Assembly (NCBI RefSeq): GCF_024611995.1
Contig: NZ_CP102510.1
Location: 186,001-250,000 of the forward strand
Reading direction: 5' to 3'
DNA from: Streptomyces sp. NBC_00162
GTDB lineage: Bacteria; Actinomycetota; Actinomycetes; Streptomycetales; Streptomycetaceae
DNA: 64,000 bases
This document shows positions 1 to 64,000 of this stretch, piece by piece (within the stretch, counting starts at the first letter, position 1; each line of letters opens with the position of its first letter). The notes under the pieces are model-generated. The model did no database searches. It was not told the DNA's origin and worked only from the letters and a program-made list of their open reading frames with translations. The position numbers and the translations under genes are program-made.

Positions 1-1
1 T

Positions 2-145
2 GCGGATGCGGCGGCGACGATCGGGGATCTCGGCGGCGCTGACAACGGCGCTCACAACGGCGCGGACGACGACGAACGGTCCGTCGACGACCTCAACGCC
101 GAGCTCGACGCCCTGTTCGCGGCCGAGGGATTCGGCCTCGACTAG
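2..145 (+). CDS. C-terminal end of an upstream modular PKS (partial, 5' end outside window)
   Basis: The reading frame is open from the left edge and ends at a TAG at 143-145. Only about 47 residues are visible: an Ala/Gly/Asp-rich linker followed by an acidic helix ending SVDDLNAELDALFAAEG. That tail closely resembles the C-terminus of the PKS gene ending at 52292 ([15 protein letters not shown]), so it is read as the C-terminal docking domain of a type I PKS subunit. It sits 147 bp upstream of the next PKS gene in the same direction. The N-terminal helix of that next gene resembles the one following 52292, which suggests this subunit passes its chain to the gene at 293. No catalytic domain is visible, so the identity rests on docking-tail similarity and context. 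Confidence 0.7.
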   Translation, partial: ADAAATIGDLGGADNGAHNGADDDERSVDDLNAELDALFAAEGFGLD

Positions 146-292
146 GCCCCTGCGCCAAGGCCTCACGGCCGCGCCACCGGGCACACCAGGCCTCGTTGAC
201 CCGGGCTCAAGTGTTTGCCGATTGGCTGATCCGGTCCCCGTGTTGTGTCCGCGGGGACCTGAAAGCTCGCGGTGGCCGCGCAGAGAGGCTCG

Positions 293-3200
293 ATGGTGTC
301 GAATACAAACCAGGACCGGATGCAGGCTGCCTTGCCGGCGATCCGCGCGTTGCAGAAGCGTGCGGCGGACCTCGAGGCGAAGCAGTCCGAGCCGATCGCG
401 GTCGTGTCGATGGCATGCCGCCTCCCTGGTGGTATCGACACCCCGGAGGGCTTCTGGGAGCTGCTCGCCTCGGGCGGCGACGCCGTCGGCGGCCTGCCCT
501 CGCGCTGGACCGGGCTGGACCTGTACGACCCGGATCCCGAGGCCGTCGGCAAGACGTACTCCCAGGACGGCGGATTCCTCGACGGAGCCGAGGACTTCGA
601 CGCCTCGTTCTTCGGCATCTCGCCGCGCGAGGCCGTCTCCATGGACCCGCAGCAGCGCCTCGTCCTGGAGGCCTCGTGGGAGGCCCTCGAACGGGCCGGC
701 ATCCGCCCGGACTCGCTGATGGAGAGCCGTACGGGCGTCTACCTCGGCACGATGAGCTCCGACTACGGCCACCTGGGCCGCGATCTGGACGCCCTCGACG
801 GCTACGTGAGCACGGGCAAGGCGTCCAGCGTGGTGTCCGGCCGCGTCTCCTACACGCTGGGCCTCCAGGGCCCGGCCGTCACCGTCGACACGGCCTGCTC
901 CTCCTCGCTGGTCGCCCTGCACCTGGCGGTGCAGGCCCTGCGGCAGGGCGAGTGCGAACTCGCCCTCGCGGGCGGCGTCACCATCATGAGCGCCCCCTCC
1001 CTCTTCGTGGAGTTCTCCCGCCTGAAGGGCATGGCGGCCGACGGCCGCTGCAAGTCCTTCTCGGCGGGCGCCGACGGCGCGGGCTGGGCCGAGGGCGTGG
1101 GCGTGATCGCCCTCAAGCGGCTGTCGGCCGCCCAGCGGGACGGCGACCGCGTATTGGCCGTGATCCGCGGCTCGGCCGTCAACCAGGACGGTCGCAGTCA
1201 GGGCCTGACCGCGCCGAACGGTCCCTCGCAGCAGCGGGTGATCCAGGACGCGCTGGCCGCCGCCCGGCTGACCCCGGCGGACATCGACGCGGTCGAGGCG
1301 CACGGCACGGGCACCTCGCTGGGCGACCCGATCGAGGCGGGCGCGCTCGCCGAGGTCTTCGGGCCGGGGCGCGAGGCGGACCGGCCGGTCTACCTGGGCT
1401 CGTCGAAGTCGAACATCGGGCACGCGCAGGCGGCTGCCGGTGTCATCGGTGTGATCAAGATGGTTCTGGCGCTGGAGCACGGCGTGCTCCCGAAGACCCT
1501 GCACGCCGAGGAGCCCAGCCCGCACATCGAGTGGAAGAGCAGCGGGCTCGAGCTGCTGAACGACGCGCGTGCGTGGGAGCGGGGCGCGGAGCGCACCCGC
1601 CGCGCGGGCGTCTCGTCCTTCGGCCTGAGCGGTACCAACGCCCACGTGGTGCTGGAGGAGGCCCCGGCCCGGGAGGCCGCCGAACCGGCTGCCGACGTGC
1701 CGGCCGGTCCCCTTCCGCTGGTCGTCTCCGGCCGTGACGAGGCTGCCCTGCGCGAACAGGCGGGCCGTTGGGCGGACTGGCTGTCCGGGCGCACCGAGCT
1801 TCCGCCGGCTGATGTGGCGGTGACGGCTGCCCGTCACCGTTCGCACTTCGAGTCGCGGGCGAGTGTGGTCGCGGCCGACACCGAGGGCCTGGTGGAGGCG
1901 CTGCGCGCGCTGGCCGAGGGCACTGCGCACGACGCGGTGGTGACGGGCTCGGCCGCGCGTCGCGGCAAGGTCGTCTTCGTCTACCCGGGTCAGGGCTCGC
2001 AGTGGGTCGGCATGGGGCGTGAACTCCTCGCCCGGAATCCGGTCTTCGCCGAGACCATCGACGCCTGTGATGCCGCGCTGCGTCCGTTCACTGGTTGGTC
2101 GGTGCGTGAGGTGCTCGCCGGTGAGGAGGGTGACCACCCGCCGTTCGACCGGGTGGACGTGGTCCAGCCCGCCCTCTTCGCCATGGGCGTGGGCCTTTCC
2201 GCCGTCTGGCGTTCCCTCGGTGTCGAGCCCTCCGCCGTTGTGGGTCACTCGCAGGGTGAGGTCGTCGCCGCTGTGGTGAGCGGTGCTCTCACTCTGGAGC
2301 AGGGCTCGCAGATCGTGGCCCAGCGCTCGCAGGCGGTTCTTGCCTGCGCGGGTCAGGGCGGTATGGCTCTGATCGAGCGTCCGGTGGCCGAGGTCGAGGA
2401 GTTCGTGGCCCCGTACGGCGAGGCGCTGTCCGTAGCCGCGGTGAACACCGCTGGTTCGACGGTGATCTCGGGCCAGGCCGACGCGATCGTGAAGATCGTG
2501 GCGGAGCTGTCCGAGCAGAACGTCTACGCGCGCAAGATCAATGTGGACTACGCGTCCCACAACGCCCAGATGGACCCCCTCCTCCCCGGTCTCGCCGCCG
2601 GCTTCGAGGGGATCGCTCCGACCGGTACGGACATCGCCTTCTACTCGACGGTGACCGGCCAGGTCGCCGCCGGCACGGACCTGAACGGCACCTACTGGTG
2701 CCGCAACCTGCGCGAACCCGTCCGCTTCGACCGGGCCCTGAACCAGCTCCTCGACGACGGCCACGGCGTGTTCGTCGAGATCTCCGCCCACCCCGTTCTG
2801 TCCATGCCGTTGACCGACGGCAGCGCGGAGCGCGGCGGGATCGTCGTCGGCTCCCTCGCCCGCCGGCACGGCGAGCCGGCCCAGTTGCTCCGCAACCTCG
2901 GCCTGCTCCACGTCCAGGGCCACAACCTGAACTGGGACCGGGTACTCGGCGCCGGCACCGGAAACCTCGTCCCCCTCCCCACCTACGCCTTCCAGCGTGA
3001 GCGCTACTGGCTCGAGTCCGACGAGCGGGCAGGCGACGTCCGTTCGCTGGGCCTCACCGCCTCGGCGCACCCCTGGCTCGGCGCGGCCACCGCGCTGGCC
3101 GACGGCGAGGGATACCTCTTCACCGGCCGGCTCTCCTCCGCGCAGTACCCCTGGCTCCGGGAGCACGCGGCCTTCGGTACGCCGCTCGTCCCCGGCACCG

Positions 3201-6200
3201 GCCTGCTCGAGCTCGTCCTCACCGCCGCCCACCACGTGGGCGCCCCCGGCGTCTCCGAACTCGTCCTCACCGAGCCGCTGCTGCTCGGCACGGACGGGGC
3301 GATCCGCCTCCAGGTCGCCGTCGGCGCCCCCGACAGCACCGGCCGCCGCCCCGTCGCGGTCTACAGCCTCCCGGAGAACGCCGCCGACGACGCCCCGTGG
3401 CGCCGGCACGCGGCCGGCTCCCTCTCCCACGCGCCGACCGCCGACAGCGACACCTTCGCCGAGCTGGCCCAGTGGCCCGTCCCCGGCACCCAGCCCGTCG
3501 ACCTCGAAGGGTTCTACGACCGCCTCCGCGCCCGCGGCCTCGACTACGGCCCCGCCTTCCAGGGCCTGACCGAGCTCCACCGCGCCGGCGACACCGCGTA
3601 CGCCCGGGTCCAACTGCCGGAGGGGCTGAAGGCCGACGAGTTCGGCATACACCCCGCCCTCCTCGACGCGGCCCTGCACGCCCTGGTCGGCGTCCAGGAC
3701 ACGAGCACCGGGACCGACGCCTCGCAGGTGCTGCTCCCGTTCGAGTGGACGGGCGTCGAGCTCCTCGCCGCCGGAGCCACCGAGCTCCGCGTACGCGTCG
3801 CACTCGACCCCCGGCAGAACAGCGTGCGCGTCACCGCCACCGATCCGTCCGGCCGGCCCGTCGCCCACGCCGACGGACTCCAGCTGCGCGCCGCGGGCGC
3901 CGAGCAGCTCAAGGCCACCGAGACCGTCGACCACCTCTACCAGGTCGCCTTCCAGGCCCCGCCCGTGCTGGAGGAGGCCCCGCAGGACGGCCCGACCTGG
4001 GTCCTGGGCGACGACACGCTCGGCTTCGACGCCGCCCACCCGGACGCGGACGCACTGCTCGCCGCCGTCTCCGCCCTCGGCACCGACGAGGACGCCCCGG
4101 ACCGCCTCCTCGTCGACGCCACCCGCCTGATCGGCACGACCGCCCTCGCGGAGGCCACCGCCGGGCTGGAGCTGCTGCAGCGCCTCCTCGCCGAGCCCCG
4201 CCTCGAACGGACCGAGCTGATCTGGCTGACCCGGGGCGCGGTCCACGCCGACGGCCCCGTACGCGACCTCGTCCGCGCGGGCCTGTGGGGACTGCTGCGC
4301 ACGGCCCGCAGCGAGCACGCCGACCGGGTGATCCGCCTCGTCGACATCGACGCCGAGCCGTCCGCCGTGGCGGCGGACGTGGCGCGCGCCCTGTCGGTCA
4401 CCGGTGAGCCGGAGCTGGCGGTGCGCGGTGGTGAGATCCGGGTGGCGCGTCTGGTGCGTGCGGAGGTCGGCGGTGAGCTGCCGGAGTTCGCGGCGGACGG
4501 ATCCGTCCTGGTGACGGGTGGTACCGGTGAGCTGGGTCGGGCGGTTGCCCGTCATCTGGTGTCGGTGCACGGCGTACGGCATCTCGTACTGACGTCCCGG
4601 CGCGGTATGGAGGCTCCGGGGGCCGGCGAGCTGGTGGCCGAGCTGGAGTCGGCCGGCGCCGAGTCCGTACGGATCGTTGCGGCCGATGTCTCCGACCGCA
4701 GCCAGGCGCAGGCCCTCCTGGCGGCGCCCGAGCGCCCCTGGACGGGCGTGTTCCACCTGGCTGCCGTACTGGACGATGGTCTGCTGGTCTCGCAGGACGC
4801 GGAGCGTCTGGCCCGGGTCTGGCAGCCGAAGGCGGAAGCCGCGCTCCACCTCCACGAGCTGACGCAGGGTCTGGACCTGGCCGCGTTCGTGCTCTTCTCC
4901 TCCGCCGCCGGCGTCCTCGGCGGCGCGGGCCAGAGCAACTACGCCGCCGCGAACACCTTCCTGGACGCCCTGGCCGCCCAGCGCCGTGCCGACGGACTTC
5001 CCGCGACGAGCCTGTCGTGGGGACTGTGGCAGCAGGCCGGGCAGGGCCTCACTGCCACCCTCGGCCAGGCCGAACTCGCCCGGCTCCGCCGCCAGGGCGT
5101 CGCCGCTCTGAGCGAGGCACAGGGCCTGGCGGCCCTGGACGCGGCCCTGGCTTCGGCCCAGCCGCACCTGGTCCCCGTACGTCTCGAACTCACCTCGCTC
5201 CAGCGCGAGCTGGACGGGGGCGCGGCGGTTGCGGCGCTGTTCCGCGGTCTGCTGCGCGCCCGACGCCAGCGGGCCGGGCAGTCCGCCGGCACGCCGACCG
5301 GCCTGCGCGACCAGCTGGCCGCCCAGCCCGAGGCCGAGCGGCTCACGTCGCTGATCCGGCTGGTGCAGCGCGAGGCGGCCGTGGTCCTCGGTGTCGCGAC
5401 CGCTGACGGGATCGGTGCGCAGCAGGTCCTCAAGGAGCTCGGGATCGACTCCCTGATGGCCGTGGAGCTGCGTCGCCGCCTGTCGTCCGAGACCGGGGTC
5501 ACGCTGCCCTCGACGCTCGCGTTCGACTACCCGACGCCGACCGCCATCGCCGGCCTGCTGCTCGACAAGCTGGACCTGACCACCGGCAAGGCCAAGGCGA
5601 AGGCCAACGCGCTGCGCCACACCGCGACCGCCCCGGCGGCCGACGACCCGATCGCGGTCGTGTCGATGGCCTGTCGCCTGCCCGGCGGGATCGACACCCC
5701 GGAGGGCTTCTGGGAGCTGCTCGCCTCCGGCGGCGACGCCGTCGGCAGCCTGCCCTCGCGCTGGGACAGCCTCGGGGTCTACGACCCCGACCCGGAGGCC
5801 GTCGGCAAGAGCTACTCGCGCGAAGGCGGCTTCATCCAGGACGTCGAGCGCTTCGACGCCTCGTTCTTCGGCATCTCGCGGCGCGAGGCCGTCTCCATGG
5901 ACCCGCAGCAGCGCCTGGTCCTGGAGACCTCGTGGGAGGCCCTGGAGCGGGCGGGCATCCGCCCCGACTCGCTCAGCGAGAGCCGCACCGGCGTCTACCT
6001 CGGCGCCATGACCTCCGACTACGGGCACATGGGTCACGACCTGGACGCCCTCGACGGCTACACCAGCACGGGCTACGCCTCCAGCGTCGTCTCCGGCCGC
6101 GTCTCGTACGCGCTGGGCCTCCAGGGCCCGGCCGTCACCGTCGACACCGCCTGCTCCTCCTCGCTGGTGGCCCTGCACCTGGCGGCGGGTGCCCTGCGCC

Positions 6201-9200
6201 AGGGCGAGTGCGAACTCGCCCTCGTCGGCGGCGTCACCGTCATGAACAGCCCCGCTCTCTTCGTGGAGTTCTCCCGTCTGAAGGGCATGGCTCCGGACGG
6301 CCGCTGCAAGTCCTTCTCGGCGCAGGCCGACGGCGCCGGCTGGGCCGAGGGCGTCGGCATCCTCGTCCTCAAGCGGCTGTCCGCCGCCGAGCGCGACGGG
6401 GACGAGGTCCTGGCCGTGATCCGCGGCTCCGCCGTCAACCAGGACGGCCGCAGCCAGGGCCTGACCGCGCCGAACGGCCCCTCGCAGCAGCGGGTGGTCC
6501 AGGAAGCCCTGGAAGCGGCGCGCCTGACCCCCGTCGACATCGACGCGATCGAGGCGCACGGTACGGGCACCTCGCTGGGTGACCCGATCGAGGCCGGCGC
6601 GCTGGCCGAGGTCTTCGGCCCCGACCGGGAGGAGGACCGGCCCGTCTACCTGGGCTCCTCCAAGTCGAACATCGGGCACGCGCAGGCCGCCGCGGGCGTG
6701 GTCGGCGTGATGAAGATGATCCTCGCCCTCCAGCACGAGACCCTGCCCAAGACCCTGTACGTCGACGAGCCCAGCCCGCACATCGCATGGGACGGCAGCG
6801 GCCTCGAGCTGCTGAACGAGGCGCGCCCGTGGGAGCGGGCCGCGCGGCGCACCCGCCGCGCGGGCGTCTCCTCCTTCGGCCTGAGCGGTACGAACGCCCA
6901 CGTGATCGTGGAGGAGCCGCCCGCGGCGACTCCCGTGCCGGGCGCCACCGCCGCTGCGGATGCACCGCTTCCGGTGGTCGTCTCCGGCCGTGACGAGGCT
7001 GCGCTGCGCGAGCAGGCGGGCCGTTGGGCGGACTGGCTGTCTTCCGGGCGCACTGACCTTCCGCTGGCTGACGTGGCGATCACTGCCGCCCGCCACCGTT
7101 CGCACTTCGAGTCGCGGGCCAGTGTCGTGGCCGCGGACTCCGCCGGGCTGGTGGAGGCGCTGCGCGCGCTGGCCGGGGGCGACTCCCACGACGCGGTGGT
7201 GACCGGGGCCGCGCGTGAGCGCGGGAAGGTCGTCTTCGTGTACCCGGGCCAGGGCTCGCAGTGGGTGGGCATGGGCCGTGAACTCCTCGCCTCCAGTGCC
7301 GTGTTCGCGGAGACGATCGACGCGTGTGATGCCGCTCTGCGTCCGTTCACGTGCTGGTCGGTGCGTGAGGTGCTCTCCGGTGAGGAGGGTGACCACCCGC
7401 CGTTCGACCGGGTGGACGTGGTCCAGCCCGCCCTCTTCGCCATGGGAATGGGCCTGTCCGCCGTCTGGCGTTCGCTGGGCGTGGAGCCTTCTGCGGTCGT
7501 CGGCCACTCGCAGGGCGAGGTCGTCGCCGCTGTGGTGAGCGGTGCTCTGACTTTGGAGCAGGGCTCGCAGATCGTCGCCCAGCGCTCGCAGGCGGTTCTC
7601 GCCTGCGCCGGCCAGGGCGGTATGGCCCTGATCGAGCGCCCGCTGGCCGAGGTGGAAGGGTTCCTCGCCCCCTACGGCGACGCCCTGTCCGTCGCCGCGG
7701 TCAACACCACCGGCTCGACGATCATCTCCGGTGTGGCGGACGCGATCACCAAAATCGTCGCGGAGCTCTCCGACCAGAACGTCTACGCCCGCAAGATCAA
7801 TGTGGACTACGCCTCCCACAACGCCCAGATGGACCCCCTCCTCCCCGATCTCGCCGCCGGCTTCGAGGGCCTGGTCCCGTCCCGGACGGACATCGCCCTC
7901 TACTCCACGGTGACCGGCCAGGTCGCCGATGGCACCGAGCTGGACGGCACGTACTGGTGCCGGAACCTGCGTGAGCCGGTGCGCTTCGACCGGGCCCTGA
8001 ACCAGCTCCTGGACGACGGCCACGGCGTGTTCGTCGAGATCAGTGCCCACCCGGTGCTGGCCATGCCGTTGACCGACGGCAGCGCGGAGCGCGGCGGCAT
8101 CGTCGTCGGCTCCCTCGCCCGCCGGCACGGCGAGCCGGCCCAGTTGCTCCGCAACCTCGGCCTCCTCCACGTCCAGGGCCACGACCTGAACTGGGACCGC
8201 GTCCTCGGAACCGCCACCGGCAGCCTCGTACCGCTCCCCACCTACGCCTTCCAGCGCGAGCACTACTGGCTCGAGGCCGCCAAGCCCACCGGCAACGTCC
8301 GCTCCGTCGGCCTCGACGTGCCCGAGCACCCGTGGCTCGGCGCGGTCACCGCGCTGGCCGACGGCGAAGGACACGTCTTCACCGGCCGGATCTCGCTCGC
8401 CGAGCACCCCTGGCTGGCACAGCACGCGGCCTTCGGGACCGTACTCGTCCCCGGCACCGGCCTGCTCGAACTGGCCCTCACCGCCGCCCACCACGTCGGC
8501 GCGGAGTCGGTCGAGGAGCTCACCCTGCTGGAGCCGCTGACCCTGACCGAGGACTCGGCCGTCCGGCTCCAGGTGGTGGTCGGCCCGTCCGACGCCACCG
8601 GCCGCCGCCCGGTCACCGTCTACAGCCGTCCGGACGAGACCTCCGACTCCGGCTGGCGCCGCCACGCCACCGGCGAACTCGCGGAATCCGCGGAGGCACC
8701 CGCCCCCGCCGACGCCGAGGCGTTCGCCGAGCTGGCGCAGTGGCCGGTCGCGGGCGCCGAGTCCGTCGATCTGAACGGTTTCTACACGGGCTTCCGTGAG
8801 CGCGGCCTGGACTACGGTCCGGCGTTCCAAGGTCTGACGGAGCTGTGGCGCAAGGGCGACACCGCGTACGGACTCATCCGTCTGCCCGAAGGCTTGGCCG
8901 CTGACGACTTCGGTGTTCACCCGGCCCTTCTCGACGCCGCGCTCCACACCCTCATGGGCGTACGCGGCCAGGACGAGAACGACCGGCAGGTACTGCTCCC
9001 GTTCGAGTGGACCGGCGTCGAACTCCTCGCCGCCGGTGCCACCGAGCTCCGCGTGCGGATCGACCTGGACGACACCCGCACCAACACCCGCATCTGGGTC
9101 GCCGACCCAGCCGGGCAGCCCGTCGTCCGGGCCCGCGGCCTCGCGATCCGCGAGGCGAGCGCCGAGCAGATCCGGGCCGGCGAGCGGGCCGAGCACCTCT

Positions 9201-11122
9201 ACCGCGTCGACTTCGCCGCCCGCGGCGCGCTGGCGCACGAGGACGCCCCGGCGGGCGGCACATGGATTCTCGGCGACAACGCCGGGATGTTCGCAACATT
9301 GGAGGCCGACTATGTGGCTGATGTGGATGTACTCCTTGCCCAGATCGATGAGCGGGCCGAACTACCCCTTCGACTGGTACTGGATGCGACGCGAGGGATA
9401 GGGCACGGCGCGCAGCAGCAGACCGCATCCGCTCTCGGAACGCTCCAGCGTCTGCTCGCAGAACCCCGGCTGGCCGGGGCCGAGCTCGTCTGGGTGACCC
9501 GCTCGGCCGTGGACACGGGCGACGGTGTAGCCGACCTGGCCCACGCCCCGCTGTGGGGCCTGGTCCGGGCGGCCCGCGCCGAACACGCCGACCGTGTGAT
9601 CCGCCTCATCGACCTCGGCCCCGACGGCGGAGCCGATGACGCCCTGCTGCCCCAGGCCCTGTCGGTCACCGGTGAGCCGGAGCTGGCGGTGCGCGGTGGT
9701 GAGATCCGGGTGGCGCGTCTGGTGCGTGCGGAGGTCGGCGGTGAGCTGCCGGAGTTCGCGGCGGACGGATCCGTTCTGGTGACGGGTGGTACGGGTGAGC
9801 TGGGTCGGGCGGTTGCCCGTCATCTGGTGTCGGTGCACGGCGTACGGCATCTCGTACTGACGTCCCGGCGCGGTATGGAGGCTCCGGGGGCCGGTGAGCT
9901 GGTGGCCGAGCTGGAGTCGGCCGGCGCCGAGAGCGTACGGATCCTCGCGGCCGATGTCTCGGACCGCAGCCAGGCCGAAGCACTCCTGGCAGCGCCCGAG
10001 CGCCCCTGGACGGGCGTGTTCCACCTGGCTGCCGTACTGGACGATGGTCTGCTCGTCTCGCAGGACGCGGAGCGTCTGGCCCGTGTCTGGCAGCCGAAGG
10101 CCGAAGCAGCCCTTCACCTGCACGAGCTGACGCAGGGCTTGGACCTTGCGGCGTTCGTGTTGTTCTCCTCGGCTGCCGGTGTTCTCGGTGGTGCGGGTCA
10201 GAGCAACTACGCGGCGGCGAACACCTTCCTGGACGCTCTCGCGGCCCACCGCCGTGCCGATGGCCTTCCCGCGACGAGCCTGTCGTGGGGACTGTGGCAG
10301 CAGGCCGGGCAAGGCCTCACTGCCACCCTCGGACAGGCCGAACTCGCCCGCATGCGCAGGCGCGGCATCGCCGCCCTCAGCGAACCGCAGGCCCTGGCGG
10401 CCATGGACGCGGCCCTGGCTTCGGCCCAGCCGCACCTGGTCCCCGTACGCCTCGAACTCACGCCGCTGCAACGCGAGCTGGACAACGGCGGCGACGCCCC
10501 CGCCCTGCTGCGCGGCCTCCTGCGCGCCCCGCGCAAGCGCGCGGGCGGCGAGGCGGCGACCGGCGGGAACGGACTGCGGGAGCAGCTGACCGCCCTGCCG
10601 GAAGGCGAGCGACTGCCGCGGCTCGCCCAGCTCGTGCAGCGCGAGGCAGCCGTGGTACTCGGCGCCTCCGGCACCGCAGGCGTCGGCGCGCAGCAGGTAC
10701 TCAAGGAGCTCGGCATGGACTCCCTGATGGCCGTCGAGCTGCGCCGCCGCCTCTCCGCCGAGACCGGCATCTCGCTGCCCTCCACGCTCGCCTTCGACTA
10801 CCCGACGCCCACCGCCATCGCCGGCCTGCTCCTCGACAAGCTGGCCGTGGGAGCCGGGGGAGCGGCACGGACCGGACAGCGTGTGACGAAGAACCAGATC
10901 GACAACCTCGTGGAACTCCTGCGTTCCGCGACACCGAAACAACTCGAGGAGCCGGGCCTGGCCGCCGGGCTGCTGGCCCTGCGGGACGGCCTGGCCAAGG
11001 CCTCCGCCGCGTCCGGACCGGCCGACGCAGCAGAAGCCGCCGAGACCGAAGCCGAACTCGGCGGCGACAGCACCGATGACCTCCTTCAGTTCCTGGATCG
11101 CAAGCTTGGAGTGAGTGAATGA
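293..11122 (+). CDS. Type I modular PKS, two modules (M1, M2), each KS-AT-DH-KR-ACP
   Basis: This is a 3609-aa cytosolic megasynthase that adds two extender units and leaves an alkene at each step. It opens with a docking helix (residues about 8-30). M1: KS with Cys202 in [10 protein letters not shown] with Ser653 in GHSQG and YASH at 753-756, the methylmalonyl motif; DH with His958 in HAAFGTPLVP; KR with GGTGELG near 1409, a B-type LDD motif and intact Ser/Tyr/Asn; ACP Ser1720 in GIDSL. M2: KS Cys1954, AT Ser2406 with YASH, DH His2711, KR with LDD, ACP Ser3477 in GMDSL. A C-terminal docking region ends near [13 protein letters not shown] 293 is preferred over the in-frame GTG at 272 because AGAGAGG lies 5 bases upstream of it. 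The stop overlaps the next start (ATGA), so the two are probably translationally coupled. AT and KR segments are near copies of those in M3. Confidence 0.95.
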   Translation: MVSNTNQDRMQAALPAIRALQKRAADLEAKQSEPIAVVSMACRLPGGIDTPEGFWELLASGGDAVGGLPSRWTGLDLYDPDPEAVGKTYSQDGGFLDGAEDFDASFFGISPREAVSMDPQQRLVLEASWEALERAGIRPDSLMESRTGVYLGTMSSDYGHLGRDLDALDGYVSTGKASSVVSGRVSYTLGLQGPAVTVDTACSSSLVALHLAVQALRQGECELALAGGVTIMSAPSLFVEFSRLKGMAADGRCKSFSAGADGAGWAEGVGVIALKRLSAAQRDGDRVLAVIRGSAVNQDGRSQGLTAPNGPSQQRVIQDALAAARLTPADIDAVEAHGTGTSLGDPIEAGALAEVFGPGREADRPVYLGSSKSNIGHAQAAAGVIGVIKMVLALEHGVLPKTLHAEEPSPHIEWKSSGLELLNDARAWERGAERTRRAGVSSFGLSGTNAHVVLEEAPAREAAEPAADVPAGPLPLVVSGRDEAALREQAGRWADWLSGRTELPPADVAVTAARHRSHFESRASVVAADTEGLVEALRALAEGTAHDAVVTGSAARRGKVVFVYPGQGSQWVGMGRELLARNPVFAETIDACDAALRPFTGWSVREVLAGEEGDHPPFDRVDVVQPALFAMGVGLSAVWRSLGVEPSAVVGHSQGEVVAAVVSGALTLEQGSQIVAQRSQAVLACAGQGGMALIERPVAEVEEFVAPYGEALSVAAVNTAGSTVISGQADAIVKIVAELSEQNVYARKINVDYASHNAQMDPLLPGLAAGFEGIAPTGTDIAFYSTVTGQVAAGTDLNGTYWCRNLREPVRFDRALNQLLDDGHGVFVEISAHPVLSMPLTDGSAERGGIVVGSLARRHGEPAQLLRNLGLLHVQGHNLNWDRVLGAGTGNLVPLPTYAFQRERYWLESDERAGDVRSLGLTASAHPWLGAATALADGEGYLFTGRLSSAQYPWLREHAAFGTPLVPGTGLLELVLTAAHHVGAPGVSELVLTEPLLLGTDGAIRLQVAVGAPDSTGRRPVAVYSLPENAADDAPWRRHAAGSLSHAPTADSDTFAELAQWPVPGTQPVDLEGFYDRLRARGLDYGPAFQGLTELHRAGDTAYARVQLPEGLKADEFGIHPALLDAALHALVGVQDTSTGTDASQVLLPFEWTGVELLAAGATELRVRVALDPRQNSVRVTATDPSGRPVAHADGLQLRAAGAEQLKATETVDHLYQVAFQAPPVLEEAPQDGPTWVLGDDTLGFDAAHPDADALLAAVSALGTDEDAPDRLLVDATRLIGTTALAEATAGLELLQRLLAEPRLERTELIWLTRGAVHADGPVRDLVRAGLWGLLRTARSEHADRVIRLVDIDAEPSAVAADVARALSVTGEPELAVRGGEIRVARLVRAEVGGELPEFAADGSVLVTGGTGELGRAVARHLVSVHGVRHLVLTSRRGMEAPGAGELVAELESAGAESVRIVAADVSDRSQAQALLAAPERPWTGVFHLAAVLDDGLLVSQDAERLARVWQPKAEAALHLHELTQGLDLAAFVLFSSAAGVLGGAGQSNYAAANTFLDALAAQRRADGLPATSLSWGLWQQAGQGLTATLGQAELARLRRQGVAALSEAQGLAALDAALASAQPHLVPVRLELTSLQRELDGGAAVAALFRGLLRARRQRAGQSAGTPTGLRDQLAAQPEAERLTSLIRLVQREAAVVLGVATADGIGAQQVLKELGIDSLMAVELRRRLSSETGVTLPSTLAFDYPTPTAIAGLLLDKLDLTTGKAKAKANALRHTATAPAADDPIAVVSMACRLPGGIDTPEGFWELLASGGDAVGSLPSRWDSLGVYDPDPEAVGKSYSREGGFIQDVERFDASFFGISRREAVSMDPQQRLVLETSWEALERAGIRPDSLSESRTGVYLGAMTSDYGHMGHDLDALDGYTSTGYASSVVSGRVSYALGLQGPAVTVDTACSSSLVALHLAAGALRQGECELALVGGVTVMNSPALFVEFSRLKGMAPDGRCKSFSAQADGAGWAEGVGILVLKRLSAAERDGDEVLAVIRGSAVNQDGRSQGLTAPNGPSQQRVVQEALEAARLTPVDIDAIEAHGTGTSLGDPIEAGALAEVFGPDREEDRPVYLGSSKSNIGHAQAAAGVVGVMKMILALQHETLPKTLYVDEPSPHIAWDGSGLELLNEARPWERAARRTRRAGVSSFGLSGTNAHVIVEEPPAATPVPGATAAADAPLPVVVSGRDEAALREQAGRWADWLSSGRTDLPLADVAITAARHRSHFESRASVVAADSAGLVEALRALAGGDSHDAVVTGAARERGKVVFVYPGQGSQWVGMGRELLASSAVFAETIDACDAALRPFTCWSVREVLSGEEGDHPPFDRVDVVQPALFAMGMGLSAVWRSLGVEPSAVVGHSQGEVVAAVVSGALTLEQGSQIVAQRSQAVLACAGQGGMALIERPLAEVEGFLAPYGDALSVAAVNTTGSTIISGVADAITKIVAELSDQNVYARKINVDYASHNAQMDPLLPDLAAGFEGLVPSRTDIALYSTVTGQVADGTELDGTYWCRNLREPVRFDRALNQLLDDGHGVFVEISAHPVLAMPLTDGSAERGGIVVGSLARRHGEPAQLLRNLGLLHVQGHDLNWDRVLGTATGSLVPLPTYAFQREHYWLEAAKPTGNVRSVGLDVPEHPWLGAVTALADGEGHVFTGRISLAEHPWLAQHAAFGTVLVPGTGLLELALTAAHHVGAESVEELTLLEPLTLTEDSAVRLQVVVGPSDATGRRPVTVYSRPDETSDSGWRRHATGELAESAEAPAPADAEAFAELAQWPVAGAESVDLNGFYTGFRERGLDYGPAFQGLTELWRKGDTAYGLIRLPEGLAADDFGVHPALLDAALHTLMGVRGQDENDRQVLLPFEWTGVELLAAGATELRVRIDLDDTRTNTRIWVADPAGQPVVRARGLAIREASAEQIRAGERAEHLYRVDFAARGALAHEDAPAGGTWILGDNAGMFATLEADYVADVDVLLAQIDERAELPLRLVLDATRGIGHGAQQQTASALGTLQRLLAEPRLAGAELVWVTRSAVDTGDGVADLAHAPLWGLVRAARAEHADRVIRLIDLGPDGGADDALLPQALSVTGEPELAVRGGEIRVARLVRAEVGGELPEFAADGSVLVTGGTGELGRAVARHLVSVHGVRHLVLTSRRGMEAPGAGELVAELESAGAESVRILAADVSDRSQAEALLAAPERPWTGVFHLAAVLDDGLLVSQDAERLARVWQPKAEAALHLHELTQGLDLAAFVLFSSAAGVLGGAGQSNYAAANTFLDALAAHRRADGLPATSLSWGLWQQAGQGLTATLGQAELARMRRRGIAALSEPQALAAMDAALASAQPHLVPVRLELTPLQRELDNGGDAPALLRGLLRAPRKRAGGEAATGGNGLREQLTALPEGERLPRLAQLVQREAAVVLGASGTAGVGAQQVLKELGMDSLMAVELRRRLSAETGISLPSTLAFDYPTPTAIAGLLLDKLAVGAGGAARTGQRVTKNQIDNLVELLRSATPKQLEEPGLAAGLLALRDGLAKASAASGPADAAEAAETEAELGGDSTDDLLQFLDRKLGVSE

Positions 11123-14100
11123 GCGCGTCCGAAGTCGAGAAGCTCGAAAAGCTCGAGGCGTACCTGCGGCGCACGGCGAACGCGCTCGTCGAGACCGAGA
11201 AGGAACTCAACGCCGAGCGGGCCTCACGTACGGAGCCGATCGCGGTCGTGTCGATGGCCTGCCGCCTGCCCGGCGGGATCGACACCCCGGAGGGTTTCTG
11301 GGAGCTGCTCGCCTCCGGCGGCGACGCCGTCGGCGGCCTGCCGTCCCGCTGGGACAGCCTCGGGGTTTACGACCCGGACCCGGAGGCCGTCGGCAAGAGC
11401 TACGCCCGCGAGGGCGGCTTCATCGACGGAGCCGAGGGCTTCGACGCCCCGTTCTTCGGCATCTCGCCGCGTGAGGCGCTGTCGATGGACCCGCAGCAGC
11501 GGCTCGTCCTGGAGACCTCGTGGGAGGCCCTCGAACGGGCCGGCGTCCGCCCCGACTCGCTCAGCGAGAGCCGTACGGGCGTCTACCTCGGCACGATGAG
11601 CTCCGACTACGGCAACCAGCAGGGCCACGACCTCAACGCCCTCGACGGGTACAGCACCGGCAACGCGAGCAGCGTCGTCTCGGGCCGCGTCTCCTACACG
11701 CTGGGCCTCCAGGGCCCGGCCGTCACCGTCGACACCGCCTGCTCCTCCTCGCTCGTCTCCATCCACCTGGCCGTCCAGGCCCTTCGCCAGGGCGAGTGCG
11801 AGCTCGCCCTGGCCGGCGGCGTAACCGTGATGAGCACCCCGGCGCTGTTCGTGGAGTTCTCCCGGCTGAAGGGCATGGCGGCCGACGGCCGCTGCAAGTC
11901 GTTCTCGGCGGGCGCCGACGGCGCGGGCTGGGCCGAGGGCGCGGGCGTGATCGTCCTGAAGAAGCTGTCGGCCGCGCAGCGAGACGGAGACCCGGTCCTG
12001 GCCGTCATCCGCGGCTCCGCCGTCAACCAGGACGGCCGCAGCCAGGGTCTGACCGCCCCCAACGGCCCCTCGCAGCAGCGCGTCATCCACGACGCCCTGG
12101 AAGCGGCCCGGCTGACCCCCGCCGACATCGACGCGATCGAGGCGCACGGCACCGGCACCCCGCTCGGCGACCCGATCGAAGCGGGCGCGCTGGCCGAGGT
12201 CTTCGGCCCCGACCGGGACGGGAAGCGTCCCGTCTACCTGGGCTCCTCCAAGTCGAACATCGGGCACGCGCAGGCGGCTGCCGGTGTCATCGGCGTGATC
12301 AAGATGGTCCTCGCGCTCGAGCACGGCGTGCTCCCGAAGACCCTGCACGCCGAGGAGCCCAGCCCGCACATCGAGTGGAAGAGCAGCGGGCTCGAGCTGC
12401 TGAACGACGCGCGTGCGTGGGAGCGGGGCGCGGAGCGCACCCGCCGCGCGGGCGTCTCGTCCTTCGGCCTGAGCGGTACCAACGCCCACGTGGTGCTGGA
12501 GGAGCCCCCGACGGCCACCCAGGCCCCGTCCGGCGAACCGACCGGAGCAGCACCGCTTCCGGTGGTCGTCTCCGGGCGCGACGAGGCTGCGCTGCGCGAG
12601 CAGGCGGGCCGTTGGGCGGACTGGCTGTCTTCCGGGCGCATTGAGCTTCCGCTGGCTGACGTGGCGGTGACGGCTGCCCGGCATCGTTCGCACTTCGAGT
12701 CGCGGGCGAGTGTGGTGGCGGCCGACTCCGCCGGTCTGGTGGAGGCGCTGCGCGCGCTGGCCGAGGGTGACTCGCACGACGCGGTGGTGACCGGGAGCGC
12801 GCAGGAGCGCGGCAAGGTCGTCTTCGTCTACCCGGGTCAGGGCAGCCAGTGGGTCGGCATGGGCCGGGAACTCCTCGCGCAGAACCCGGTCTTCGCCGAA
12901 ACGATCGATGCGTGTGACGCGGCTCTGCGTCCGTTCACTGGTTGGTCGGTGCGTGAGGTCTTGGCGGGGGAGGAGGGTGACCACCCGCCGTTCGACCGGG
13001 TGGACGTGGTCCAGCCCGCCCTCTTCGCGATGGGTGTGGGCCTCTCGGCGGTCTGGCGTTCCCTCGGGGTCGAGCCTTCGGCCGTCGTCGGTCACTCGCA
13101 AGGTGAGGTCGTCGCCGCTGTAGTGAGCGGTGCTCTCACTCTGGAGCAGGGCTCGCAGATCGTGGCCCAGCGATCCCAGGCGGTTCTTGCCTGTGCGGGC
13201 CAGGGCGGTATGGCTCTGATCGAGCGCCCGGTGGCCGAGGTCGAGGAGTTCCTCGCCCCGTACGGCGAGGCGCTGTCCGTAGCCGCGGTGAACACCTCCG
13301 GCTCGACGGTGATCTCGGGCCAGGCCGACGCGATCACCAAGATCGTCGCCGAGCTGTCCGAGCAGAACGTCTACGCCCGCAAGATCAACGTGGACTACGC
13401 GTCCCACAACGCCCAGATGGACCCGCTGCTCCCCGCCCTTGCGGACGGCTTCACGGGGATCGTCCCGACCGGTACGGACATTGCCTTCTACTCGACGGTG
13501 ACCGGCCAGGTCGCCGATGGCACCGCCCTCGACGGCACGTACTGGTGCCGCAACCTCCGTGAGCCGGTGCGCTTCGACCGCGCTCTGAACCAGCTCCTCG
13601 ACGACGGCCACGGCGTGTTCGTCGAGATCTCCGCCCACCCCGTCCTATCCATGCCGTTGACCGACGGCAGCGCCGAGCGCGGCGGGATCGTGGTCGGCTC
13701 CCTCGCCCGTCAGCACGGCGAGCCGGCCCAGTTGCTCCGCAACCTCGGCCTGCTCCACGTCCAGGGCCACACCCTCGACTGGGATCGCGTACTCGGCGCC
13801 GGAAGCCTCGTACAGCTCCCCTCGTACGCCTTCCAGCGCGCGCAGTACTGGATCGACACCCCGAAGACCTCGGGCGACGTGCGCGGGGTCGGTCTCGACG
13901 TCTCCGACCACCCGTGGCTCGGCGCCGTCACATCCCTCGCCGACGGAGAAGGGCACCTCTTCACCGGCCGGATCTCGCTCGCCGAGCACCCCTGGCTGGC
14001 CGGCCACGCGGCCTTCGGCTCGGTCCTCGTCCCCGGCACCGGCCTGCTCGAACTGGCCCTCACCGCCGCCCACCACGTGGGCGCTCCCGGGGTTGCCGAA

Positions 14101-17100
14101 CTCGTCCTCACCGAGCCGCTGTTGCTCGGTACGGACGGCGCCGTCCGCCTGCAGGTCGCCGTCGGCGCGCCCGACAGCACCGGCCGCCGCCCGGTCACCG
14201 TCTACAGCCGGCCCGAGGGCAGTGACGAGGAATGGCGCCGTCACGCCACCGGCGAACTCGCGGAAGCCGCAGACGTCACCGACCCCACCGAGGGCGACAC
14301 GTTCGCCGAGCTGGCCCAGTGGCCGGTCGCGGGCGCCGAGTCCGTCGATCTCGACGGTTTCTACGAGGGATTCCGCGCCCGCGGCCTGGACTACGGGCCC
14401 GCATTCCAGGGCCTGACGGAACTCTGGCGCAAGGGCGACACGGCGTACGGACTCATCCGTCTCCCCGAAGGCCTGACCGCCGACGACTTCGGCGTTCACC
14501 CCGCCCTCCTCGACGCCGCGCTCCACACCCTCATGGGCGTACGCGACGAAGAGGCACGGCAGCGCGTGTTCATGCCGTTCGAGTGGACCGGCGTCGAACT
14601 GCTCGCCGCCGGTGCCACCGAGCTCCGCGTACGCATCGACGTCGCGTCCGGCGTGGACGAGCACCTCGCCCTCACCGTCGCCGACGGCGCCGGCCACCCC
14701 GTCGTCCGCGCCCGCGGCCTCGCGATCCGCGAGGCGAGCGCCGAGCAGATCCGGGCCGGCGAGCGGGCCGAGCACCTGTACCACGTCGAGTTCCGCCCCA
14801 CCCGGACCCCGGGCGACGCGGAGCCGGCCGGCGAGACCTGGGCCCTCGAGGCCGACGCCGCGATCGCCGCCGCCCTCGGCGCGCACGTGTTCGCGGACGT
14901 CGACGCGCTCCTCACCCACCTCGCCGAAGGAGTCGACGCCCCGGCCCGCGTCCTCGTGGACGCCACCGGCGACGCTCCTGCCGCCGACGCCCGCGAGCTG
15001 ACCGCCTCCACGCTCGGAACCCTTCAGCTCCTGCTGGCCGAGCCGCGCCTCGAACAGACCGAGCTCGTCTGGCTGACCCGCTGTGCCGTCGACGCGGGCG
15101 ACGGAGTGGCCGACCTGGCCCACGCCGCCCTGTGGGGCCTTCTCCGGGCGGCCCGCGCCGAGCACGCCGACCGCGTGATCCGCCTCGTCGACCTCGGCAA
15201 CGACCGGGCCCGGGACGACCTCGCGCTGGCCCCGGCCCTCACCCTCACCGACGAGCCCGAAATCGCTCTCCGCGACGGGGAGATCCGTACCGCCCGCCTC
15301 GTCCGCACGGCCAAGGCGTCCGACGCACCGCGCCTGAACCCCGACGGTTCCGTTCTGGTGACGGGTGGTACGGGCGAGCTGGGTCGGGCGGTTGCCCGTC
15401 ACCTGGTGACCGTCCACGGCGTACGGCATCTCGTACTGTCGTCCCGGCGCGGCCCGGAGGCTCCGGGGGCCGCGGATCTCGTCGCCGAACTGGAGGCGGC
15501 CGGCGCCGAGACCGTACGGATCCTCGCGGCCGATGTCTCCGACCGCACCCAGGCGGAAGCCCTCCTGGCGGATACGGATCGCCCCTGGACGGGCGTGTTC
15601 CACCTGGCCGCCGTACTGGACGATGGTCTGCTCGTCTCGCAGGACGCGGAGCGTCTGGCCCGTGTCTGGCAGCCCAAGGCGGAAGCCGCCCTTCACCTCC
15701 ATGAGCTCACGCAGGGCCTGGATCTGGCTGCCTTCGTTCTGTTCTCCTCGGCTGCCGGTGTTCTCGGTGGTGCGGGTCAGAGCAACTACGCGGCGGCGAA
15801 CACCTTCCTGGACGCCCTGGCGGCCCACCGCCGGGCCGATGGCCTTCCGGCGACGAGCCTGTCGTGGGGTCTGTGGCAGCAGGCAGGCCAGGGTCTGACC
15901 GCCGCCCTCGGCCAGGCCGAACTCGCCCGCATGCGCCGCATGGGCATCGGTGCGCTCACCGAGCAGCAGGGCCTCGCGGCCCTCGACACCGCCCTCGGCT
16001 CCCCGCACCCGCACCTGGTCCCGGTCAAGCTCGACCTGGTCACCCTGCAACGGCGCCCCGACGAAGTGCCCGCCCTGCTGCGGGCCCTCGTCCGTGCCCC
16101 GAAGAAGCGCGTCGGCGGGGCGGCAACCGCTCCCTCCGGCCTGCGTGAGCAGCTGGCGGCGCAGCCGGCGGCCGAGCGGCTGTCGTCGCTGGTCCGGCTG
16201 GTGCAGCGCGAGGCCGCCGTGGTCCTGGGCGTTGCGACCGCCGACGGGATCGGCGCGCAGCAGGTCCTCAAGGAGCTCGGCATCGACTCCCTGATGGCCG
16301 TCGAACTGCGGCGCAGGCTGTCTTCCGAGACCGGCGTCCCGCTTCCGTCCACGCTCGCCTTCGACTACCCGACGCCCACCGCCATCGCCGGCCTGCTCCT
16401 CGACAAGCTGGACCTGACGACCGGCAAGCCCAAGCAGAACCAGAAGTCGAAGACGCTCCGGCACGCCCCCGCCCCGGCGGCCGACGACCCGATCGCCGTC
16501 GTCTCCATGGCCTGCCGCCTCCCCGGCGGCATCGACACCCCCGAGGCGTACTGGAACCTCCTCGCCTCGGGCAGCGACGCGATCAGCGAACTGCCCTCGC
16601 GCTGGGACAGCCTCGGGGTCTACGACCCGGACCCGGAGGCCGTCGGCAAGAGCTACGCCCGCGAGGGCGGCTTCATCGAGGCCGCCGCGGACTTCGACGC
16701 GGCCTTCTTCGGAATCTCGCAGCGCGAGGCGCTGTCGATGGACCCGCAGCAGCGCCTCGTCCTGGAGACCGCCTGGGAGGCCCTGGAGCGGGCCGGTATC
16801 CGTCCCGGCTCGCTCAGCGAGAGCCGTACGGGCGTCTACCTCGGCGCGATGAGCTCCGACTACGGCGAGCAGGGCCGCGAACTCGACGCGTTCGACGGGT
16901 ACGTGAGCACGGGCAACGCCTCCAGCGTCGTCTCCGGCCGCGTCTCGTACGCGCTGGGCCTCCAGGGCCCGGCCGTCACCGTCGACACCGCCTGCTCCTC
17001 CTCCCTCGTCTCCCTCCACCTCGCCGCGAGCGCCCTGCGCCAGGGCGAGTGCGAACTCGCCCTCGTCGGCGGCGTCACCGTCATGAGCACGCCCCGGCTG

Positions 17101-20100
17101 TTCGTGGAGTTCTCCCGCCTCAAGGGCATGGCCCCCGACGGCCGCTGCAAGTCCTTCTCCGCCCTGGCGGACGGCGCGGGCTGGTCCGACGGCGTCGGCA
17201 TCCTCGTCCTCAAGCGGCTGTCCGCCGCCGAGCGCGACGGGGACCGCGTCCTGGCCGTCATCCGTGGCTCGGCCGTCAACCAGGACGGCCGCAGCCAGGG
17301 CCTCACCGCCCCCAACGGCCCGGCTCAGCAGCGCGTCATCCTCGACGCCCTGGAAGCGGCCCGGCTGACCCCCGCCGACATCGACGCCGTCGAGGCGCAC
17401 GGCACCGGCACCCCGCTCGGCGACCCGATCGAAGCGGGCGCGCTGGCCGAGGTCTTCGGCCCCGACCGCGACGAGAACCGTCCCGTCTACCTGGGCTCCT
17501 CCAAGTCGAACATCGGGCACGCGCAGGCTGCCGCCGGTGTCGCGGGCGTCATGAAGATGATCCTCGCCCTCCAGCACGAGACCCTGCCCAAGACCCTCTA
17601 CGTCGACGAGCCCAGCCCGCACATCGCCTGGGACGGCAGCGGCCTGGAACTCCTCCGCGACGCCCGGCCGTGGACCCGGGAGGCCGCGCGCACGCGCCGC
17701 GCGGGCGTCTCCTCCTTCGGCCTCAGCGGCACCAACGCCCACGTCGTCCTCGAAGAGCCCCCGGCCGCCGTTCCGGCCCCGCCCGCCACGGCGACCGGAG
17801 CAATCGCAGCGACCGGAGCGACCGAAGCGACCGAAGCGACGGAACCGGCCATAGCGACCGAAGCGACCGAAGCGACTCAAGCGACCAACGCACCTCTTCC
17901 CCTGGTCCTCTCCGGCCGCGACGAGGCGGCCCTGCGCACGCAGGCCGCCCGCTGGGCCGACTGGCTCGAGGGCCACCCCGACGTGCCGCCGGCCGACCTC
18001 GCGTACACGGCGGCCCGCCACCGCACGCACTTCGAGCACCGCGCTGCCCTCACGGTGACCACCACCGCCGAAGCGGTCACCGCGCTGCGCGCCCTCGCCG
18101 ACGGCCGCACCCCCGCGGGCGCCGCCGAAGGCACCGCCGCCGACGGCCCCCTCGCCGTACTCTTCACCGGCCAGGGCAGCCAGCGCCCCGGCATGGGCCG
18201 TGCCCTGCACGCCGCCCTGCCGGTGTTCCGGCAGGCCTTCGACGCGGTCTGCGCCGCGCTCGACCCGCACCTGGACCAGCCGCTGGCCGCGCTCGTCCTC
18301 GGCGGCTCCGCACTCGTCCACGAGACCGAGTACGCCCAGCCCGCCCTGTTCGCCGTCGAGACTGCGCTCTTCCGCCAGTGGGAGGCCTGGGGCGTGCGCC
18401 CCGCCGCGGTCGCCGGCCACTCCATCGGCGAACTCGCCGCCGCCCACGTCGCCGGGGTCCTCACCCTGGACGACGCGGCCCGCCTGGTCGCCGCCCGCGG
18501 CCGCCTGATGCAGGCCTGCGAGCGCGGCGGAGCCATGGCGTCCGTGGAAGCCTCGGAGGCCGAGGTCATCGAGGCCCTCGACACCCTCGAAGTGCGGGCG
18601 GGCGCCGCCCAGCGCATCTCGATCGCCGGCATCAACGGGCCCGCGCAGACCGTCGTCAGCGGTGACGAGGCCGCCGTGGCCGCCGTCGCCGGCTGGTTCA
18701 CCGAACTCGGCCGCCGCACCCGCCGTCTGACGGTCTCCCACGCCTTCCACTCCCCGCACATGGACGCCATGCTCGACGCCTACCGGCAGGTGGCCGAGGA
18801 GATCACCTTCGCGGCCCCGCGGATCCCGGTCGTCTCCACGGTCACCGGCACCCGGATGGGCCCGGACCTCGCACCGGGCGAAGGCCTGCGCTCCGCCGCC
18901 TACTGGGTCCGGCAGGTCCGCGACGCCGTGCGCTTCCTCGACGCGGTACGGACCCTCGAGGCCGACGGCATCGGCCGCCACCTCGAATGCGGCCCGGGCG
19001 CCGTGCTGGCCGCCATGGGCGCCGCGTGCGTCACCGACCCCGCCGTGTTCGTCGCCTCCCAGCGCGCGCCCAAGGACCCCGACCAGGCCCCGGACGAGGT
19101 CCGCGCCCTCGTCGAGGCCCTCGGCGCGCTGCACGTCAGCGGCCAGGAACCCGACTGGGATCAGGTCTTCACCGACCGGCCCGCCCCCGCCCGCGCGGCC
19201 GAACTGGCCGCAGGCCTGCCCACGTACGCCTTCCAGCGCGAGCGCTTCTGGCTCGAGCCCGCCCGCGGCACCGCCCGCGGCGCCCGCGATACCGGTCTCG
19301 TACCGGCCGGGCACCCCTGGCTCGCCGCCGTCCTGACGCTCGCCGACGGCGAGGGCCAGCTGCTCTCCGGCCGGCTCTCGCTCGCCGACCACCCCTGGCT
19401 GGCCGACCACGCCGTCTTCGGCAGCGTCCTCGTGCCCGGCACCGGCCTGCTCGACCTCGCGCTGGCCGCCGCCCGGGCCGTCGGCTCCGAGCGGGTCGCC
19501 GAACTCACCCTCGCCCAGCCGCTCGTCCTCGCCACCGGCGAACCCCTGCGGCTCCAGGTCAAGGTCGGCGCCCCGGATGCCGAAGGACGGCGGAAGATCG
19601 CCGTCCACAGCCAGCCGGAGGCATCCGCCGACCCGGCCGCCTGGACCCTGCACGCCTCCGGCGAACTCGCCGACGACCCCGCCGCCGAGACCCCCGAGGG
19701 CCTCGCCGAACTGGCCCACTGGCCGGTCCCGGGAGCCGAGCCCGTCGCACTCGACGGCTTCTACGAGCAGCTCGGCGGCGAGGGCCTCGCCTACGGCCCC
19801 GCCTTCCGCGGCCTGACCGCCCTCGCCCGCCAGGGTGACGTCGCCTACGGCCACGTCACCCTGCCCGAGCCGCTGCGCCAGGGCGTCGACGGCCACGGAG
19901 TGCACCCCGCGCTCCTGGACGCGGCCCTGCACGTCCTGGCCGGCGTCACCCCCGGATCCGAGCAGCCCGAGGGCACCGTGCTGCTCCCCTTCGCCTGGAC
20001 CGACGTCACCCTGTACGCCACGGACAGCACCGAACTGCGCGTCCGCATCGCCCTGGACCCGCGGGAGCCCGCGGACGACGCGCGGTCCGCCGCCGCCGGC

Positions 20101-23100
20101 CTCGGCGCGACCGTCCTGGTCACCGACGCCACCGGCGAGCCCGTCCTGTCGGGCGCGCTCCAGATCCGGCAGGCCTCCGCCGAGCAGCTGAAGGTCACCC
20201 GCTCCGAAGGCGACCACCTCTACCGCGTCGACTTCCAGCCGGTGGCCGAGCCCGCCCAGGCCGCCGCCCCGCGGCCCGCGACCACCCTGGTGATCGGCGG
20301 CACCGGAGCCCTCGCCGAGACCCTCGGCGCCACCTGGTCGGCGGGCCCCGAGCCGCTGCTCGCCGACGGGCCCGCCCCCGAGCGCATCGTCGTCGACGCG
20401 ACCACCACCGGGCCGGCCGACGCCGCCGAGCCGGCCACCCTGGCCGCGCTGGACCTCGTACAGCACCTGCTCACCGAGAAGACCGCGGAATCCGAGCTGG
20501 TCTGGATCACCCGCGACGCCGTCGCGGCCCGCCCCGAGGACACCGTGTCCGATCTCGCCCACGCCCCGCTGTGGGGCCTGGTGCGGGCCGTGCGCGGCGA
20601 GGTCCCCGACCGCACCCTGCGCCTGGTCGACCTCGACACCGCCACCCCCGACCGGGAGGCCCTCGCCGCCGCCCTCGCGACCGGCGACGAACCCGAACTG
20701 GTCCTGCGCGGCGGCGCCCTGTTCGCCCCCCGGCTCGTGCGCACCACGCGCGCCACGGCCGCCCACGGCGGCGAGGCCCTCACCCCGCCCGCCGGCGACG
20801 GACCCTGGCACCTGGACATCCGCGAGAAGGGCAGCATCGACAGCCTCGAACTCGTCACCGTCCCGGCAGCCGGCCCGCTCGGCCCCCACGAGGTACGCGT
20901 CGCCGTCCGCGCCGCGGGCATGAACTTCCGCGACGTCCTCAACGCGCTCGGCATGGTCGCCACGCCCAAGCTGGGCCTGGAGTTCGCCGGCACCGTCCTC
21001 GAGACCGGATCCGCCGTCACCCACCTGCGCCCGGGCGACCGGGCCATGGGCCTCGCGCTCGGCGCCTTCGGCACCGAGGTCCGCGGCGACGGCCACCTCA
21101 TGGCCGAGCTGCCCGACACCCTCACCTTCGAGGAGGGCGCGACGATCCCGCTCGCCTTCCTCACCGCGTACTACGCCCTCACCGACCTCGGAGCGCTGCG
21201 CCCCGGCGAGAAGCTCCTCGTCCACGCGGCGGCCGGCGGCGTCGGCATGGCCGCCGTCCAGCTCGCCCACCACCTGGGTGCCGAGGTCTACGGAACGGCC
21301 AGCCACCCCAAGTGGGACGCGCTGCGCGCCCTCGGACTGCCTGACGAGCGCATCGCCTCCTCCCGCGACACCGCCTTCGAGCAGCGGTGGCTGACCGCCA
21401 CCGGCGGGGCCGGCTTCGACGCCGTGCTGAACTCCCTCGCCGGGGAGTTCACCGACGCCTCGCTGCGCCTGCTGCCGCACGGCGGCCGCTTCCTGGAGAT
21501 GGGCAAGACCGACATCCGCGAAGCCGCCGCCGTCGCCGCCGCCCACCCGGGCGTCGCCTACAGCGCCTTCGACCTGATGTCGCTGGAGCCCGAGCACCTG
21601 CACCGGATGCTCACCGAGCTGTCCACCCTGCTCGCCGACCGGGTGATCGCCCCGCTGCCCTACCTCGCCTACGACGTACGGGAGGCCCCCGCGGCCTTCC
21701 GCCACATGGCGCAGGGCCGCCACACCGGCAAGCTGGTCCTCACCGTCGGCCGGGCGCTCGACCCGGAAGGCGTCGTCCTGCTCACCGGCGGCACCGGCGA
21801 ACTCGGCCGCAACCTGGCCGCGCACCTGGTCGCCGAACACGGTGTCCGCCACCTCGTCCTGACCTCCCGCCAGGGCATGGCCGCTCCCGGCGCGCAGGAT
21901 CTGGTGGCCGACCTCGAAGCCGCCGGCGCGGCCGGCGTGCGCATCCTGGCCTGCGACGTCTCGGACCGCGACGCGGTGGCCGGCCTGCTCGCCGAGGCCG
22001 GCAGCGAGCGCCCGCTGACGGGCGTGGTGCACCTCGCGGCCGTGATCGACGACGGCGTCGTGCACAACCAGACGCCCGAGCGGTTCGCCCGCGTCCTCGC
22101 CCCCAAGCTGGCGGGAGCCCGGCACCTGCACGAGCTCACCCGCGAGCTGGACCTGGCCGCCTTCGTCCTGTTCTCCTCGGTCGCCGGCACCCTCGGCTCG
22201 CCGGGCCAGTCCAACTACGGCGCCGCGAACGCCTTCCTGGACGCCCTCGCCGCCCACCGGCACAAGCTCGGCCTGCCCGCCACCAGCCTCGCCTGGGGCC
22301 TGTGGGCGCAGGGCGGCGCCGGAATGACCGCGCAGCTCGGCGAGGCGGAACTCGCCCGGATGCGCCGCCAGGGCGCCCAGGCCCTGACCGCCGCCGAGGG
22401 CCTCGCCCTCTTCGACGCGGCCCTGGCCCGCCCCGAACCGCACCTGGTGCCGCTCAAGCTCGACACGGCCCGCCTCGCGTCCGACGACTCCGGGGCGCGC
22501 CCGCCGGCCCTGCTGCGGGCCCTGGTCCGTACGCAGCCCAGGAAGGCCAAGGAGGCCGCCGAGCGCGGTTCGGCCTTCCGGGACCGGCTGGCCGCCCTGC
22601 CCGGCGAGGAACGCGAGGCGGAACTGCGCAAGTTCGTCCAGCAGGAGGTGACCGCGGTCCTTGGCCTGTCCGGCAGCGTCCCGCTCGACAAGCCCATGCG
22701 GGAGTTCGGCTGGGACTCCCTGATGGCCGTCGAGCTCAAGAACCGCCTCGCCCGCCACACACAGGTGGCCGTCCCCAACACGCTCGCCTTCGACTACCCC
22801 ACGCCGCGCGCCATCGCCGGCTACCTGCACGGCAAGCTCTCCTTCGACGGCTTCGGCGGCGCACCGCAGAGCGCGGCCGTCGCCGACACCCCGCCGCAGG
22901 ACCCGGCCCAGGCCGCCCAGTGGGCGGTGGCCCGGATCGGCGTCGAACGGCTGCGCCAGAGCGGCCTGCTGGACCGGCTGCTGGAACTGGCCGCACCCGC
23001 CACCGCCAAGGCCGAGGCCCCGGCCGACGCCCTGCAGACCGCCCAGGAACTGACCGACGACGAGATGGACGCGGCCCTGGACGCGGTTCTCGGCGGTATC

Positions 23101-23103
23101 TGA
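11119..23103 (+). CDS. Type I modular PKS, two modules: M3 KS-AT-DH-KR-ACP and M4 KS-AT-DH-ER-KR-ACP
   Basis: This 3994-aa PKS subunit starts at the ATG overlapping the previous stop. Its N-terminal coiled coil (residues about 4-35, [17 protein letters not shown]) looks like the classical partner of the acidic tail on the preceding subunit. M3: KS Cys208, AT Ser660 in GHSQG with YASH at 760 (methylmalonyl), DH His963, KR with LDD, ACP Ser1724. M4: KS Cys1959, AT Ser2435 in GHSIG with HAFH at 2541-2544 (malonyl), DH His2764 in [12 protein letters not shown] about 3230-3540 with GMNFRDVL and the NADPH loop [11 protein letters not shown] with GGTGELG near 3556 and IDD in place of LDD, ACP Ser3867 in GWDSL. 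M4 should therefore leave a fully reduced, unbranched unit. The C-terminus carries a docking tail and no thioesterase, so the chain moves on to another protein. The M4 KS-AT linker contains a 9-bp tandem repeat. Confidence 0.95.
17797..17890 (+). repeat. 9-bp-type tandem repeat coding for an Ala-Thr-Glu linker between KS and AT of M4
   Basis: Units close to GCGACCGAA (Ala-Thr-Glu), with variants GCGACCGGA and GCGACTCAA, repeat across this stretch in frame. They encode a run of ATG/ATE/ATQ triplets in the KS-AT linker. The other modules in the window have shorter, non-repetitive linkers here. The unit shares GCGACC with the hexamer array at 33427-33498. Confidence 0.8.
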
Positions 23104-23105
23104 CC

Positions 23106-23139
23106 CCCGGGGCCGGCCTCCCCCCGGGCCGGCCCCGGG
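23106..23139 (+). terminator. GC-rich hairpin just after the PKS stop, possible terminator
   Basis: The arms 23106-23117 and 23128-23139 are perfect reverse complements (12 bp) around a 10-nt loop, starting 2 bases after the PKS stop codon. No T-run follows, so this is a GC-type Streptomyces hairpin terminator at best. Confidence 0.5.
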
Positions 23140-23153
23140 CCCCTTCCCCCCAC

Positions 23154-23327
23154 CGCGGTTCCCCGCCGCGAACCCGACCGACAACCCCTCAGCGCGCCGT
23201 CCTCCTCACGGCCCGCCTGGGCAAGCGCCACGAGGTCCAGCGGCCTGCACCCGTCGCCGCGCGGGCCCGCAAGCTGCCGTCCCTGTCCTTTCAGCCGTTC
23301 CGCGCGTCGGGCGCCTGGGCCTCTTGA
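23154..23327 (+). pseudogene. Decayed remnant of an acyl-CoA carboxylase epsilon subunit
   Basis: The last 45 residues (from 23190) read VLLTARL, then RARKLP, then PFRASGAWAS and a stop. This matches the C-terminus of the intact epsilon-subunit gene at 31367-31750 (LLTARL, RTRKLP, PFRAPGAWAS). Just upstream and in another frame is ANPTDNPS, corresponding to the conserved RGNPTAEE motif, so a frameshift separates the two parts. No start codon or N-terminal part remains. It lies directly behind the PKS stop. It is read as a broken paralogue left by a rearrangement and is unlikely to give a functional protein. Confidence 0.75.
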
Positions 23328-23369
23328 GATCCTCACCAGGGTGAACGCCGGTGATTCCGGCAGGCACCA

Positions 23370-23745
23370 CTACGCGGCACCACTCTGCGTTCCTGTTTTG
23401 TCGACCGCCGTCACTCCGGGAGCCGCTTTGTTGTTTGTGGTTGGTCTACCGGCCCGTGTGCGTTCTTTGATGCCCTCGGGCAGTTTGACGGTCTTGCCGA
23501 CGTCGTGGCGGTTGGCAGGGTGTCGGTTCTTGGGGCCGGGAGGGCGGCCGGGTCCTGGCCGGGATGGTTTCGGTGTCTGGGCCGGCAGGCCGGGTTCGGG
23601 CGGAGGTTCCTGAATCCCTGGCGGACGCGGGTCGGGGTCAGTCGACCGTGGGAGACGGGCCGTTCCCAGGGGTGGCGGAGATCGGGGGCGGTCTTGCGGG
23701 GGAGGCGGAGTTGGGTGTGGGCGGCGATGACCAGCCAGACACCTC
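23370..23745 (-). pseudogene. Remnant of a transposase C-terminus (frameshifted)
   Basis: On the minus strand, one frame reads VWLVIAAHTQLRLP and then HPWERP, GRLTPTRVRQGFRN. The neighbouring frame continues PKPSRPGPGRPPGPKNR and NRHDVGKTVKLPE before a stop. From memory, these blocks in this order are the C-terminal end of a transposase family common in Streptomyces genomes; the exact IS family cannot be confirmed here. At least one frameshift lies between the blocks, and a stop codon directly precedes the first, so the N-terminal catalytic part is missing. I found no terminal inverted repeats or target duplication. The remnant sits at the left edge of the rearranged accessory segment. Confidence 0.65.
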
Positions 23746-24290
23746 ACGTTCCTCCGCCGTCAAACCAGTCGAGCCGCGTCCTCGAACAATGGCCTCGGGG
23801 TAGTGGCTAGAGGCATCGAGGCCAAGTCCAGCGAAGACATCCGCTCGGCGCCCGTGGCGCGTCACCAACGGCTCTTGTGTGACAGCGGCCATGAAGGCGC
23901 CGAGCACCGCCGCTCTCTGGAAAGGTCTGTTGACCGGGTCGAATGAAGGCATCTGCTCCGGCGCCCGCACGACCGCCATTCTCGGTGTTCATGGGACCTG
24001 GACACTCACGTGATCACCAGCACCGTGCCTGCACTCGTACCCGGCCCCGACCTCCCGGCAGACCAGGGCAACCCGCCACCAGCCCACCGAATCACGGCAC
24101 TTCACGCCGAACCATCTTCACGCAAAGGCCCTGGGATTCCACCCCTCACCGGCGCATTGTTCCAGGCGAATCCAAGTGGAATCCGATGATGATGCGAGGG
24201 AAATTCAAGCGGTACTCGGGCGGTCCGCCCCCGGTCAGAGCAGCCGGAATTCCGGTGCGCCGTGCGACGGTGCCGCGCGCAGACGGAAAG
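23746..24290. other. About 550 bp with no supported gene
   Basis: Short open frames exist on both strands, including a minus-strand one at 23638-23979. None has a convincing ribosome binding site, codon pattern or recognisable domain. Together with the neighbouring remnants it looks like degraded sequence. Confidence 0.5.
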
Positions 24291-24329
24291 GGCTGCCGCG
24301 GGCCTCCTGGCGGGAGGTCCGCGGCAGCC
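24291..24329 (-). terminator. Terminator-like hairpin ending the leftward P450/acyltransferase/exporter operon
   Basis: The arms 24291-24307 and 24313-24329 pair over 17 bp with one G-U wobble and a 5-nt loop. The hairpin lies 28 bp beyond the stop of the small gene at 24357-24539. No clear T-run follows on the minus strand. Confidence 0.6.
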
Positions 24330-24356
24330 CCGGCAGCGCGGCGGGAAAGCCGCGTG

Positions 24357-24539
24357 TCACCCGGTCTTGCGCCGGAAGTACCGCTTCTGTCCGGCCGGGC
24401 CGCTCATGCCCTTGACCCTCAGACGGCCGTCCTCGTGCGCCTGCCGCGCCCGGCTGTCGTTGCCCTTGCGCTCGAGGGCCTCACGGAATTTCCGGCGGGC
24501 GTCGTTCTCCTCGACATTGCTCTGCGGCGTATCGGTCAT
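24357..24539 (-). CDS. 60-aa basic protein of the DUF5302 type (copy 1)
   Basis: This small, highly charged protein has the core KFREALERK, then GMSGPAGQKRYFRRKTG at the C-terminus. From memory this is the pattern of the actinobacterial DUF5302 family, whose function is unknown. It has no signal peptide or membrane segment. The start is well supported: AGGAGGT lies 5 bases before the ATG. A second copy of the same length at 30885-31067 shares the last 14 residues (SAGQ/PAGQ-KRYFRRKTG) and the same leader around the ribosome binding site. It is the last gene of a leftward run after the MFS exporter (94 bp away), and the hairpin at 24291-24329 follows. I infer no function beyond its repeated pairing with an exporter gene. 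Confidence 0.8.
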   Translation of the reverse strand: MTDTPQSNVEENDARRKFREALERKGNDSRARQAHEDGRLRVKGMSGPAGQKRYFRRKTG

Positions 24540-24633
24540 ACATACCTCCTGGACGCGATGTGCAGCACGGCCGGCCTGACAGGGACGTCCGGGACTGGCG
24601 AGCCATCTTTTTGTTGGGGGAAAGGAATTCGGC

Positions 24634-26142
24634 CTATGCCGGGTCGGGCACGAGACCGCCGGCGGTGAGGTCCGTCCGCTCGGCCTTCCCGGCGGGCCCG
24701 GCCTCCGCGTCCGCCGGCTTGCTGCGGGGCAGCAGCGGGGCGAGGGCGGCGGTCAGCAGGAAGGCGGCGACGTTGTACCAGAGAGTGAGGGAGACGGCGG
24801 AGCTGAAGTCGGCGGCTCGCGCCGCGGCCGTCCCCGCGGTGTCCGGGCCCACGAGCCCGAAGAGGACGGCCCCGACGACCGCGATGCCGATCGCGGCACC
24901 GAACTGCGTGGCGGCGTTGACCACGCCGGACCCGGCGCCCGCGTCCTCGGGGGGCAGGTCACCGAGCACGGCCGTGGCGAGGATGGGCGTGCTCAACCCC
25001 ATGCCCAGGCCCATGAGGAAGGCCGTGCCGGCCACGTACGGCCACGTCAGTCCAGCGCCCTGGGTGTGCACGACGCCGATCGCGGCCAGGGAGCTCAGCG
25101 CCATAATGAGGGCGCCCGCCGCCACGAACAGGCGTTCCCGGGTGGCCCCGAAGCGCCAGCCGAGCTGGAACGTGGCGACGATGCCCAGCGGCCACGCCGC
25201 GATGGCGAGTGCCGTGTCGCCCACCGACCAGCCCAGACCGAACTGGAGGTGGTAGGTGAGCACGAAGGAGAACGAGGTGATGCCGGTGAACGCGAGCAGG
25301 GTCACGACCAGGCCGGCGGAGAAGGAGCGGTGGCGGAACAGGGTGGGGGGCACGAGAGCGGAGCCGTTCTTCGCCTGCCTCCTGCGCTCGTGGACCACGA
25401 ACGCGAGGAACAGTGGCACCGAGGCGGCCAACACCACGAACATCCAGGCGGGCCAGCCCTGTTCGCGGCCCTGGACGAGCGGGAACATCAGGCTCAGAGA
25501 GGCCGCGGTCAGCAGGACCACGCCGGGCATGTCGAGCTGCGGGCGCTCGTCGGCGCGGAAGGAGGGCAGCGACCGGGCTCCGAGGATCAGCGCGAGAATC
25601 CCGATCGGGACGTTGACGAAGAACACCGTCCGCCAGCCGAGGCCCATCAGGTCGAGGTCGGTGAGCAGACCGCCCAGCAGCGGTCCCCCGATGCTGCCGA
25701 GGCTGAGCAGACCGCCCACCAGACCGGCGGCCAGGGCCCACTCCTTGCGGTCGAATGTCCGGACGATGACGGCCATGACTTGGGGAAGCATGAGGGCGGC
25801 CATGAACCCCTGCGTGAAGCGGCCGGCGATCAGCATGCCCGGGGAGACGGCCAGACCGCACAGGGCGGACGCCACGGTGAACAGGGCGACACCGGTCATG
25901 AAGACCCGCTTGGCCCCGAAGACGTCACCGAGTCGCCCCCCGGTGATCAGGAACATGGAGAAGGCGAGGGCGTAGCCGGCCATGGTCCACTGTGCGGAGG
26001 CGAAGCCGATCTCCATGTCCCGCTGGATGCTGGGCAGGGCGACGGTGACGATGTTGGCGTCGAGGCCGTCGAGGAAGGAGGCGATGCCGAGTACGCCCAG
26101 GGCGACCCATCGCGCGCGTCCGGACTGTGCTGTGTCTGTCAC
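24634..26142 (-). CDS. MFS drug exporter, DHA2 (EmrB/QacA) type, 14 membrane helices
   Basis: The 502-aa hydrophobic protein fits the length and pattern of the 14-helix proton-driven multidrug antiporters of the DHA2 family. It has an N-terminal helix with SFLDGLDANIVTVALPSI, GGRLGDVFGAKRVF in the loop between helices 2 and 3 (the MFS motif A region), and alternating hydrophobic segments throughout. The C-terminal tail is charged and probably cytoplasmic. Its likely role is export of, and self-resistance to, the cluster's product. It lies 103 bp after the ketoacyl synthase III-like gene in the same leftward run. A truncated homologue on the opposite strand at 29943-30780 aligns with its second half. 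Confidence 0.9.
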   Translation of the reverse strand: MTDTAQSGRARWVALGVLGIASFLDGLDANIVTVALPSIQRDMEIGFASAQWTMAGYALAFSMFLITGGRLGDVFGAKRVFMTGVALFTVASALCGLAVSPGMLIAGRFTQGFMAALMLPQVMAVIVRTFDRKEWALAAGLVGGLLSLGSIGGPLLGGLLTDLDLMGLGWRTVFFVNVPIGILALILGARSLPSFRADERPQLDMPGVVLLTAASLSLMFPLVQGREQGWPAWMFVVLAASVPLFLAFVVHERRRQAKNGSALVPPTLFRHRSFSAGLVVTLLAFTGITSFSFVLTYHLQFGLGWSVGDTALAIAAWPLGIVATFQLGWRFGATRERLFVAAGALIMALSSLAAIGVVHTQGAGLTWPYVAGTAFLMGLGMGLSTPILATAVLGDLPPEDAGAGSGVVNAATQFGAAIGIAVVGAVLFGLVGPDTAGTAAARAADFSSAVSLTLWYNVAAFLLTAALAPLLPRSKPADAEAGPAGKAERTDLTAGGLVPDPA

Positions 26143-26245
26143 GTGATCAGCTCCTGGGAGAGGGGTGGGGGGTGGCGCGGTCCCGCCGGACCTGCCGCGC
26201 GGCGCTCCCGCCGTGCCGCCGCCCGGGGGCGGCGGCAGGCCGGGT

Positions 26246-27265
26246 TCACACCTCGAAGACGGCGCTCGCCCAGCTCATGCCGCGTCCGACGGCGGCCAGG
26301 GCGACGTGGTCGCCCTGCCGGAGGGCGTTGTGCTCGACGTCCCGGGCCAGGGCGAACAGCGGGTCGGCGGCACCGAGGTGCCCGTAGTCCTCGGCGAGCG
26401 GCAGGTTGGTGCGCTCCGCGGGGAAGTCCAGGGCTGCGACGAGTCCCGCCATCGCCGGCTGGTTGTCGAAGGGCAGGTTGAGCCGGGCCAGGTCGGTGAA
26501 ATCGACACCGGCCCGCTTGCAGGCGCGTTCCACGACGAGCCGGTACTGGGCGCGGGAGTGGGCGCCGAACGCGGAGATCTTCTCGTGGTCGTCGCCGAAG
26601 TACTCCTTCACCTCGGCGATGCCCCGTACTCTCGGTGCGCCGCCCGCCGCGCCAGGCGTGCCGAAGGGGGCCGCCGCGCCTCCCGCGTCGAGGCGGAAGA
26701 AGTCGACGTAGGTGCCGTCCGTGGTGATGTCGCTCGCGCGCCAGCGCAGCCGGTCGTGACCGCGGCGGGCGACCGCCGCGACTGCACCGTCCGAGAAGCA
26801 GCCCGCCCCCGTCTCCAGCCGGTTCCAGTAGGGCTCGGCGACGCGGCTGGCCGCGACCACCACGGCCGTCCGGTACTCGGGATGGGTGGCGAACTTCCCG
26901 GCAACCAGGTCGAACGCGGCGACGCCCGACGAGCACGCCTGGGTCAACAGGACCGCCTCCGCGCCGTCGGCGCCGAGCCGGTGCAGGAGGCTCGCCGCCG
27001 CGTCCCAGTACAGGTACTCGGTGATGTCGGTGACCGCGAGGACCAGCAGGTCGATGTCGCCGGCGTCCGTGCCGGCGGCGTCCAGCGCCTTCCGTACAGC
27101 CCGGTACGACAGGTCCGTCAGGCCCACCCCTTCGGGACACCGGTGCATGTAGCGGCTCGCGTAGGTGCGGACCCGCTCGATGTCCTCGGTGTACTCGGCG
27201 GCGACGTCCAGCACCGGTACCTCGTCGCCGAGTTCGTAGCCGAGCGCCATCAGGCCGAAGCTCAT
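26246..27265 (-). CDS. Ketoacyl synthase III (FabH)-like protein, probable acyltransferase
   Basis: The 339-aa thiolase-fold protein has the nucleophile Cys111 in LLTQACSSGVAAFDL, the KAS III position. The canonical FabH His and Asn motifs are not present as such. Where FabH has a PHQAN-like motif this protein has LNLPFDNQ (about 263-269), and where FabH has GN it has YGHLGAAD, giving His296 and Asp301. From memory, a Cys-His-Asp arrangement is described for CerJ-type KAS III homologues that transfer acyl groups to hydroxyls instead of condensing carbon chains. I therefore favour an ester-forming tailoring acyltransferase over a starter ketosynthase. The start is supported by AAGGAG 6 bases before the ATG. 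The gene follows the P450 by 37 bp and is probably co-transcribed with it. Confidence 0.8.
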   Translation of the reverse strand: MSFGLMALGYELGDEVPVLDVAAEYTEDIERVRTYASRYMHRCPEGVGLTDLSYRAVRKALDAAGTDAGDIDLLVLAVTDITEYLYWDAAASLLHRLGADGAEAVLLTQACSSGVAAFDLVAGKFATHPEYRTAVVVAASRVAEPYWNRLETGAGCFSDGAVAAVARRGHDRLRWRASDITTDGTYVDFFRLDAGGAAAPFGTPGAAGGAPRVRGIAEVKEYFGDDHEKISAFGAHSRAQYRLVVERACKRAGVDFTDLARLNLPFDNQPAMAGLVAALDFPAERTNLPLAEDYGHLGAADPLFALARDVEHNALRQGDHVALAAVGRGMSWASAVFEV

Positions 27266-27302
27266 GTGATCTCCTTGTCTGGGGCCCCTCCGGGCCGTGC
27301 CG

Positions 27303-28508
27303 CTACCAGGTGACCGGCAGCCGGTGCACGCCGTAGATGGCCATGTCGGTACACAGGGGTATCTCCTCGGCCGGAACAGCCATCCGCAGGCGCGGGAACC
27401 GGCGCAGCAGGGCGGCGTACGCGATCCGCAGCTCGACCCGTGCGAGATGGTGTCCGAGGCACTGATGCACGCCGTGCCCGAACGACAGGTGGCCGCCCGG
27501 CTTCCGCCCGGGGTCGAACCGCTCCGGGTCGCCGTCGAAGCGCCGCGGATCGCGGTTCGCGGCCGACAGGGAGAGCACGAGGCACTCACCGGCCGAGATC
27601 CGGTGGCCGCCCAGGTCGACGTCGGTCAGCGCGGTCCGCATCAGCCCCGCCCGGAAGAGCGGGAGGTACCGCAGCAGTTCCTCGACGGCGCTGTCGAGGA
27701 GGTCCGGCTCGGCCCTCAGCCCGGCCCACTGGTCCGGATGGCTCAGCAGGGTGTAGACGCCGAGTCCGAGCATGCTCGCCGTGGTCTCGTGGCCGGCGAT
27801 CAGCACCACCAGCGCCACGGTCGCGATCTCCTGGTCGGAGAGCTCGTTCCCTTCGATCAGGCCGCTGATCAGGTCCGCCCCGGGCGCCGCGCGTCTGCGC
27901 GGCACGAGCCCGCCGAGGTAGGCGAGCATGCCGGCGTACGCGCCGTGGGTCTCCTCCTGCGTGGAGTCCAGCCGGAAGAAGGTGGCCACGTCGTGACGGA
28001 ACATGTCCTGCTCGGCGTACGGCACGCCGAGGATCTCGCAGATCAGCAGCGTCGGGATCGGGACGGCGAACTCGGCGACGAGGTCGGCTCCGCGCCCCGC
28101 GGCCTCCAGCGCGTCCAGCCGCTGCTCGACGATCTCCTCGATCCGGGGCGCCAGTTCCCTGATCCGTCGCGCCGTGAAGTGCTTGGTGAGGAGCTTGCGG
28201 TAGCGGGTGTGCTCCGGTGGGTCCATACCGATGAACTGGCCGGGCTCCGCGGGTGTGATCCTCTCCGTGCCGAACGGGTGGTCGAAGGCGGCGTGGTGGT
28301 GCAGTTCCTGCCGTGCGCTGAACCGCTGGTCGGCGAGGACGGACCGCACCAGGGAGTGGCTGGTGACCAGCCAGCCCCTGTGCCCGTCCGGGAACAGCAT
28401 CGGGGTGACGGGGTCCCGGTCCCGGAACACCCCCAGTTCGAGGGGTGGGTCGAGAGGCGAGGGCCGCTCTGTGGGCAGCTTGACCGGCTGGCACAGGGTG
28501 TTGCGCAC
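27303..28508 (-). CDS. Cytochrome P450 (CYP105/107-like bacterial class I)
   Basis: The 401-aa soluble P450 has all the key motifs: the I-helix oxygen-activation motif AGHETT (238-243), the ExxR motif in EELLR (276-280), and the heme-binding loop FGHGVHQCLGHHLAR with the thiolate ligand Cys350. The start is a GTG with a purine-rich site upstream. It would hydroxylate or epoxidise the polyketide and needs ferredoxin and reductase partners; the only ferredoxin in the window is at 42353. It leads the leftward group P450, KAS III-like, MFS, DUF5302-like. Immediately upstream, in the same direction, is a decayed PKS 3' end, suggesting this P450 once followed a working PKS gene. Confidence 0.93.
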   Translation of the reverse strand: MRNTLCQPVKLPTERPSPLDPPLELGVFRDRDPVTPMLFPDGHRGWLVTSHSLVRSVLADQRFSARQELHHHAAFDHPFGTERITPAEPGQFIGMDPPEHTRYRKLLTKHFTARRIRELAPRIEEIVEQRLDALEAAGRGADLVAEFAVPIPTLLICEILGVPYAEQDMFRHDVATFFRLDSTQEETHGAYAGMLAYLGGLVPRRRAAPGADLISGLIEGNELSDQEIATVALVVLIAGHETTASMLGLGVYTLLSHPDQWAGLRAEPDLLDSAVEELLRYLPLFRAGLMRTALTDVDLGGHRISAGECLVLSLSAANRDPRRFDGDPERFDPGRKPGGHLSFGHGVHQCLGHHLARVELRIAYAALLRRFPRLRMAVPAEEIPLCTDMAIYGVHRLPVTW

Positions 28509-28635
28509 GTCCTACTCCATCTCGCTGGCATCTCGGAGGCCCCTCCAGCTTCGCGACGAGCCCTGGACACGCGCTCGAGCCGACCTCGAGCGGCGCCGCC
28601 GGGCCGCCGGGCCGCGCCCGGCCCGGCCCGGTCAA

Positions 28636-29941
28636 GTCCCCCCAGTACGGCGTCGAGCGCCTTGTCCATCTCCTCGGCCGTCAGTTCCCCGGCGGCCTGG
28701 AGCGCCTCGCCGGCGTCGGCGGGGGCCGGGACCCCCTCGGGCCGTGCGAGCTCCAGCAGCCGGTCGAGCAGACCGCTCTGCCGCGGCAGAGCGGGGCTGA
28801 CACGGTCCAGTGCCCACTGGGCGGCCCGCACCGGGTCCTGCGGCGGTGCCTCACCGGAGGCGGGCTCGTCGAAGGACAGCCGCCCGTGCAGGAAGTCGGC
28901 GATGGCCCAGGGCGTCGGGGCCAGGGCGTCCAGGAAGGCGTTGGCCGCTCCGTAGTTGCCCTGGCCGGGCGAGCCCAGAGTGCCCGCCACGGAGGAGAAC
29001 AGCACGAAGGCCGCCAGGTCCAGGTCCCGGGTCAGTTTCTGCAGGTGCCAGGCGCCCATGAGCTTGGGCGCCAGGACCCGCTCGAACCGCTCCGCCGTCT
29101 GATTGCGCACGACTCCGTCGTCGATCACGGCCGCGAGGTGCACCACGCCGGTCAGCGGGTGCTCGCGCCCGGCCTCGGCCACGGCCGCGGCGACCTGGTC
29201 GCGGTCCGCCATGTCGCAGGCCACGATCCGTACGGACGCGGCGCTCGCCTCGGCCAGTTCGGCCGCCAGCTCCGCCGCGCCCGGCGCCGCCGAGTCCTGA
29301 CGCGACGTCAGCACCAGGTGGCGCACGCCGTGCCGGCCGACCAGGTGGCGGGCGACCTGACGGCCCAGCTCACCCGTGCCCCCGCTGACCAGCACCGTGC
29401 CGTGGGTCGAGCACGCGCGGGACCGTGAGGACGATCTTGCCGGTATGCCGTCCCGACGCCATGTGGCGGAACGCGCCGGGCGCCTCCCTCACGTCGTACG
29501 CGAGGTGCGGCAGGGGCTCGATCGTGCCGTCCGTGAACTCCCCGGCGAGCGAGTTGAGGACCACGTCCACACCCGTGCCTCCGGTACCGGTCAGCCACTG
29601 CGCCTCGAAGGCCGTGTCGCGGGACGAGGCGATCCGCTCGTCGGGCAGCCCGAGGCCGCGCAGCGTCTGCCACTTGGCCCGGCCGGCCGTGCCGTAGACC
29701 TCGGCGCCCAGGTGGTGGGCAAGTTGTACGGCGGCCATGCCGACACCACCCGCCGCCGCGTGGACGAGCAGTTTCTCCCCCGCCTTCAGGTCGCCCAGCT
29801 CGGTGAGCGCGTAATAGGCGGTGAGGAAGGCGAGCGGGATCGTCGCACCCTGCTCGAAGGTGAGCGTGTCGGGCAGCCGCGCCATCAGATGACCGTCGCC
29901 GCGCACCTCCGTGCCGAACGCGCCGAGCGCCAGACCCATCG
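28636..29941 (-). pseudogene. Decayed PKS remnant: parts of ER, KR, ACP end and docking tail
   Basis: Reading leftward, the segment starts abruptly inside an ER domain ([12 protein letters not shown], then AAAGGVGMA) and closely follows the ER of M4. After GEFTD it jumps to EPLPHLAYDV, an internal deletion of about 60 residues relative to M4. A frameshift near 29390 separates the ER from the KR start ([11 protein letters not shown]). The KR runs to FLDALA and then jumps straight to TPWAIADFLHGRLSF at the end of an ACP, losing the rest of the KR and the phosphopantetheine serine. The tail ([14 protein letters not shown]) matches the docking end of the gene ending at 23103, and the stop is lost by a shift. 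It cannot be functional. It is a paralogue of the 3' end of the M3-M4 gene. Confidence 0.88.
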
Positions 29942-29942
29942 T

Positions 29943-30780
29943 GAACAGGGCTGGCCGGGCTGGATGTTCGCGCTGGCCGCCGCCTCCGCGCTGCTCTTCG
30001 TCGCGTTCGGCGTCCAGCAGGGGCGCAGGCACCGCCGCGACGGATCCGCCCTGGTCCCGCCGACCCTGTTCGCCCACCGCTCGTTCCGGGTGGGCGTCGT
30101 CGTGGTCATGCTGGCCTTCTCCGGCATCACCTCGTTCTTCCTGGTGCTGACCTACCACATGCAGCTCGGCCTCGACTGGTCCGCGCTGCGCACCGCCCTG
30201 GTGACGGTGGCGTTCCCGATCGGCATCATGGCGACCTTCCAGATCGCCTGGCGCAAGGGCACCGCCAACGGGCGCAAGTTCGTCGCGATCGGCACGTCCG
30301 TGATGACGCTCGGCACCCTCGCCATGATCCTCGCGGTGTCGAGCCAGGGCGCTGGCATCGACTGGTACCACGTCGCGGGCGCCGAACTGATCGTGGGCCT
30401 CGGCATGGGCCTGTGCTCGCCGATCCTGACCAACGTGGTGCTCGGCGACATCCCGCCGCAGGACGCCGGAGCCGGCTCCGGCGTGGTCAACGCCGTCATC
30501 CAGTTTCGGTACGGCCGCGGGCATCGCCATCGTCGGCGTCATCTTCTTCAGCCTCACGGGCAGCGAGGTCGCGGGCGCGGACCGGGCCGACCGCTTCTGC
30601 GACGCCACCTCCGTGACGCTCTGGTACAACGTCGCCGTCTTCACGCTCGTCGCCCTCCTCAGCCCGCTCCTGCCCGCCTCGAAGACCCCTCAGGCCGAGC
30701 CGGAGACGACATCCACGGAGCCCGCCGCACAGACCGCGGCGCCCGCCACGAAGGACCGGCTCCTCCTTGACACCGCCTGA
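29943..30780 (+). pseudogene. Truncated and frameshifted MFS exporter remnant
   Basis: The sequence begins at EQGWPGWMFALAAAS with no start codon, corresponding to about residue 225 of the intact 14-helix exporter at 24634-26142. It continues through the second half: SALVPPTLF, then LGDIPPQDAGAGSGVVNA. An extra T near 30505 shifts the frame; the other frame continues FGTAAGIAIVGV, then SVTLWYNVAVF, to a TGA at 30778-30780. The first half of the transporter is missing. Its 5' edge abuts the PKS remnant on the opposite strand, with almost no gap. Confidence 0.88.
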
Positions 30781-30884
30781 CCCCGGAAATGGCGAATTCC
30801 ATTGCCTGGAGTCGTGAATGCGGGGTCGTCATTCCAGCAATTCTGTGCCAGACTTTTTCTGTCGATTGATTGCAGGAGGTACGT

Positions 30885-31067
30885 ATGACTGACAAGTCGT
30901 TCGACGGTGGCGTTGCAGAAGATGCCAAGGAGAAGTTCCGCGAGGCGCTGGAGCGCAAGTCCAACGCAACGCGCGCCCGCACGGCTCACGAAGAGGGCCG
31001 CATCAAGGTGAAGAACATGAGCGGTTCGGCCGGCCAGAAGCGGTATTTCCGCAGGAAGACTGGTTGA
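30885..31067 (+). CDS. 60-aa basic protein of the DUF5302 type (copy 2)
   Basis: This homologue of the 24357-24539 gene has the same length. It has EKFREALERKSN in the first half and NMSGSAGQKRYFRRKTG at the end. AGGAGGT lies 4 bases before the ATG, and the leader resembles that of copy 1. The family (DUF5302, recalled) has no known function. Again it follows an MFS gene in the same direction, here a broken one, and is closed by a strong intrinsic terminator. It appears intact even though its upstream neighbour is decayed, which suggests it is expressed from its own promoter or is under independent selection. Confidence 0.82.
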   Translation: MTDKSFDGGVAEDAKEKFREALERKSNATRARTAHEEGRIKVKNMSGSAGQKRYFRRKTG

Positions 31068-31095
31068 TCAAACCCGACTCCACCCCCCATGGGTC

Positions 31096-31136
31096 GCCGC
31101 GGTCCATTCCACTGGAATGGACCGCGGCGGCTTTTT
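31096..31136 (+). terminator. Strong intrinsic terminator after DUF5302-like copy 2
   Basis: A perfect 15-bp inverted repeat (31096-31110 with 31114-31128) closes a 3-nt loop, and GGCTTTTT follows immediately. It starts 28 bp after the stop of the small gene. Confidence 0.9.
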
Positions 31137-31366
31137 GCGTGCCCGCAATATCCACTCGAATCACGCTCGAATTCGACTCGAATTGCGCTTGGATTTCAGT
31201 GGAGAATTGAACCCGGGGCGATGCGTTCCGGCCATGATCGCAAGTGTTCGCGAGTCATTCCGTACGCATTCCCGTGCGGAACCCGAGGCGGGCTGTAGCG
31301 CCCGGGCCGATCCTGGAGTGTCCGGCACCAGGCGCTTCCCGGTGCGACCGTCGAAAGGGGCTCCCC

Positions 31367-31750
31367 ATGATCATCGTCGAGGAACGTCCGCTGCTGACCG
31401 CCCCCGCGGTGGGCGTCACGCCCGCAGGGGAACACCCTGCCGACCCGCCGGCGCACACGGACTCCCCGGACCGCGCGGACTCTTCGAGTCTCACGGACCG
31501 TGCGGACCGCACGGAGCTTCCCGGGACGACCGCCGCCGAGGACACCTCGACGGCCCTCGCCATGGCCTCGATCCGGATCTCCCGGGGCAACCCCACCGCC
31601 GAGGAGACGGCCGCCCTGGCCGCCCTCCTCACGGCCCGCCTGCGCCTGCTCAACGAGGCCCGGCAGCCCGCGCCCTCCGCCCCGCGCACCCGCAAACTCC
31701 CCACCCAGCCCTGCCGGCCGTTCCGCGCACCGGGCGCCTGGGCTTCCTGA
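31367..31750 (+). CDS. Acyl-CoA carboxylase epsilon subunit
   Basis: The 127-aa protein has a disordered N-terminal half rich in Asp, Thr, Ser and Pro (about 1-65). Its C-terminal half has the epsilon signature ISRGNPTAEETAALAALL (about 69-86), a linker, and a C-terminal PFRAPGAWAS. In Streptomyces these small subunits stabilise and activate the biotin-dependent acetyl/propionyl-CoA carboxylase by binding its carboxyltransferase beta subunit, which makes malonyl- and methylmalonyl-CoA extenders. The gene normally sits beside a beta-subunit gene, and none is present in this window. A broken paralogue lies at 23154-23327. ATG 31367 follows AAAGGGG. It converges on the regulator gene ending at 31769. 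Confidence 0.82.
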   Translation: MIIVEERPLLTAPAVGVTPAGEHPADPPAHTDSPDRADSSSLTDRADRTELPGTTAAEDTSTALAMASIRISRGNPTAEETAALAALLTARLRLLNEARQPAPSAPRTRKLPTQPCRPFRAPGAWAS

Positions 31751-31768
31751 CTTCGTCCAGCCGGCTGT

Positions 31769-32524
31769 CTATCCGGGGTCTGAGCCCGGCGTGGCAGCGC
31801 TGCCTGAGGTCGTCGCAGGTTTCGCGTGGAGGATCTCGCGGGCCTGCTCCGCGGCCCGGGTGATGCTCTCGGAGACGAAGTCGACGAAGCGGGCGATGTT
31901 CTCGAGGCGGGTGGCGGCCGGGGTGTCAGGGCCGAGGATGCCCACCCCCTGCCGTGCGGTCTCGGCGAGCTGAGCGGTGGAGCGCGCGCTGGCGATCATC
32001 GACTGGTACCACACGTCGTCGTCGACGATGTAGCGCTCGCGGCGGCGTTCGTCGCGTTCCCTGCGGACGAGGCCCTGACTCTCCAGGAACGCGATCGCTT
32101 TGGAGATCGACGCCGGGCTGACCGCGAGGCGCTGGGCGAGCGCGGACGCGGTGAGGCTGCCCGCGTCCGTGGTGTAGAGGGACACCAGTACCCGGGCCGT
32201 CATCTTGGGCAGGCCCGAGGCCATGAGGAGGGTCGTGAACACCTCCTCGTACGCGCGCACGGCCTCGGGGTCGCGTCCGTGGGCCTGCACCGGAACCTGC
32301 TGCCCTCGGGGTGCGGTCTGCTTGCGCCGGTGGGCGCGGTGTCCGGTGGCTCGGTGGGCCAGATCGGCGCGGTAGCCGGCGGGGCCGCCGTTGCGCATCA
32401 CCTCGCGCGTGATCGTCGAGGTCGGACGGTCCAGACGTCTGCCTATCTCCGCGTAGGCGAGCCCGTCGGCCACCCCCATTGCGATCTGCTGACGTTCCTG
32501 CTGAGTGAGCCGGCCTCCCGGCAT
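31769..32524 (-). CDS. MarR/GbsR-type transcriptional regulator with an extra N-terminal IS30-like HTH
   Basis: The protein is 251 aa. Residues about 5-50 (LTQQERQQIAMGVADGL, then IGRRLDRPTSTITREVMRNGG) form a helix-turn-helix like that of IS30-type proteins. Residues about 85-185 form a MarR/GbsR-like winged helix: LPKMTARVLVSLYTTDAG, then ASALAQRLAVSPASISKAI and a basic wing GLVRRERDERRRERY. The C-terminal part is helical and probably dimerises. The ATG at 32524 is preferred over more upstream in-frame codons because GAGGGGGG precedes it. It is divergent from the DUF4097 gene, and the shared intergenic region carries several GTTGC/GCAAC elements, so it probably autoregulates and controls that neighbour. 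A link to the PKS genes is not evident. Confidence 0.82.
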   Translation of the reverse strand: MPGGRLTQQERQQIAMGVADGLAYAEIGRRLDRPTSTITREVMRNGGPAGYRADLAHRATGHRAHRRKQTAPRGQQVPVQAHGRDPEAVRAYEEVFTTLLMASGLPKMTARVLVSLYTTDAGSLTASALAQRLAVSPASISKAIAFLESQGLVRRERDERRRERYIVDDDVWYQSMIASARSTAQLAETARQGVGILGPDTPAATRLENIARFVDFVSESITRAAEQAREILHAKPATTSGSAATPGSDPG

Positions 32525-32748
32525 CGCGATCCCCCCTCGTGGTTGCCTGACGCCCCCAGCATAGCGTTCACTCCTACTCCAATGCAACGGTCGAGACGGC
32601 TCTCGTTGCGTTGAAATCGAAACTATTGCAACGATACTTAGCCTCTGACCTGCATTAATGCTAATGTTGCGCAACGAATATGTTGCTCAAACAGTGAAGG
32701 CAACGTAGCGTTTTCGACATCAGAAACAACGAGCCGAAGGACAGCATC
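32525..32748. promoter_or_regulatory. Divergent promoter region with repeated GTTGC/GCAAC elements
   Basis: This stretch, relatively AT-rich for the window, separates the MarR-type regulator from the DUF4097 gene. It contains a perfect 10-bp palindrome GTTGCGCAAC at 32666-32675, a TTGCAA at 32626-32631, and further GTTGC or GCAAC half-sites at 32584, 32605, 32682 and 32700. This array is a plausible operator for the adjacent regulator. I could not assign -35 and -10 boxes with confidence. Confidence 0.5.
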
Positions 32749-33417
32749 ATGCAGAAGTTCGACACCCCCGCCCCGATCGCCGCCGTTCTGGACATCCCCG
32801 CGGGACTCATCCGGTTCATCGCCGCCGACCGGGCCGACACCACGGTCGAGGTCCGGCCCGCGAACGCTTCCAAGAGCCGTGACGTGAAGGCGGCGGAGCA
32901 GACCACGGTCGAATACGTCGACGGCGTGCTGCGGATCGCAGCCGCTCCGGCGAAGAACCGGGTCCTGGGCCACTCCGGTTCCGTCGAGGTGACGGTCCAG
33001 CTGCCCGCCGGTTCCCGTGTCGAGGCGAAGACGGCCGCCGCCGAACTCCGGGGCGTGGGACGGCTCGGTGACGTCACCCTCGAGGCCGCGCAGGGCTCGA
33101 TCAAGCTCGACGAGACCGCGGGCGCCCGCCTCACCCTCCTCGCCGGCGACGTCTCGGTCGGCCGCCTGGGCGGCCCCGCCGAGATCAGCACCGCACAGGG
33201 CGACATCCGGATCGCCGAGGCCGTGCGCGGCACGGTCGTGCTGCGCACCCAGGCCGGCGACGTGTCGGTCGGCGCCGCCCGCGGCGTCTCCGCCTCGCTG
33301 GACGCGGGCACCGGCCTCGGCCGGATCAGCAACGCGCTCAAGAACACCGACGGCGCCGCGGAGCTGAGCATCCACGCGACCACCGCCCACGGTGACATCA
33401 CCGCCCGCAGCGTCTGA
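32749..33417 (+). CDS. DUF4097-type beta-strand repeat protein
   Basis: The 222-aa protein has repeating short strands with the DUF4097/adhesin-like rhythm: LDIPAGLIRFIAADR, then VEVTVQLPAGSRVEAKTAA, then repeats such as GDVSVGRLGG, QGDIRIAEA and AGDVSVGAA, ending AHGDITARSV. These build a right-handed beta-solenoid-like fold. No signal peptide or membrane helix is visible, so it is probably cytosolic. From memory, in Streptomyces such genes often sit next to a MarR/GbsR regulator, as here, sometimes with an ABC transporter, which is absent in this window. The molecular function is unknown. AAGGA lies 9 bases before the ATG. Confidence 0.8.
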   Translation: MQKFDTPAPIAAVLDIPAGLIRFIAADRADTTVEVRPANASKSRDVKAAEQTTVEYVDGVLRIAAAPAKNRVLGHSGSVEVTVQLPAGSRVEAKTAAAELRGVGRLGDVTLEAAQGSIKLDETAGARLTLLAGDVSVGRLGGPAEISTAQGDIRIAEAVRGTVVLRTQAGDVSVGAARGVSASLDAGTGLGRISNALKNTDGAAELSIHATTAHGDITARSV

Positions 33418-33426
33418 GCGGCTCCT

Positions 33427-33498
33427 GCGACCGCGACCGCGACCGCGACCGCGACCGCGACCGCGACCGCGACCGCGACCGCGACCGCGACCGCGACC
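33427..33498. repeat. Perfect hexamer tandem repeat, 12 copies of GCGACC
   Basis: Seventy-two bases consist of exactly 12 GCGACC units, starting 10 bp after the DUF4097 stop and ending 20 bp before the stop of the converging adenylation gene. It is non-coding in any supported gene and is probably length-variable by slippage. Confidence 0.95.
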
Positions 33499-33518
33499 GG
33501 GGCCGCGACCGGCCCGGG

Positions 33519-35876
33519 CTACAGCCGGCGCAGGAGGGCGGCCCGGTCGACCTTGCCCTGCCTGGTCAGGGGCAGCTCGTCGAGCGCGATGATGCGCGCG
33601 GGGACCATGTACGACGGCAGGACGGTCCGCAGGGCGCGTGCGACCTCGGCCTTCGAAAGCGGCTCGGCCGTCGGCACGTAGAAGGCGGCCAGCGACCGCC
33701 CGCCCCGCCCCGTGGGCGCCACCACCGACGCGGCCCGGACGCCCGGGCACTGGAGGAGGGCGCTCTGCACCTCGCCCAGTTCGATCCGGTAGCCGCGCAC
33801 CTTGACCTGGTCGTCGAGGCGGCCCAGGAACTCCAGGTCGCCGCCCGCCAGCCAGCGGGCGCGGTCACCGGTGCGGTACATGCGCTCGCCGGGGCGTACG
33901 GCTCCCGGGTCGGGCAGGAACTTCGCGGCGGTGAGAGGGGCGGCCGCGGCGTAGCCCAGGGCGACGCACGTGCCGGCGATGTACAGATCGCCCTCCTTGC
34001 CCAGGGGGCAGGGCCGCAGCTCGCTGTCGAGCACGTAGTAGCGGGCGTTCTGCATCGGTTTGCCGTAGGGGATGCTCGGCCACGCGGGGTCGACGTCCCG
34101 CACCCGGTAGTCGTTGGACCAGACGGTGCACTCCGTGGCGCCGCCGAACGACACCACCTCGGCGTTCGGGAACGCGGCACGGATCTGGTCCGGGAGCGGC
34201 ACCGGGATCCAGTCGCCGCTGAGCAGGGCCAGGCGGAGCGTGTCGCGCCCGGCGGGCTCGCGGGCCTGGACGAAGGGCATGACCATGGCCAGGGAGGCGG
34301 GCGCCGAGTCCCAGATGGTGATGGCCTCCCGTTCGAGCAGGTCCACCAGCGTGTCCGGCTCGGCGAGTTCAGCCGCCGACGCCAGCCGTACGGTCGCGCC
34401 GGCGGCGAGCACGCCGAACATGTCGTAGACCGAGAGGTCGAAGCAGAACGACGTGACGAACAGGAGCTTGTCGGCGGGCCCGACCCCGTAGGTGCGGTTC
34501 ACCCAGTCGATGAGGTTCACCGCCGACCGGTGGGAGACGCAGACGCCCTTGGGCGTACCGGTCGAGCCCGACGTGAAGATGGTGTAGCAGACGTCGTCGG
34601 CCGTCGGGCCGGTGGTGAGGGGATCGGCCGGCCGGAGGCCGACGTGATGGCCGGTCCACAGCGGCTCACGCGGCGGCGCCGCACGGTCGCGGGACACCGC
34701 CGCACGGCCGCGCGACGGCTCGACGCGGATGACGGCGTCGTAGCGCTCGGCCAGTTCGCCGGTGAACTCCCCGGCCCGGCGGCGGTGGACGTCCGCGCGG
34801 GCCACCCCGGGCAGCAGTTCGGGCAGCCGCTCGACGAAGCGGGGCGGCACCCGGAGGCCGGAGTGGGCGCCGAGCCCGGGGTCGACGAGGTCGGCGAGGA
34901 CGATGACGCCGTCGTCGGCGAGCAGCCCGAGGAGCGAGTCGAGGACGCCCGTCAGGTGGTCGAGGTCCGGCAGGAACTGCACCGTACTGGCCAGCACGAC
35001 GACGTCGAACGGACCGCTCACCCGCTCGGCGGCCTCGTGCGCGAAGCACACCACGCCTTCGACCTCGCCCCCGGCGCGGGCCCCGGTCTCCTGGCTCCTG
35101 GCCACGGACACCGGTGAGGGGTCGACGGCGACGTAGCGGGACGCCTGCGGTGCCAGGGCCTCGACGATCAGACCGGATCCGCACCCGATCTCCAGGACCG
35201 AGGGCCGCTCGGCGGACGTCGCGGCCCGTACGAACCGTGCCACGTGGTCCTGGTAGCCCCGCAGGTCATCCGCGGTGAAGGGCCGCTGCGAGCGGCGGGT
35301 GTTGAAGCCCGCGGCCTCGAGCGGGTCGGGGGAGCCGGACAGGTAGTCGAAGAGGTCCGCGACGGCCTCGCGCCGGAAGGTGGCCGACCAGGAGAACTCC
35401 TCGGGGATGCCGGGGCACAGCACGTGCCGGAGCGAGGGCACCTCCCACCGGAACTCCTGTACGGAGGGCAGGGACGCGCGGTCGGTCAGCACGGCCGCCA
35501 CGTCGAGCTGGTCGAGCAGCCCGACCACCCGGGAGGCCGGCCACGCCGGGTCGAGCGGCACGTAGGAGGCGCCGGCCTTGAGCACCGCGAGCATGCCGAC
35601 GAGGGCCGAGGCGTCACGCTCGCCGTACACGCCGACGGCCGAGCCCCGGCCCAGTCCCAGCTCGCGCAGCAGCCGCGCCAGCCGGTTGGAGTGGCGGTCC
35701 AGTTCGCCGTGGGTGATGACCTGCTTGTCGGAGGTCACGATCGCCGGCCGGTCCGGGTGGCGACGGGCGGTCTCGGCGATCAGCACGGGGATCGTGGCGT
35801 CGTCGCGGAAGGGCCGCGCGGTCTCGTTCCACCTGCTCCAGGGGGCGTCCGTGACGGACACCGGCCGGGCGCTCAC
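33519..35876 (-). CDS. NRPS adenylation domain interrupted by a methyltransferase (stand-alone A-MT-A)
   Basis: The 785-aa protein activates an amino acid as aminoacyl-AMP and loads a separate carrier protein. The A domain begins normally: GELDRHSNRLAR (about 57-68), then LKAGASYVPLDP (99-110). About 270 residues holding a SAM-dependent methyltransferase (VLEIGCGSGLIVEAL, 227-241) are then inserted between core motifs a2 and a3. The A domain resumes at YTIFTSGSTGTPKG (431-444), FDLSVYDMFG (479-488), YRTGD (667-671), VKVRGYRIELGE (691-702) and LPLTRQGKVDR (768-778, with the catalytic Lys). By hand alignment to GrsA the pocket reads roughly D-L-Y-D-L-S-F-V-W, closest to a cysteine code. There is no C or PCP domain. 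GTG 35876 overlaps the carrier-protein stop (GTGA). Interrupted A domains are known from thiocoraline-type pathways. The substrate and methylation site are inference. Confidence 0.88.
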   Translation of the reverse strand: MSARPVSVTDAPWSRWNETARPFRDDATIPVLIAETARRHPDRPAIVTSDKQVITHGELDRHSNRLARLLRELGLGRGSAVGVYGERDASALVGMLAVLKAGASYVPLDPAWPASRVVGLLDQLDVAAVLTDRASLPSVQEFRWEVPSLRHVLCPGIPEEFSWSATFRREAVADLFDYLSGSPDPLEAAGFNTRRSQRPFTADDLRGYQDHVARFVRAATSAERPSVLEIGCGSGLIVEALAPQASRYVAVDPSPVSVARSQETGARAGGEVEGVVCFAHEAAERVSGPFDVVVLASTVQFLPDLDHLTGVLDSLLGLLADDGVIVLADLVDPGLGAHSGLRVPPRFVERLPELLPGVARADVHRRRAGEFTGELAERYDAVIRVEPSRGRAAVSRDRAAPPREPLWTGHHVGLRPADPLTTGPTADDVCYTIFTSGSTGTPKGVCVSHRSAVNLIDWVNRTYGVGPADKLLFVTSFCFDLSVYDMFGVLAAGATVRLASAAELAEPDTLVDLLEREAITIWDSAPASLAMVMPFVQAREPAGRDTLRLALLSGDWIPVPLPDQIRAAFPNAEVVSFGGATECTVWSNDYRVRDVDPAWPSIPYGKPMQNARYYVLDSELRPCPLGKEGDLYIAGTCVALGYAAAAPLTAAKFLPDPGAVRPGERMYRTGDRARWLAGGDLEFLGRLDDQVKVRGYRIELGEVQSALLQCPGVRAASVVAPTGRGGRSLAAFYVPTAEPLSKAEVARALRTVLPSYMVPARIIALDELPLTRQGKVDRAALLRRL

Positions 35877-36199
35877 CGGGCCGGTGCGGCCGGTGCGGCC
35901 GGCGCCCGAAGGCCCTCGTGGGCCGCCAGCGCGCCGGTCAGTTCGTTCACCGTCGGGTGGTTGAAGAAGAGCCGCAGGGCCAGGCGCACGCCGAACTCCG
36001 CCCCGAGCGCGGCCATGATCTCGGCGACCAGCAGGGAGCTCCCGCCGGCCTCGAAGAAGTCCTCGTCGTCGCCGAAGTCCTCGTGCTCCAGCGCGTCGGC
36101 CCACTGGACCCGCACCCGGGCGCGCAGCAGTTCGAGGTCCGGGCCGTCGTGGCCGATGTGGTCCGGGCTCGCCACCCCGACCGATCCGAAGTCGTTCAC
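35873..36199 (-). CDS. Free-standing peptidyl carrier protein (PCP)
   Basis: The 108-aa protein has one carrier domain: FFEAGGSSLLVAEIMAAL (about 68-85), where the second Ser of GGSS is the phosphopantetheine site, then FFNHPTVNELTGAL. The start is a GTG with GGGAG upstream. Its stop overlaps the start of the interrupted A-domain gene, so the two are translationally coupled and presumably act as an A/PCP pair. A carrier without condensation domain, encoded beside a stand-alone A domain, suits starter-unit loading onto a PKS; the candidate recipient is the first KS at 42645. The Ala/Pro-rich tail is probably flexible. Confidence 0.88.
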   Translation of the reverse strand: MNDFGSVGVASPDHIGHDGPDLELLRARVRVQWADALEHEDFGDDEDFFEAGGSSLLVAEIMAALGAEFGVRLALRLFFNHPTVNELTGALAAHEGLRAPAAPAAPAR

Positions 36200-36367
36200 C
36201 GATCTCTCCCGCGTTCTCTCTCGGTGCTCTGGGGTCCGCGCTCACCCGGTCGAGGGCTCCGACCGGATGCCAGTCTCGCCGCGGTGGGCTGCCGTTGTCC
36301 GAGGATCTTTCAGAGGTCAGTCAGGGTTGGCGCCCGTGGGCCACGGCGACTGGTCATCCTCACGTGC

Positions 36368-37129
36368 ATGGGAACTCACACGAAAAGCCGCTGGTTCGTC
36401 GGCGTCCCCCACGAAGGCCCCAAGGAGTGCGCGCTGTACGCCTTTCCGCACGCGGGCGCCGGCGTGACCACGGTGCGGCCGCTGTGCGTCGAGCTCTCCG
36501 ACGCCTTCGACGCCTTCGCGGTACGACTCCCGGGCCGGGAGTCCCGGCTCGAGGAGCCGGCGGAGACCGCCATGCCCGAACTCGCCGACAAGCTCGCCGA
36601 CGAACTGCTCCAGCACGCCGAGGGACGGCCGGTGGTGCTGTACGGGCACTGCGCCGGCTCGACGATCGCCTACGAGGTGGCACGGCGCCTGGGCCCCGCC
36701 CGGGTGCGGGCCCTGGTCGTCTCCTCGAACCCGGCCCCCGGCAGCGTCCGCCGCGAGCCCACGTTCGCGCTGCCGCGGCCGGACTTCCTCCGGCAGGTCG
36801 TGGCGGACGGGTACCTCCCGGCGCAGCTCCTCGGCAACGAGGAACTGCTCGACATCGTCGAGCCCGCCCTGCGCGCCGACTACGAACTCATCGAGACCCA
36901 CGAGCTGGAGCTGTACGAGCGCGGCGGCGCCGAGCCCGTCGCGGTCCCGACGGTGGCCGTGTACGGCCACGACGACCACACCGTCGAACGCGCCCAGCTC
37001 GACGCGTGGTCGACGCTCACCACCGGGCCGTTCCGGCTCGTGTCGCTGCCGGGCGGCAACGACCTGCCGACCAGCCGCCCGGCGGACCTGGCGGCGGCCA
37101 TCGGCGAGGCCGTGGCGGCCCTCGCCTGA
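36368..37129 (+). CDS. Type II thioesterase-like alpha/beta hydrolase with Cys nucleophile and no catalytic His at the usual place
   Basis: The 253-aa protein is collinear with type II (editing) thioesterases of PKS/NRPS systems: YAFPHAGAG (25-33), RLPGRESRLEEP (53-64) and an acidic loop VYGHDDHTVE (198-207). The nucleophile elbow reads LYGHCAGS, so Cys95 replaces the usual serine of GHSMG. The usual LPGGHF motif reads LPGGNDLP, so Asn231 stands at the catalytic His position. His201 and His204 lie in the acidic loop and might substitute. The enzyme may be slow, specialised (acyl transfer, lactonisation) or a non-hydrolytic partner. It is divergent from the PCP/A pair and 125 bp ahead of the methyltransferase gene. 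The ATG has only a weak ribosome binding site. Confidence 0.85.
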   Translation: MGTHTKSRWFVGVPHEGPKECALYAFPHAGAGVTTVRPLCVELSDAFDAFAVRLPGRESRLEEPAETAMPELADKLADELLQHAEGRPVVLYGHCAGSTIAYEVARRLGPARVRALVVSSNPAPGSVRREPTFALPRPDFLRQVVADGYLPAQLLGNEELLDIVEPALRADYELIETHELELYERGGAEPVAVPTVAVYGHDDHTVERAQLDAWSTLTTGPFRLVSLPGGNDLPTSRPADLAAAIGEAVAALA

Positions 37130-37254
37130 GCACCGGCGCGGCGCCCGGCCGGGTCTGGCACACATCTGTCAGACGGCCCGATGACCCGGTGCTCCCCTTC
37201 CTAGGGTGGGCTCACGACCGAACCTGCGCACCATGACCGAAAGGGAACAGGAGC

Positions 37255-38724
37255 ATGGCGCCCCTCACGAACGCGCGACAGCGCCCCACCAGCCGGTTCG
37301 AGGAGGCCGAGGCCGCGCTCCGCGCGCAGGAGGGCGTGGCGCAGGCGGCCGTGGTCTCCCGCGAGGACCGGCTCGGGGAGCGGCGCCTGGTGGCGTACGT
37401 CGTACCCGGGGTGCCGGACGCGGACGTGACCCGGCACGTGGAGAAGTGGCGCGCGGTCTACGACGAGATGTACGGCGACACCGCGGCGGACAACGGGATC
37501 GGCGAAGACTTCACCGGATGGAACAGTGCCTACACGCGCGAACCCATCCCCCTGCCGCAGATGCGCCAGTGGCGCGCGTCCGCGGTGGAGCGGGTGCGCG
37601 CTCTGGAGGCGCGCCGGGTGCTGGAGATCGGGGTGGGCTCCGGGCTGCTGCTCGGGCCGCTGGCACCGGAAACCGAGGCCTACTGGGCCACCGACTTCTC
37701 CGACGCGGTCATCGAACGGCTCGGCGCCCAGGTCGCCGCGGAGCCGCGGCTGAAGGACAGGGTGACACTGCGGTGCCAGCCCGCCGACTCCGCCGACGGA
37801 CTGCCGGCGGAGTACTTCGACACGGTGCTCCTCAACTCGGTCGTGCAGTACTTCCCCGACGCCGCCTACCTCTCGGCCGTCCTGGACGTCGCGCTCCGGC
37901 GGCTCGCCCCGGGCGGCCGGATCCTCGTCGGCGACGTCCGCAACCACGGCACCCTGCGGGAGTTCCTGACGGCCGTCCACCACGCCCAGCGCCCCGGTGA
38001 CGAGCCGTCCGCCGTGCGGGCGGCGGTCGCCCGCGCCGTGCTCCGCGAGACGGAACTCCACCTCGATCCGGGCTTCTTCACCGAGTGGGCCGACGCGCAC
38101 GACGAGGTCGCGGCCGTGGACGTCCGGCTCAAGCCCGGACCGGACGGGAACGAACTCACCCGCCACCGCTACGAAGTCGTCCTGCACAAGCGGTTGAGCA
38201 CGCCGACGCACCTCGCGGACGTCCCCGCCGTCACCTGGGGCTCGGACGTGCACCAGGTGTCCGGCCTGGAGGCCGAGCTGGCCCGGCACGGCGGCCGCCT
38301 GCGGCTGACCCGGATACCGAACGCCAGGCTGGTGAGCGAGGCGGCCGAATGCGGGGCCCCCGCCACGGCGGAAGGCACGCCCCTCGACCCGCACGCGCTG
38401 GAGACCTGGGGCCGGGAGCACGGCCGCGCCGTCCTGTGCACCTGGTCGGCCGAGGCGCCCGGCTGGTTCGAGGCGGTGATCGTGCCCGCGGACGGCAGGC
38501 ACTGCTACGGCGGGGTGTACCGGCCCCTGGACACCCGGGCCAGGCCGCTCGCCAACGTGCCCGGGGCCTCCCGCCGGGCCTCGAGGCTGCCGGCGGTGCT
38601 GCGGCGGGAACTGGCGGCCGAACTGCCCGGCCACCTGGTGCCGGACGACATCGTGGTCATCGCCCACCTGCCGCTGACCGCCGACGGCACGGTAGACCGC
38701 GCCGCGCTCCCCGAACCGAACTGA
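37255..38724 (+). CDS. NRPS-type N-methyltransferase embedded in an orphan adenylation C-terminal subdomain
   Basis: The protein is 489 aa. Residues 14-51 ([19 protein letters not shown], then RRLVAYVVP) match the part of an A domain just after motif a8. An NRPS-type methyltransferase follows, with [45 protein letters not shown] and [11 protein letters not shown]. At the end, about 440-489, comes the rest of an A subdomain with [26 protein letters not shown], where Thr stands for the usual Lys-preceding Gly-Lys of motif a10. Motifs a1-a7 (ATP and amino-acid binding) are absent, so it cannot adenylate. It resembles the back end of an A domain interrupted between a8 and a9, the position linked to backbone N-methylation. 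It probably N-methylates the aminoacyl-PCP in trans. AGGAG precedes the ATG, and the MbtH gene follows by 17 bp. Confidence 0.88.
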
Positions 38725-38741
38725 AGGCAGCGGAGGAAGAC

Positions 38742-38957
38742 ATGGCAGTGAACCCGTTCGACGACGAGGACGGCGAGTTCTACGTGGTGGTCAACGACGA
38801 GGAGCAGCACGCGCTGTGGCCCACGTTCGCCGTCGTGCCCGACGGCTGGCGCGTCGTGGCCGGCCCGGCGGGGCGGGCGCGGAGCATCGCGTACGTCGAG
38901 GAGAACTGGACCGACCTGCGGCCGCGGAGCCTGCGCGAGGCGACGCCGGCGTCCTGA
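38742..38957 (+). CDS. MbtH-like protein
   Basis: The 71-aa protein carries the family hallmarks: [20 protein letters not shown], then the conserved tryptophans in LWPTF and PDGWRVV, GPAGR, and the C-terminal [11 protein letters not shown]. MbtH proteins bind A domains as chaperones and activators, so this one most likely supports the interrupted A domain at 33519-35876 and any A domain downstream of 64000. GGAGGA precedes the ATG, and it follows the methyltransferase gene by 17 bp, so they are co-transcribed. Confidence 0.95.
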
Positions 38958-39065
38958 CGCGGGCCTGTGGCCGCGGACTCGACCGGGGCTCGTCCGTGCC
39001 GAGAGGTCCATGGGTTTCGGTGGTTCGGACCGGATGTACGTGGGTTGTACAGGGAGGACGTGCCC

Positions 39066-39605
39066 GTGGGCGTTCGAAATTCCGACGTCGTCTTCGTCCG
39101 CTGGCCGGCGCAGGCGGATCTGAGAACCCGCTGCCGGCAGGAGGGCATGCCGCGCCTGCTCGTCGTTGAGGCGGGCGCGCAGCCGCCGATCAGCAACGAT
39201 CCGGTCGAGGACTGGGTACGCCCCCCGGTGTCCCGGGACGACCTCGAAGCCCGGGTCACCGTCCTGCAGAGCCGTTTCGACAGCAACCGGGTACCGACGA
39301 TCGACTCGACCGGGACCCTGAGCTTCGGCCATCACTCCATCACCGTCTCCACCACGCAAACGGAGTTGATGCGCCTGCTCGTCGACCGCTTCGGCGACGT
39401 CGTGCACCGCTCCGAGTTCGTGCAGCGCTTCGCCCTGCAGACGCTGACGCTGAACAGGAACGCGCTCGACCTGCACATCATGCGGCTGCGCCGCCGGCTC
39501 CTGCCCATCGAACTGTCCATCCGGACCGTGTGGGGGCGGGGCTACATGCTGGAGAACGCGGTGTCCGCCGAGGCCGTCCCGGCGGCGAACGCCTCCGGTG
39601 TCTGA
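39066..39605 (+). CDS. OmpR-type winged-helix regulator with a degenerate receiver
   Basis: The protein is 179 aa. The C-terminal half is a typical OmpR/PhoB DNA-binding winged helix: ITVSTTQTELMRLLVDRFGDVVHRSEFVQ, then LNRNALDLHIMRLRRRL and IRTVWGRGYML (this run is split here by position: about 93-160). The N-terminal about 75 residues look like the last part of a receiver domain (WVRPPVSRDDLEARV, like the usual KPF-DELLARV region), but the acidic pocket and phospho-acceptor Asp are absent. It is therefore probably not controlled by a sensor kinase, as for atypical JadR1-like cluster regulators. The GTG at 39066 is chosen because AGGGAGG lies 8 bases upstream; the GTG at 39060 is too close. 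It sits between MbtH and the CCR and is a likely cluster-situated regulator. Confidence 0.8.
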   Translation: MGVRNSDVVFVRWPAQADLRTRCRQEGMPRLLVVEAGAQPPISNDPVEDWVRPPVSRDDLEARVTVLQSRFDSNRVPTIDSTGTLSFGHHSITVSTTQTELMRLLVDRFGDVVHRSEFVQRFALQTLTLNRNALDLHIMRLRRRLLPIELSIRTVWGRGYMLENAVSAEAVPAANASGV

Positions 39606-39663
39606 CCGTGCCGCACCCCACAGAGCGCAGGGACCAACCGACCACTCGACACCGGAGATTACC

Positions 39664-40917
39664 TTGAACTCCTCGACGACCAGCACCCTCTACGAGGTGG
39701 GCGACCTGCCCCCGCTCGGGACCGTCCCCCGTTCCATGTACGCGTCGGTCATCCGCCCGGAACGGTACGGGGCCCCGGCTACGGCCTTCCAGACGGAGGT
39801 CGTCGAGACGCCCGAGGTGCCGCCCGGGTTCGTCCTCGTCGCGGTCATGGCCGCCGGCATCAACTACAACAACGTCTGGGCGGCCAAGGGGCATCCCGTC
39901 GACGTCGTGGCGGCACGTCAGCGGCAGGGCAGCCCGGAGCCCTTCCACGTCGGCGGATCGGATGCCTCCGGAATCGTCTGGAAGGTGGGAGAGGGCGTAC
40001 GGCAGGTCAAGGTGGGCGACGAGGTCATCGTCTCGGCCGGCCTGTGGGACGAGCACGATCCCGATGTCCGGCTCGGCGTCGATCCCATGTTCGCGGCATC
40101 GCTGAAGGCGTGGGGCTACGAATCGAACTGGGGCTCGTTCGCCCAGTTCGCCCTGGTGGCCGACTTCCAGTGTCTGCCCCGGCCCACCAGGCTGAGCTGG
40201 GCGGAATCCGCGGGATTCCTGCTGACCGGTGCGACGGCGTACCGGCAGCTCAACGGCTGGGCGCCCAACACGGTGCAGCCCGGTGACGGAGTCCTCATCT
40301 GGGGCGGCTCCGGCGGCCTCGGCTCCATGGCCATCTCCCTGACCCGGCAGATGGGAGGCAGGCCCATCGCCGTCGTGTCCTCACCGGAGAAGGCCAAGTA
40401 CTGCCTCGACCTGGGTGCGGCGGGCGTCATCGACCGGACCAAGTTCAGCCACTGGGGACGCGTGCCCGAGGCCGGCACCGAGGAGCACAAGCGGTGGACC
40501 GCCGACCTGCGGGCCTTCGGGCGGGAGATCTGGGACATCCTCGGTGAGAAGGCCTCTCCCAAGATCGTTTTCGAGCATCCCGGCAGCGACACCATCCCCA
40601 CGTCGGTCTACGTGTGCGGCACGGGCGGGATGATCGTGATCTGCGGGGCCACGTCCGGCTTCAACGTGGACGTCGACCTCAGGTACCTGTGGATGAGGCA
40701 GAAGCGGCTCCAGGGATCCCATTTCGCCAATCCGCGCGAGTGCCTCGCCGTGACCCGCCTCGTCGACATGGGCCTCCTCGACCCGCACCTGGGGCACACG
40801 TACGCCTTCGAGGAGATCGGCCGGGCCCATCAGGACCTGCTGGAGGGCGTGCAGGCACCGGGCAACTCGGCCGTACTGGTCGGTGCGACGAACAATCCCG
40901 GTCTCGGGGACCGCTGA
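39664..40917 (+). CDS. ccr: Crotonyl-CoA carboxylase/reductase (CCR)
   Basis: The 417-aa enzyme belongs to the medium-chain dehydrogenase superfamily. It reductively carboxylates an alpha,beta-unsaturated acyl-CoA with NADPH and CO2 to an alkylmalonyl-CoA; with crotonyl-CoA the product is ethylmalonyl-CoA. CCR-typical blocks are present: MAAGINYNNVWAAKG near 80 (the Asn used in CO2 binding), WGSFAQFALV, the NADPH loop IWGGSGGLGSMAI, and KRLQGSHFANPRE with the conserved His. The start is a TTG with GGAG 7 bases upstream. It follows the regulator by 58 bp. Its location implies that at least one module uses a larger extender, yet none of the eight visible AT domains carries an obvious ethylmalonyl-type motif. 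Confidence 0.93.
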   Translation: MNSSTTSTLYEVGDLPPLGTVPRSMYASVIRPERYGAPATAFQTEVVETPEVPPGFVLVAVMAAGINYNNVWAAKGHPVDVVAARQRQGSPEPFHVGGSDASGIVWKVGEGVRQVKVGDEVIVSAGLWDEHDPDVRLGVDPMFAASLKAWGYESNWGSFAQFALVADFQCLPRPTRLSWAESAGFLLTGATAYRQLNGWAPNTVQPGDGVLIWGGSGGLGSMAISLTRQMGGRPIAVVSSPEKAKYCLDLGAAGVIDRTKFSHWGRVPEAGTEEHKRWTADLRAFGREIWDILGEKASPKIVFEHPGSDTIPTSVYVCGTGGMIVICGATSGFNVDVDLRYLWMRQKRLQGSHFANPRECLAVTRLVDMGLLDPHLGHTYAFEEIGRAHQDLLEGVQAPGNSAVLVGATNNPGLGDR

Positions 40918-41162
40918 GCCGTCGCAGAAATCCTCGGGAAGCACTCGAGGAGCAGTTGTGCCGCAATCGCGAGAAAGCTGCACACTGCATGAATGGACAG
41001 ATCGAGATCCGGGTTGTCTGCCATCATCGAGTCACGCCAATCCGCGGGGGTTTTTCCCGAAGTCAACGGGAATTCGTTTCCGCGGCCGGGCGTGACCGCA
41101 TGTCCTCCGAGCGGGGTTCCGCCTGGGCCGGCCGAACAGGCCCTTACAACCACGGAGTCGAC

Positions 41163-42347
41163 TTGACCAGGACCGATCTGCAGCCGGTGGCGTTCCCCAC
41201 CGAGCGCACCTGCCCCTTCAGCCCTCCCCCGAAGCTGACCGAGCTGCGGGACGAGCACCCGGTGAGCAGACTGGCCTACCCCGACGGCACCGACGGCTGG
41301 CTGGTCACCGGGTACGCCGCCGCGCGTGCCGTCCTGAACGACCCCCGGTTCAGCTCACGCGGAGAACACCGCCGGATGGCGGTGGGGGAGGGCGCCCCGG
41401 GGCCGACGAGGCCGGGCGTCTTCATCTTCATGGACCCCCCGGAGCACAGCCGGTTCCGGAAGCTGTTCACCGGTGAATTCACCGTACGGCGGACCAGGAA
41501 CCTGGAACCGAAGGTGGAGCGGATCACCGCGGACCGGATAGCCGCGATGCGGGAGATCGGACCGCCGGTGGATCTCGTGCGCGAATTCGCCCTGCCGATT
41601 CCCTCACTGGTGATATGCGAGCTGCTGGGTGTTCCGTACGAGGACCACGCGTTCTTCCAGCGGCATTCGGAAACCATGCTCGACTACGACCGCTCGATGG
41701 ACGAGGTCGTGGAAGCATTCCAATTGATGGCGGAATTCCTGACCCGGCTGGTCCGCCTCAAGCGCGAGCGGCCGCAGGACGACCTGCTGAGCAGGGTCGC
41801 CGCGTCCGACCTCACGGACGAGGAAGCCGCGGGCTCGGCGATGCTCGTCCTCACGGCGGGCCACGAGACCACCGCGAAGATGCTGGGACTCGGCACGTAC
41901 CTGCTGCTCTCCCGGCCGGAGCAACTGGCGCTGCTGCGCAAGGACCCGTCCCTGATCGACGGCGCGGTCGAGGAGATGCTGCGCTACCTGAGCATCGTCC
42001 AGTTCGGCATCATCCGCGGAGCCACGCAGGACGTCGAGCTGGAGGGCCGGCGGATCCGGGCGGGCGAGGTCGTGACCGTGGCCCTGTCCGCGGCCAACCG
42101 CGACGGCGACGCCTTCCAGGACCCGGACGCGCTCGACCTGACCCGCAGCGCCGGCCGGCACCTCGGCTTCGGCTACGGCGTGCACCAGTGCGTGGGACAG
42201 CAGCTCGCCCGGGTCGAAATGCGGGTGGCCTTCGGCCAGTTGATCCGCGAGTTCCCCGGCCTGCACCTGGCCGCCGCGCCCGACGAGATCGAGACGACCC
42301 ACCTGTCGTCGATGTACGGCGTGCGGCGCCTGCCCGTCGGCTGGTGA
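41163..42347 (+). CDS. Cytochrome P450, paired with a ferredoxin
   Basis: The 394-aa soluble P450 has AGHETT (232-237), EEMLR as ExxR (270-273) and the heme loop FGYGVHQCVGQQLAR with Cys343. A TTG start at 41163 with GGAG 5 bases upstream gives an N-terminus (TRTDLQPVAFPTERTCPF) of normal family length. An in-frame ATG at 41100 would add 21 unusual residues, so the start is uncertain. It lies directly before the [3Fe-4S] ferredoxin gene, its probable electron donor. It shares the general CYP105/107-like pattern with the P450 at 27303-28508, but the two are clearly different enzymes. Its expected role is oxidation of the polyketide-peptide. Confidence 0.93.
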   Translation: MTRTDLQPVAFPTERTCPFSPPPKLTELRDEHPVSRLAYPDGTDGWLVTGYAAARAVLNDPRFSSRGEHRRMAVGEGAPGPTRPGVFIFMDPPEHSRFRKLFTGEFTVRRTRNLEPKVERITADRIAAMREIGPPVDLVREFALPIPSLVICELLGVPYEDHAFFQRHSETMLDYDRSMDEVVEAFQLMAEFLTRLVRLKRERPQDDLLSRVAASDLTDEEAAGSAMLVLTAGHETTAKMLGLGTYLLLSRPEQLALLRKDPSLIDGAVEEMLRYLSIVQFGIIRGATQDVELEGRRIRAGEVVTVALSAANRDGDAFQDPDALDLTRSAGRHLGFGYGVHQCVGQQLARVEMRVAFGQLIREFPGLHLAAAPDEIETTHLSSMYGVRRLPVGW

Positions 42348-42352
42348 CGGCG

Positions 42353-42553
42353 ATGAGGGTCGACGTCGACACGGACAAGTGCTGCGGCGCGGGCATGTGC
42401 GCGCTGACCGAGCCCCTGGTGTTCGACCAGAGCCGGGAGGACGGGACGGTCGTGCTGCTCAGCGCGCATCCGCCCGAGGAACTGTGGGACAGCGTCGAGG
42501 AGTGCGTGCGGGTGTGCCCCTCGCAGGCGATCAGCCTCGACGAGACCGCGTAG
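42353..42553 (+). CDS. [3Fe-4S] ferredoxin for P450
   Basis: The 66-aa acidic protein has the P450-ferredoxin pattern: KCCGAGMC (Cys10 and Cys16) and VCPSQAI (Cys55) bind the cluster. The position of the usual second cysteine of a 4Fe-4S motif is not a Cys. Cys11 and Cys51 are additional. It transfers electrons to the adjacent P450 and perhaps also to the one at 27303-28508. The ATG at 42353 lies 5 bp after the P450 stop. A GTG at 42344 overlapping that stop (GTGA) is an alternative start. Confidence 0.92.
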   Translation: MRVDVDTDKCCGAGMCALTEPLVFDQSREDGTVVLLSAHPPEELWDSVEECVRVCPSQAISLDETA

Positions 42554-42644
42554 GGACCGGGTGGCCGGCAGCGGCCGCCCCCGGACCCCGGCACCGCCGG
42601 CGCGGACCACCGTGCCTTTCACCTGCCCCAAGTGAGGATGCGTG

Positions 42645-45600
42645 ATGAACGCCGACGACATTGCCATCATCGGACTCGGCTGCCGCCTCCCCGGCGGGAT
42701 CGATTCCCCCGAAGCGCTCTGGCAGGGCCTGCTGGACGGGATCGACGCCATCGGCGAGGTCCCCCCGCAGCGGTGGAGAGCCGATGACTGGCATGACGTC
42801 GACCCCTCGGCGCCCGGCAAGATGACGACCCGCTGGGGCGGGTTCCTGGACGACGTCGCGGGGTTCGACGCCGCGTTCTTCGGCATCTCGCCCACCGAGG
42901 CCGCCCAGATGGATCCGCAGCAGCGGGTGGCCCTGGAGGTCGCCTGGGCCGCGGTCGAGGACGCCAGGATCCGCACCGACCGGCTCGCCGAATCGGCCAC
43001 CGGCGTGTTCTTCGGCACCATGTGGCAGGAGTACCACCTGGCCACCGGGGCGTCCGCCGGTGAGATCCGCACGCACACCGCCATCGGCACGGACACCTCG
43101 ATCATCCCGGCCCGCATCGCGTACGCCCTCGACCTGCGCGGCCCGGTGATGTCCGTCGGCACCGGGTGCAGCTCGTCCCTCGTCGCCATCCACCAGGCGG
43201 TCCGGAGCCTGCGCTCCGGAGAGTCGGACCTCGCGCTGGCCGGCGGGGTCAGCCTCATCCTCCACCCCCACACCACCGTCGCGATGTCCAAGTTCGGCAC
43301 GCAGAACCCCGACGGGCAGTGCCGCGCCTTCGACGCGGACGCCAACGGGTACGTACGGGGCGAAGGCTGCGGCGTCGTCGTCCTGCGCCGGCTCGGCGAC
43401 GCCCGGCGCAGCGGCGACCGGATCTACGCGGTGATCCGCGGCAGCGCCGTGAACAACGACGGCACCACCGACGGCCTGGCCACCCCGAGCGCCGACACGC
43501 AGGCCGAAGTGCTGCGCTCGGCCTGGCGGGAGGCCGGAACGGACCCGGGCCTGGTGTCGTACGTGGAGGCCCACGGCACGGGGACCCGCCGGGGCGATCC
43601 GATCGAGGCCGCGGCCCTGGGCAGCGTGTTCGGCGACGGCAGGAAGACCGGGGAGCCGCTGCGGATCGGGTCGGCCAAGACCAACTTCGGCCACCTCGAA
43701 CCGGCCGCCGGAGTGCTCGGCGTACTCAAGACCTCCCTGGCGCTCTTCCACGGCGAGCTGCCCCCCAGCCTGCACTTCCGCCGGCCCAACCCGGACATCG
43801 ACTTCGACGCGGCGAACCTGGCCGTGGTCACCGACCGGCAGCCGTGGCCCCAGGGAGCGCGCCTGGCCGGAGTCAGCAGCTTCGGCTACGGCGGTACCAA
43901 CGCCCACCTCGCGCTGGCCGGGCCGCCGCCGGCGCGGGCCGCCGAGGTCCGGGAACCCGCCGCGCGGACGCGGATCCCCTGGGTGCTGTCGGCGCGCTCC
44001 GAAGAGGCCCTGCGGGAACAGGCCGGCAGGCTGCGCGCCCACCTCGCCGCGCACCCCGGCCTGTCGGCCGCCGACGTCGGCTTCTCCCTGGCCACCACCC
44101 GCGCCGACCACGAGTACCGGGCCGTCCTGCTCGGACGGGAGACCGCGGACCTGAGCCGGGGGCTGGAGGCGCTCGCGTCGGGAGCCCAGGTGCCGGACCT
44201 GGTCGTCGGATCCGGCCGCGGGCGCGGCCCGGTTCTGATGTTCGCCGGACAGGGTGCCCAGTGGGCCGGCATGGCCGCGGAACTGCTCGACTCCTCACCG
44301 GTGTTCGCCGAACGGTTCGCGCAGTGCGAGGCGGCGCTGGGACCGTTCGTGGACTGGAAGCTCACCGAGGTGATCGGGAACGCGGACGCCCTGGAACGGG
44401 TGGACGTCGTACAGCCCGCCCTGTGGGCGATGATGGTGTCCCTGGCCGGGCTGTGGAAGCACTTCGGCGTCGACCCGGACGTCCTGCTCGGGCACTCGCA
44501 GGGCGAGATCGCCGCGGCGTGCCTGTCCGGCGCGCTGTCGCTCGAGGACGCGGCGGCCGTGGTGGCGCTGCGGGCCCGGGCCATCCGCCGCGGTCTGGCT
44601 GGCCGGGGCGGCATGGTCTCCCTGGTGTGCTCGCGGGCGGACGCGCTGCGGCTGACCGGGCGGTGGCCGGACCGGCTGTCGGTGGCGGCCGTCAACGGGC
44701 CCCGCAGCACGGTGGTCTCCGGCAGCCCGGAGGCGCTCGAGGAACTGCTCGCGCACTGCGGATCCGCCGGGATCCGCGCCAAGCGGGTCCCGGTCGACTA
44801 CGCCTCGCACTCGGCGCAGGTGGAGGCCATCCGCGAGGACATCCTGACCGACCTGGCCGGTATCCGGCCGCGCCCCGGGGCTGCCGGCTTCTTCTCCACC
44901 GTCGACGTCGGCCGGATCGACACGGCGACCCTGGACGCGGGCTACTGGTACCGGAACCTGCGCTCCACGGTCGAACTCGACGCGTGCGTGCGCGAGCTGG
45001 CCGCCGAGGGCCGCAGCGTGTTCATCGAGTGCACCCCCCACCCCGTGCTCACCATGGGCGTGGAGGAGAGCGCCGAGGTGCGCACCGTCGGAACGCTGCG
45101 CAGGCAGGAGGGCGACCGCTTCCTGACGGCCCTGGCCGAGGCGTACGCCGCCGGGGTGGACGTCGACTGGAGCCGCGCCTTCGAGCGGGCGAACACCGTG
45201 GACCTGCCCACGTACCCCTTCCGGCACCAGCGGTACTGGATCGACGGCGCGGCGGACGGCGGCGGGCCGGCGCAGGACGCGCCGTTCTGGGACGCGGTGG
45301 GCCGCGAGGACCTCGACGGGGTGGCCCGCACCCTGGGCCTCGACCGGGACGCCCTCGCCCCCGTCCTGCCCGCCCTGGCCTCCTGGCGCAGGCGGCGCAC
45401 CTCGGAGTCCGTCGTGGACGGCTGGGAGTACAAGGCCGCCTGGAAGGAGGTTCCCGGACCGGCGGTGCGCCCGGGCGACTGGCTGGTCCTCGCGCCCGCC
45501 GGCGACGCCTGGGCGCGCTCGGTGGCCGGGGCCCTGACCGGACAGGGCCTGCGCGTCACCCTCATGGAGCTCGAACCCGGCCTCGACCGGGGTGCGCTCG

Positions 45601-48600
45601 CCGCGCGGCTGCGCGGCACGGCCTGCGACGGCGTGCTCTGCCTGCCGGTGGCGCAGGACGGGCCGTACACCGGGTACACGGGGGTTCCCGCGGGCTACGC
45701 GGCGACCCTGACCGCCGTGCAGGCGCTGGGGGACGCCGGCGTGAGCGCCCCGCTGTGGTGCGTGACGCGGGACGCCGCCGCCGTCGCGGACGAGGCGGTC
45801 GACCCGGAGGGGTCGCTGGTGTGGGGGCTGGGGCGGGTCGTCGCCCTGGAGCACTCCGAGCGCTGGGGCGGCCTCATCGACCTGTCCTCCGCGTACGACC
45901 CGGGGGTACTGGCCGGGGTGCTCACCGGCGACCACGGCGAGGACCAGGTCGCGATCCGGGGTTCCGTACCGTACGGCCGCCGGCTGGTCCGCGCCGCCGC
46001 GGGTCCGGCCCGCGGCTGGAGCCCCACGGGGACGGTGCTGATCACCGGCGGAACGGGCGCGCTCGGCGCCGAGGTCGCGCGCCGGCTGGCCGGTCAGGGC
46101 GCCGAACGCCTGGTGCTGGTCAGCCGGAGCGGGCCGGACGCCCCCGGGGCGCGGGCCCTCACCGCCGATCTCCAGCGGCTCGGGGCAGGCGTCGAGATCG
46201 TCGCCTGCGACGTCGCCGACCGGGAAGCGGTCCGCGGGCTCGTCGAGCGGACCCGGCCCGACGCGGTGGTGCACGCCGCCGGAGCCCTGCACGACGGGCT
46301 CGTCCAGGACCTCACCCCCGACCGGGTCGACGCGGCGCTGCGGGTGAAGGCGCAGGGAGCCTGGAACCTGCACGAACTCGCCCCCGGACTGGACGCGTTC
46401 GTGCTCTTCTCCTCGTGGGGCGCGACCGTCGGCGTCCCGGGCCAGGGCAACTACGCGCCCGGCAACGCCTATCTGGACGGCCTGGCAGCGCTCCGCCACA
46501 GCCAGGGGCTGCCCGCGACCTCGGTGGCCTGGGGCCCGTGGGCCGGCGACGGCATGGCGCGGGGGCCGGTGAAGGAGGTCCTCGACCGCCACGGCGTACC
46601 CGCGATGGCACCGGATCTGGCCCTGCTGGCCCTGGACCGGGCCGTGGCGTCCGCGGAGCCCTGCGTCACCGTGGCGGACGTGCGCTGGGACCGGTTCCGC
46701 ACGGTGTTCACGGCCACCCGCCCCAGTGCCCTGCTGGCCGACCTGCCCGACGGCCGGGACGCCTCGGCCGTCCAGGAGCCCGCGTTCCGGCGGCGCCTGG
46801 CCGAACTCCCCGCGGACGGCCGGATGCGCGCCGCACGGGAGGAGGTCCGGGCGCAGACCGCCCTTGTGCTCGGCCACCCGACGCCGGAGGCGGTGGACGT
46901 CGAGCGGACCTTCAGGGAACTCGCCTTCGACTCGGTCCTCGGCGTCGAACTGCGCAACAGGCTGGGCGCGGTCACCGGCCTGCGGCTGCCCACCACGCTG
47001 ATCTTCGACCACCCCACGCCCGCGCAGGTCGCCGCGCACATCCTCGACGCGTACCTGCACGAGGAGCCCGACCCGGCCGCCGGGGAGACCGCCCCGGCCG
47101 CCCGTACCGCCACCGCCACCCCGGCGGCCGCCCCCGAGGCCGCCCCGTCGGGTGCCCCCGAGGCCGGCGCCGGCGAGCCCATCGCGATCGTCGCCATGAG
47201 CTGCCGGTTTCCCGGCGGAGTACGCGACCCGGAGGGTTTCTGGCGGCTGCTCTCCGACGGCGGGGACGCCATCACGCCGTTCCCCGAGGACCGGGGCTGG
47301 GACCTGTCCGCGCTGTACCACCCGGATCCCGACCACCCCGGTACGAGCTACGTCCGCGAAGGCGGCTTCGTGGCCGCCGCCGACTTCGACCCGGAGTTCT
47401 TCGGGATCAGCCCCCGCGAGGCACTGACCATGGACCCGCAGCAGCGGATCCTCCTGGAGGGGTCCTGGGAGCTGCTGGAACGGGCCGGGATCGCACCGGC
47501 CGCGCTGAAGGGCAGCGACACCGGGATCTACCTGGGCACCAACGGCCAGGACTACGCCTCGCTGGGCACCCCGCACGGCTCCGAGGGGTTCGGGCTCACC
47601 GGAAGCGCCGCCAGCGTGGTCTCCGGCCGCGTCTCCTACGCACTGGGCCTGGAGGGGCCGTCGGTCACGGTGGACACCGCGTGCTCGGCCTCGCTGGTCG
47701 CCATCCACCTCGCCGCGCAGGCCCTGTCGCGGGGCGAGTGCGCGATGGCCGTCGCCGGCGGCGCCACCGTGATGGCCACACCGAGACTGTTCGTCGGATT
47801 CAGCCGGCAGCACGGCCTCGACCCCCTCGGACGGTGCCGCGCCTTCTCGGACGGGGCCTCCGGCACGGCACTGTCCGAGGGCAGCGGACTGCTGCTGCTG
47901 GAGAAGCTGTCCGACGCACGGCGCAACGGGCATCCGGTACTGGCCGTGATCCGCGGTTCGGCCGTCAACCAGGACGGCACGTCCAACGGGCTCACCGCGC
48001 CCAACGGCCGGGCCCAGCAGCAGGTCATCCGCAAGGCTCTCGCCGCGGCGGGGCTCGAAGCCTCCGACGTGGACGTCGTGGAGGCCCACGGCACCGGCAC
48101 GACGCTGGGCGATCCCATCGAGGCACGCGCACTGCAGGCCACCTACGGCGCCTCCGGACGGCCGGTGTGGCTGGGCTCGGTGAAGTCCAACATCGGGCAC
48201 ACGCAGGCGGCGGCGGGCGTGGCCGGAGTGATCAAGATGGTGCTGGCCATGAACCACGGCACAGTGCCCCGTACCCTGCACGCCGACACCCCCTCCCGCC
48301 ACGTCGACTGGTCGGAGGGCTCCCTCCGGCTCGTCACCGGCCCCGTCGCCTGGGACGCGGACGGCCCGCGGCGGGCCGGCGTCTCCTCGTTCGGCATCAG
48401 CGGTACCAACGCCCACCTGATCCTCGAACAGGCCGCCGGGGCCGAGGAACCGCCGGCAGGGGCCGAGGAACCGGCCGCCGGCCCCCGTCCTGCCCTGCTG
48501 CCCTGGACCCTGTCCGCGCGGACCCCGGAAGCCCTGCGCGAGCAGGCGTCCCGGCTGGCCGTCCGGGTCGGGACGCACCCCGGCACCGACCCGGCCGACT

Positions 48601-51600
48601 TGGCGTTCTCCCTGGCCACCTCGCGCACCTCCTTCCGGGAACGCGCCGTCGTCGTCGGCCGCGACACCGGCGACCTGCTCGCCGGGCTGCGCGCGATCAC
48701 CGACGGGGCGTCCTCGGCGTCCGTGGTGGAGGGTTCGGCGGACGACGGCCGGACGGCGTTCGTCTTCGCCGGGCAGGGAACCCAGCGTGCGGGCATGGGC
48801 GCCGATCTGCGCGCGGCGTACCCGGTGTTCGACGCCGCGTGGCGGGAGATCCGCGCCGCACTCGACCCGCACCTGCGCCGTCCGCTCGCCGAGGTCATCG
48901 ACGACCCGGACGCGCTGCGCCGCACCGAGTTCACCCAGCCCGCGCTGTTCGCCTTCGAGGTGGCGGTGTTCCGGCTCCTCGAGAGCTGGGGGCTCACGCC
49001 GGACCTGGTGCTCGGACACTCCGTCGGCGAGCTCTCCGCCGCACACGTGGCGGGCGTGCTCTCCCTGGAGGACGCCTGCGCGCTGGTCGCCGCCCGCGGC
49101 CGGCTGATGCAGGCCCGGCCGGACACCGGCGTGATGCTCGCCCTCCAGGCCGGCGAGCACGAGGTGGCCCCGCTGCTGTCCGCGCGGGTGCACCTCGCCG
49201 CGGTCAACGGCCCGCGGTCCGTGGTGATCGCCGGTGACGCCGACGCCGTGGCCGAGGTGGCCGGGCGGTTCACCGGACGCCGCACCAAGCGGCTCAACGT
49301 GTCCCACGCCTTCCACTCCGCGCACATGGACGGCATGCTCGACGAGTTCCGGAGCGTGGCCGAGCGGCTCACCTTCCACCCGCCGCGCATCGCGCTGGTG
49401 ACGAACCTAACGGGGCGGACCGTCACCGACTGCGGTCCCGACCACTGGGTGCGCCAGGTGAGGCAGCCGGTCCGGTTCGCCGACGCGATCCGTACCGCGC
49501 GCGGCGAAGGCGTCACCCGGTTCCTCGACATCGGCCCCGACGGAACGCCCGCCGCCATGATCGAGGACTGCCTCGACGGCGACGACGCCGTCGTGGTCCC
49601 GACCCAGCGTGCCGACCGGTCCGGTCCCGAGGCACTGACCCTCGCGGTCGCCAGGGCGCACACGGCGGGTGCCGGGCCGGACTGGGCCCCGCTCCTGGGC
49701 GAGGGCCGCCGCCGAGTCGACCTTCCCACCTACGCCTTCCAGCGCAAGCGCTTCTGGCCGGACGGCTCAGGCTCCGGAGCCGGGCACCCGTGGCTGACCG
49801 AGGTCACCGAACTGGCCGACGGCGGCTGGGTGCTGTCCGGCCGGGTGTCGGCGTCGTCCCAGCCCTGGCTGGCCGACCACGTGGTCTTCGGCACCGTCGT
49901 CGTCCCCGGCACCGCGCTGCTGGACATGGTCCTCGCGGGCGCCGGCCAGGCCGGAGCGGCCAGCGTGGGCGAGCTGACCCTGTCGCGGCCCATGGTCCTG
50001 GAGGACGCGGTACACGTGCAGGTCAGGATCGGCCCCGCCGACGGCGGACGGCGACCGGTGACCCTGCACGGCAAGGCGGAGGGCACGGGCACCTGGAGCA
50101 CCCACGCCGAGGGCGTGCTGGTGGACGCCTTCGGCCCGGAGCCCACCGACTGGTCGGTGCCCGCGCTGCCCGCCGTGGACCTCGCCGGCTTCTACGAGGG
50201 CTTCGCCGCCCAGGGCGTCGACTACGGCGCCGCCTTCCACGGCGTGGCCGAACTGCGCGGGCAGGGCGGGACGGCCTGCGGCGTGGTCCGGCTGCCGGCC
50301 GGCGAGCCGGGCGGATTCGGTGTCCACCCGGCCCTGCTGGACGCGGCCCTCCAGGTGATGCGCGCGGCGGTCCCGGCCTCCGCCGAGGCCCAGCTCCCCT
50401 TCCAGTTCACCGACGTCCGCCTGTACGCCACGGGAGCCACCGAGCTCCGCGTCCGGGTCGACGTCCGCGACGACGGGATCCGGGCCGCGATCACCGACCC
50501 CGCCGGGGCGCCGGTGGCGTACGTCGGCGCCCTGCGGCTGCGTCCGGTCAGCGCCGGCCTGCTGCGTGCCGCGCTCACCGTTCCCGACCTCTACCGCGTG
50601 GCCTTCCGGCCCGTGCCTCAGGTGCCCGCGGTGGCGGAGCCGGTCCGGGTCCTGGGCAGCGGCCCGGTGTCCGAGGCCCTCGGCGTGACGCCGTCCGAGA
50701 CGGTCACGGAAGACGGCCCGCGCCGGATCCTGATCGACGCCACCGCGCTCGCCGAGGGCGTCGCCGCCGCCCACGAGTCGGCCGCACGCGCGCTGGACCT
50801 GCTGCGCCGACTGGTGCCCCGCAGGGGCCTCGAGCTCGTGTGGATCACCCGGGACAGCATCGCCGCACGCCCCGGGGACCGGGTGCGCGGCCTCGCCCAG
50901 GCCCCCCTGTGGGGGCTGCTGCGGGCGGCGCGGCGCGAGCACCCGGAGGCGGCCCTCCGGATCGTCGACTGCGACCGGATCGACGCCCCCACCCTGTTGT
51001 CGGCGCTGTCCGTGTCCGGCGAGCCCGAACTCGCCGTCAGGGGCGGGGAGTTCCTCGCGCCCCGGCTGACCGCGGCGGGCGCGGTCGGTGCGGCCGGTGC
51101 GGCCGGCGCCGCGGCCGGCGCCGGCTCCGTGGCCGACGGAACGGTGTTGGTCACCGGCGGCACCGGCGAACTCGGCAGGGCGGTCGCCCGGCACCTGGTG
51201 ACCGAGCACGGGGTCCGCGACCTGGTGCTGACCTCGCGCAGCGGCCCCGGGAACCCGGAAGCCGGAAGCCTGGTCGCGGAACTGACCGGAGCCGGTGCGC
51301 GATCCGTCCGGGTGCTGGCCTGCGACGTCTCCGACCGGACCCAGGTGGCCGGCGTACTGTCCTCGGCGGGCGACTGGTCGGCGGTACTGCACCTCGCCGG
51401 CGTCCTCGACGACGGCCTGCTGCTCGACTACGACGAGCGACGTCTGCGCACGGTGCTGGCCCCCAAGCTCGACGGGGCCGCGCACCTGGCGGAACTCACC
51501 GCGGATCTGGGCCTGTCGGCGTTCGTGCTGTTCTCCTCCGTCTCCGGAACCCTCGGCTCCGCCGGGCAGGGCGCGTACGCGGCGGCCAACGCCTACCTGG

Positions 51601-52292
51601 ACGCCCTCGCCGCCCGCAGCGGCGGGACCAGCCTGGCCTGGGGGCTGTGGGAGCAGGCGGGCTTGGGCATGACCGCACACCTCACGGAGGCCGAACTGGG
51701 ACGCCTGCGCAGGCAGGGCATCGCACCGCTGCCCGTCGCCAAGGCCCTGCGGCTGCTGGACCGCGCACTGCGCTCGCCGGACGGCAACCTCGTCCCCGTC
51801 AGGCTCGACCTCGCGGCGCTGGACGGCGAACCCCCGGCGCTGCTGCGGGGACTGGTCCGGCCGGCGCTGCGCCGCGCCGGCGAGGACCCGGCGGGCGGCG
51901 GGCTGCGGAAGCGTCTGGAGGGCCGGACGCCCGAGGAGCAGGCCGCCTCGGTCACCAGGCTGGTCCTGGAGGAGGCCGCCGTCGTCCTGGGGCTGCCCGG
52001 GCCCGGAGGGCTCAGGAGCAAGGCCGTACTGAAGGACCTCGGCCTCGATTCGCTGATGGCCATGGAGCTGCGCCGCAGGCTCGCGAACGCCGCCGAGGTG
52101 CCGCTGCCCGCGAGCCTCGCCTTCGACCACCCGACCCCGGCGGACATCGCGGAGCTGCTGATGCGGCGCATGGGGATCGCTCGAGCGGAGTCCGGGACGG
52201 AGCCGGAGGCCTCACCGGACCCGGCCGCGCCGGCGCCGGCCCGCTCGGTCGCCGAGATCGGCGCCGAGCTCGACGCCCTCCTCGAACTCTAG
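42645..52292 (+). CDS. Type I modular PKS, two modules: M5 KS-AT-KR-ACP and M6 KS-AT-DH-KR-ACP
   Basis: The 3215-aa subunit starts directly at the KS fold ([15 protein letters not shown]) with no docking coiled coil, fitting a first extension subunit fed by a free carrier. M5: KS Cys175 in GTGCSSSL (Gly replaces the usual Ala) with EAHGTGT and a C-terminal KTNFGH; AT Ser618 in GHSQG with YASH at 719 (methylmalonyl); KR with GGTGALG and LHD in place of LDD; ACP Ser1430 in AFDSVL; no DH. M6: KS Cys1680 in [10 protein letters not shown] Ser2126 in GHSVG with HAFH at 2221 (malonyl); DH His2412 in [12 protein letters not shown] with LDD; ACP Ser3136 in GLDSL. The C-terminal helix [15 protein letters not shown] is a docking tail. 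ATG 42645 with GAGG 7 bases upstream is preferred over GTG 42642. Confidence 0.95.
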
Positions 52293-52330
52293 AAGCTTCC
52301 ACACCCCGCACTTCCCGGAAGGAACTCCTG

Positions 52331-55300
52331 ATGTCTGAACAGAGTCGGCTGGAACTCGCCCTGCCCGCGATCCGGGAGCTCAAGCGGCGGGCGACCGATC
52401 TGGAGGCACAACTGACCGAACCGGTCGCGATCGTGTCGATGGCGTGCCGGCTGCCGGGCGGGGTGGGGACTCCGGAGGAGTTCTGGGAGCTGCTGTCCTC
52501 GGGTGGGGACGCGATCGAGGGGTTCCCGTCGCGGTGGGACGGCTGGGACGTGTACGACCCGGATCCGGAGGCCGTGGGCAAGAGCTATGCGCGCACCGGC
52601 GGATTCCTGCGGGACGTCGAGGAGTTCGACGCCGGCTTCTTCGGGATACCGCCGCGCGAGGCGCGGGCCATGGACCCGCAGCAGCGGGTCGTCCTGGAGA
52701 CCGCCTGGGAAGCCCTCGAACGGGCCGGGTACCCCTCCGAAGCCGTCGAGAACAGCAACACCGGTGTGTACCTGGGCACGATGAACGGCGACTACGGCAG
52801 CCTGGGGCACGGCCTCGGGGACCAGGACGGCTACGTCAACACCGGCAGGGCGAGCAGTGTGCTGTCGGGCCGGGTGTCGTACGCGCTGGGGCTGCGGGGC
52901 CCGGCCGTCACGGTGGACACGGCGTGTTCGTCTTCGCTGGTGGCCCTGCACCTGGCGGTGACGGCGCTGCGGCAGCGCGAGTGCGACGTCGCGCTGGCCG
53001 GCGGTGTGACCGTGATGTCGACGCCGTCGGTGTTCGTGGAGTTCTCCCGACTGCGCGGCACCGCGGCCGACGGCCGGTGCAAGAGCTTCTCCGCCGACGC
53101 GGACGGGGCCGGCTGGTCCGAGGGCTGTGGCGTGCTCGTACTCAAGCGGCTGTCGGCGGCGCAGGCCGACGGTGACCGGGTCCTGGCCGTGATCCGCGGC
53201 TCGGCCGTCAACCAGGACGGCCGGTCCCAGGGGCTGACCGCTCCGAACGGGCCCTCACAGCAGCGCGTGATCCGGGAAGCCCTGTCGCGTGCGGGGCTGT
53301 CCCCGGCGGACGTGGACGCCATCGAGGCACACGGCACCGGCACCCCCCTCGGCGACCCGGTCGAAGCCGGTGCGCTGGCCGAGGTATTCGGGCCGGGGCG
53401 GTCCGCGGAGCAGCCGGTATGGCTGGGGTCGTCGAAGTCGAACATCGGTCACGCCCAGGCCGCCGCGGGCGTGGCCGGCGTGATCAAGATGGTGCTCGCC
53501 CTCCAGCACGAGCAGCTGCCCCCGAGCCTGTACGCCGAGCGGCCCAGCGAGCACATCGCATGGGAGGGCAGCGGGCTCGAGCTGCTGGGCGAGACGCGCT
53601 CCTGGTCGCGGGAGGAGTCCCGTCCGCGGCGCGCGGGCGTGTCGTCGTTCGGCCTGTCCGGGACCAACGCCCATCTGATCCTCGAAGAGGCACCGGCGCG
53701 CACGGAATCCACGGAGGAGCCCGAGGAGGTCTCCGGGCCGGACGCTACCGAACAGGCCGCCACCGGTGGGGTGTTCCCGGTGGTGGTGTCGGGTCGGGAC
53801 GCGGGTGTGGTGCGGGCGCAGGCCCGGCGGTGGGCCGCCTGGTGGCGCGAGCACCCGGAGGTGTCCCTGGACCGGGTGGCGTCCACCGCCCTGTGGAACC
53901 GCAGCTGGTTCGACCACCGCGGCGCCGTCCTCGCCACCACCCGCGAAGAGGCCATCGAGCGACTGGAAGCCCTCGCCGAAGGCACCGATGCCATCGGAGT
54001 GATCGCTCCCCTCGAGACGCTGGGTGAGGAGGCGCTCCAGGACGCCGGCCCCGGCGGTGTGTGGGTGTTCCCGGGGCAGGGGTCGCAGTGGGAGGGCATG
54101 GGCCGGGCCCTGTACGAGCACTCGCCGGTGTTTGCGGAGACCGTGGCCGCTTGCGACGCGGCCCTGCTGCCCTGGACGGGGTGGTCGGTCACCGAGGTCC
54201 TCACCGGACGGCGTGCCCTGTCCGGGGTGGAGGAAGTACAGCCGGCGCTGTTCACCATGAGCCTGGGCCTGGCCGCCTGGTGGGAGTCCATGGGCATCAC
54301 CCCGCAGGCCGTGATCGGGCATTCGCAGGGCGAAGTGGCCGCCGCCGTGGTGGCGGGCATCCTCACCGTCGAACAGGGCGCGAAGATCGTCGCCGCCCGC
54401 TCCCGGGCCGTCGCCACCTGCCGCGGGCAGGGCGGCATGGCCGTCGTCGAACGCGGCCATGAGTGGATCACCGAACGCCTTGCCGGCACCGAACTGTCCG
54501 TGGCCGCGGTCAACACCCCGGGATCCACCGTGATCTCCGGAGACGGCGACGCCCTGGACACCCTCCTCGCCCAACTGCGGGCCGAGGACGTGTTCGCCCG
54601 CCGGGTGCAGGTCGACTACGCCTCCCACAGCGCCCACATGGACCCCCTCCTGCCCGCCCTGGCCGAGGAGCTCGCCGGCCTCCAGCCGGCAGCCGGACGG
54701 ATCCCGCTCTACTCCACCGTCCACGGCCGTCTGATCCACGGCACCGAGATGGACGCCGGCTACTGGTGCGCCAACCTGCGCCGGCCCGTGCGGTTCGACC
54801 AGGCCAGCAACGCCGCCACCACCGACGGCCACCACACCTGGATCGAGATCAGCCCCCACCCCGTCATGGCCATGGCCCTCGACGAGATCACCCAGCACCA
54901 CGGCGGAACCACCGTCGCCACCGCCCACCGGAACCAGGCCGACACCACCGACGTCCTGTCCGCATGGGTCCGCGCGGGACTGGCCCGCGGGAACGGCTGG
55001 CCGTGGGAGCGCGCGGTGCCGCGGACGCCGGTGGAAACCGCCCTGCCCACCTACGCCTTCGACCGCCGGCGCCACTGGCTCCCCACCTCCGCCGGCACCC
55101 CGGCCGACCCCTCGGCCTGGGGCGCGGACGGGCTCGACCACCCCTGGCTCCCGCTCTCCACCCCGCTCGCCGACGACGACGGCCTCGTCCTCACCGGCAG
55201 GATCGACGCCACCGCACCCGGACAGCGCTGGCTGAGCGACCACAAGGTGTTCGGCACCGTGCTCCTGCCCGGCACCGGGATCCTCGACATGGTCCTCGCC

Positions 55301-58300
55301 GCCGCCGAACGCGTGGGCGCCACCGGGATCGACACCCTCACCCTGACCACCCCCCTGGTCCTCCCCGCGACCGGCGCGCTGCGCGTCCAGGTCGCCGTCA
55401 CCGGCGCCGACGGCCACGGGGGCCGCCAGGTCACCGTCCACACCCACCCCGACCCCGACACCCGCCCCGACGCGCCCTGGACCACCCACGCCACCGCCCG
55501 GCTCACCCACACGACGGCCGGCGACACCCACGGCGACGGCTTCCGGGACCTGCGGAGCGGGCCGGTGGCGGGCACCACACCCGTGGATCTGGACGGGTTC
55601 TACGACGGGCTGCGCGAGCGCGGGATCGACTACGGACCCGCCTTCCAGGGCCTGGTGGAGCTCTCCCGCAGCGGCGACACCGCCTACGCCGTGGTCCGCC
55701 TGCCCGAGTCGGCGGCCGGGGCCGGGGCCGAGAGCGCGGCGGCAGGCGGCTTCGCGGTGCATCCGGCGCTGCTGGACGCGGCGCTGCACGCGGTCGCCGT
55801 ACTGGACGCCGACACCGGACGGGTGTCGCTCCCCTTCGAGTGGACCGGGGTGGAGCTGTACGCCACCGGGGCCACCGAACTGCGCGTCCGGATCGAGCGG
55901 GACCCCGCGTCGTCCGAGGCCCGGCTGTGGATGACGGACGCCCACGGCGATCCGGTGGCCTACGTGGACGCGCTCGTCCTGCGCCCGGCGACCGAACAGC
56001 AGCTGCGGCAGCGCACGAGCGACCACCTCTACCGGCTCGACTTCCGGCCTTCCCCCGCGACCCGCGAGGTACCGGCCGAGACCTGGGTCCTCGGCGGCTC
56101 CGGCGACCTCGCGCACGCGACCGGCGGACGGCCCGTCACCGACGTGGCCGGGCTGCGCGCCCTGCTCGACGCCGGCGACGAGCCCCCGGCCCGCCTCGTC
56201 GTCGACAGCACCACGCGGGACCCCGGTGACCTGGCGGACGCGGTGCGCACGGCCACCGCCACCGCACTGCACGTGCTGCAGGGTCTGCTGGCCGAGTCCC
56301 GGCTGGAGGGGACCGAACTGGTCTGGGTGACCCGGCAGGCCGTACCGGCCGGGCCGGGGGAGGGCGTCGACGGTCTGGTGCACGCCCCGGTCTGGGGCCT
56401 GGTCCGTGCCGCGCGCGCCGAGTACCCCCAGCGGTCGCTGCGGCTGGTGGACACCGGTTCCGCGGCCGAGGACACCGCCGTGCTCGCCAGGGCCGTGTCC
56501 GTCGCCGACGAGCCCGAGATCGCCGTACGGGCCGGAGGGATACGGGTCGCGCGGCTGGTCCCGGTCGGCCCGGAGCCGGAAGGCGCCACCGGGGGAACTC
56601 CGGTATCGGAGGGAACGGCACTGGTCACCGGCGGAACCGGTGAGCTGGGCCGGGAGCTCGCCCGGCACCTGGTGCGCACCCGCGGCGTCCGGCGCCTCGT
56701 ACTGACCTCGCGTCAGGGCGAGCGGGCCCCGGGGGCCGCCGGCCTCGCCGCCGAACTCACGGGGGCCGGGGCCGAGAGCGTACGGATCGTGGCCTGTGAC
56801 GTCGCCGACCGGGAAGCCCTCGCCGGTCTGATCGGTTCCATCGACGATCTGGACTCGGTGTGGCACCTGGCCGGCGTACTGGACGACGGACTGCTCCCGG
56901 ACCAGAACGCGCAGCGGCTGGAGCGCGTACTGGCTCCGAAGCTGGACGCGGCGCTGCACCTGCACGAACTCACCCGAGAGCACTCGCTGTCCGAGTTCGT
57001 CATGTTCTCCTCGCTCGCCGGAGTGCTCGGTAGCCCCGGCCAGAGCACGTACGCCGCGGGCAACGCCTTCCTCGACGCCTTCGCCGTATGGCGGACGCAC
57101 GCGGGCCTGCCCGCCAGGAGCCTGTCCTGGGGCCTGTGGGAGCAGGCCGGCACGGGGCTGACCGCGCATCTCGGCCGGGCCGAGCTGACCCGGATCCGGC
57201 GCATGGGCGTCGAGCCGCTCTCCGTGGACCAGGGGCTGCGGGCACTGGACGCGGCGCTGGCGGTGGATTCGCGGGGACACCTGGTTCCCGTGCGGCTCGG
57301 GCTGGCCGCGCTGCACCGCGGCCAGGACGAGGTGCCGGTACTGCTCCGCGGCATGGTCAGGACGCGCCTGCGGCGGGCGAACGCGGGGGAGGCCCCCTCG
57401 GGCCTGCGCGGCAGGCTCGCGGCGCTCTCCCCCGACCAGCGGCGGGAGACGGTGACGCTGCTGGTGCGGTCGGCGGCGGCGAACGTGCTCGGCCTTCCGG
57501 ACAAGGGCGCGGTGCCGGCCCAGCAGGTGCTCAGGGACCTCGGCCTCGATTCGCTGATGGCCGTGGAACTGCGGCGCCGGATCTCGCAGGAGACCGAGGT
57601 CCCGCTGCCCGCGACACTGGCCTTCGACCACCCGACCCCGGCCGCCATGGCGGAATTCCTCCTGGAACGGATGGACCTGTCACCGGCCGCGCCGCCCACC
57701 GGGGCCGTCGTCCGGGCCGCGGACGAGGACGACGATCCGGTCGCGATCGTGTCGATGGCGTGCCGGCTGCCGGGCGGTGTGGGGACTCCGGAGGAGTTCT
57801 GGGAGCTGCTGTCCTCGGGTGGGGACGCGATCGAGGGGTTCCCGTCGCGGTGGGACGGCTGGGACGTGTACGACCCGGATCCGGAGGCCGTGGGCAAGAG
57901 CTATGCGCGCACCGGCGGATTCCTGCGGGACGTGGAGGAGTTCGACGCGGGCTTCTTCGGGATACCGGCGCGCGAGGCGCGGGCCATGGACCCGCAGCAG
58001 CGGCTGGTGCTGGAAGCCTCGTGGGAGGCTCTGGAGCGCGCCGGATTCCGCCCCGAAAGCCTCGAGGGCAGCAACACCGGCGTGTACCTCGGTGCGATGG
58101 GGTCGGACTACGACCGTTTCCACCAGCACGACCTGAGCGCGCTCGACGCGTACGGCTCGATGGGCAGCGCCGGCAGCGTGCTGTCGGGCCGGGTGTCGTA
58201 CTCCCTGGGGTTGCAGGGCCCGGCCGTCACGGTGGACACGGCGTGTTCGTCTTCGCTGGTGGCCCTGCACCTGGCGGTGACGGCGCTGCGGCAGCGCGAG

Positions 58301-61300
58301 TGCGACGTCGCGCTGGCCGGCGGTGTGACCGTGATGTCGACACCCTCGCTGTTCGTGGAGTTCTCCCGGCTGCGGGGCATGGCCGCCGACGGCCGGTGCA
58401 AGAGCTTCTCCGCCGATGCCGACGGGGCCGGCTGGTCCGAGGGCTGTGGCGTGCTCGTACTCAAGCGGCTGTCGGCGGCGCAGGCCGACGGTGACCGGGT
58501 CCTGGCCGTGATCCGCGGCTCGGCCGTCAACCAGGACGGCCGGTCCCAGGGGCTGACCGCCCCGCACGGGCCCTCGCAGCGGCGGGTGATCCAGCAGGCC
58601 CTCTCGCGTGCGGGGCTGTCCCCGGCGGACGTGGACGCCATCGAGGCACACGGCACCGGCACCCCCCTCGGCGACCCGATCGAGGCGGGCGCCCTGGCCG
58701 AGGTCTTCGGACCGGGCCGTTCCGCGCAGCGGCCCGTGTACCTCGGTTCGTCGAAGTCGAACATTGGTCACGCCCAGGCCGCCGCGGGCGTCACCGGCGT
58801 GATCAAGATGGTTCTGGCGCTCCAGCACGAAGAGCTGCCCGCGACCCTGCACGCCGACGAGCCGAGCCCCCACGTCGCATGGGAGGGCAGCGGGCTCGAG
58901 CTGCTGGGCGAGGCACGCTCCTGGCCTCGGGAGGACTCCCGGGTACGGCGTGCGGGCGTGTCGTCGTTCGGGCTCAGCGGGACCAACGCCCACCTCGTCC
59001 TGGAGGAGGCCCCTGCCGTAGGGACCGTCACCGAACAGGCCGTTCCGGAAGGCGTGTTCCCGGTGGTGGTGTCGGGCCGGGACGCGGGTGTGGTGCGGGC
59101 GCAGGCCCGGCGGTGGGCCGCCTGGTGGCGCGAGCACCCGGAGGTGTCGCTGGAGCGGGTGGCGTCCACGGCCCGGTGGCACCGTGGCTGGTTCGACCAG
59201 CGGGGAGCCGTCCTGGCCACCACCCGCGACGAGGCCATCAGCCGGCTGGAAGCGCTGGCCGAGGGGATCGAGACGCCCGGTGTGATCGCCCCCGTCGAGG
59301 GACTGGGCGACGAGGCCCTCCAGGGGGCCGGTGCCGGCGGTGTGTGGGTGTTCCCGGGGCAGGGGTCGCAGTGGGAGGGCATGGGCCGGGCGCTGTACGA
59401 GCGTTCGCCGGCGTTCGCCCGAGCGGTCGCCGCTTGTGACGCGGCTCTGCTGCCGTGGACCGGATGGTCGGTCACCGAGGTCCTCACCGGGCAGCGGCCT
59501 CTGTCCGGGGTGGAGGAGGTGCAGGCGGCGCTGTTCACGATGAGCCTGGGCCTGGCCGCCTGGTGGGAGTCGATGGGCGTCGCCCCGCGGGCCGTGATCG
59601 GGCATTCGCAGGGTGAGGTGGCCGCGGCGGTGGTCGCGGGCATCCTGACCGTCGAGCAGGGCGCGAAGATCGTCGCGGCCCGCTCCCGGGCCGTGGCCAC
59701 CTGCCGCGGTCAGGGCGGCATGGCCGTCGTCGAACGCGGCCATGAGTGGATCGGCGAACGCCTGGCCGGCACCGGCCTGTCGATCGCCGCGGTCAACACC
59801 CCCACGTCCACGGTGATCTCCGGCGACGCCCATGCCCTGGACACCCTGCTGGCGCAGCTGAAGACCGAGGACGTGTTCGCCCGCCGGGTGCAGGTCGACT
59901 ACGCCTCCCACAGCGCCCACATGGATCCCCTGCTGCCCGCCCTGGCCGAGGAGCTCGCCGGCCTTCAGCCGGCAGCCGGACGGATCCCGCTCTACTCCAC
60001 CGTCCACGGCCGTCTGATCCACGGCACCGAGATGGACGCCGACTACTGGTGCGCCAACCTGCGCCGGCCCGTCCGGTTCGACCAGGCCAGCAACGCCGCC
60101 ACCACCGACGGCCACCACACCTGGATCGAGATCAGCCCCCACCCCGTCATGGCCATGGCCCTCGACGAAATCACCCAGCACCACGGCGGGGTCGCCGTGG
60201 CCAGCGCCCACCGGGACCAGGGCGACACCACCGACGTCCTGTCCTCATGGGTCCGCGCCGGCCTCGCCCACGCGGACGCATGGCCCTGGCAGCAACTCGT
60301 CCCCCGGGCACCGCTGGCGAGCGAGTTGCCCACGTACGCCTTCGACCGCCGGCGCCACTGGCTCGCCGCCCCCGGCACCACCCCCGTGGACGCCTCCGGC
60401 CGGGGCGTGGACGGGGCCGACGGGGTGGACCACCCGTGGCTCACGCTGTCGACACCGCTGGCCTCCGGCGACGGACTGATCCTCACCGGCACGATCGATG
60501 CCACCGACGGCGGGCAGGCCTGGCTGGGCGACCACCGCGTGTTCGGCACGACGCTGCTGCCCGGTACCGGAATCCTGGACATGGTCCTCACCGCCGCCGA
60601 ACGGGTCGGCGCCGGCACGGTGGAAACCCTGACCCTCGCCACCCCGCTGGTCCTGCCCGAGACCGGGCGGCTGCGCCTTCAGATCGCCGTCACCGACATC
60701 GACGGCCACGGGCGCCGCCAGGCCACCGTCCACACCCACCCCGACCCCGACGCCCACCCCGACACGCCCTGGACCACCCACGCCACCGCCCAGCTCACCC
60801 ACGGCGCACCCCCGAACGACCCCGAACCCCTCGACTGGGCGGCGGCGGTCGAGTCCGCGCAGCACGTCTCCCTGGACGGGTTCTACGAGCGCTTCCGCGA
60901 GCGCGGACTCGACTACGGCCCCGCCTTCCAGGGCCTCAGTGCCCTGTGGCGGCACGGCGACGAGCTCTACGCCGTCCTCCGCCTCCCGGAGGACCTGCGG
61001 CCCGAAGGCTTCGGTATCCACCCGGCCCTCCTGGACGCCGCGCTCCACACGATCCTCACCGCCGAGGAAGCCGACGACGAGAACACGCGGCACCGCGACG
61101 GCAAGCGGGTCCTGCTGCCGTTCGAGTGGAACGACGCCCGGCTGTACGCGACCGGGGCCTCGGTCGTGCGGGTGCGCGTACGCCTCGACAGGACGCGCGA
61201 GCAGGCCGAGCTGTGCGTGACGGACGAGCACGGGGACCTGGTCGTCACGGCGGGCCTCCGCCTCCGGGAGGCCCGCGCGGAGGGCGTGCGGACGGCGGCG

Positions 61301-64000
61301 CAGCAGCACCTGTACCGGCTGGAGTTCCAGGAGTGCCCGTCGTCGCCCGCCGCCGCCGGGCCCGCGGACACCGTGATCACCGCCGGCCCCCTCGCGGCCG
61401 CGCTCGGACTGCCCGCGTTCGACACGGGAACCGCGACCGGACCGGCTCCTTCCCGCATCGTCGTGGATGCCACCCAGCCCTCCGGTACCCCGGAGGAGTT
61501 CACCGCGGCGGCCCTGGTCCGTGCGCGTGACCTGCTGGCCGATCCGCGGCCGGCCGGCACCGAACTGGTCTGGGTGACCCGCCGGGCGATCTCCGCGGAC
61601 GAGGACGAGAGCGTCGACCTGACCTCGGCGCCCCTGTGGGGCCTGCTGCGTGCGGCACGCGCCGAGGGGCACCCGGTGCGGCTGCTGGACGTGGACGCCG
61701 GCGCCGATCCGGACACGGTGCGGGCGGCACTGACCCTGCCCGAGCCGGAGCTGGTGGTCCGCGGCCGTACGGTACGGGTACCCCGGCTGGTCCGGTTCTC
61801 CCCGCACGACACGGCACCCGACGGCGGCGCCACCGCGTCCGCGGCCGAGGGCACGGTGCTGATCACCGGCGGTACCGGTGAACTGGGCCGGCAGGTCGCA
61901 CTGCACCTGGTGAGCGCGTGGGGAGTGCGCAAGCTGGTCCTGGCCTCCCGCCGGGGCGACGCCGCGGCCGGCTCCGACGAGCTGGTCGCCGAGCTGACCG
62001 CCGCCGGGGCCGCAGACGTGCGCGTAGTGGCCTGCGATGTCACCAGTCGCGAACAGCTGGCCGGACTCGTGGAGTCCGTCCCGGACCTCAGCGGCGTGTG
62101 GCACCTGGCCGGCGTACTCGACGACGGGCTGCTCACGGACCAGACTCCGGAGCGACTGGAACGCGTCTGGGCGCCCAAGGCACGCGCGGCGTGGTGGCTG
62201 CACGAGCTGACCGCGGACCGTTCACCGGCCTGGTTCGTGGTGTTCTCGTCCGCCGCGGGTGTCCTCGGAAGCGCCGGGCAGAGCGGTTACGCCGCGGCGA
62301 ACGCGTTCGCGGACGCGGTCGTGCTCGAGCGCCGCCGGCAGGGACTTCCCGCGCTGAGCCTGTCCTGGGGACTGTGGGAGCAGGCCGGTACGGGCCTGAC
62401 CGCGCACCTGGGACGGGCCGAACTGGCACGGATGCGCAGGCAGGGAGTGGCCGCGCTGACCGGCGCCCAGGCGCTGGGGGCTCTCGACACCGCGCTGACC
62501 GGCCGGCGGGCGCATCTCGTACCCCTGCGGATCGATCTGTCCGGGGCCGAGGACGACCGCTCGCCGCTGCTGCGCGGCAGGACCCGGATGCGCAGGCTCG
62601 CGGACACCCGGACCGGCAGCGCCGACACCGGCTGGTCCGCTCTGCCGCAACCGCAGCGCGTTCGCGCGCTGGCCGACATGGTGCGGCGCGAAGCGGCCGC
62701 GGCGTTGGGCCGCCCCGACGAGATCCGCCCCGACGCGGAGTTCACCGAACTCGGGCTGGACTCCCTGATGGCCGTGGAACTGCGCCGCAGGCTGTCCGCC
62801 GAGACCGGGCTGTCCCTGCCCGCGACGGCAGTCTTCGACCACCCGACGCCCGCCCGCCTGGCGGAGTACCTGAACGGCTGCCTGCGGGACCGGGGGGAGG
62901 ACACGGTCCGTGCGCGCGTGGAACGCGTGGAGCGGCGCGACGTCCATCCGGCGACCGAGGGGCAGCGCAGGCTGTGGTTCCTGGAGCAGATGCGTCCCGG
63001 CACGGCCGAGTACAACGTGACGATGCCGGTCCGGGTCGCCGAACCGCTGGACCGCGCGGCGTTCGCCTCCGCCGTCGAGCACGTGGTGCGGCGGCACGAG
63101 GCACTGCGCACGGGCCTGGAGAGCCGCGACGGCGAGCTGGTCCAGGTGGTGTACGAGGAGTTCGGCACCCCGCTGCGCTTCGAGGAGGTCGCCGGCTCCG
63201 ACGAGCTGGCCGACCGGATCCGGGGCGAGGCCGAGACGCCCTTCGACCTGTCCGGACCCGTTCTGCTGCGCTGCCTGGTGCTGACCGGCACCGACGAACA
63301 GGTGGTCTGCCTCACCCTGCACCACGCGATCGTCGACGCCTGGTCGCTGGTCATGACGCTGAATCAGCTGTTCGCCGCCTACGGGGAGTTCCGCGCCGGT
63401 CGTGTTCCCGACAGCGGCAGCGCGCCGCTCGTGCACCTCGGCGACTACGCCGGCTGGGAGCGGGACTCCATCGAGCGGGGAGCCTTTGAGACGGGACTCG
63501 GCTTCTTCCGGGACGAACTGTCCGGGGTCCCGCGTCTGGAACTGCCTCCGGGCGATGCGGACTCCGGCGCGGACAAGGTCGGATTCACCGTGTCCGACGC
63601 CCTCCGCGGCGAGCTGGAGGCCCTCGCCTCCGAGGCGGGGGTCACCCTGTACACGGTGCTGGCCAGCGCCTTCGCGGTGCTGCTCGCCCGGTACAGCGAC
63701 CAGCGGGACTTCGGCATCGGCACGGTGTGGTCCGGGCGGGGACTGTCCGGGTCGGCGGAGATCGTCGGCTTCCTCGCCAACACGCTGCCGCTGCGCTGCG
63801 ACCTCTCCGCCGACCCGGACGTGCCCGGTCTGCTGTCGGCGATGAAGTCCCGCGTGCTCGGCGTGATGGAGCACCAGAACGTGCCCCTGTCCGAAGTGGT
63901 CAAGATCGTCGATGCCGAGCGCAACGGCGAGGAGAACCCGCTGTTCCGGGCGGTGTTCAACTACGGCCTGGGCGCGGAGCCCGATGACGACACGTGGCGG
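52331..64000 (+). CDS. Hybrid PKS/NRPS: M7 and M8 KS-AT-DH-KR-ACP, then an NRPS condensation domain (runs off the right edge)
   Basis: An uninterrupted frame of 3890 codons runs to the window end. The ATG follows GGAAGGAA. The N-terminal helix (LALPAIRELKRRATDLEA) is a docking element like that of the gene at 293. M7: KS Cys199; AT Ser665 in GHSQG with YASH at 763; DH His971 in HKVFGTVLLP; KR with LDD; ACP Ser1741. M8: KS Cys1972; AT Ser2426 with YASH at 2524; DH His2735 in HRVFGTTLLP; KR with LDD; ACP Ser3478. From about 3534 a condensation domain begins (EGQRRLWFLEQM) with HHAIVDAW at 3664-3671; the catalytic second His and the Asp are present, and Ala replaces the usual Gly. This domain would condense the polyketide acyl chain with an amino acid activated downstream, outside the window. 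Both ATs look methylmalonyl-specific. Confidence 0.95.
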   Translation, partial: MSEQSRLELALPAIRELKRRATDLEAQLTEPVAIVSMACRLPGGVGTPEEFWELLSSGGDAIEGFPSRWDGWDVYDPDPEAVGKSYARTGGFLRDVEEFDAGFFGIPPREARAMDPQQRVVLETAWEALERAGYPSEAVENSNTGVYLGTMNGDYGSLGHGLGDQDGYVNTGRASSVLSGRVSYALGLRGPAVTVDTACSSSLVALHLAVTALRQRECDVALAGGVTVMSTPSVFVEFSRLRGTAADGRCKSFSADADGAGWSEGCGVLVLKRLSAAQADGDRVLAVIRGSAVNQDGRSQGLTAPNGPSQQRVIREALSRAGLSPADVDAIEAHGTGTPLGDPVEAGALAEVFGPGRSAEQPVWLGSSKSNIGHAQAAAGVAGVIKMVLALQHEQLPPSLYAERPSEHIAWEGSGLELLGETRSWSREESRPRRAGVSSFGLSGTNAHLILEEAPARTESTEEPEEVSGPDATEQAATGGVFPVVVSGRDAGVVRAQARRWAAWWREHPEVSLDRVASTALWNRSWFDHRGAVLATTREEAIERLEALAEGTDAIGVIAPLETLGEEALQDAGPGGVWVFPGQGSQWEGMGRALYEHSPVFAETVAACDAALLPWTGWSVTEVLTGRRALSGVEEVQPALFTMSLGLAAWWESMGITPQAVIGHSQGEVAAAVVAGILTVEQGAKIVAARSRAVATCRGQGGMAVVERGHEWITERLAGTELSVAAVNTPGSTVISGDGDALDTLLAQLRAEDVFARRVQVDYASHSAHMDPLLPALAEELAGLQPAAGRIPLYSTVHGRLIHGTEMDAGYWCANLRRPVRFDQASNAATTDGHHTWIEISPHPVMAMALDEITQHHGGTTVATAHRNQADTTDVLSAWVRAGLARGNGWPWERAVPRTPVETALPTYAFDRRRHWLPTSAGTPADPSAWGADGLDHPWLPLSTPLADDDGLVLTGRIDATAPGQRWLSDHKVFGTVLLPGTGILDMVLAAAERVGATGIDTLTLTTPLVLPATGALRVQVAVTGADGHGGRQVTVHTHPDPDTRPDAPWTTHATARLTHTTAGDTHGDGFRDLRSGPVAGTTPVDLDGFYDGLRERGIDYGPAFQGLVELSRSGDTAYAVVRLPESAAGAGAESAAAGGFAVHPALLDAALHAVAVLDADTGRVSLPFEWTGVELYATGATELRVRIERDPASSEARLWMTDAHGDPVAYVDALVLRPATEQQLRQRTSDHLYRLDFRPSPATREVPAETWVLGGSGDLAHATGGRPVTDVAGLRALLDAGDEPPARLVVDSTTRDPGDLADAVRTATATALHVLQGLLAESRLEGTELVWVTRQAVPAGPGEGVDGLVHAPVWGLVRAARAEYPQRSLRLVDTGSAAEDTAVLARAVSVADEPEIAVRAGGIRVARLVPVGPEPEGATGGTPVSEGTALVTGGTGELGRELARHLVRTRGVRRLVLTSRQGERAPGAAGLAAELTGAGAESVRIVACDVADREALAGLIGSIDDLDSVWHLAGVLDDGLLPDQNAQRLERVLAPKLDAALHLHELTREHSLSEFVMFSSLAGVLGSPGQSTYAAGNAFLDAFAVWRTHAGLPARSLSWGLWEQAGTGLTAHLGRAELTRIRRMGVEPLSVDQGLRALDAALAVDSRGHLVPVRLGLAALHRGQDEVPVLLRGMVRTRLRRANAGEAPSGLRGRLAALSPDQRRETVTLLVRSAAANVLGLPDKGAVPAQQVLRDLGLDSLMAVELRRRISQETEVPLPATLAFDHPTPAAMAEFLLERMDLSPAAPPTGAVVRAADEDDDPVAIVSMACRLPGGVGTPEEFWELLSSGGDAIEGFPSRWDGWDVYDPDPEAVGKSYARTGGFLRDVEEFDAGFFGIPAREARAMDPQQRLVLEASWEALERAGFRPESLEGSNTGVYLGAMGSDYDRFHQHDLSALDAYGSMGSAGSVLSGRVSYSLGLQGPAVTVDTACSSSLVALHLAVTALRQRECDVALAGGVTVMSTPSLFVEFSRLRGMAADGRCKSFSADADGAGWSEGCGVLVLKRLSAAQADGDRVLAVIRGSAVNQDGRSQGLTAPHGPSQRRVIQQALSRAGLSPADVDAIEAHGTGTPLGDPIEAGALAEVFGPGRSAQRPVYLGSSKSNIGHAQAAAGVTGVIKMVLALQHEELPATLHADEPSPHVAWEGSGLELLGEARSWPREDSRVRRAGVSSFGLSGTNAHLVLEEAPAVGTVTEQAVPEGVFPVVVSGRDAGVVRAQARRWAAWWREHPEVSLERVASTARWHRGWFDQRGAVLATTRDEAISRLEALAEGIETPGVIAPVEGLGDEALQGAGAGGVWVFPGQGSQWEGMGRALYERSPAFARAVAACDAALLPWTGWSVTEVLTGQRPLSGVEEVQAALFTMSLGLAAWWESMGVAPRAVIGHSQGEVAAAVVAGILTVEQGAKIVAARSRAVATCRGQGGMAVVERGHEWIGERLAGTGLSIAAVNTPTSTVISGDAHALDTLLAQLKTEDVFARRVQVDYASHSAHMDPLLPALAEELAGLQPAAGRIPLYSTVHGRLIHGTEMDADYWCANLRRPVRFDQASNAATTDGHHTWIEISPHPVMAMALDEITQHHGGVAVASAHRDQGDTTDVLSSWVRAGLAHADAWPWQQLVPRAPLASELPTYAFDRRRHWLAAPGTTPVDASGRGVDGADGVDHPWLTLSTPLASGDGLILTGTIDATDGGQAWLGDHRVFGTTLLPGTGILDMVLTAAERVGAGTVETLTLATPLVLPETGRLRLQIAVTDIDGHGRRQATVHTHPDPDAHPDTPWTTHATAQLTHGAPPNDPEPLDWAAAVESAQHVSLDGFYERFRERGLDYGPAFQGLSALWRHGDELYAVLRLPEDLRPEGFGIHPALLDAALHTILTAEEADDENTRHRDGKRVLLPFEWNDARLYATGASVVRVRVRLDRTREQAELCVTDEHGDLVVTAGLRLREARAEGVRTAAQQHLYRLEFQECPSSPAAAGPADTVITAGPLAAALGLPAFDTGTATGPAPSRIVVDATQPSGTPEEFTAAALVRARDLLADPRPAGTELVWVTRRAISADEDESVDLTSAPLWGLLRAARAEGHPVRLLDVDAGADPDTVRAALTLPEPELVVRGRTVRVPRLVRFSPHDTAPDGGATASAAEGTVLITGGTGELGRQVALHLVSAWGVRKLVLASRRGDAAAGSDELVAELTAAGAADVRVVACDVTSREQLAGLVESVPDLSGVWHLAGVLDDGLLTDQTPERLERVWAPKARAAWWLHELTADRSPAWFVVFSSAAGVLGSAGQSGYAAANAFADAVVLERRRQGLPALSLSWGLWEQAGTGLTAHLGRAELARMRRQGVAALTGAQALGALDTALTGRRAHLVPLRIDLSGAEDDRSPLLRGRTRMRRLADTRTGSADTGWSALPQPQRVRALADMVRREAAAALGRPDEIRPDAEFTELGLDSLMAVELRRRLSAETGLSLPATAVFDHPTPARLAEYLNGCLRDRGEDTVRARVERVERRDVHPATEGQRRLWFLEQMRPGTAEYNVTMPVRVAEPLDRAAFASAVEHVVRRHEALRTGLESRDGELVQVVYEEFGTPLRFEEVAGSDELADRIRGEAETPFDLSGPVLLRCLVLTGTDEQVVCLTLHHAIVDAWSLVMTLNQLFAAYGEFRAGRVPDSGSAPLVHLGDYAGWERDSIERGAFETGLGFFRDELSGVPRLELPPGDADSGADKVGFTVSDALRGELEALASEAGVTLYTVLASAFAVLLARYSDQRDFGIGTVWSGRGLSGSAEIVGFLANTLPLRCDLSADPDVPGLLSAMKSRVLGVMEHQNVPLSEVVKIVDAERNGEENPLFRAVFNYGLGAEPDDDTWR

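Follow-up and report, generated by a model that had tools for sequence, protein, structure and literature searches.

The window, by which we mean the whole 64,000-nt stretch of DNA analysed here, encodes an adenylation (A) domain interrupted by a methyltransferase (MT), a free carrier protein (PCP), a TEII-like enzyme and a free-standing N-methyltransferase (NMT). Together they probably act as an off-line N,S-dimethylcysteine cassette, whose product would be shuttled into a mid-chain module of PKSf that lacks an A domain (A-less), by a logic like that of SyrC, CysB and LgnA. In our model, the interrupted A domain (A-MT), probably with the help of an MbtH-like protein, would activate L-cysteine, S-methylate it and load it on the free PCP. 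P0002, apparently split off from a thiocoraline-type module, would N-methylate the PCP-bound residue. The TEII-like enzyme, with Cys as nucleophile, would take the aminoacyl group to the carrier of the A-less C-PCP module of PKSf, and the residue would be condensed internally, after the polyene part and before the next ketide and glycine units. The substrate, both methylations, their order and the transfer are what we infer from sequence comparison.

The interrupted adenylation domain and its relatives

The window lies on C2, a 388,840-nt contig of a two-contig, 9.02-Mb genome. The features that matter here are given below with window coordinates, strand and basis.

33519..35876, minus strand: A-MT, a stand-alone A domain with an MT inserted between motifs a2 and a3 (Pfam, motifs, AlphaFold model, PDB matches)
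35873..36199, minus strand: free PCP, 108 aa, GTG start, Ser54 in GGSS (PF00550, 8e-16)
36368..37129, plus strand: TEII-like alpha/beta hydrolase, putative aminoacyl shuttle (Pfam, alignment to RifR)
37255..38724, plus strand: P0002, free-standing NMT in an A-domain C-terminal scaffold (homology to PDB 5WMM)
38742..38957, plus strand: MbtH-like protein (MbtH family protein annotation in the near-identical NZ_CP130721.1)
39598..40917, plus strand: crotonyl-CoA carboxylase/reductase (TIGR01751, 567 bits)
42642..52292, plus strand: PKSe, KS-AT-KR-ACP and KS-AT-DH-KR-ACP (domain reading)
52331..64000 in the window, running on to 76021 beyond it, plus strand: PKSf (Pfam, domain reading)
62939..64168 (the window ends at 64000), plus strand: condensation (C) domain of the acceptor module (Pfam)

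The A-MT gene encodes 785 aa, and its GTG start overlaps the stop of the PCP gene. With PF00550 at 35873-36199 and a 4-nt overlap between the two genes, the carrier protein is indeed the separate, coupled gene of the original prediction. Pfam, run on 33519-35870, finds two AMP-binding stretches, Methyltransf_12 at aa 226-323 (5e-14) and AMP-binding_C at aa 700-773; it finds no condensation domain in the protein, as expected. Motif a2 lies at aa 99 and a3 at aa 431, with the MT insert at about 34.6-35.48 kb of the window. The structure prediction that had been proposed as a check gave an AlphaFold model with a pLDDT of 84.5 and a pTM of 0.85, whose top-ranking PDB hits are structures of A domains (TMt up to 0.88). 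Pfam, motif positions and model thus agree that a SAM methyltransferase splits, between a2 and a3, an A domain that is otherwise complete, as in TioN. Only the size of the insertion, put earlier at about 270 residues, has to be lowered: the a2-a3 spacing is 320 residues in A-MT versus 62-84 in 7 uninterrupted relatives (alignment A2), so that the insertion measures about 236-258 residues. Downstream of the MbtH gene lie a regulator, the crotonyl-CoA carboxylase/reductase, a P450 and then PKSe and PKSf.

The interrupted A domain is real and conserved. Its layout recurs in 26 distinct loci and can therefore not be due to chance. In a family draw, 29 of 394 genomes match the MT insert at 1e-15, and in 10 of those 29 (own genome included) the match scores at least 104 bits and lies in a frame 781-933 aa long. 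At 1e-22, 11 of 392 genomes match in a genus draw and 2 of 394 in a class-wide draw, the latter being the own genome and G128. Among the matches listed in a GTDB scan are Streptomyces sp. L-9-10, S. europaeiscabiei 96-14, S. omiyaensis, Kitasatospora sp. GP82, Streptantibioticus ferralitis, S. calidiresistens, S. bobili, Catenulispora pinisilvae and Fontibacillus panacisegetis. The linear plasmid records of Streptomyces sp. NBC_01296 and NBC_01546 carry near-identical copies, and one of S. albidoflavus carries a copy that is 77% identical in the MT insert.

Cysteine as the likely substrate

Motif alignment, as distinct from structural superposition on GrsA, again yields the specificity code DLYDLSFVW that had been read by hand, and D-L-[YF]-[DN]-[LFY]-S-[LM]-[VI]-W describes the code in 18 of 18 relatives (alignment A2). 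The textbook Cys code is DLYNLSLIW, with Asn at position 278. The code of A-MT is close to that of Cys, as first proposed, but has Asp at residue 278. Cysteine is nonetheless the likely substrate, our best guess from the code, the TioN/MarQ precedent and the position of the homologue in S. omiyaensis. There, an A-MT 78% identical to that of the window is syntenic with a thiocoraline-like line: it adjoins a Gly / NMT / NMT assembly line in which, among the readable codes, Gly fits A2 and A3 is Cys-like and carries an NMT. A1 of this line also looks degenerate.

There is a slim chance that A-MT takes another small polar residue, such as serine or 2,3-diaminopropionate, whose side chain would then be O- or N-methylated. 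Asp278 in place of the Asn of the textbook code would fit such a substrate, but the S. omiyaensis A3, which occupies the N-MeCys position, has Asp278 as well (DLFDFSLVW). The uninterrupted relatives (22) point both ways. An ordinary C motif lies upstream in 6 of them, including all three Asp278-bearing relatives with aligned codes (L067, L070, L125), which speaks for a non-Cys substrate. Against it, 13 of the remaining 16 were examined again (L082, L084 and L105 were left out), and the cyclisation-type motif DxxxxDxxS was found upstream in 11 and not in 2; the 11 include all four relatives with aligned codes DLFN[FY]SLVW.

A free-standing N-methyltransferase

P0002 comprises the C-terminal part of an A domain, a methyltransferase and a terminus resembling a10, without an A core. 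It aligns over nearly its whole length with residues 450-924 of PDB 5WMM (720 bits), an entry that the PDB match list names only as NRPS and that we take to be TioS A4-M4, that is, TioS module 4; homology to the Mb insertion of TioS (an A8-A9 backbone N-methyltransferase) was found. Unlike TioS module 4, P0002 is free-standing and has no A core, C domain or PCP: the NMT is not nested in a complete A domain, of which the C-terminal scaffold alone remains.

Two relatives suggest where such a protein may come from. The last module of the S. omiyaensis line is C-A4-NMT-PCP-TE, its A4-NMT aligns to 5WMM over 889 residues (1304 bits), and its NMT is 75% identical to that of P0002. In the G990 locus the counterpart of P0002 spans 1250 aa, with a decayed C domain (HRTAADG), an A domain that has lost the a3 Lys (TSGSTGTPAGV) and an NMT, and no PCP. 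This protein looks intermediate between the full module and P0002, which itself looks like a product of stepwise dismantling, excised from a thiocoraline-type module with the C domain and A core gone in the window. The original prediction had considered an S-methylated amino acid. TioN-type S-methylation stands as the nearest precedent; S-methylation alone is less likely than N,S-dimethylation, because a free-standing N-methyltransferase, overlooked in the original prediction, is encoded at 37255-38724.

A TEII-like enzyme with a Cys nucleophile

Beside the PCP gene, and divergent from it, lies the TEII-like gene, which had been missed before. In its product Cys95 replaces the catalytic Ser (GHCAG), and alignment with RifR places Asn231 (PGGN) at the site of the catalytic His; the enzyme thus differs from GHSxG enzymes with a Ser-Asp-His triad such as LgnA.

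The Cys-type enzyme is tied to the PCP and A-MT pair. We compared the 26 distinct A-MT loci, which came from sets of 20 and 6 with S. albidoflavus present twice in the first. A free PCP is directly upstream of A-MT in 11 (the window, G248, S. albidoflavus, G366, G394, G395, S. omiyaensis or G396, Kitasatospora or G036, G135, G397 and G990; the G366 locus looks partly degraded). Seven of the 11, with a PKSe/PKSf or P0002-type context, count as one lineage, and S. omiyaensis, Kitasatospora and the G135/G397 pair as three further ones. A TEII with Cys as nucleophile (GHC[AGS]G) lies 0.1-2.3 kb away in all 11 loci with the pair, and within 10 kb in 0 of the 15 loci without it, on flanks of unequal length (several loci were covered to about 10 kb, one side of L063 to just over 1 kb, and G1017 by a 10.3-kb contig). 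At two of these 15, farther Cys-TEIIs lie at 11.7 kb (G026) and 17.5 kb (G1037). All fetched loci together hold 44 distinct TEII motif sites, 32 with Ser and 12 with Cys, and each of the 12 Cys sites is in an A-MT locus. The parts of the cassette, their conservation, the A-less acceptor and the Ser-to-Cys change are plain in the sequences.

An editing role for the TEII-like enzyme is less likely, since Cys is the nucleophile in 11 of 11 loci. Cys is not required for a shuttle, since LgnA, a TEII shuttle shown biochemically, uses Ser. What counts against transfer by the window enzyme is the Asn in place of the catalytic His, shared with the near-identical G248; the His is kept in the other 9 of the 11 loci. 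This loss fits the alternative that A-MT directly charges the PCP of the A-less PKSf module in trans, in the manner of TioN, with the free PCP serving as a platform for methylation or as a side carrier, and the TEII-like enzyme only editing. Precedents can be named: no dedicated shuttle is described for TioN of thiocoraline (PMC4052310, PMC11355689), and an A-less module of capreomycin is reported to be loaded in trans by another A domain (PMC12400406). We nevertheless consider direct loading unlikely, as the free PCP is kept beside A-MT in 11 loci, always with a Cys-type and never with a Ser-type TEII, while an editing enzyme would be expected to retain Ser.

The proposed acceptor module and the KS domains of PKSe and PKSf

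The order of domains in PKSf is KS-AT-DH-KR-ACP twice, C-PCP without A, KS-AT-ACP, C-A-PCP with a Gly-like code (DILQLGMVW), KS-AT-KR-ACP and TE. The PCP of the A-less module falls beyond the window, at about 64349-64588 (L012:349-588). Past the window end Pfam reads this PCP and then a KS, with no AMP-binding domain, and it reads the same in the S. albidoflavus homologue.

Acceptors of this kind accompany the cassette elsewhere. A C-PCP module with a missing or degenerate A domain occurs in all 8 readable cassette clusters of the 11; in the G248 stretch, which ends in PKSe, and at G395 and G990, where contigs end, the acceptor is unreadable. It is an A-less C-PCP in the window, S. albidoflavus, G394 and G366. 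At G135, an A-less C-PCP-E protein adjoins an NMT, the PCP, A-MT and the Cys-TEII; G397 has the same gene order and a C protein of 1003 aa versus 1005 aa, without A match (tblastn only). By motifs only, A4 of S. omiyaensis, in C-A-NMT-PCP-TE, is degenerate, its a3 reading HTSGTSGPPNAV without PKG, and so is A2 of Kitasatospora GP82, in C-A-PCP-E, with RSSGVTGRPTAY, GGAD and VVELRG. G1037, which has no PCP and A-MT pair, also has a C-PCP module.

The original prediction was that the methylated amino acid primes a polyketide; the first KS of PKSe (42654-43901) would then be loaded from the free PCP. PKSe must be primed in trans, since neither a loading module nor an N-terminal docking or carrier domain was found in it, and as no other starter supply for PKSe was found either, its KS1 is left unprimed in our model, which counts against it. 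Moreover, the free PCP is the sole unassigned carrier in the complete-looking S. albidoflavus cluster, methoxymalonyl-type carriers aside. The KS domains speak against this role. A FastTree phylogeny of 34 KSs (rooted at the midpoint, no support values printed) places the KSs behind the PCPs of PKSa, PKSf, S. albidoflavus and G366 in one TACSTGL clade, to which the KS downstream of the A-less PCP also belongs. PKSe KS1 (TGCSSSL) groups instead with PKSb KS1, which comes after an N-terminal ACP, and with ordinary polyketide KSs; on this tree, which shows no support values, it is not a KS of the type that accepts PCP-bound or aminoacyl substrates. Since the KS that follows it sits in the PCP-accepting clade, the A-less module does appear to supply an amino acid; PKSe KS1, placed among the polyketide KSs, does not look built to take one. 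A starter role would also leave the A-less C-PCP module unloaded, and would not account for the cassette in S. omiyaensis, Kitasatospora, G135 and G397, where it accompanies NRPS modules whose A domain is missing or degenerate. We therefore regard priming of PKSe as quite improbable.

The cassette residue is likely internal. The A-less C-PCP-KS order, the link of the Cys-TEII to the PCP and A-MT pair, the A-less or degenerate-A modules elsewhere and the KS tree all count for this position; the same evidence speaks against a starter role, which we rejected as the main reading. Service to the left-hand line PKSa-d was also considered and is unlikely, because S. albidoflavus (303-353 kb) and the G394 stretch have the cassette and PKSe/PKSf without PKSa-d.

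Implications

It is a tentative possibility, to which we give somewhat less than even weight, that the free PCP, A-MT, Cys-TEII shuttle and excised NMT make up a portable, self-contained N,S-dimethylcysteine cassette fitted to at least four unrelated lines with A-less or decayed-A modules, including a polyketide-peptide hybrid, and that the Cys-TEIIs are a shuttle group apart from LgnA and, judged by description, from SyrC/CmaE. If so, the cassette would be a natural portable route by which a doubly methylated, sulfur-bearing residue enters PKS/NRPS lines mid-chain without an in-line A domain, and its four natural contexts would be available for comparison. It would also allow a test of whether an MT nested in an A domain works once it has been cut out. 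Another question open to test would be whether Ser-to-Cys in a TEII signals a change from hydrolysis to transfer, which would make it an easy marker in genome mining. A search of one open literature library with limited terms turned up no article about a polyketide containing N,S-dimethylcysteine; one match, on arsenic methyltransferase, is unrelated, and the others were generic.

Comparison with known systems

TioN of thiocoraline and MarQ of maremycin are a2-a3 interrupted A-Ms proteins (PMC11355689, PMC8949500). A-MT resembles both in the position of the MT and probably in a Cys-type substrate, and TioN also in being a stand-alone A-M protein; it differs in the dedicated free PCP and Cys-TEII fixed beside it and in apparently serving a polyketide-peptide hybrid. 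In thiocoraline, L-cysteine undergoes sequential N,S-dimethylation by two bifunctional A domains, according to a title cited in PMC11355689, and TioN acts after N-methylation (PMC4052310), the opposite of the order tentatively proposed here.

The off-line part of the model has other precedents. In cystobactamid biosynthesis, an amino acid is activated and methylated on the separate module CysH and shuttled by CysB to CysK-M3, whose A domain is inactive (PMC7966384). The window cassette would share separate activation and methylation and a shuttle to a module that cannot load itself through its own A domain; CysB is a SyrC/CmaE homologue, whereas the candidate shuttle here is TEII-like, and the chemistry differs. 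For legonindolizidine, the TEII-fold LgnA takes an aminoacyl group off a separate carrier and delivers it to a C-T module that lacks an A domain (PMC8748450), with an intact Ser-Asp-His triad in place of the Cys nucleophile and the Asn for His of the window enzyme. In the syringomycin system SyrB1/SyrC/SyrE, likened here by description, tailoring takes place off-line on a separate A-T and is followed by a shuttle to a split C-T module (PMC8949500); the tailoring is halogenation there and would be methylation here. Transthiolation in bripiodionen follows the same off-line logic (PMC10956176). Activation, tailoring and shuttling to an A-less or inactive-A module are thus an established logic (SyrB1/SyrC, CysH/CysB, LgnB/LgnA/LgnD). 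On this known logic the arrangement of the cassette is likely new, the chemistry first predicted being extended to a likely N,S-dimethylation and the role of the residue corrected from starter to a likely internal unit.

The first ketosynthase of PKSe and a second assembly line

PKSe, which together with PKSf makes up the assembly line downstream of the cassette, begins directly with a KS (window 42642-43901), and no starter supply for PKSe was found. In a tree of 34 KSs (FastTree, midpoint root), the nearest relative of this first KS is the first KS of PKSb, which belongs to the left-hand assembly line (negative coordinates lie left of the window):

-29786 to 23103 (stretches L010 and L011, and window): PKSa-d, second assembly line related to PKSe/PKSf
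L011 to window 145: PKSb, opening module ACP-KS-AT-AT-KR-ACP

The opening module of PKSb carries a tandem AT pair. Both lines end alike, PKSa-d and PKSf each terminating in KS-AT-ACP, C-A(Gly-like)-PCP, KS-AT-KR-ACP and TE, and PKSa-d is accompanied by genes of the methoxymalonyl type as well as genes for a glycosyltransferase and a glycoside hydrolase of family 1. Fragments resembling PKS domains are also found elsewhere in the window:

28043-30644, minus strand: fragments of a KR (PF08659, 3e-51) and of an ER-like zinc dehydrogenase, lying in separate frames

One P450 and one MFS match adjoin these fragments on the opposite strand, and the region looks like a PKS remnant.

TEII-like enzymes and cassette relatives

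In the TEII-like enzyme of the cassette (window 36368-37129), residue 231 is Asn instead of the catalytic His. This His is kept in 9 of the 11 cassette homologues, Asn being confined to the window and the near-identical locus of genome G248. Genome G135 encodes, besides the TEII-like enzyme of its cassette, one more with the motif GHCSG (L146:4704 onward), close to a separate NRPS gene group. Kitasatospora GP82 encodes a free-standing methyltransferase of the P0002 kind with an MbtH-like domain fused to it (L042:13628-15307). S. omiyaensis carries a thiocoraline-like synthetase (L139:4229-13906 and the NRPS frame upstream), whose first and last A domains both look degenerate.
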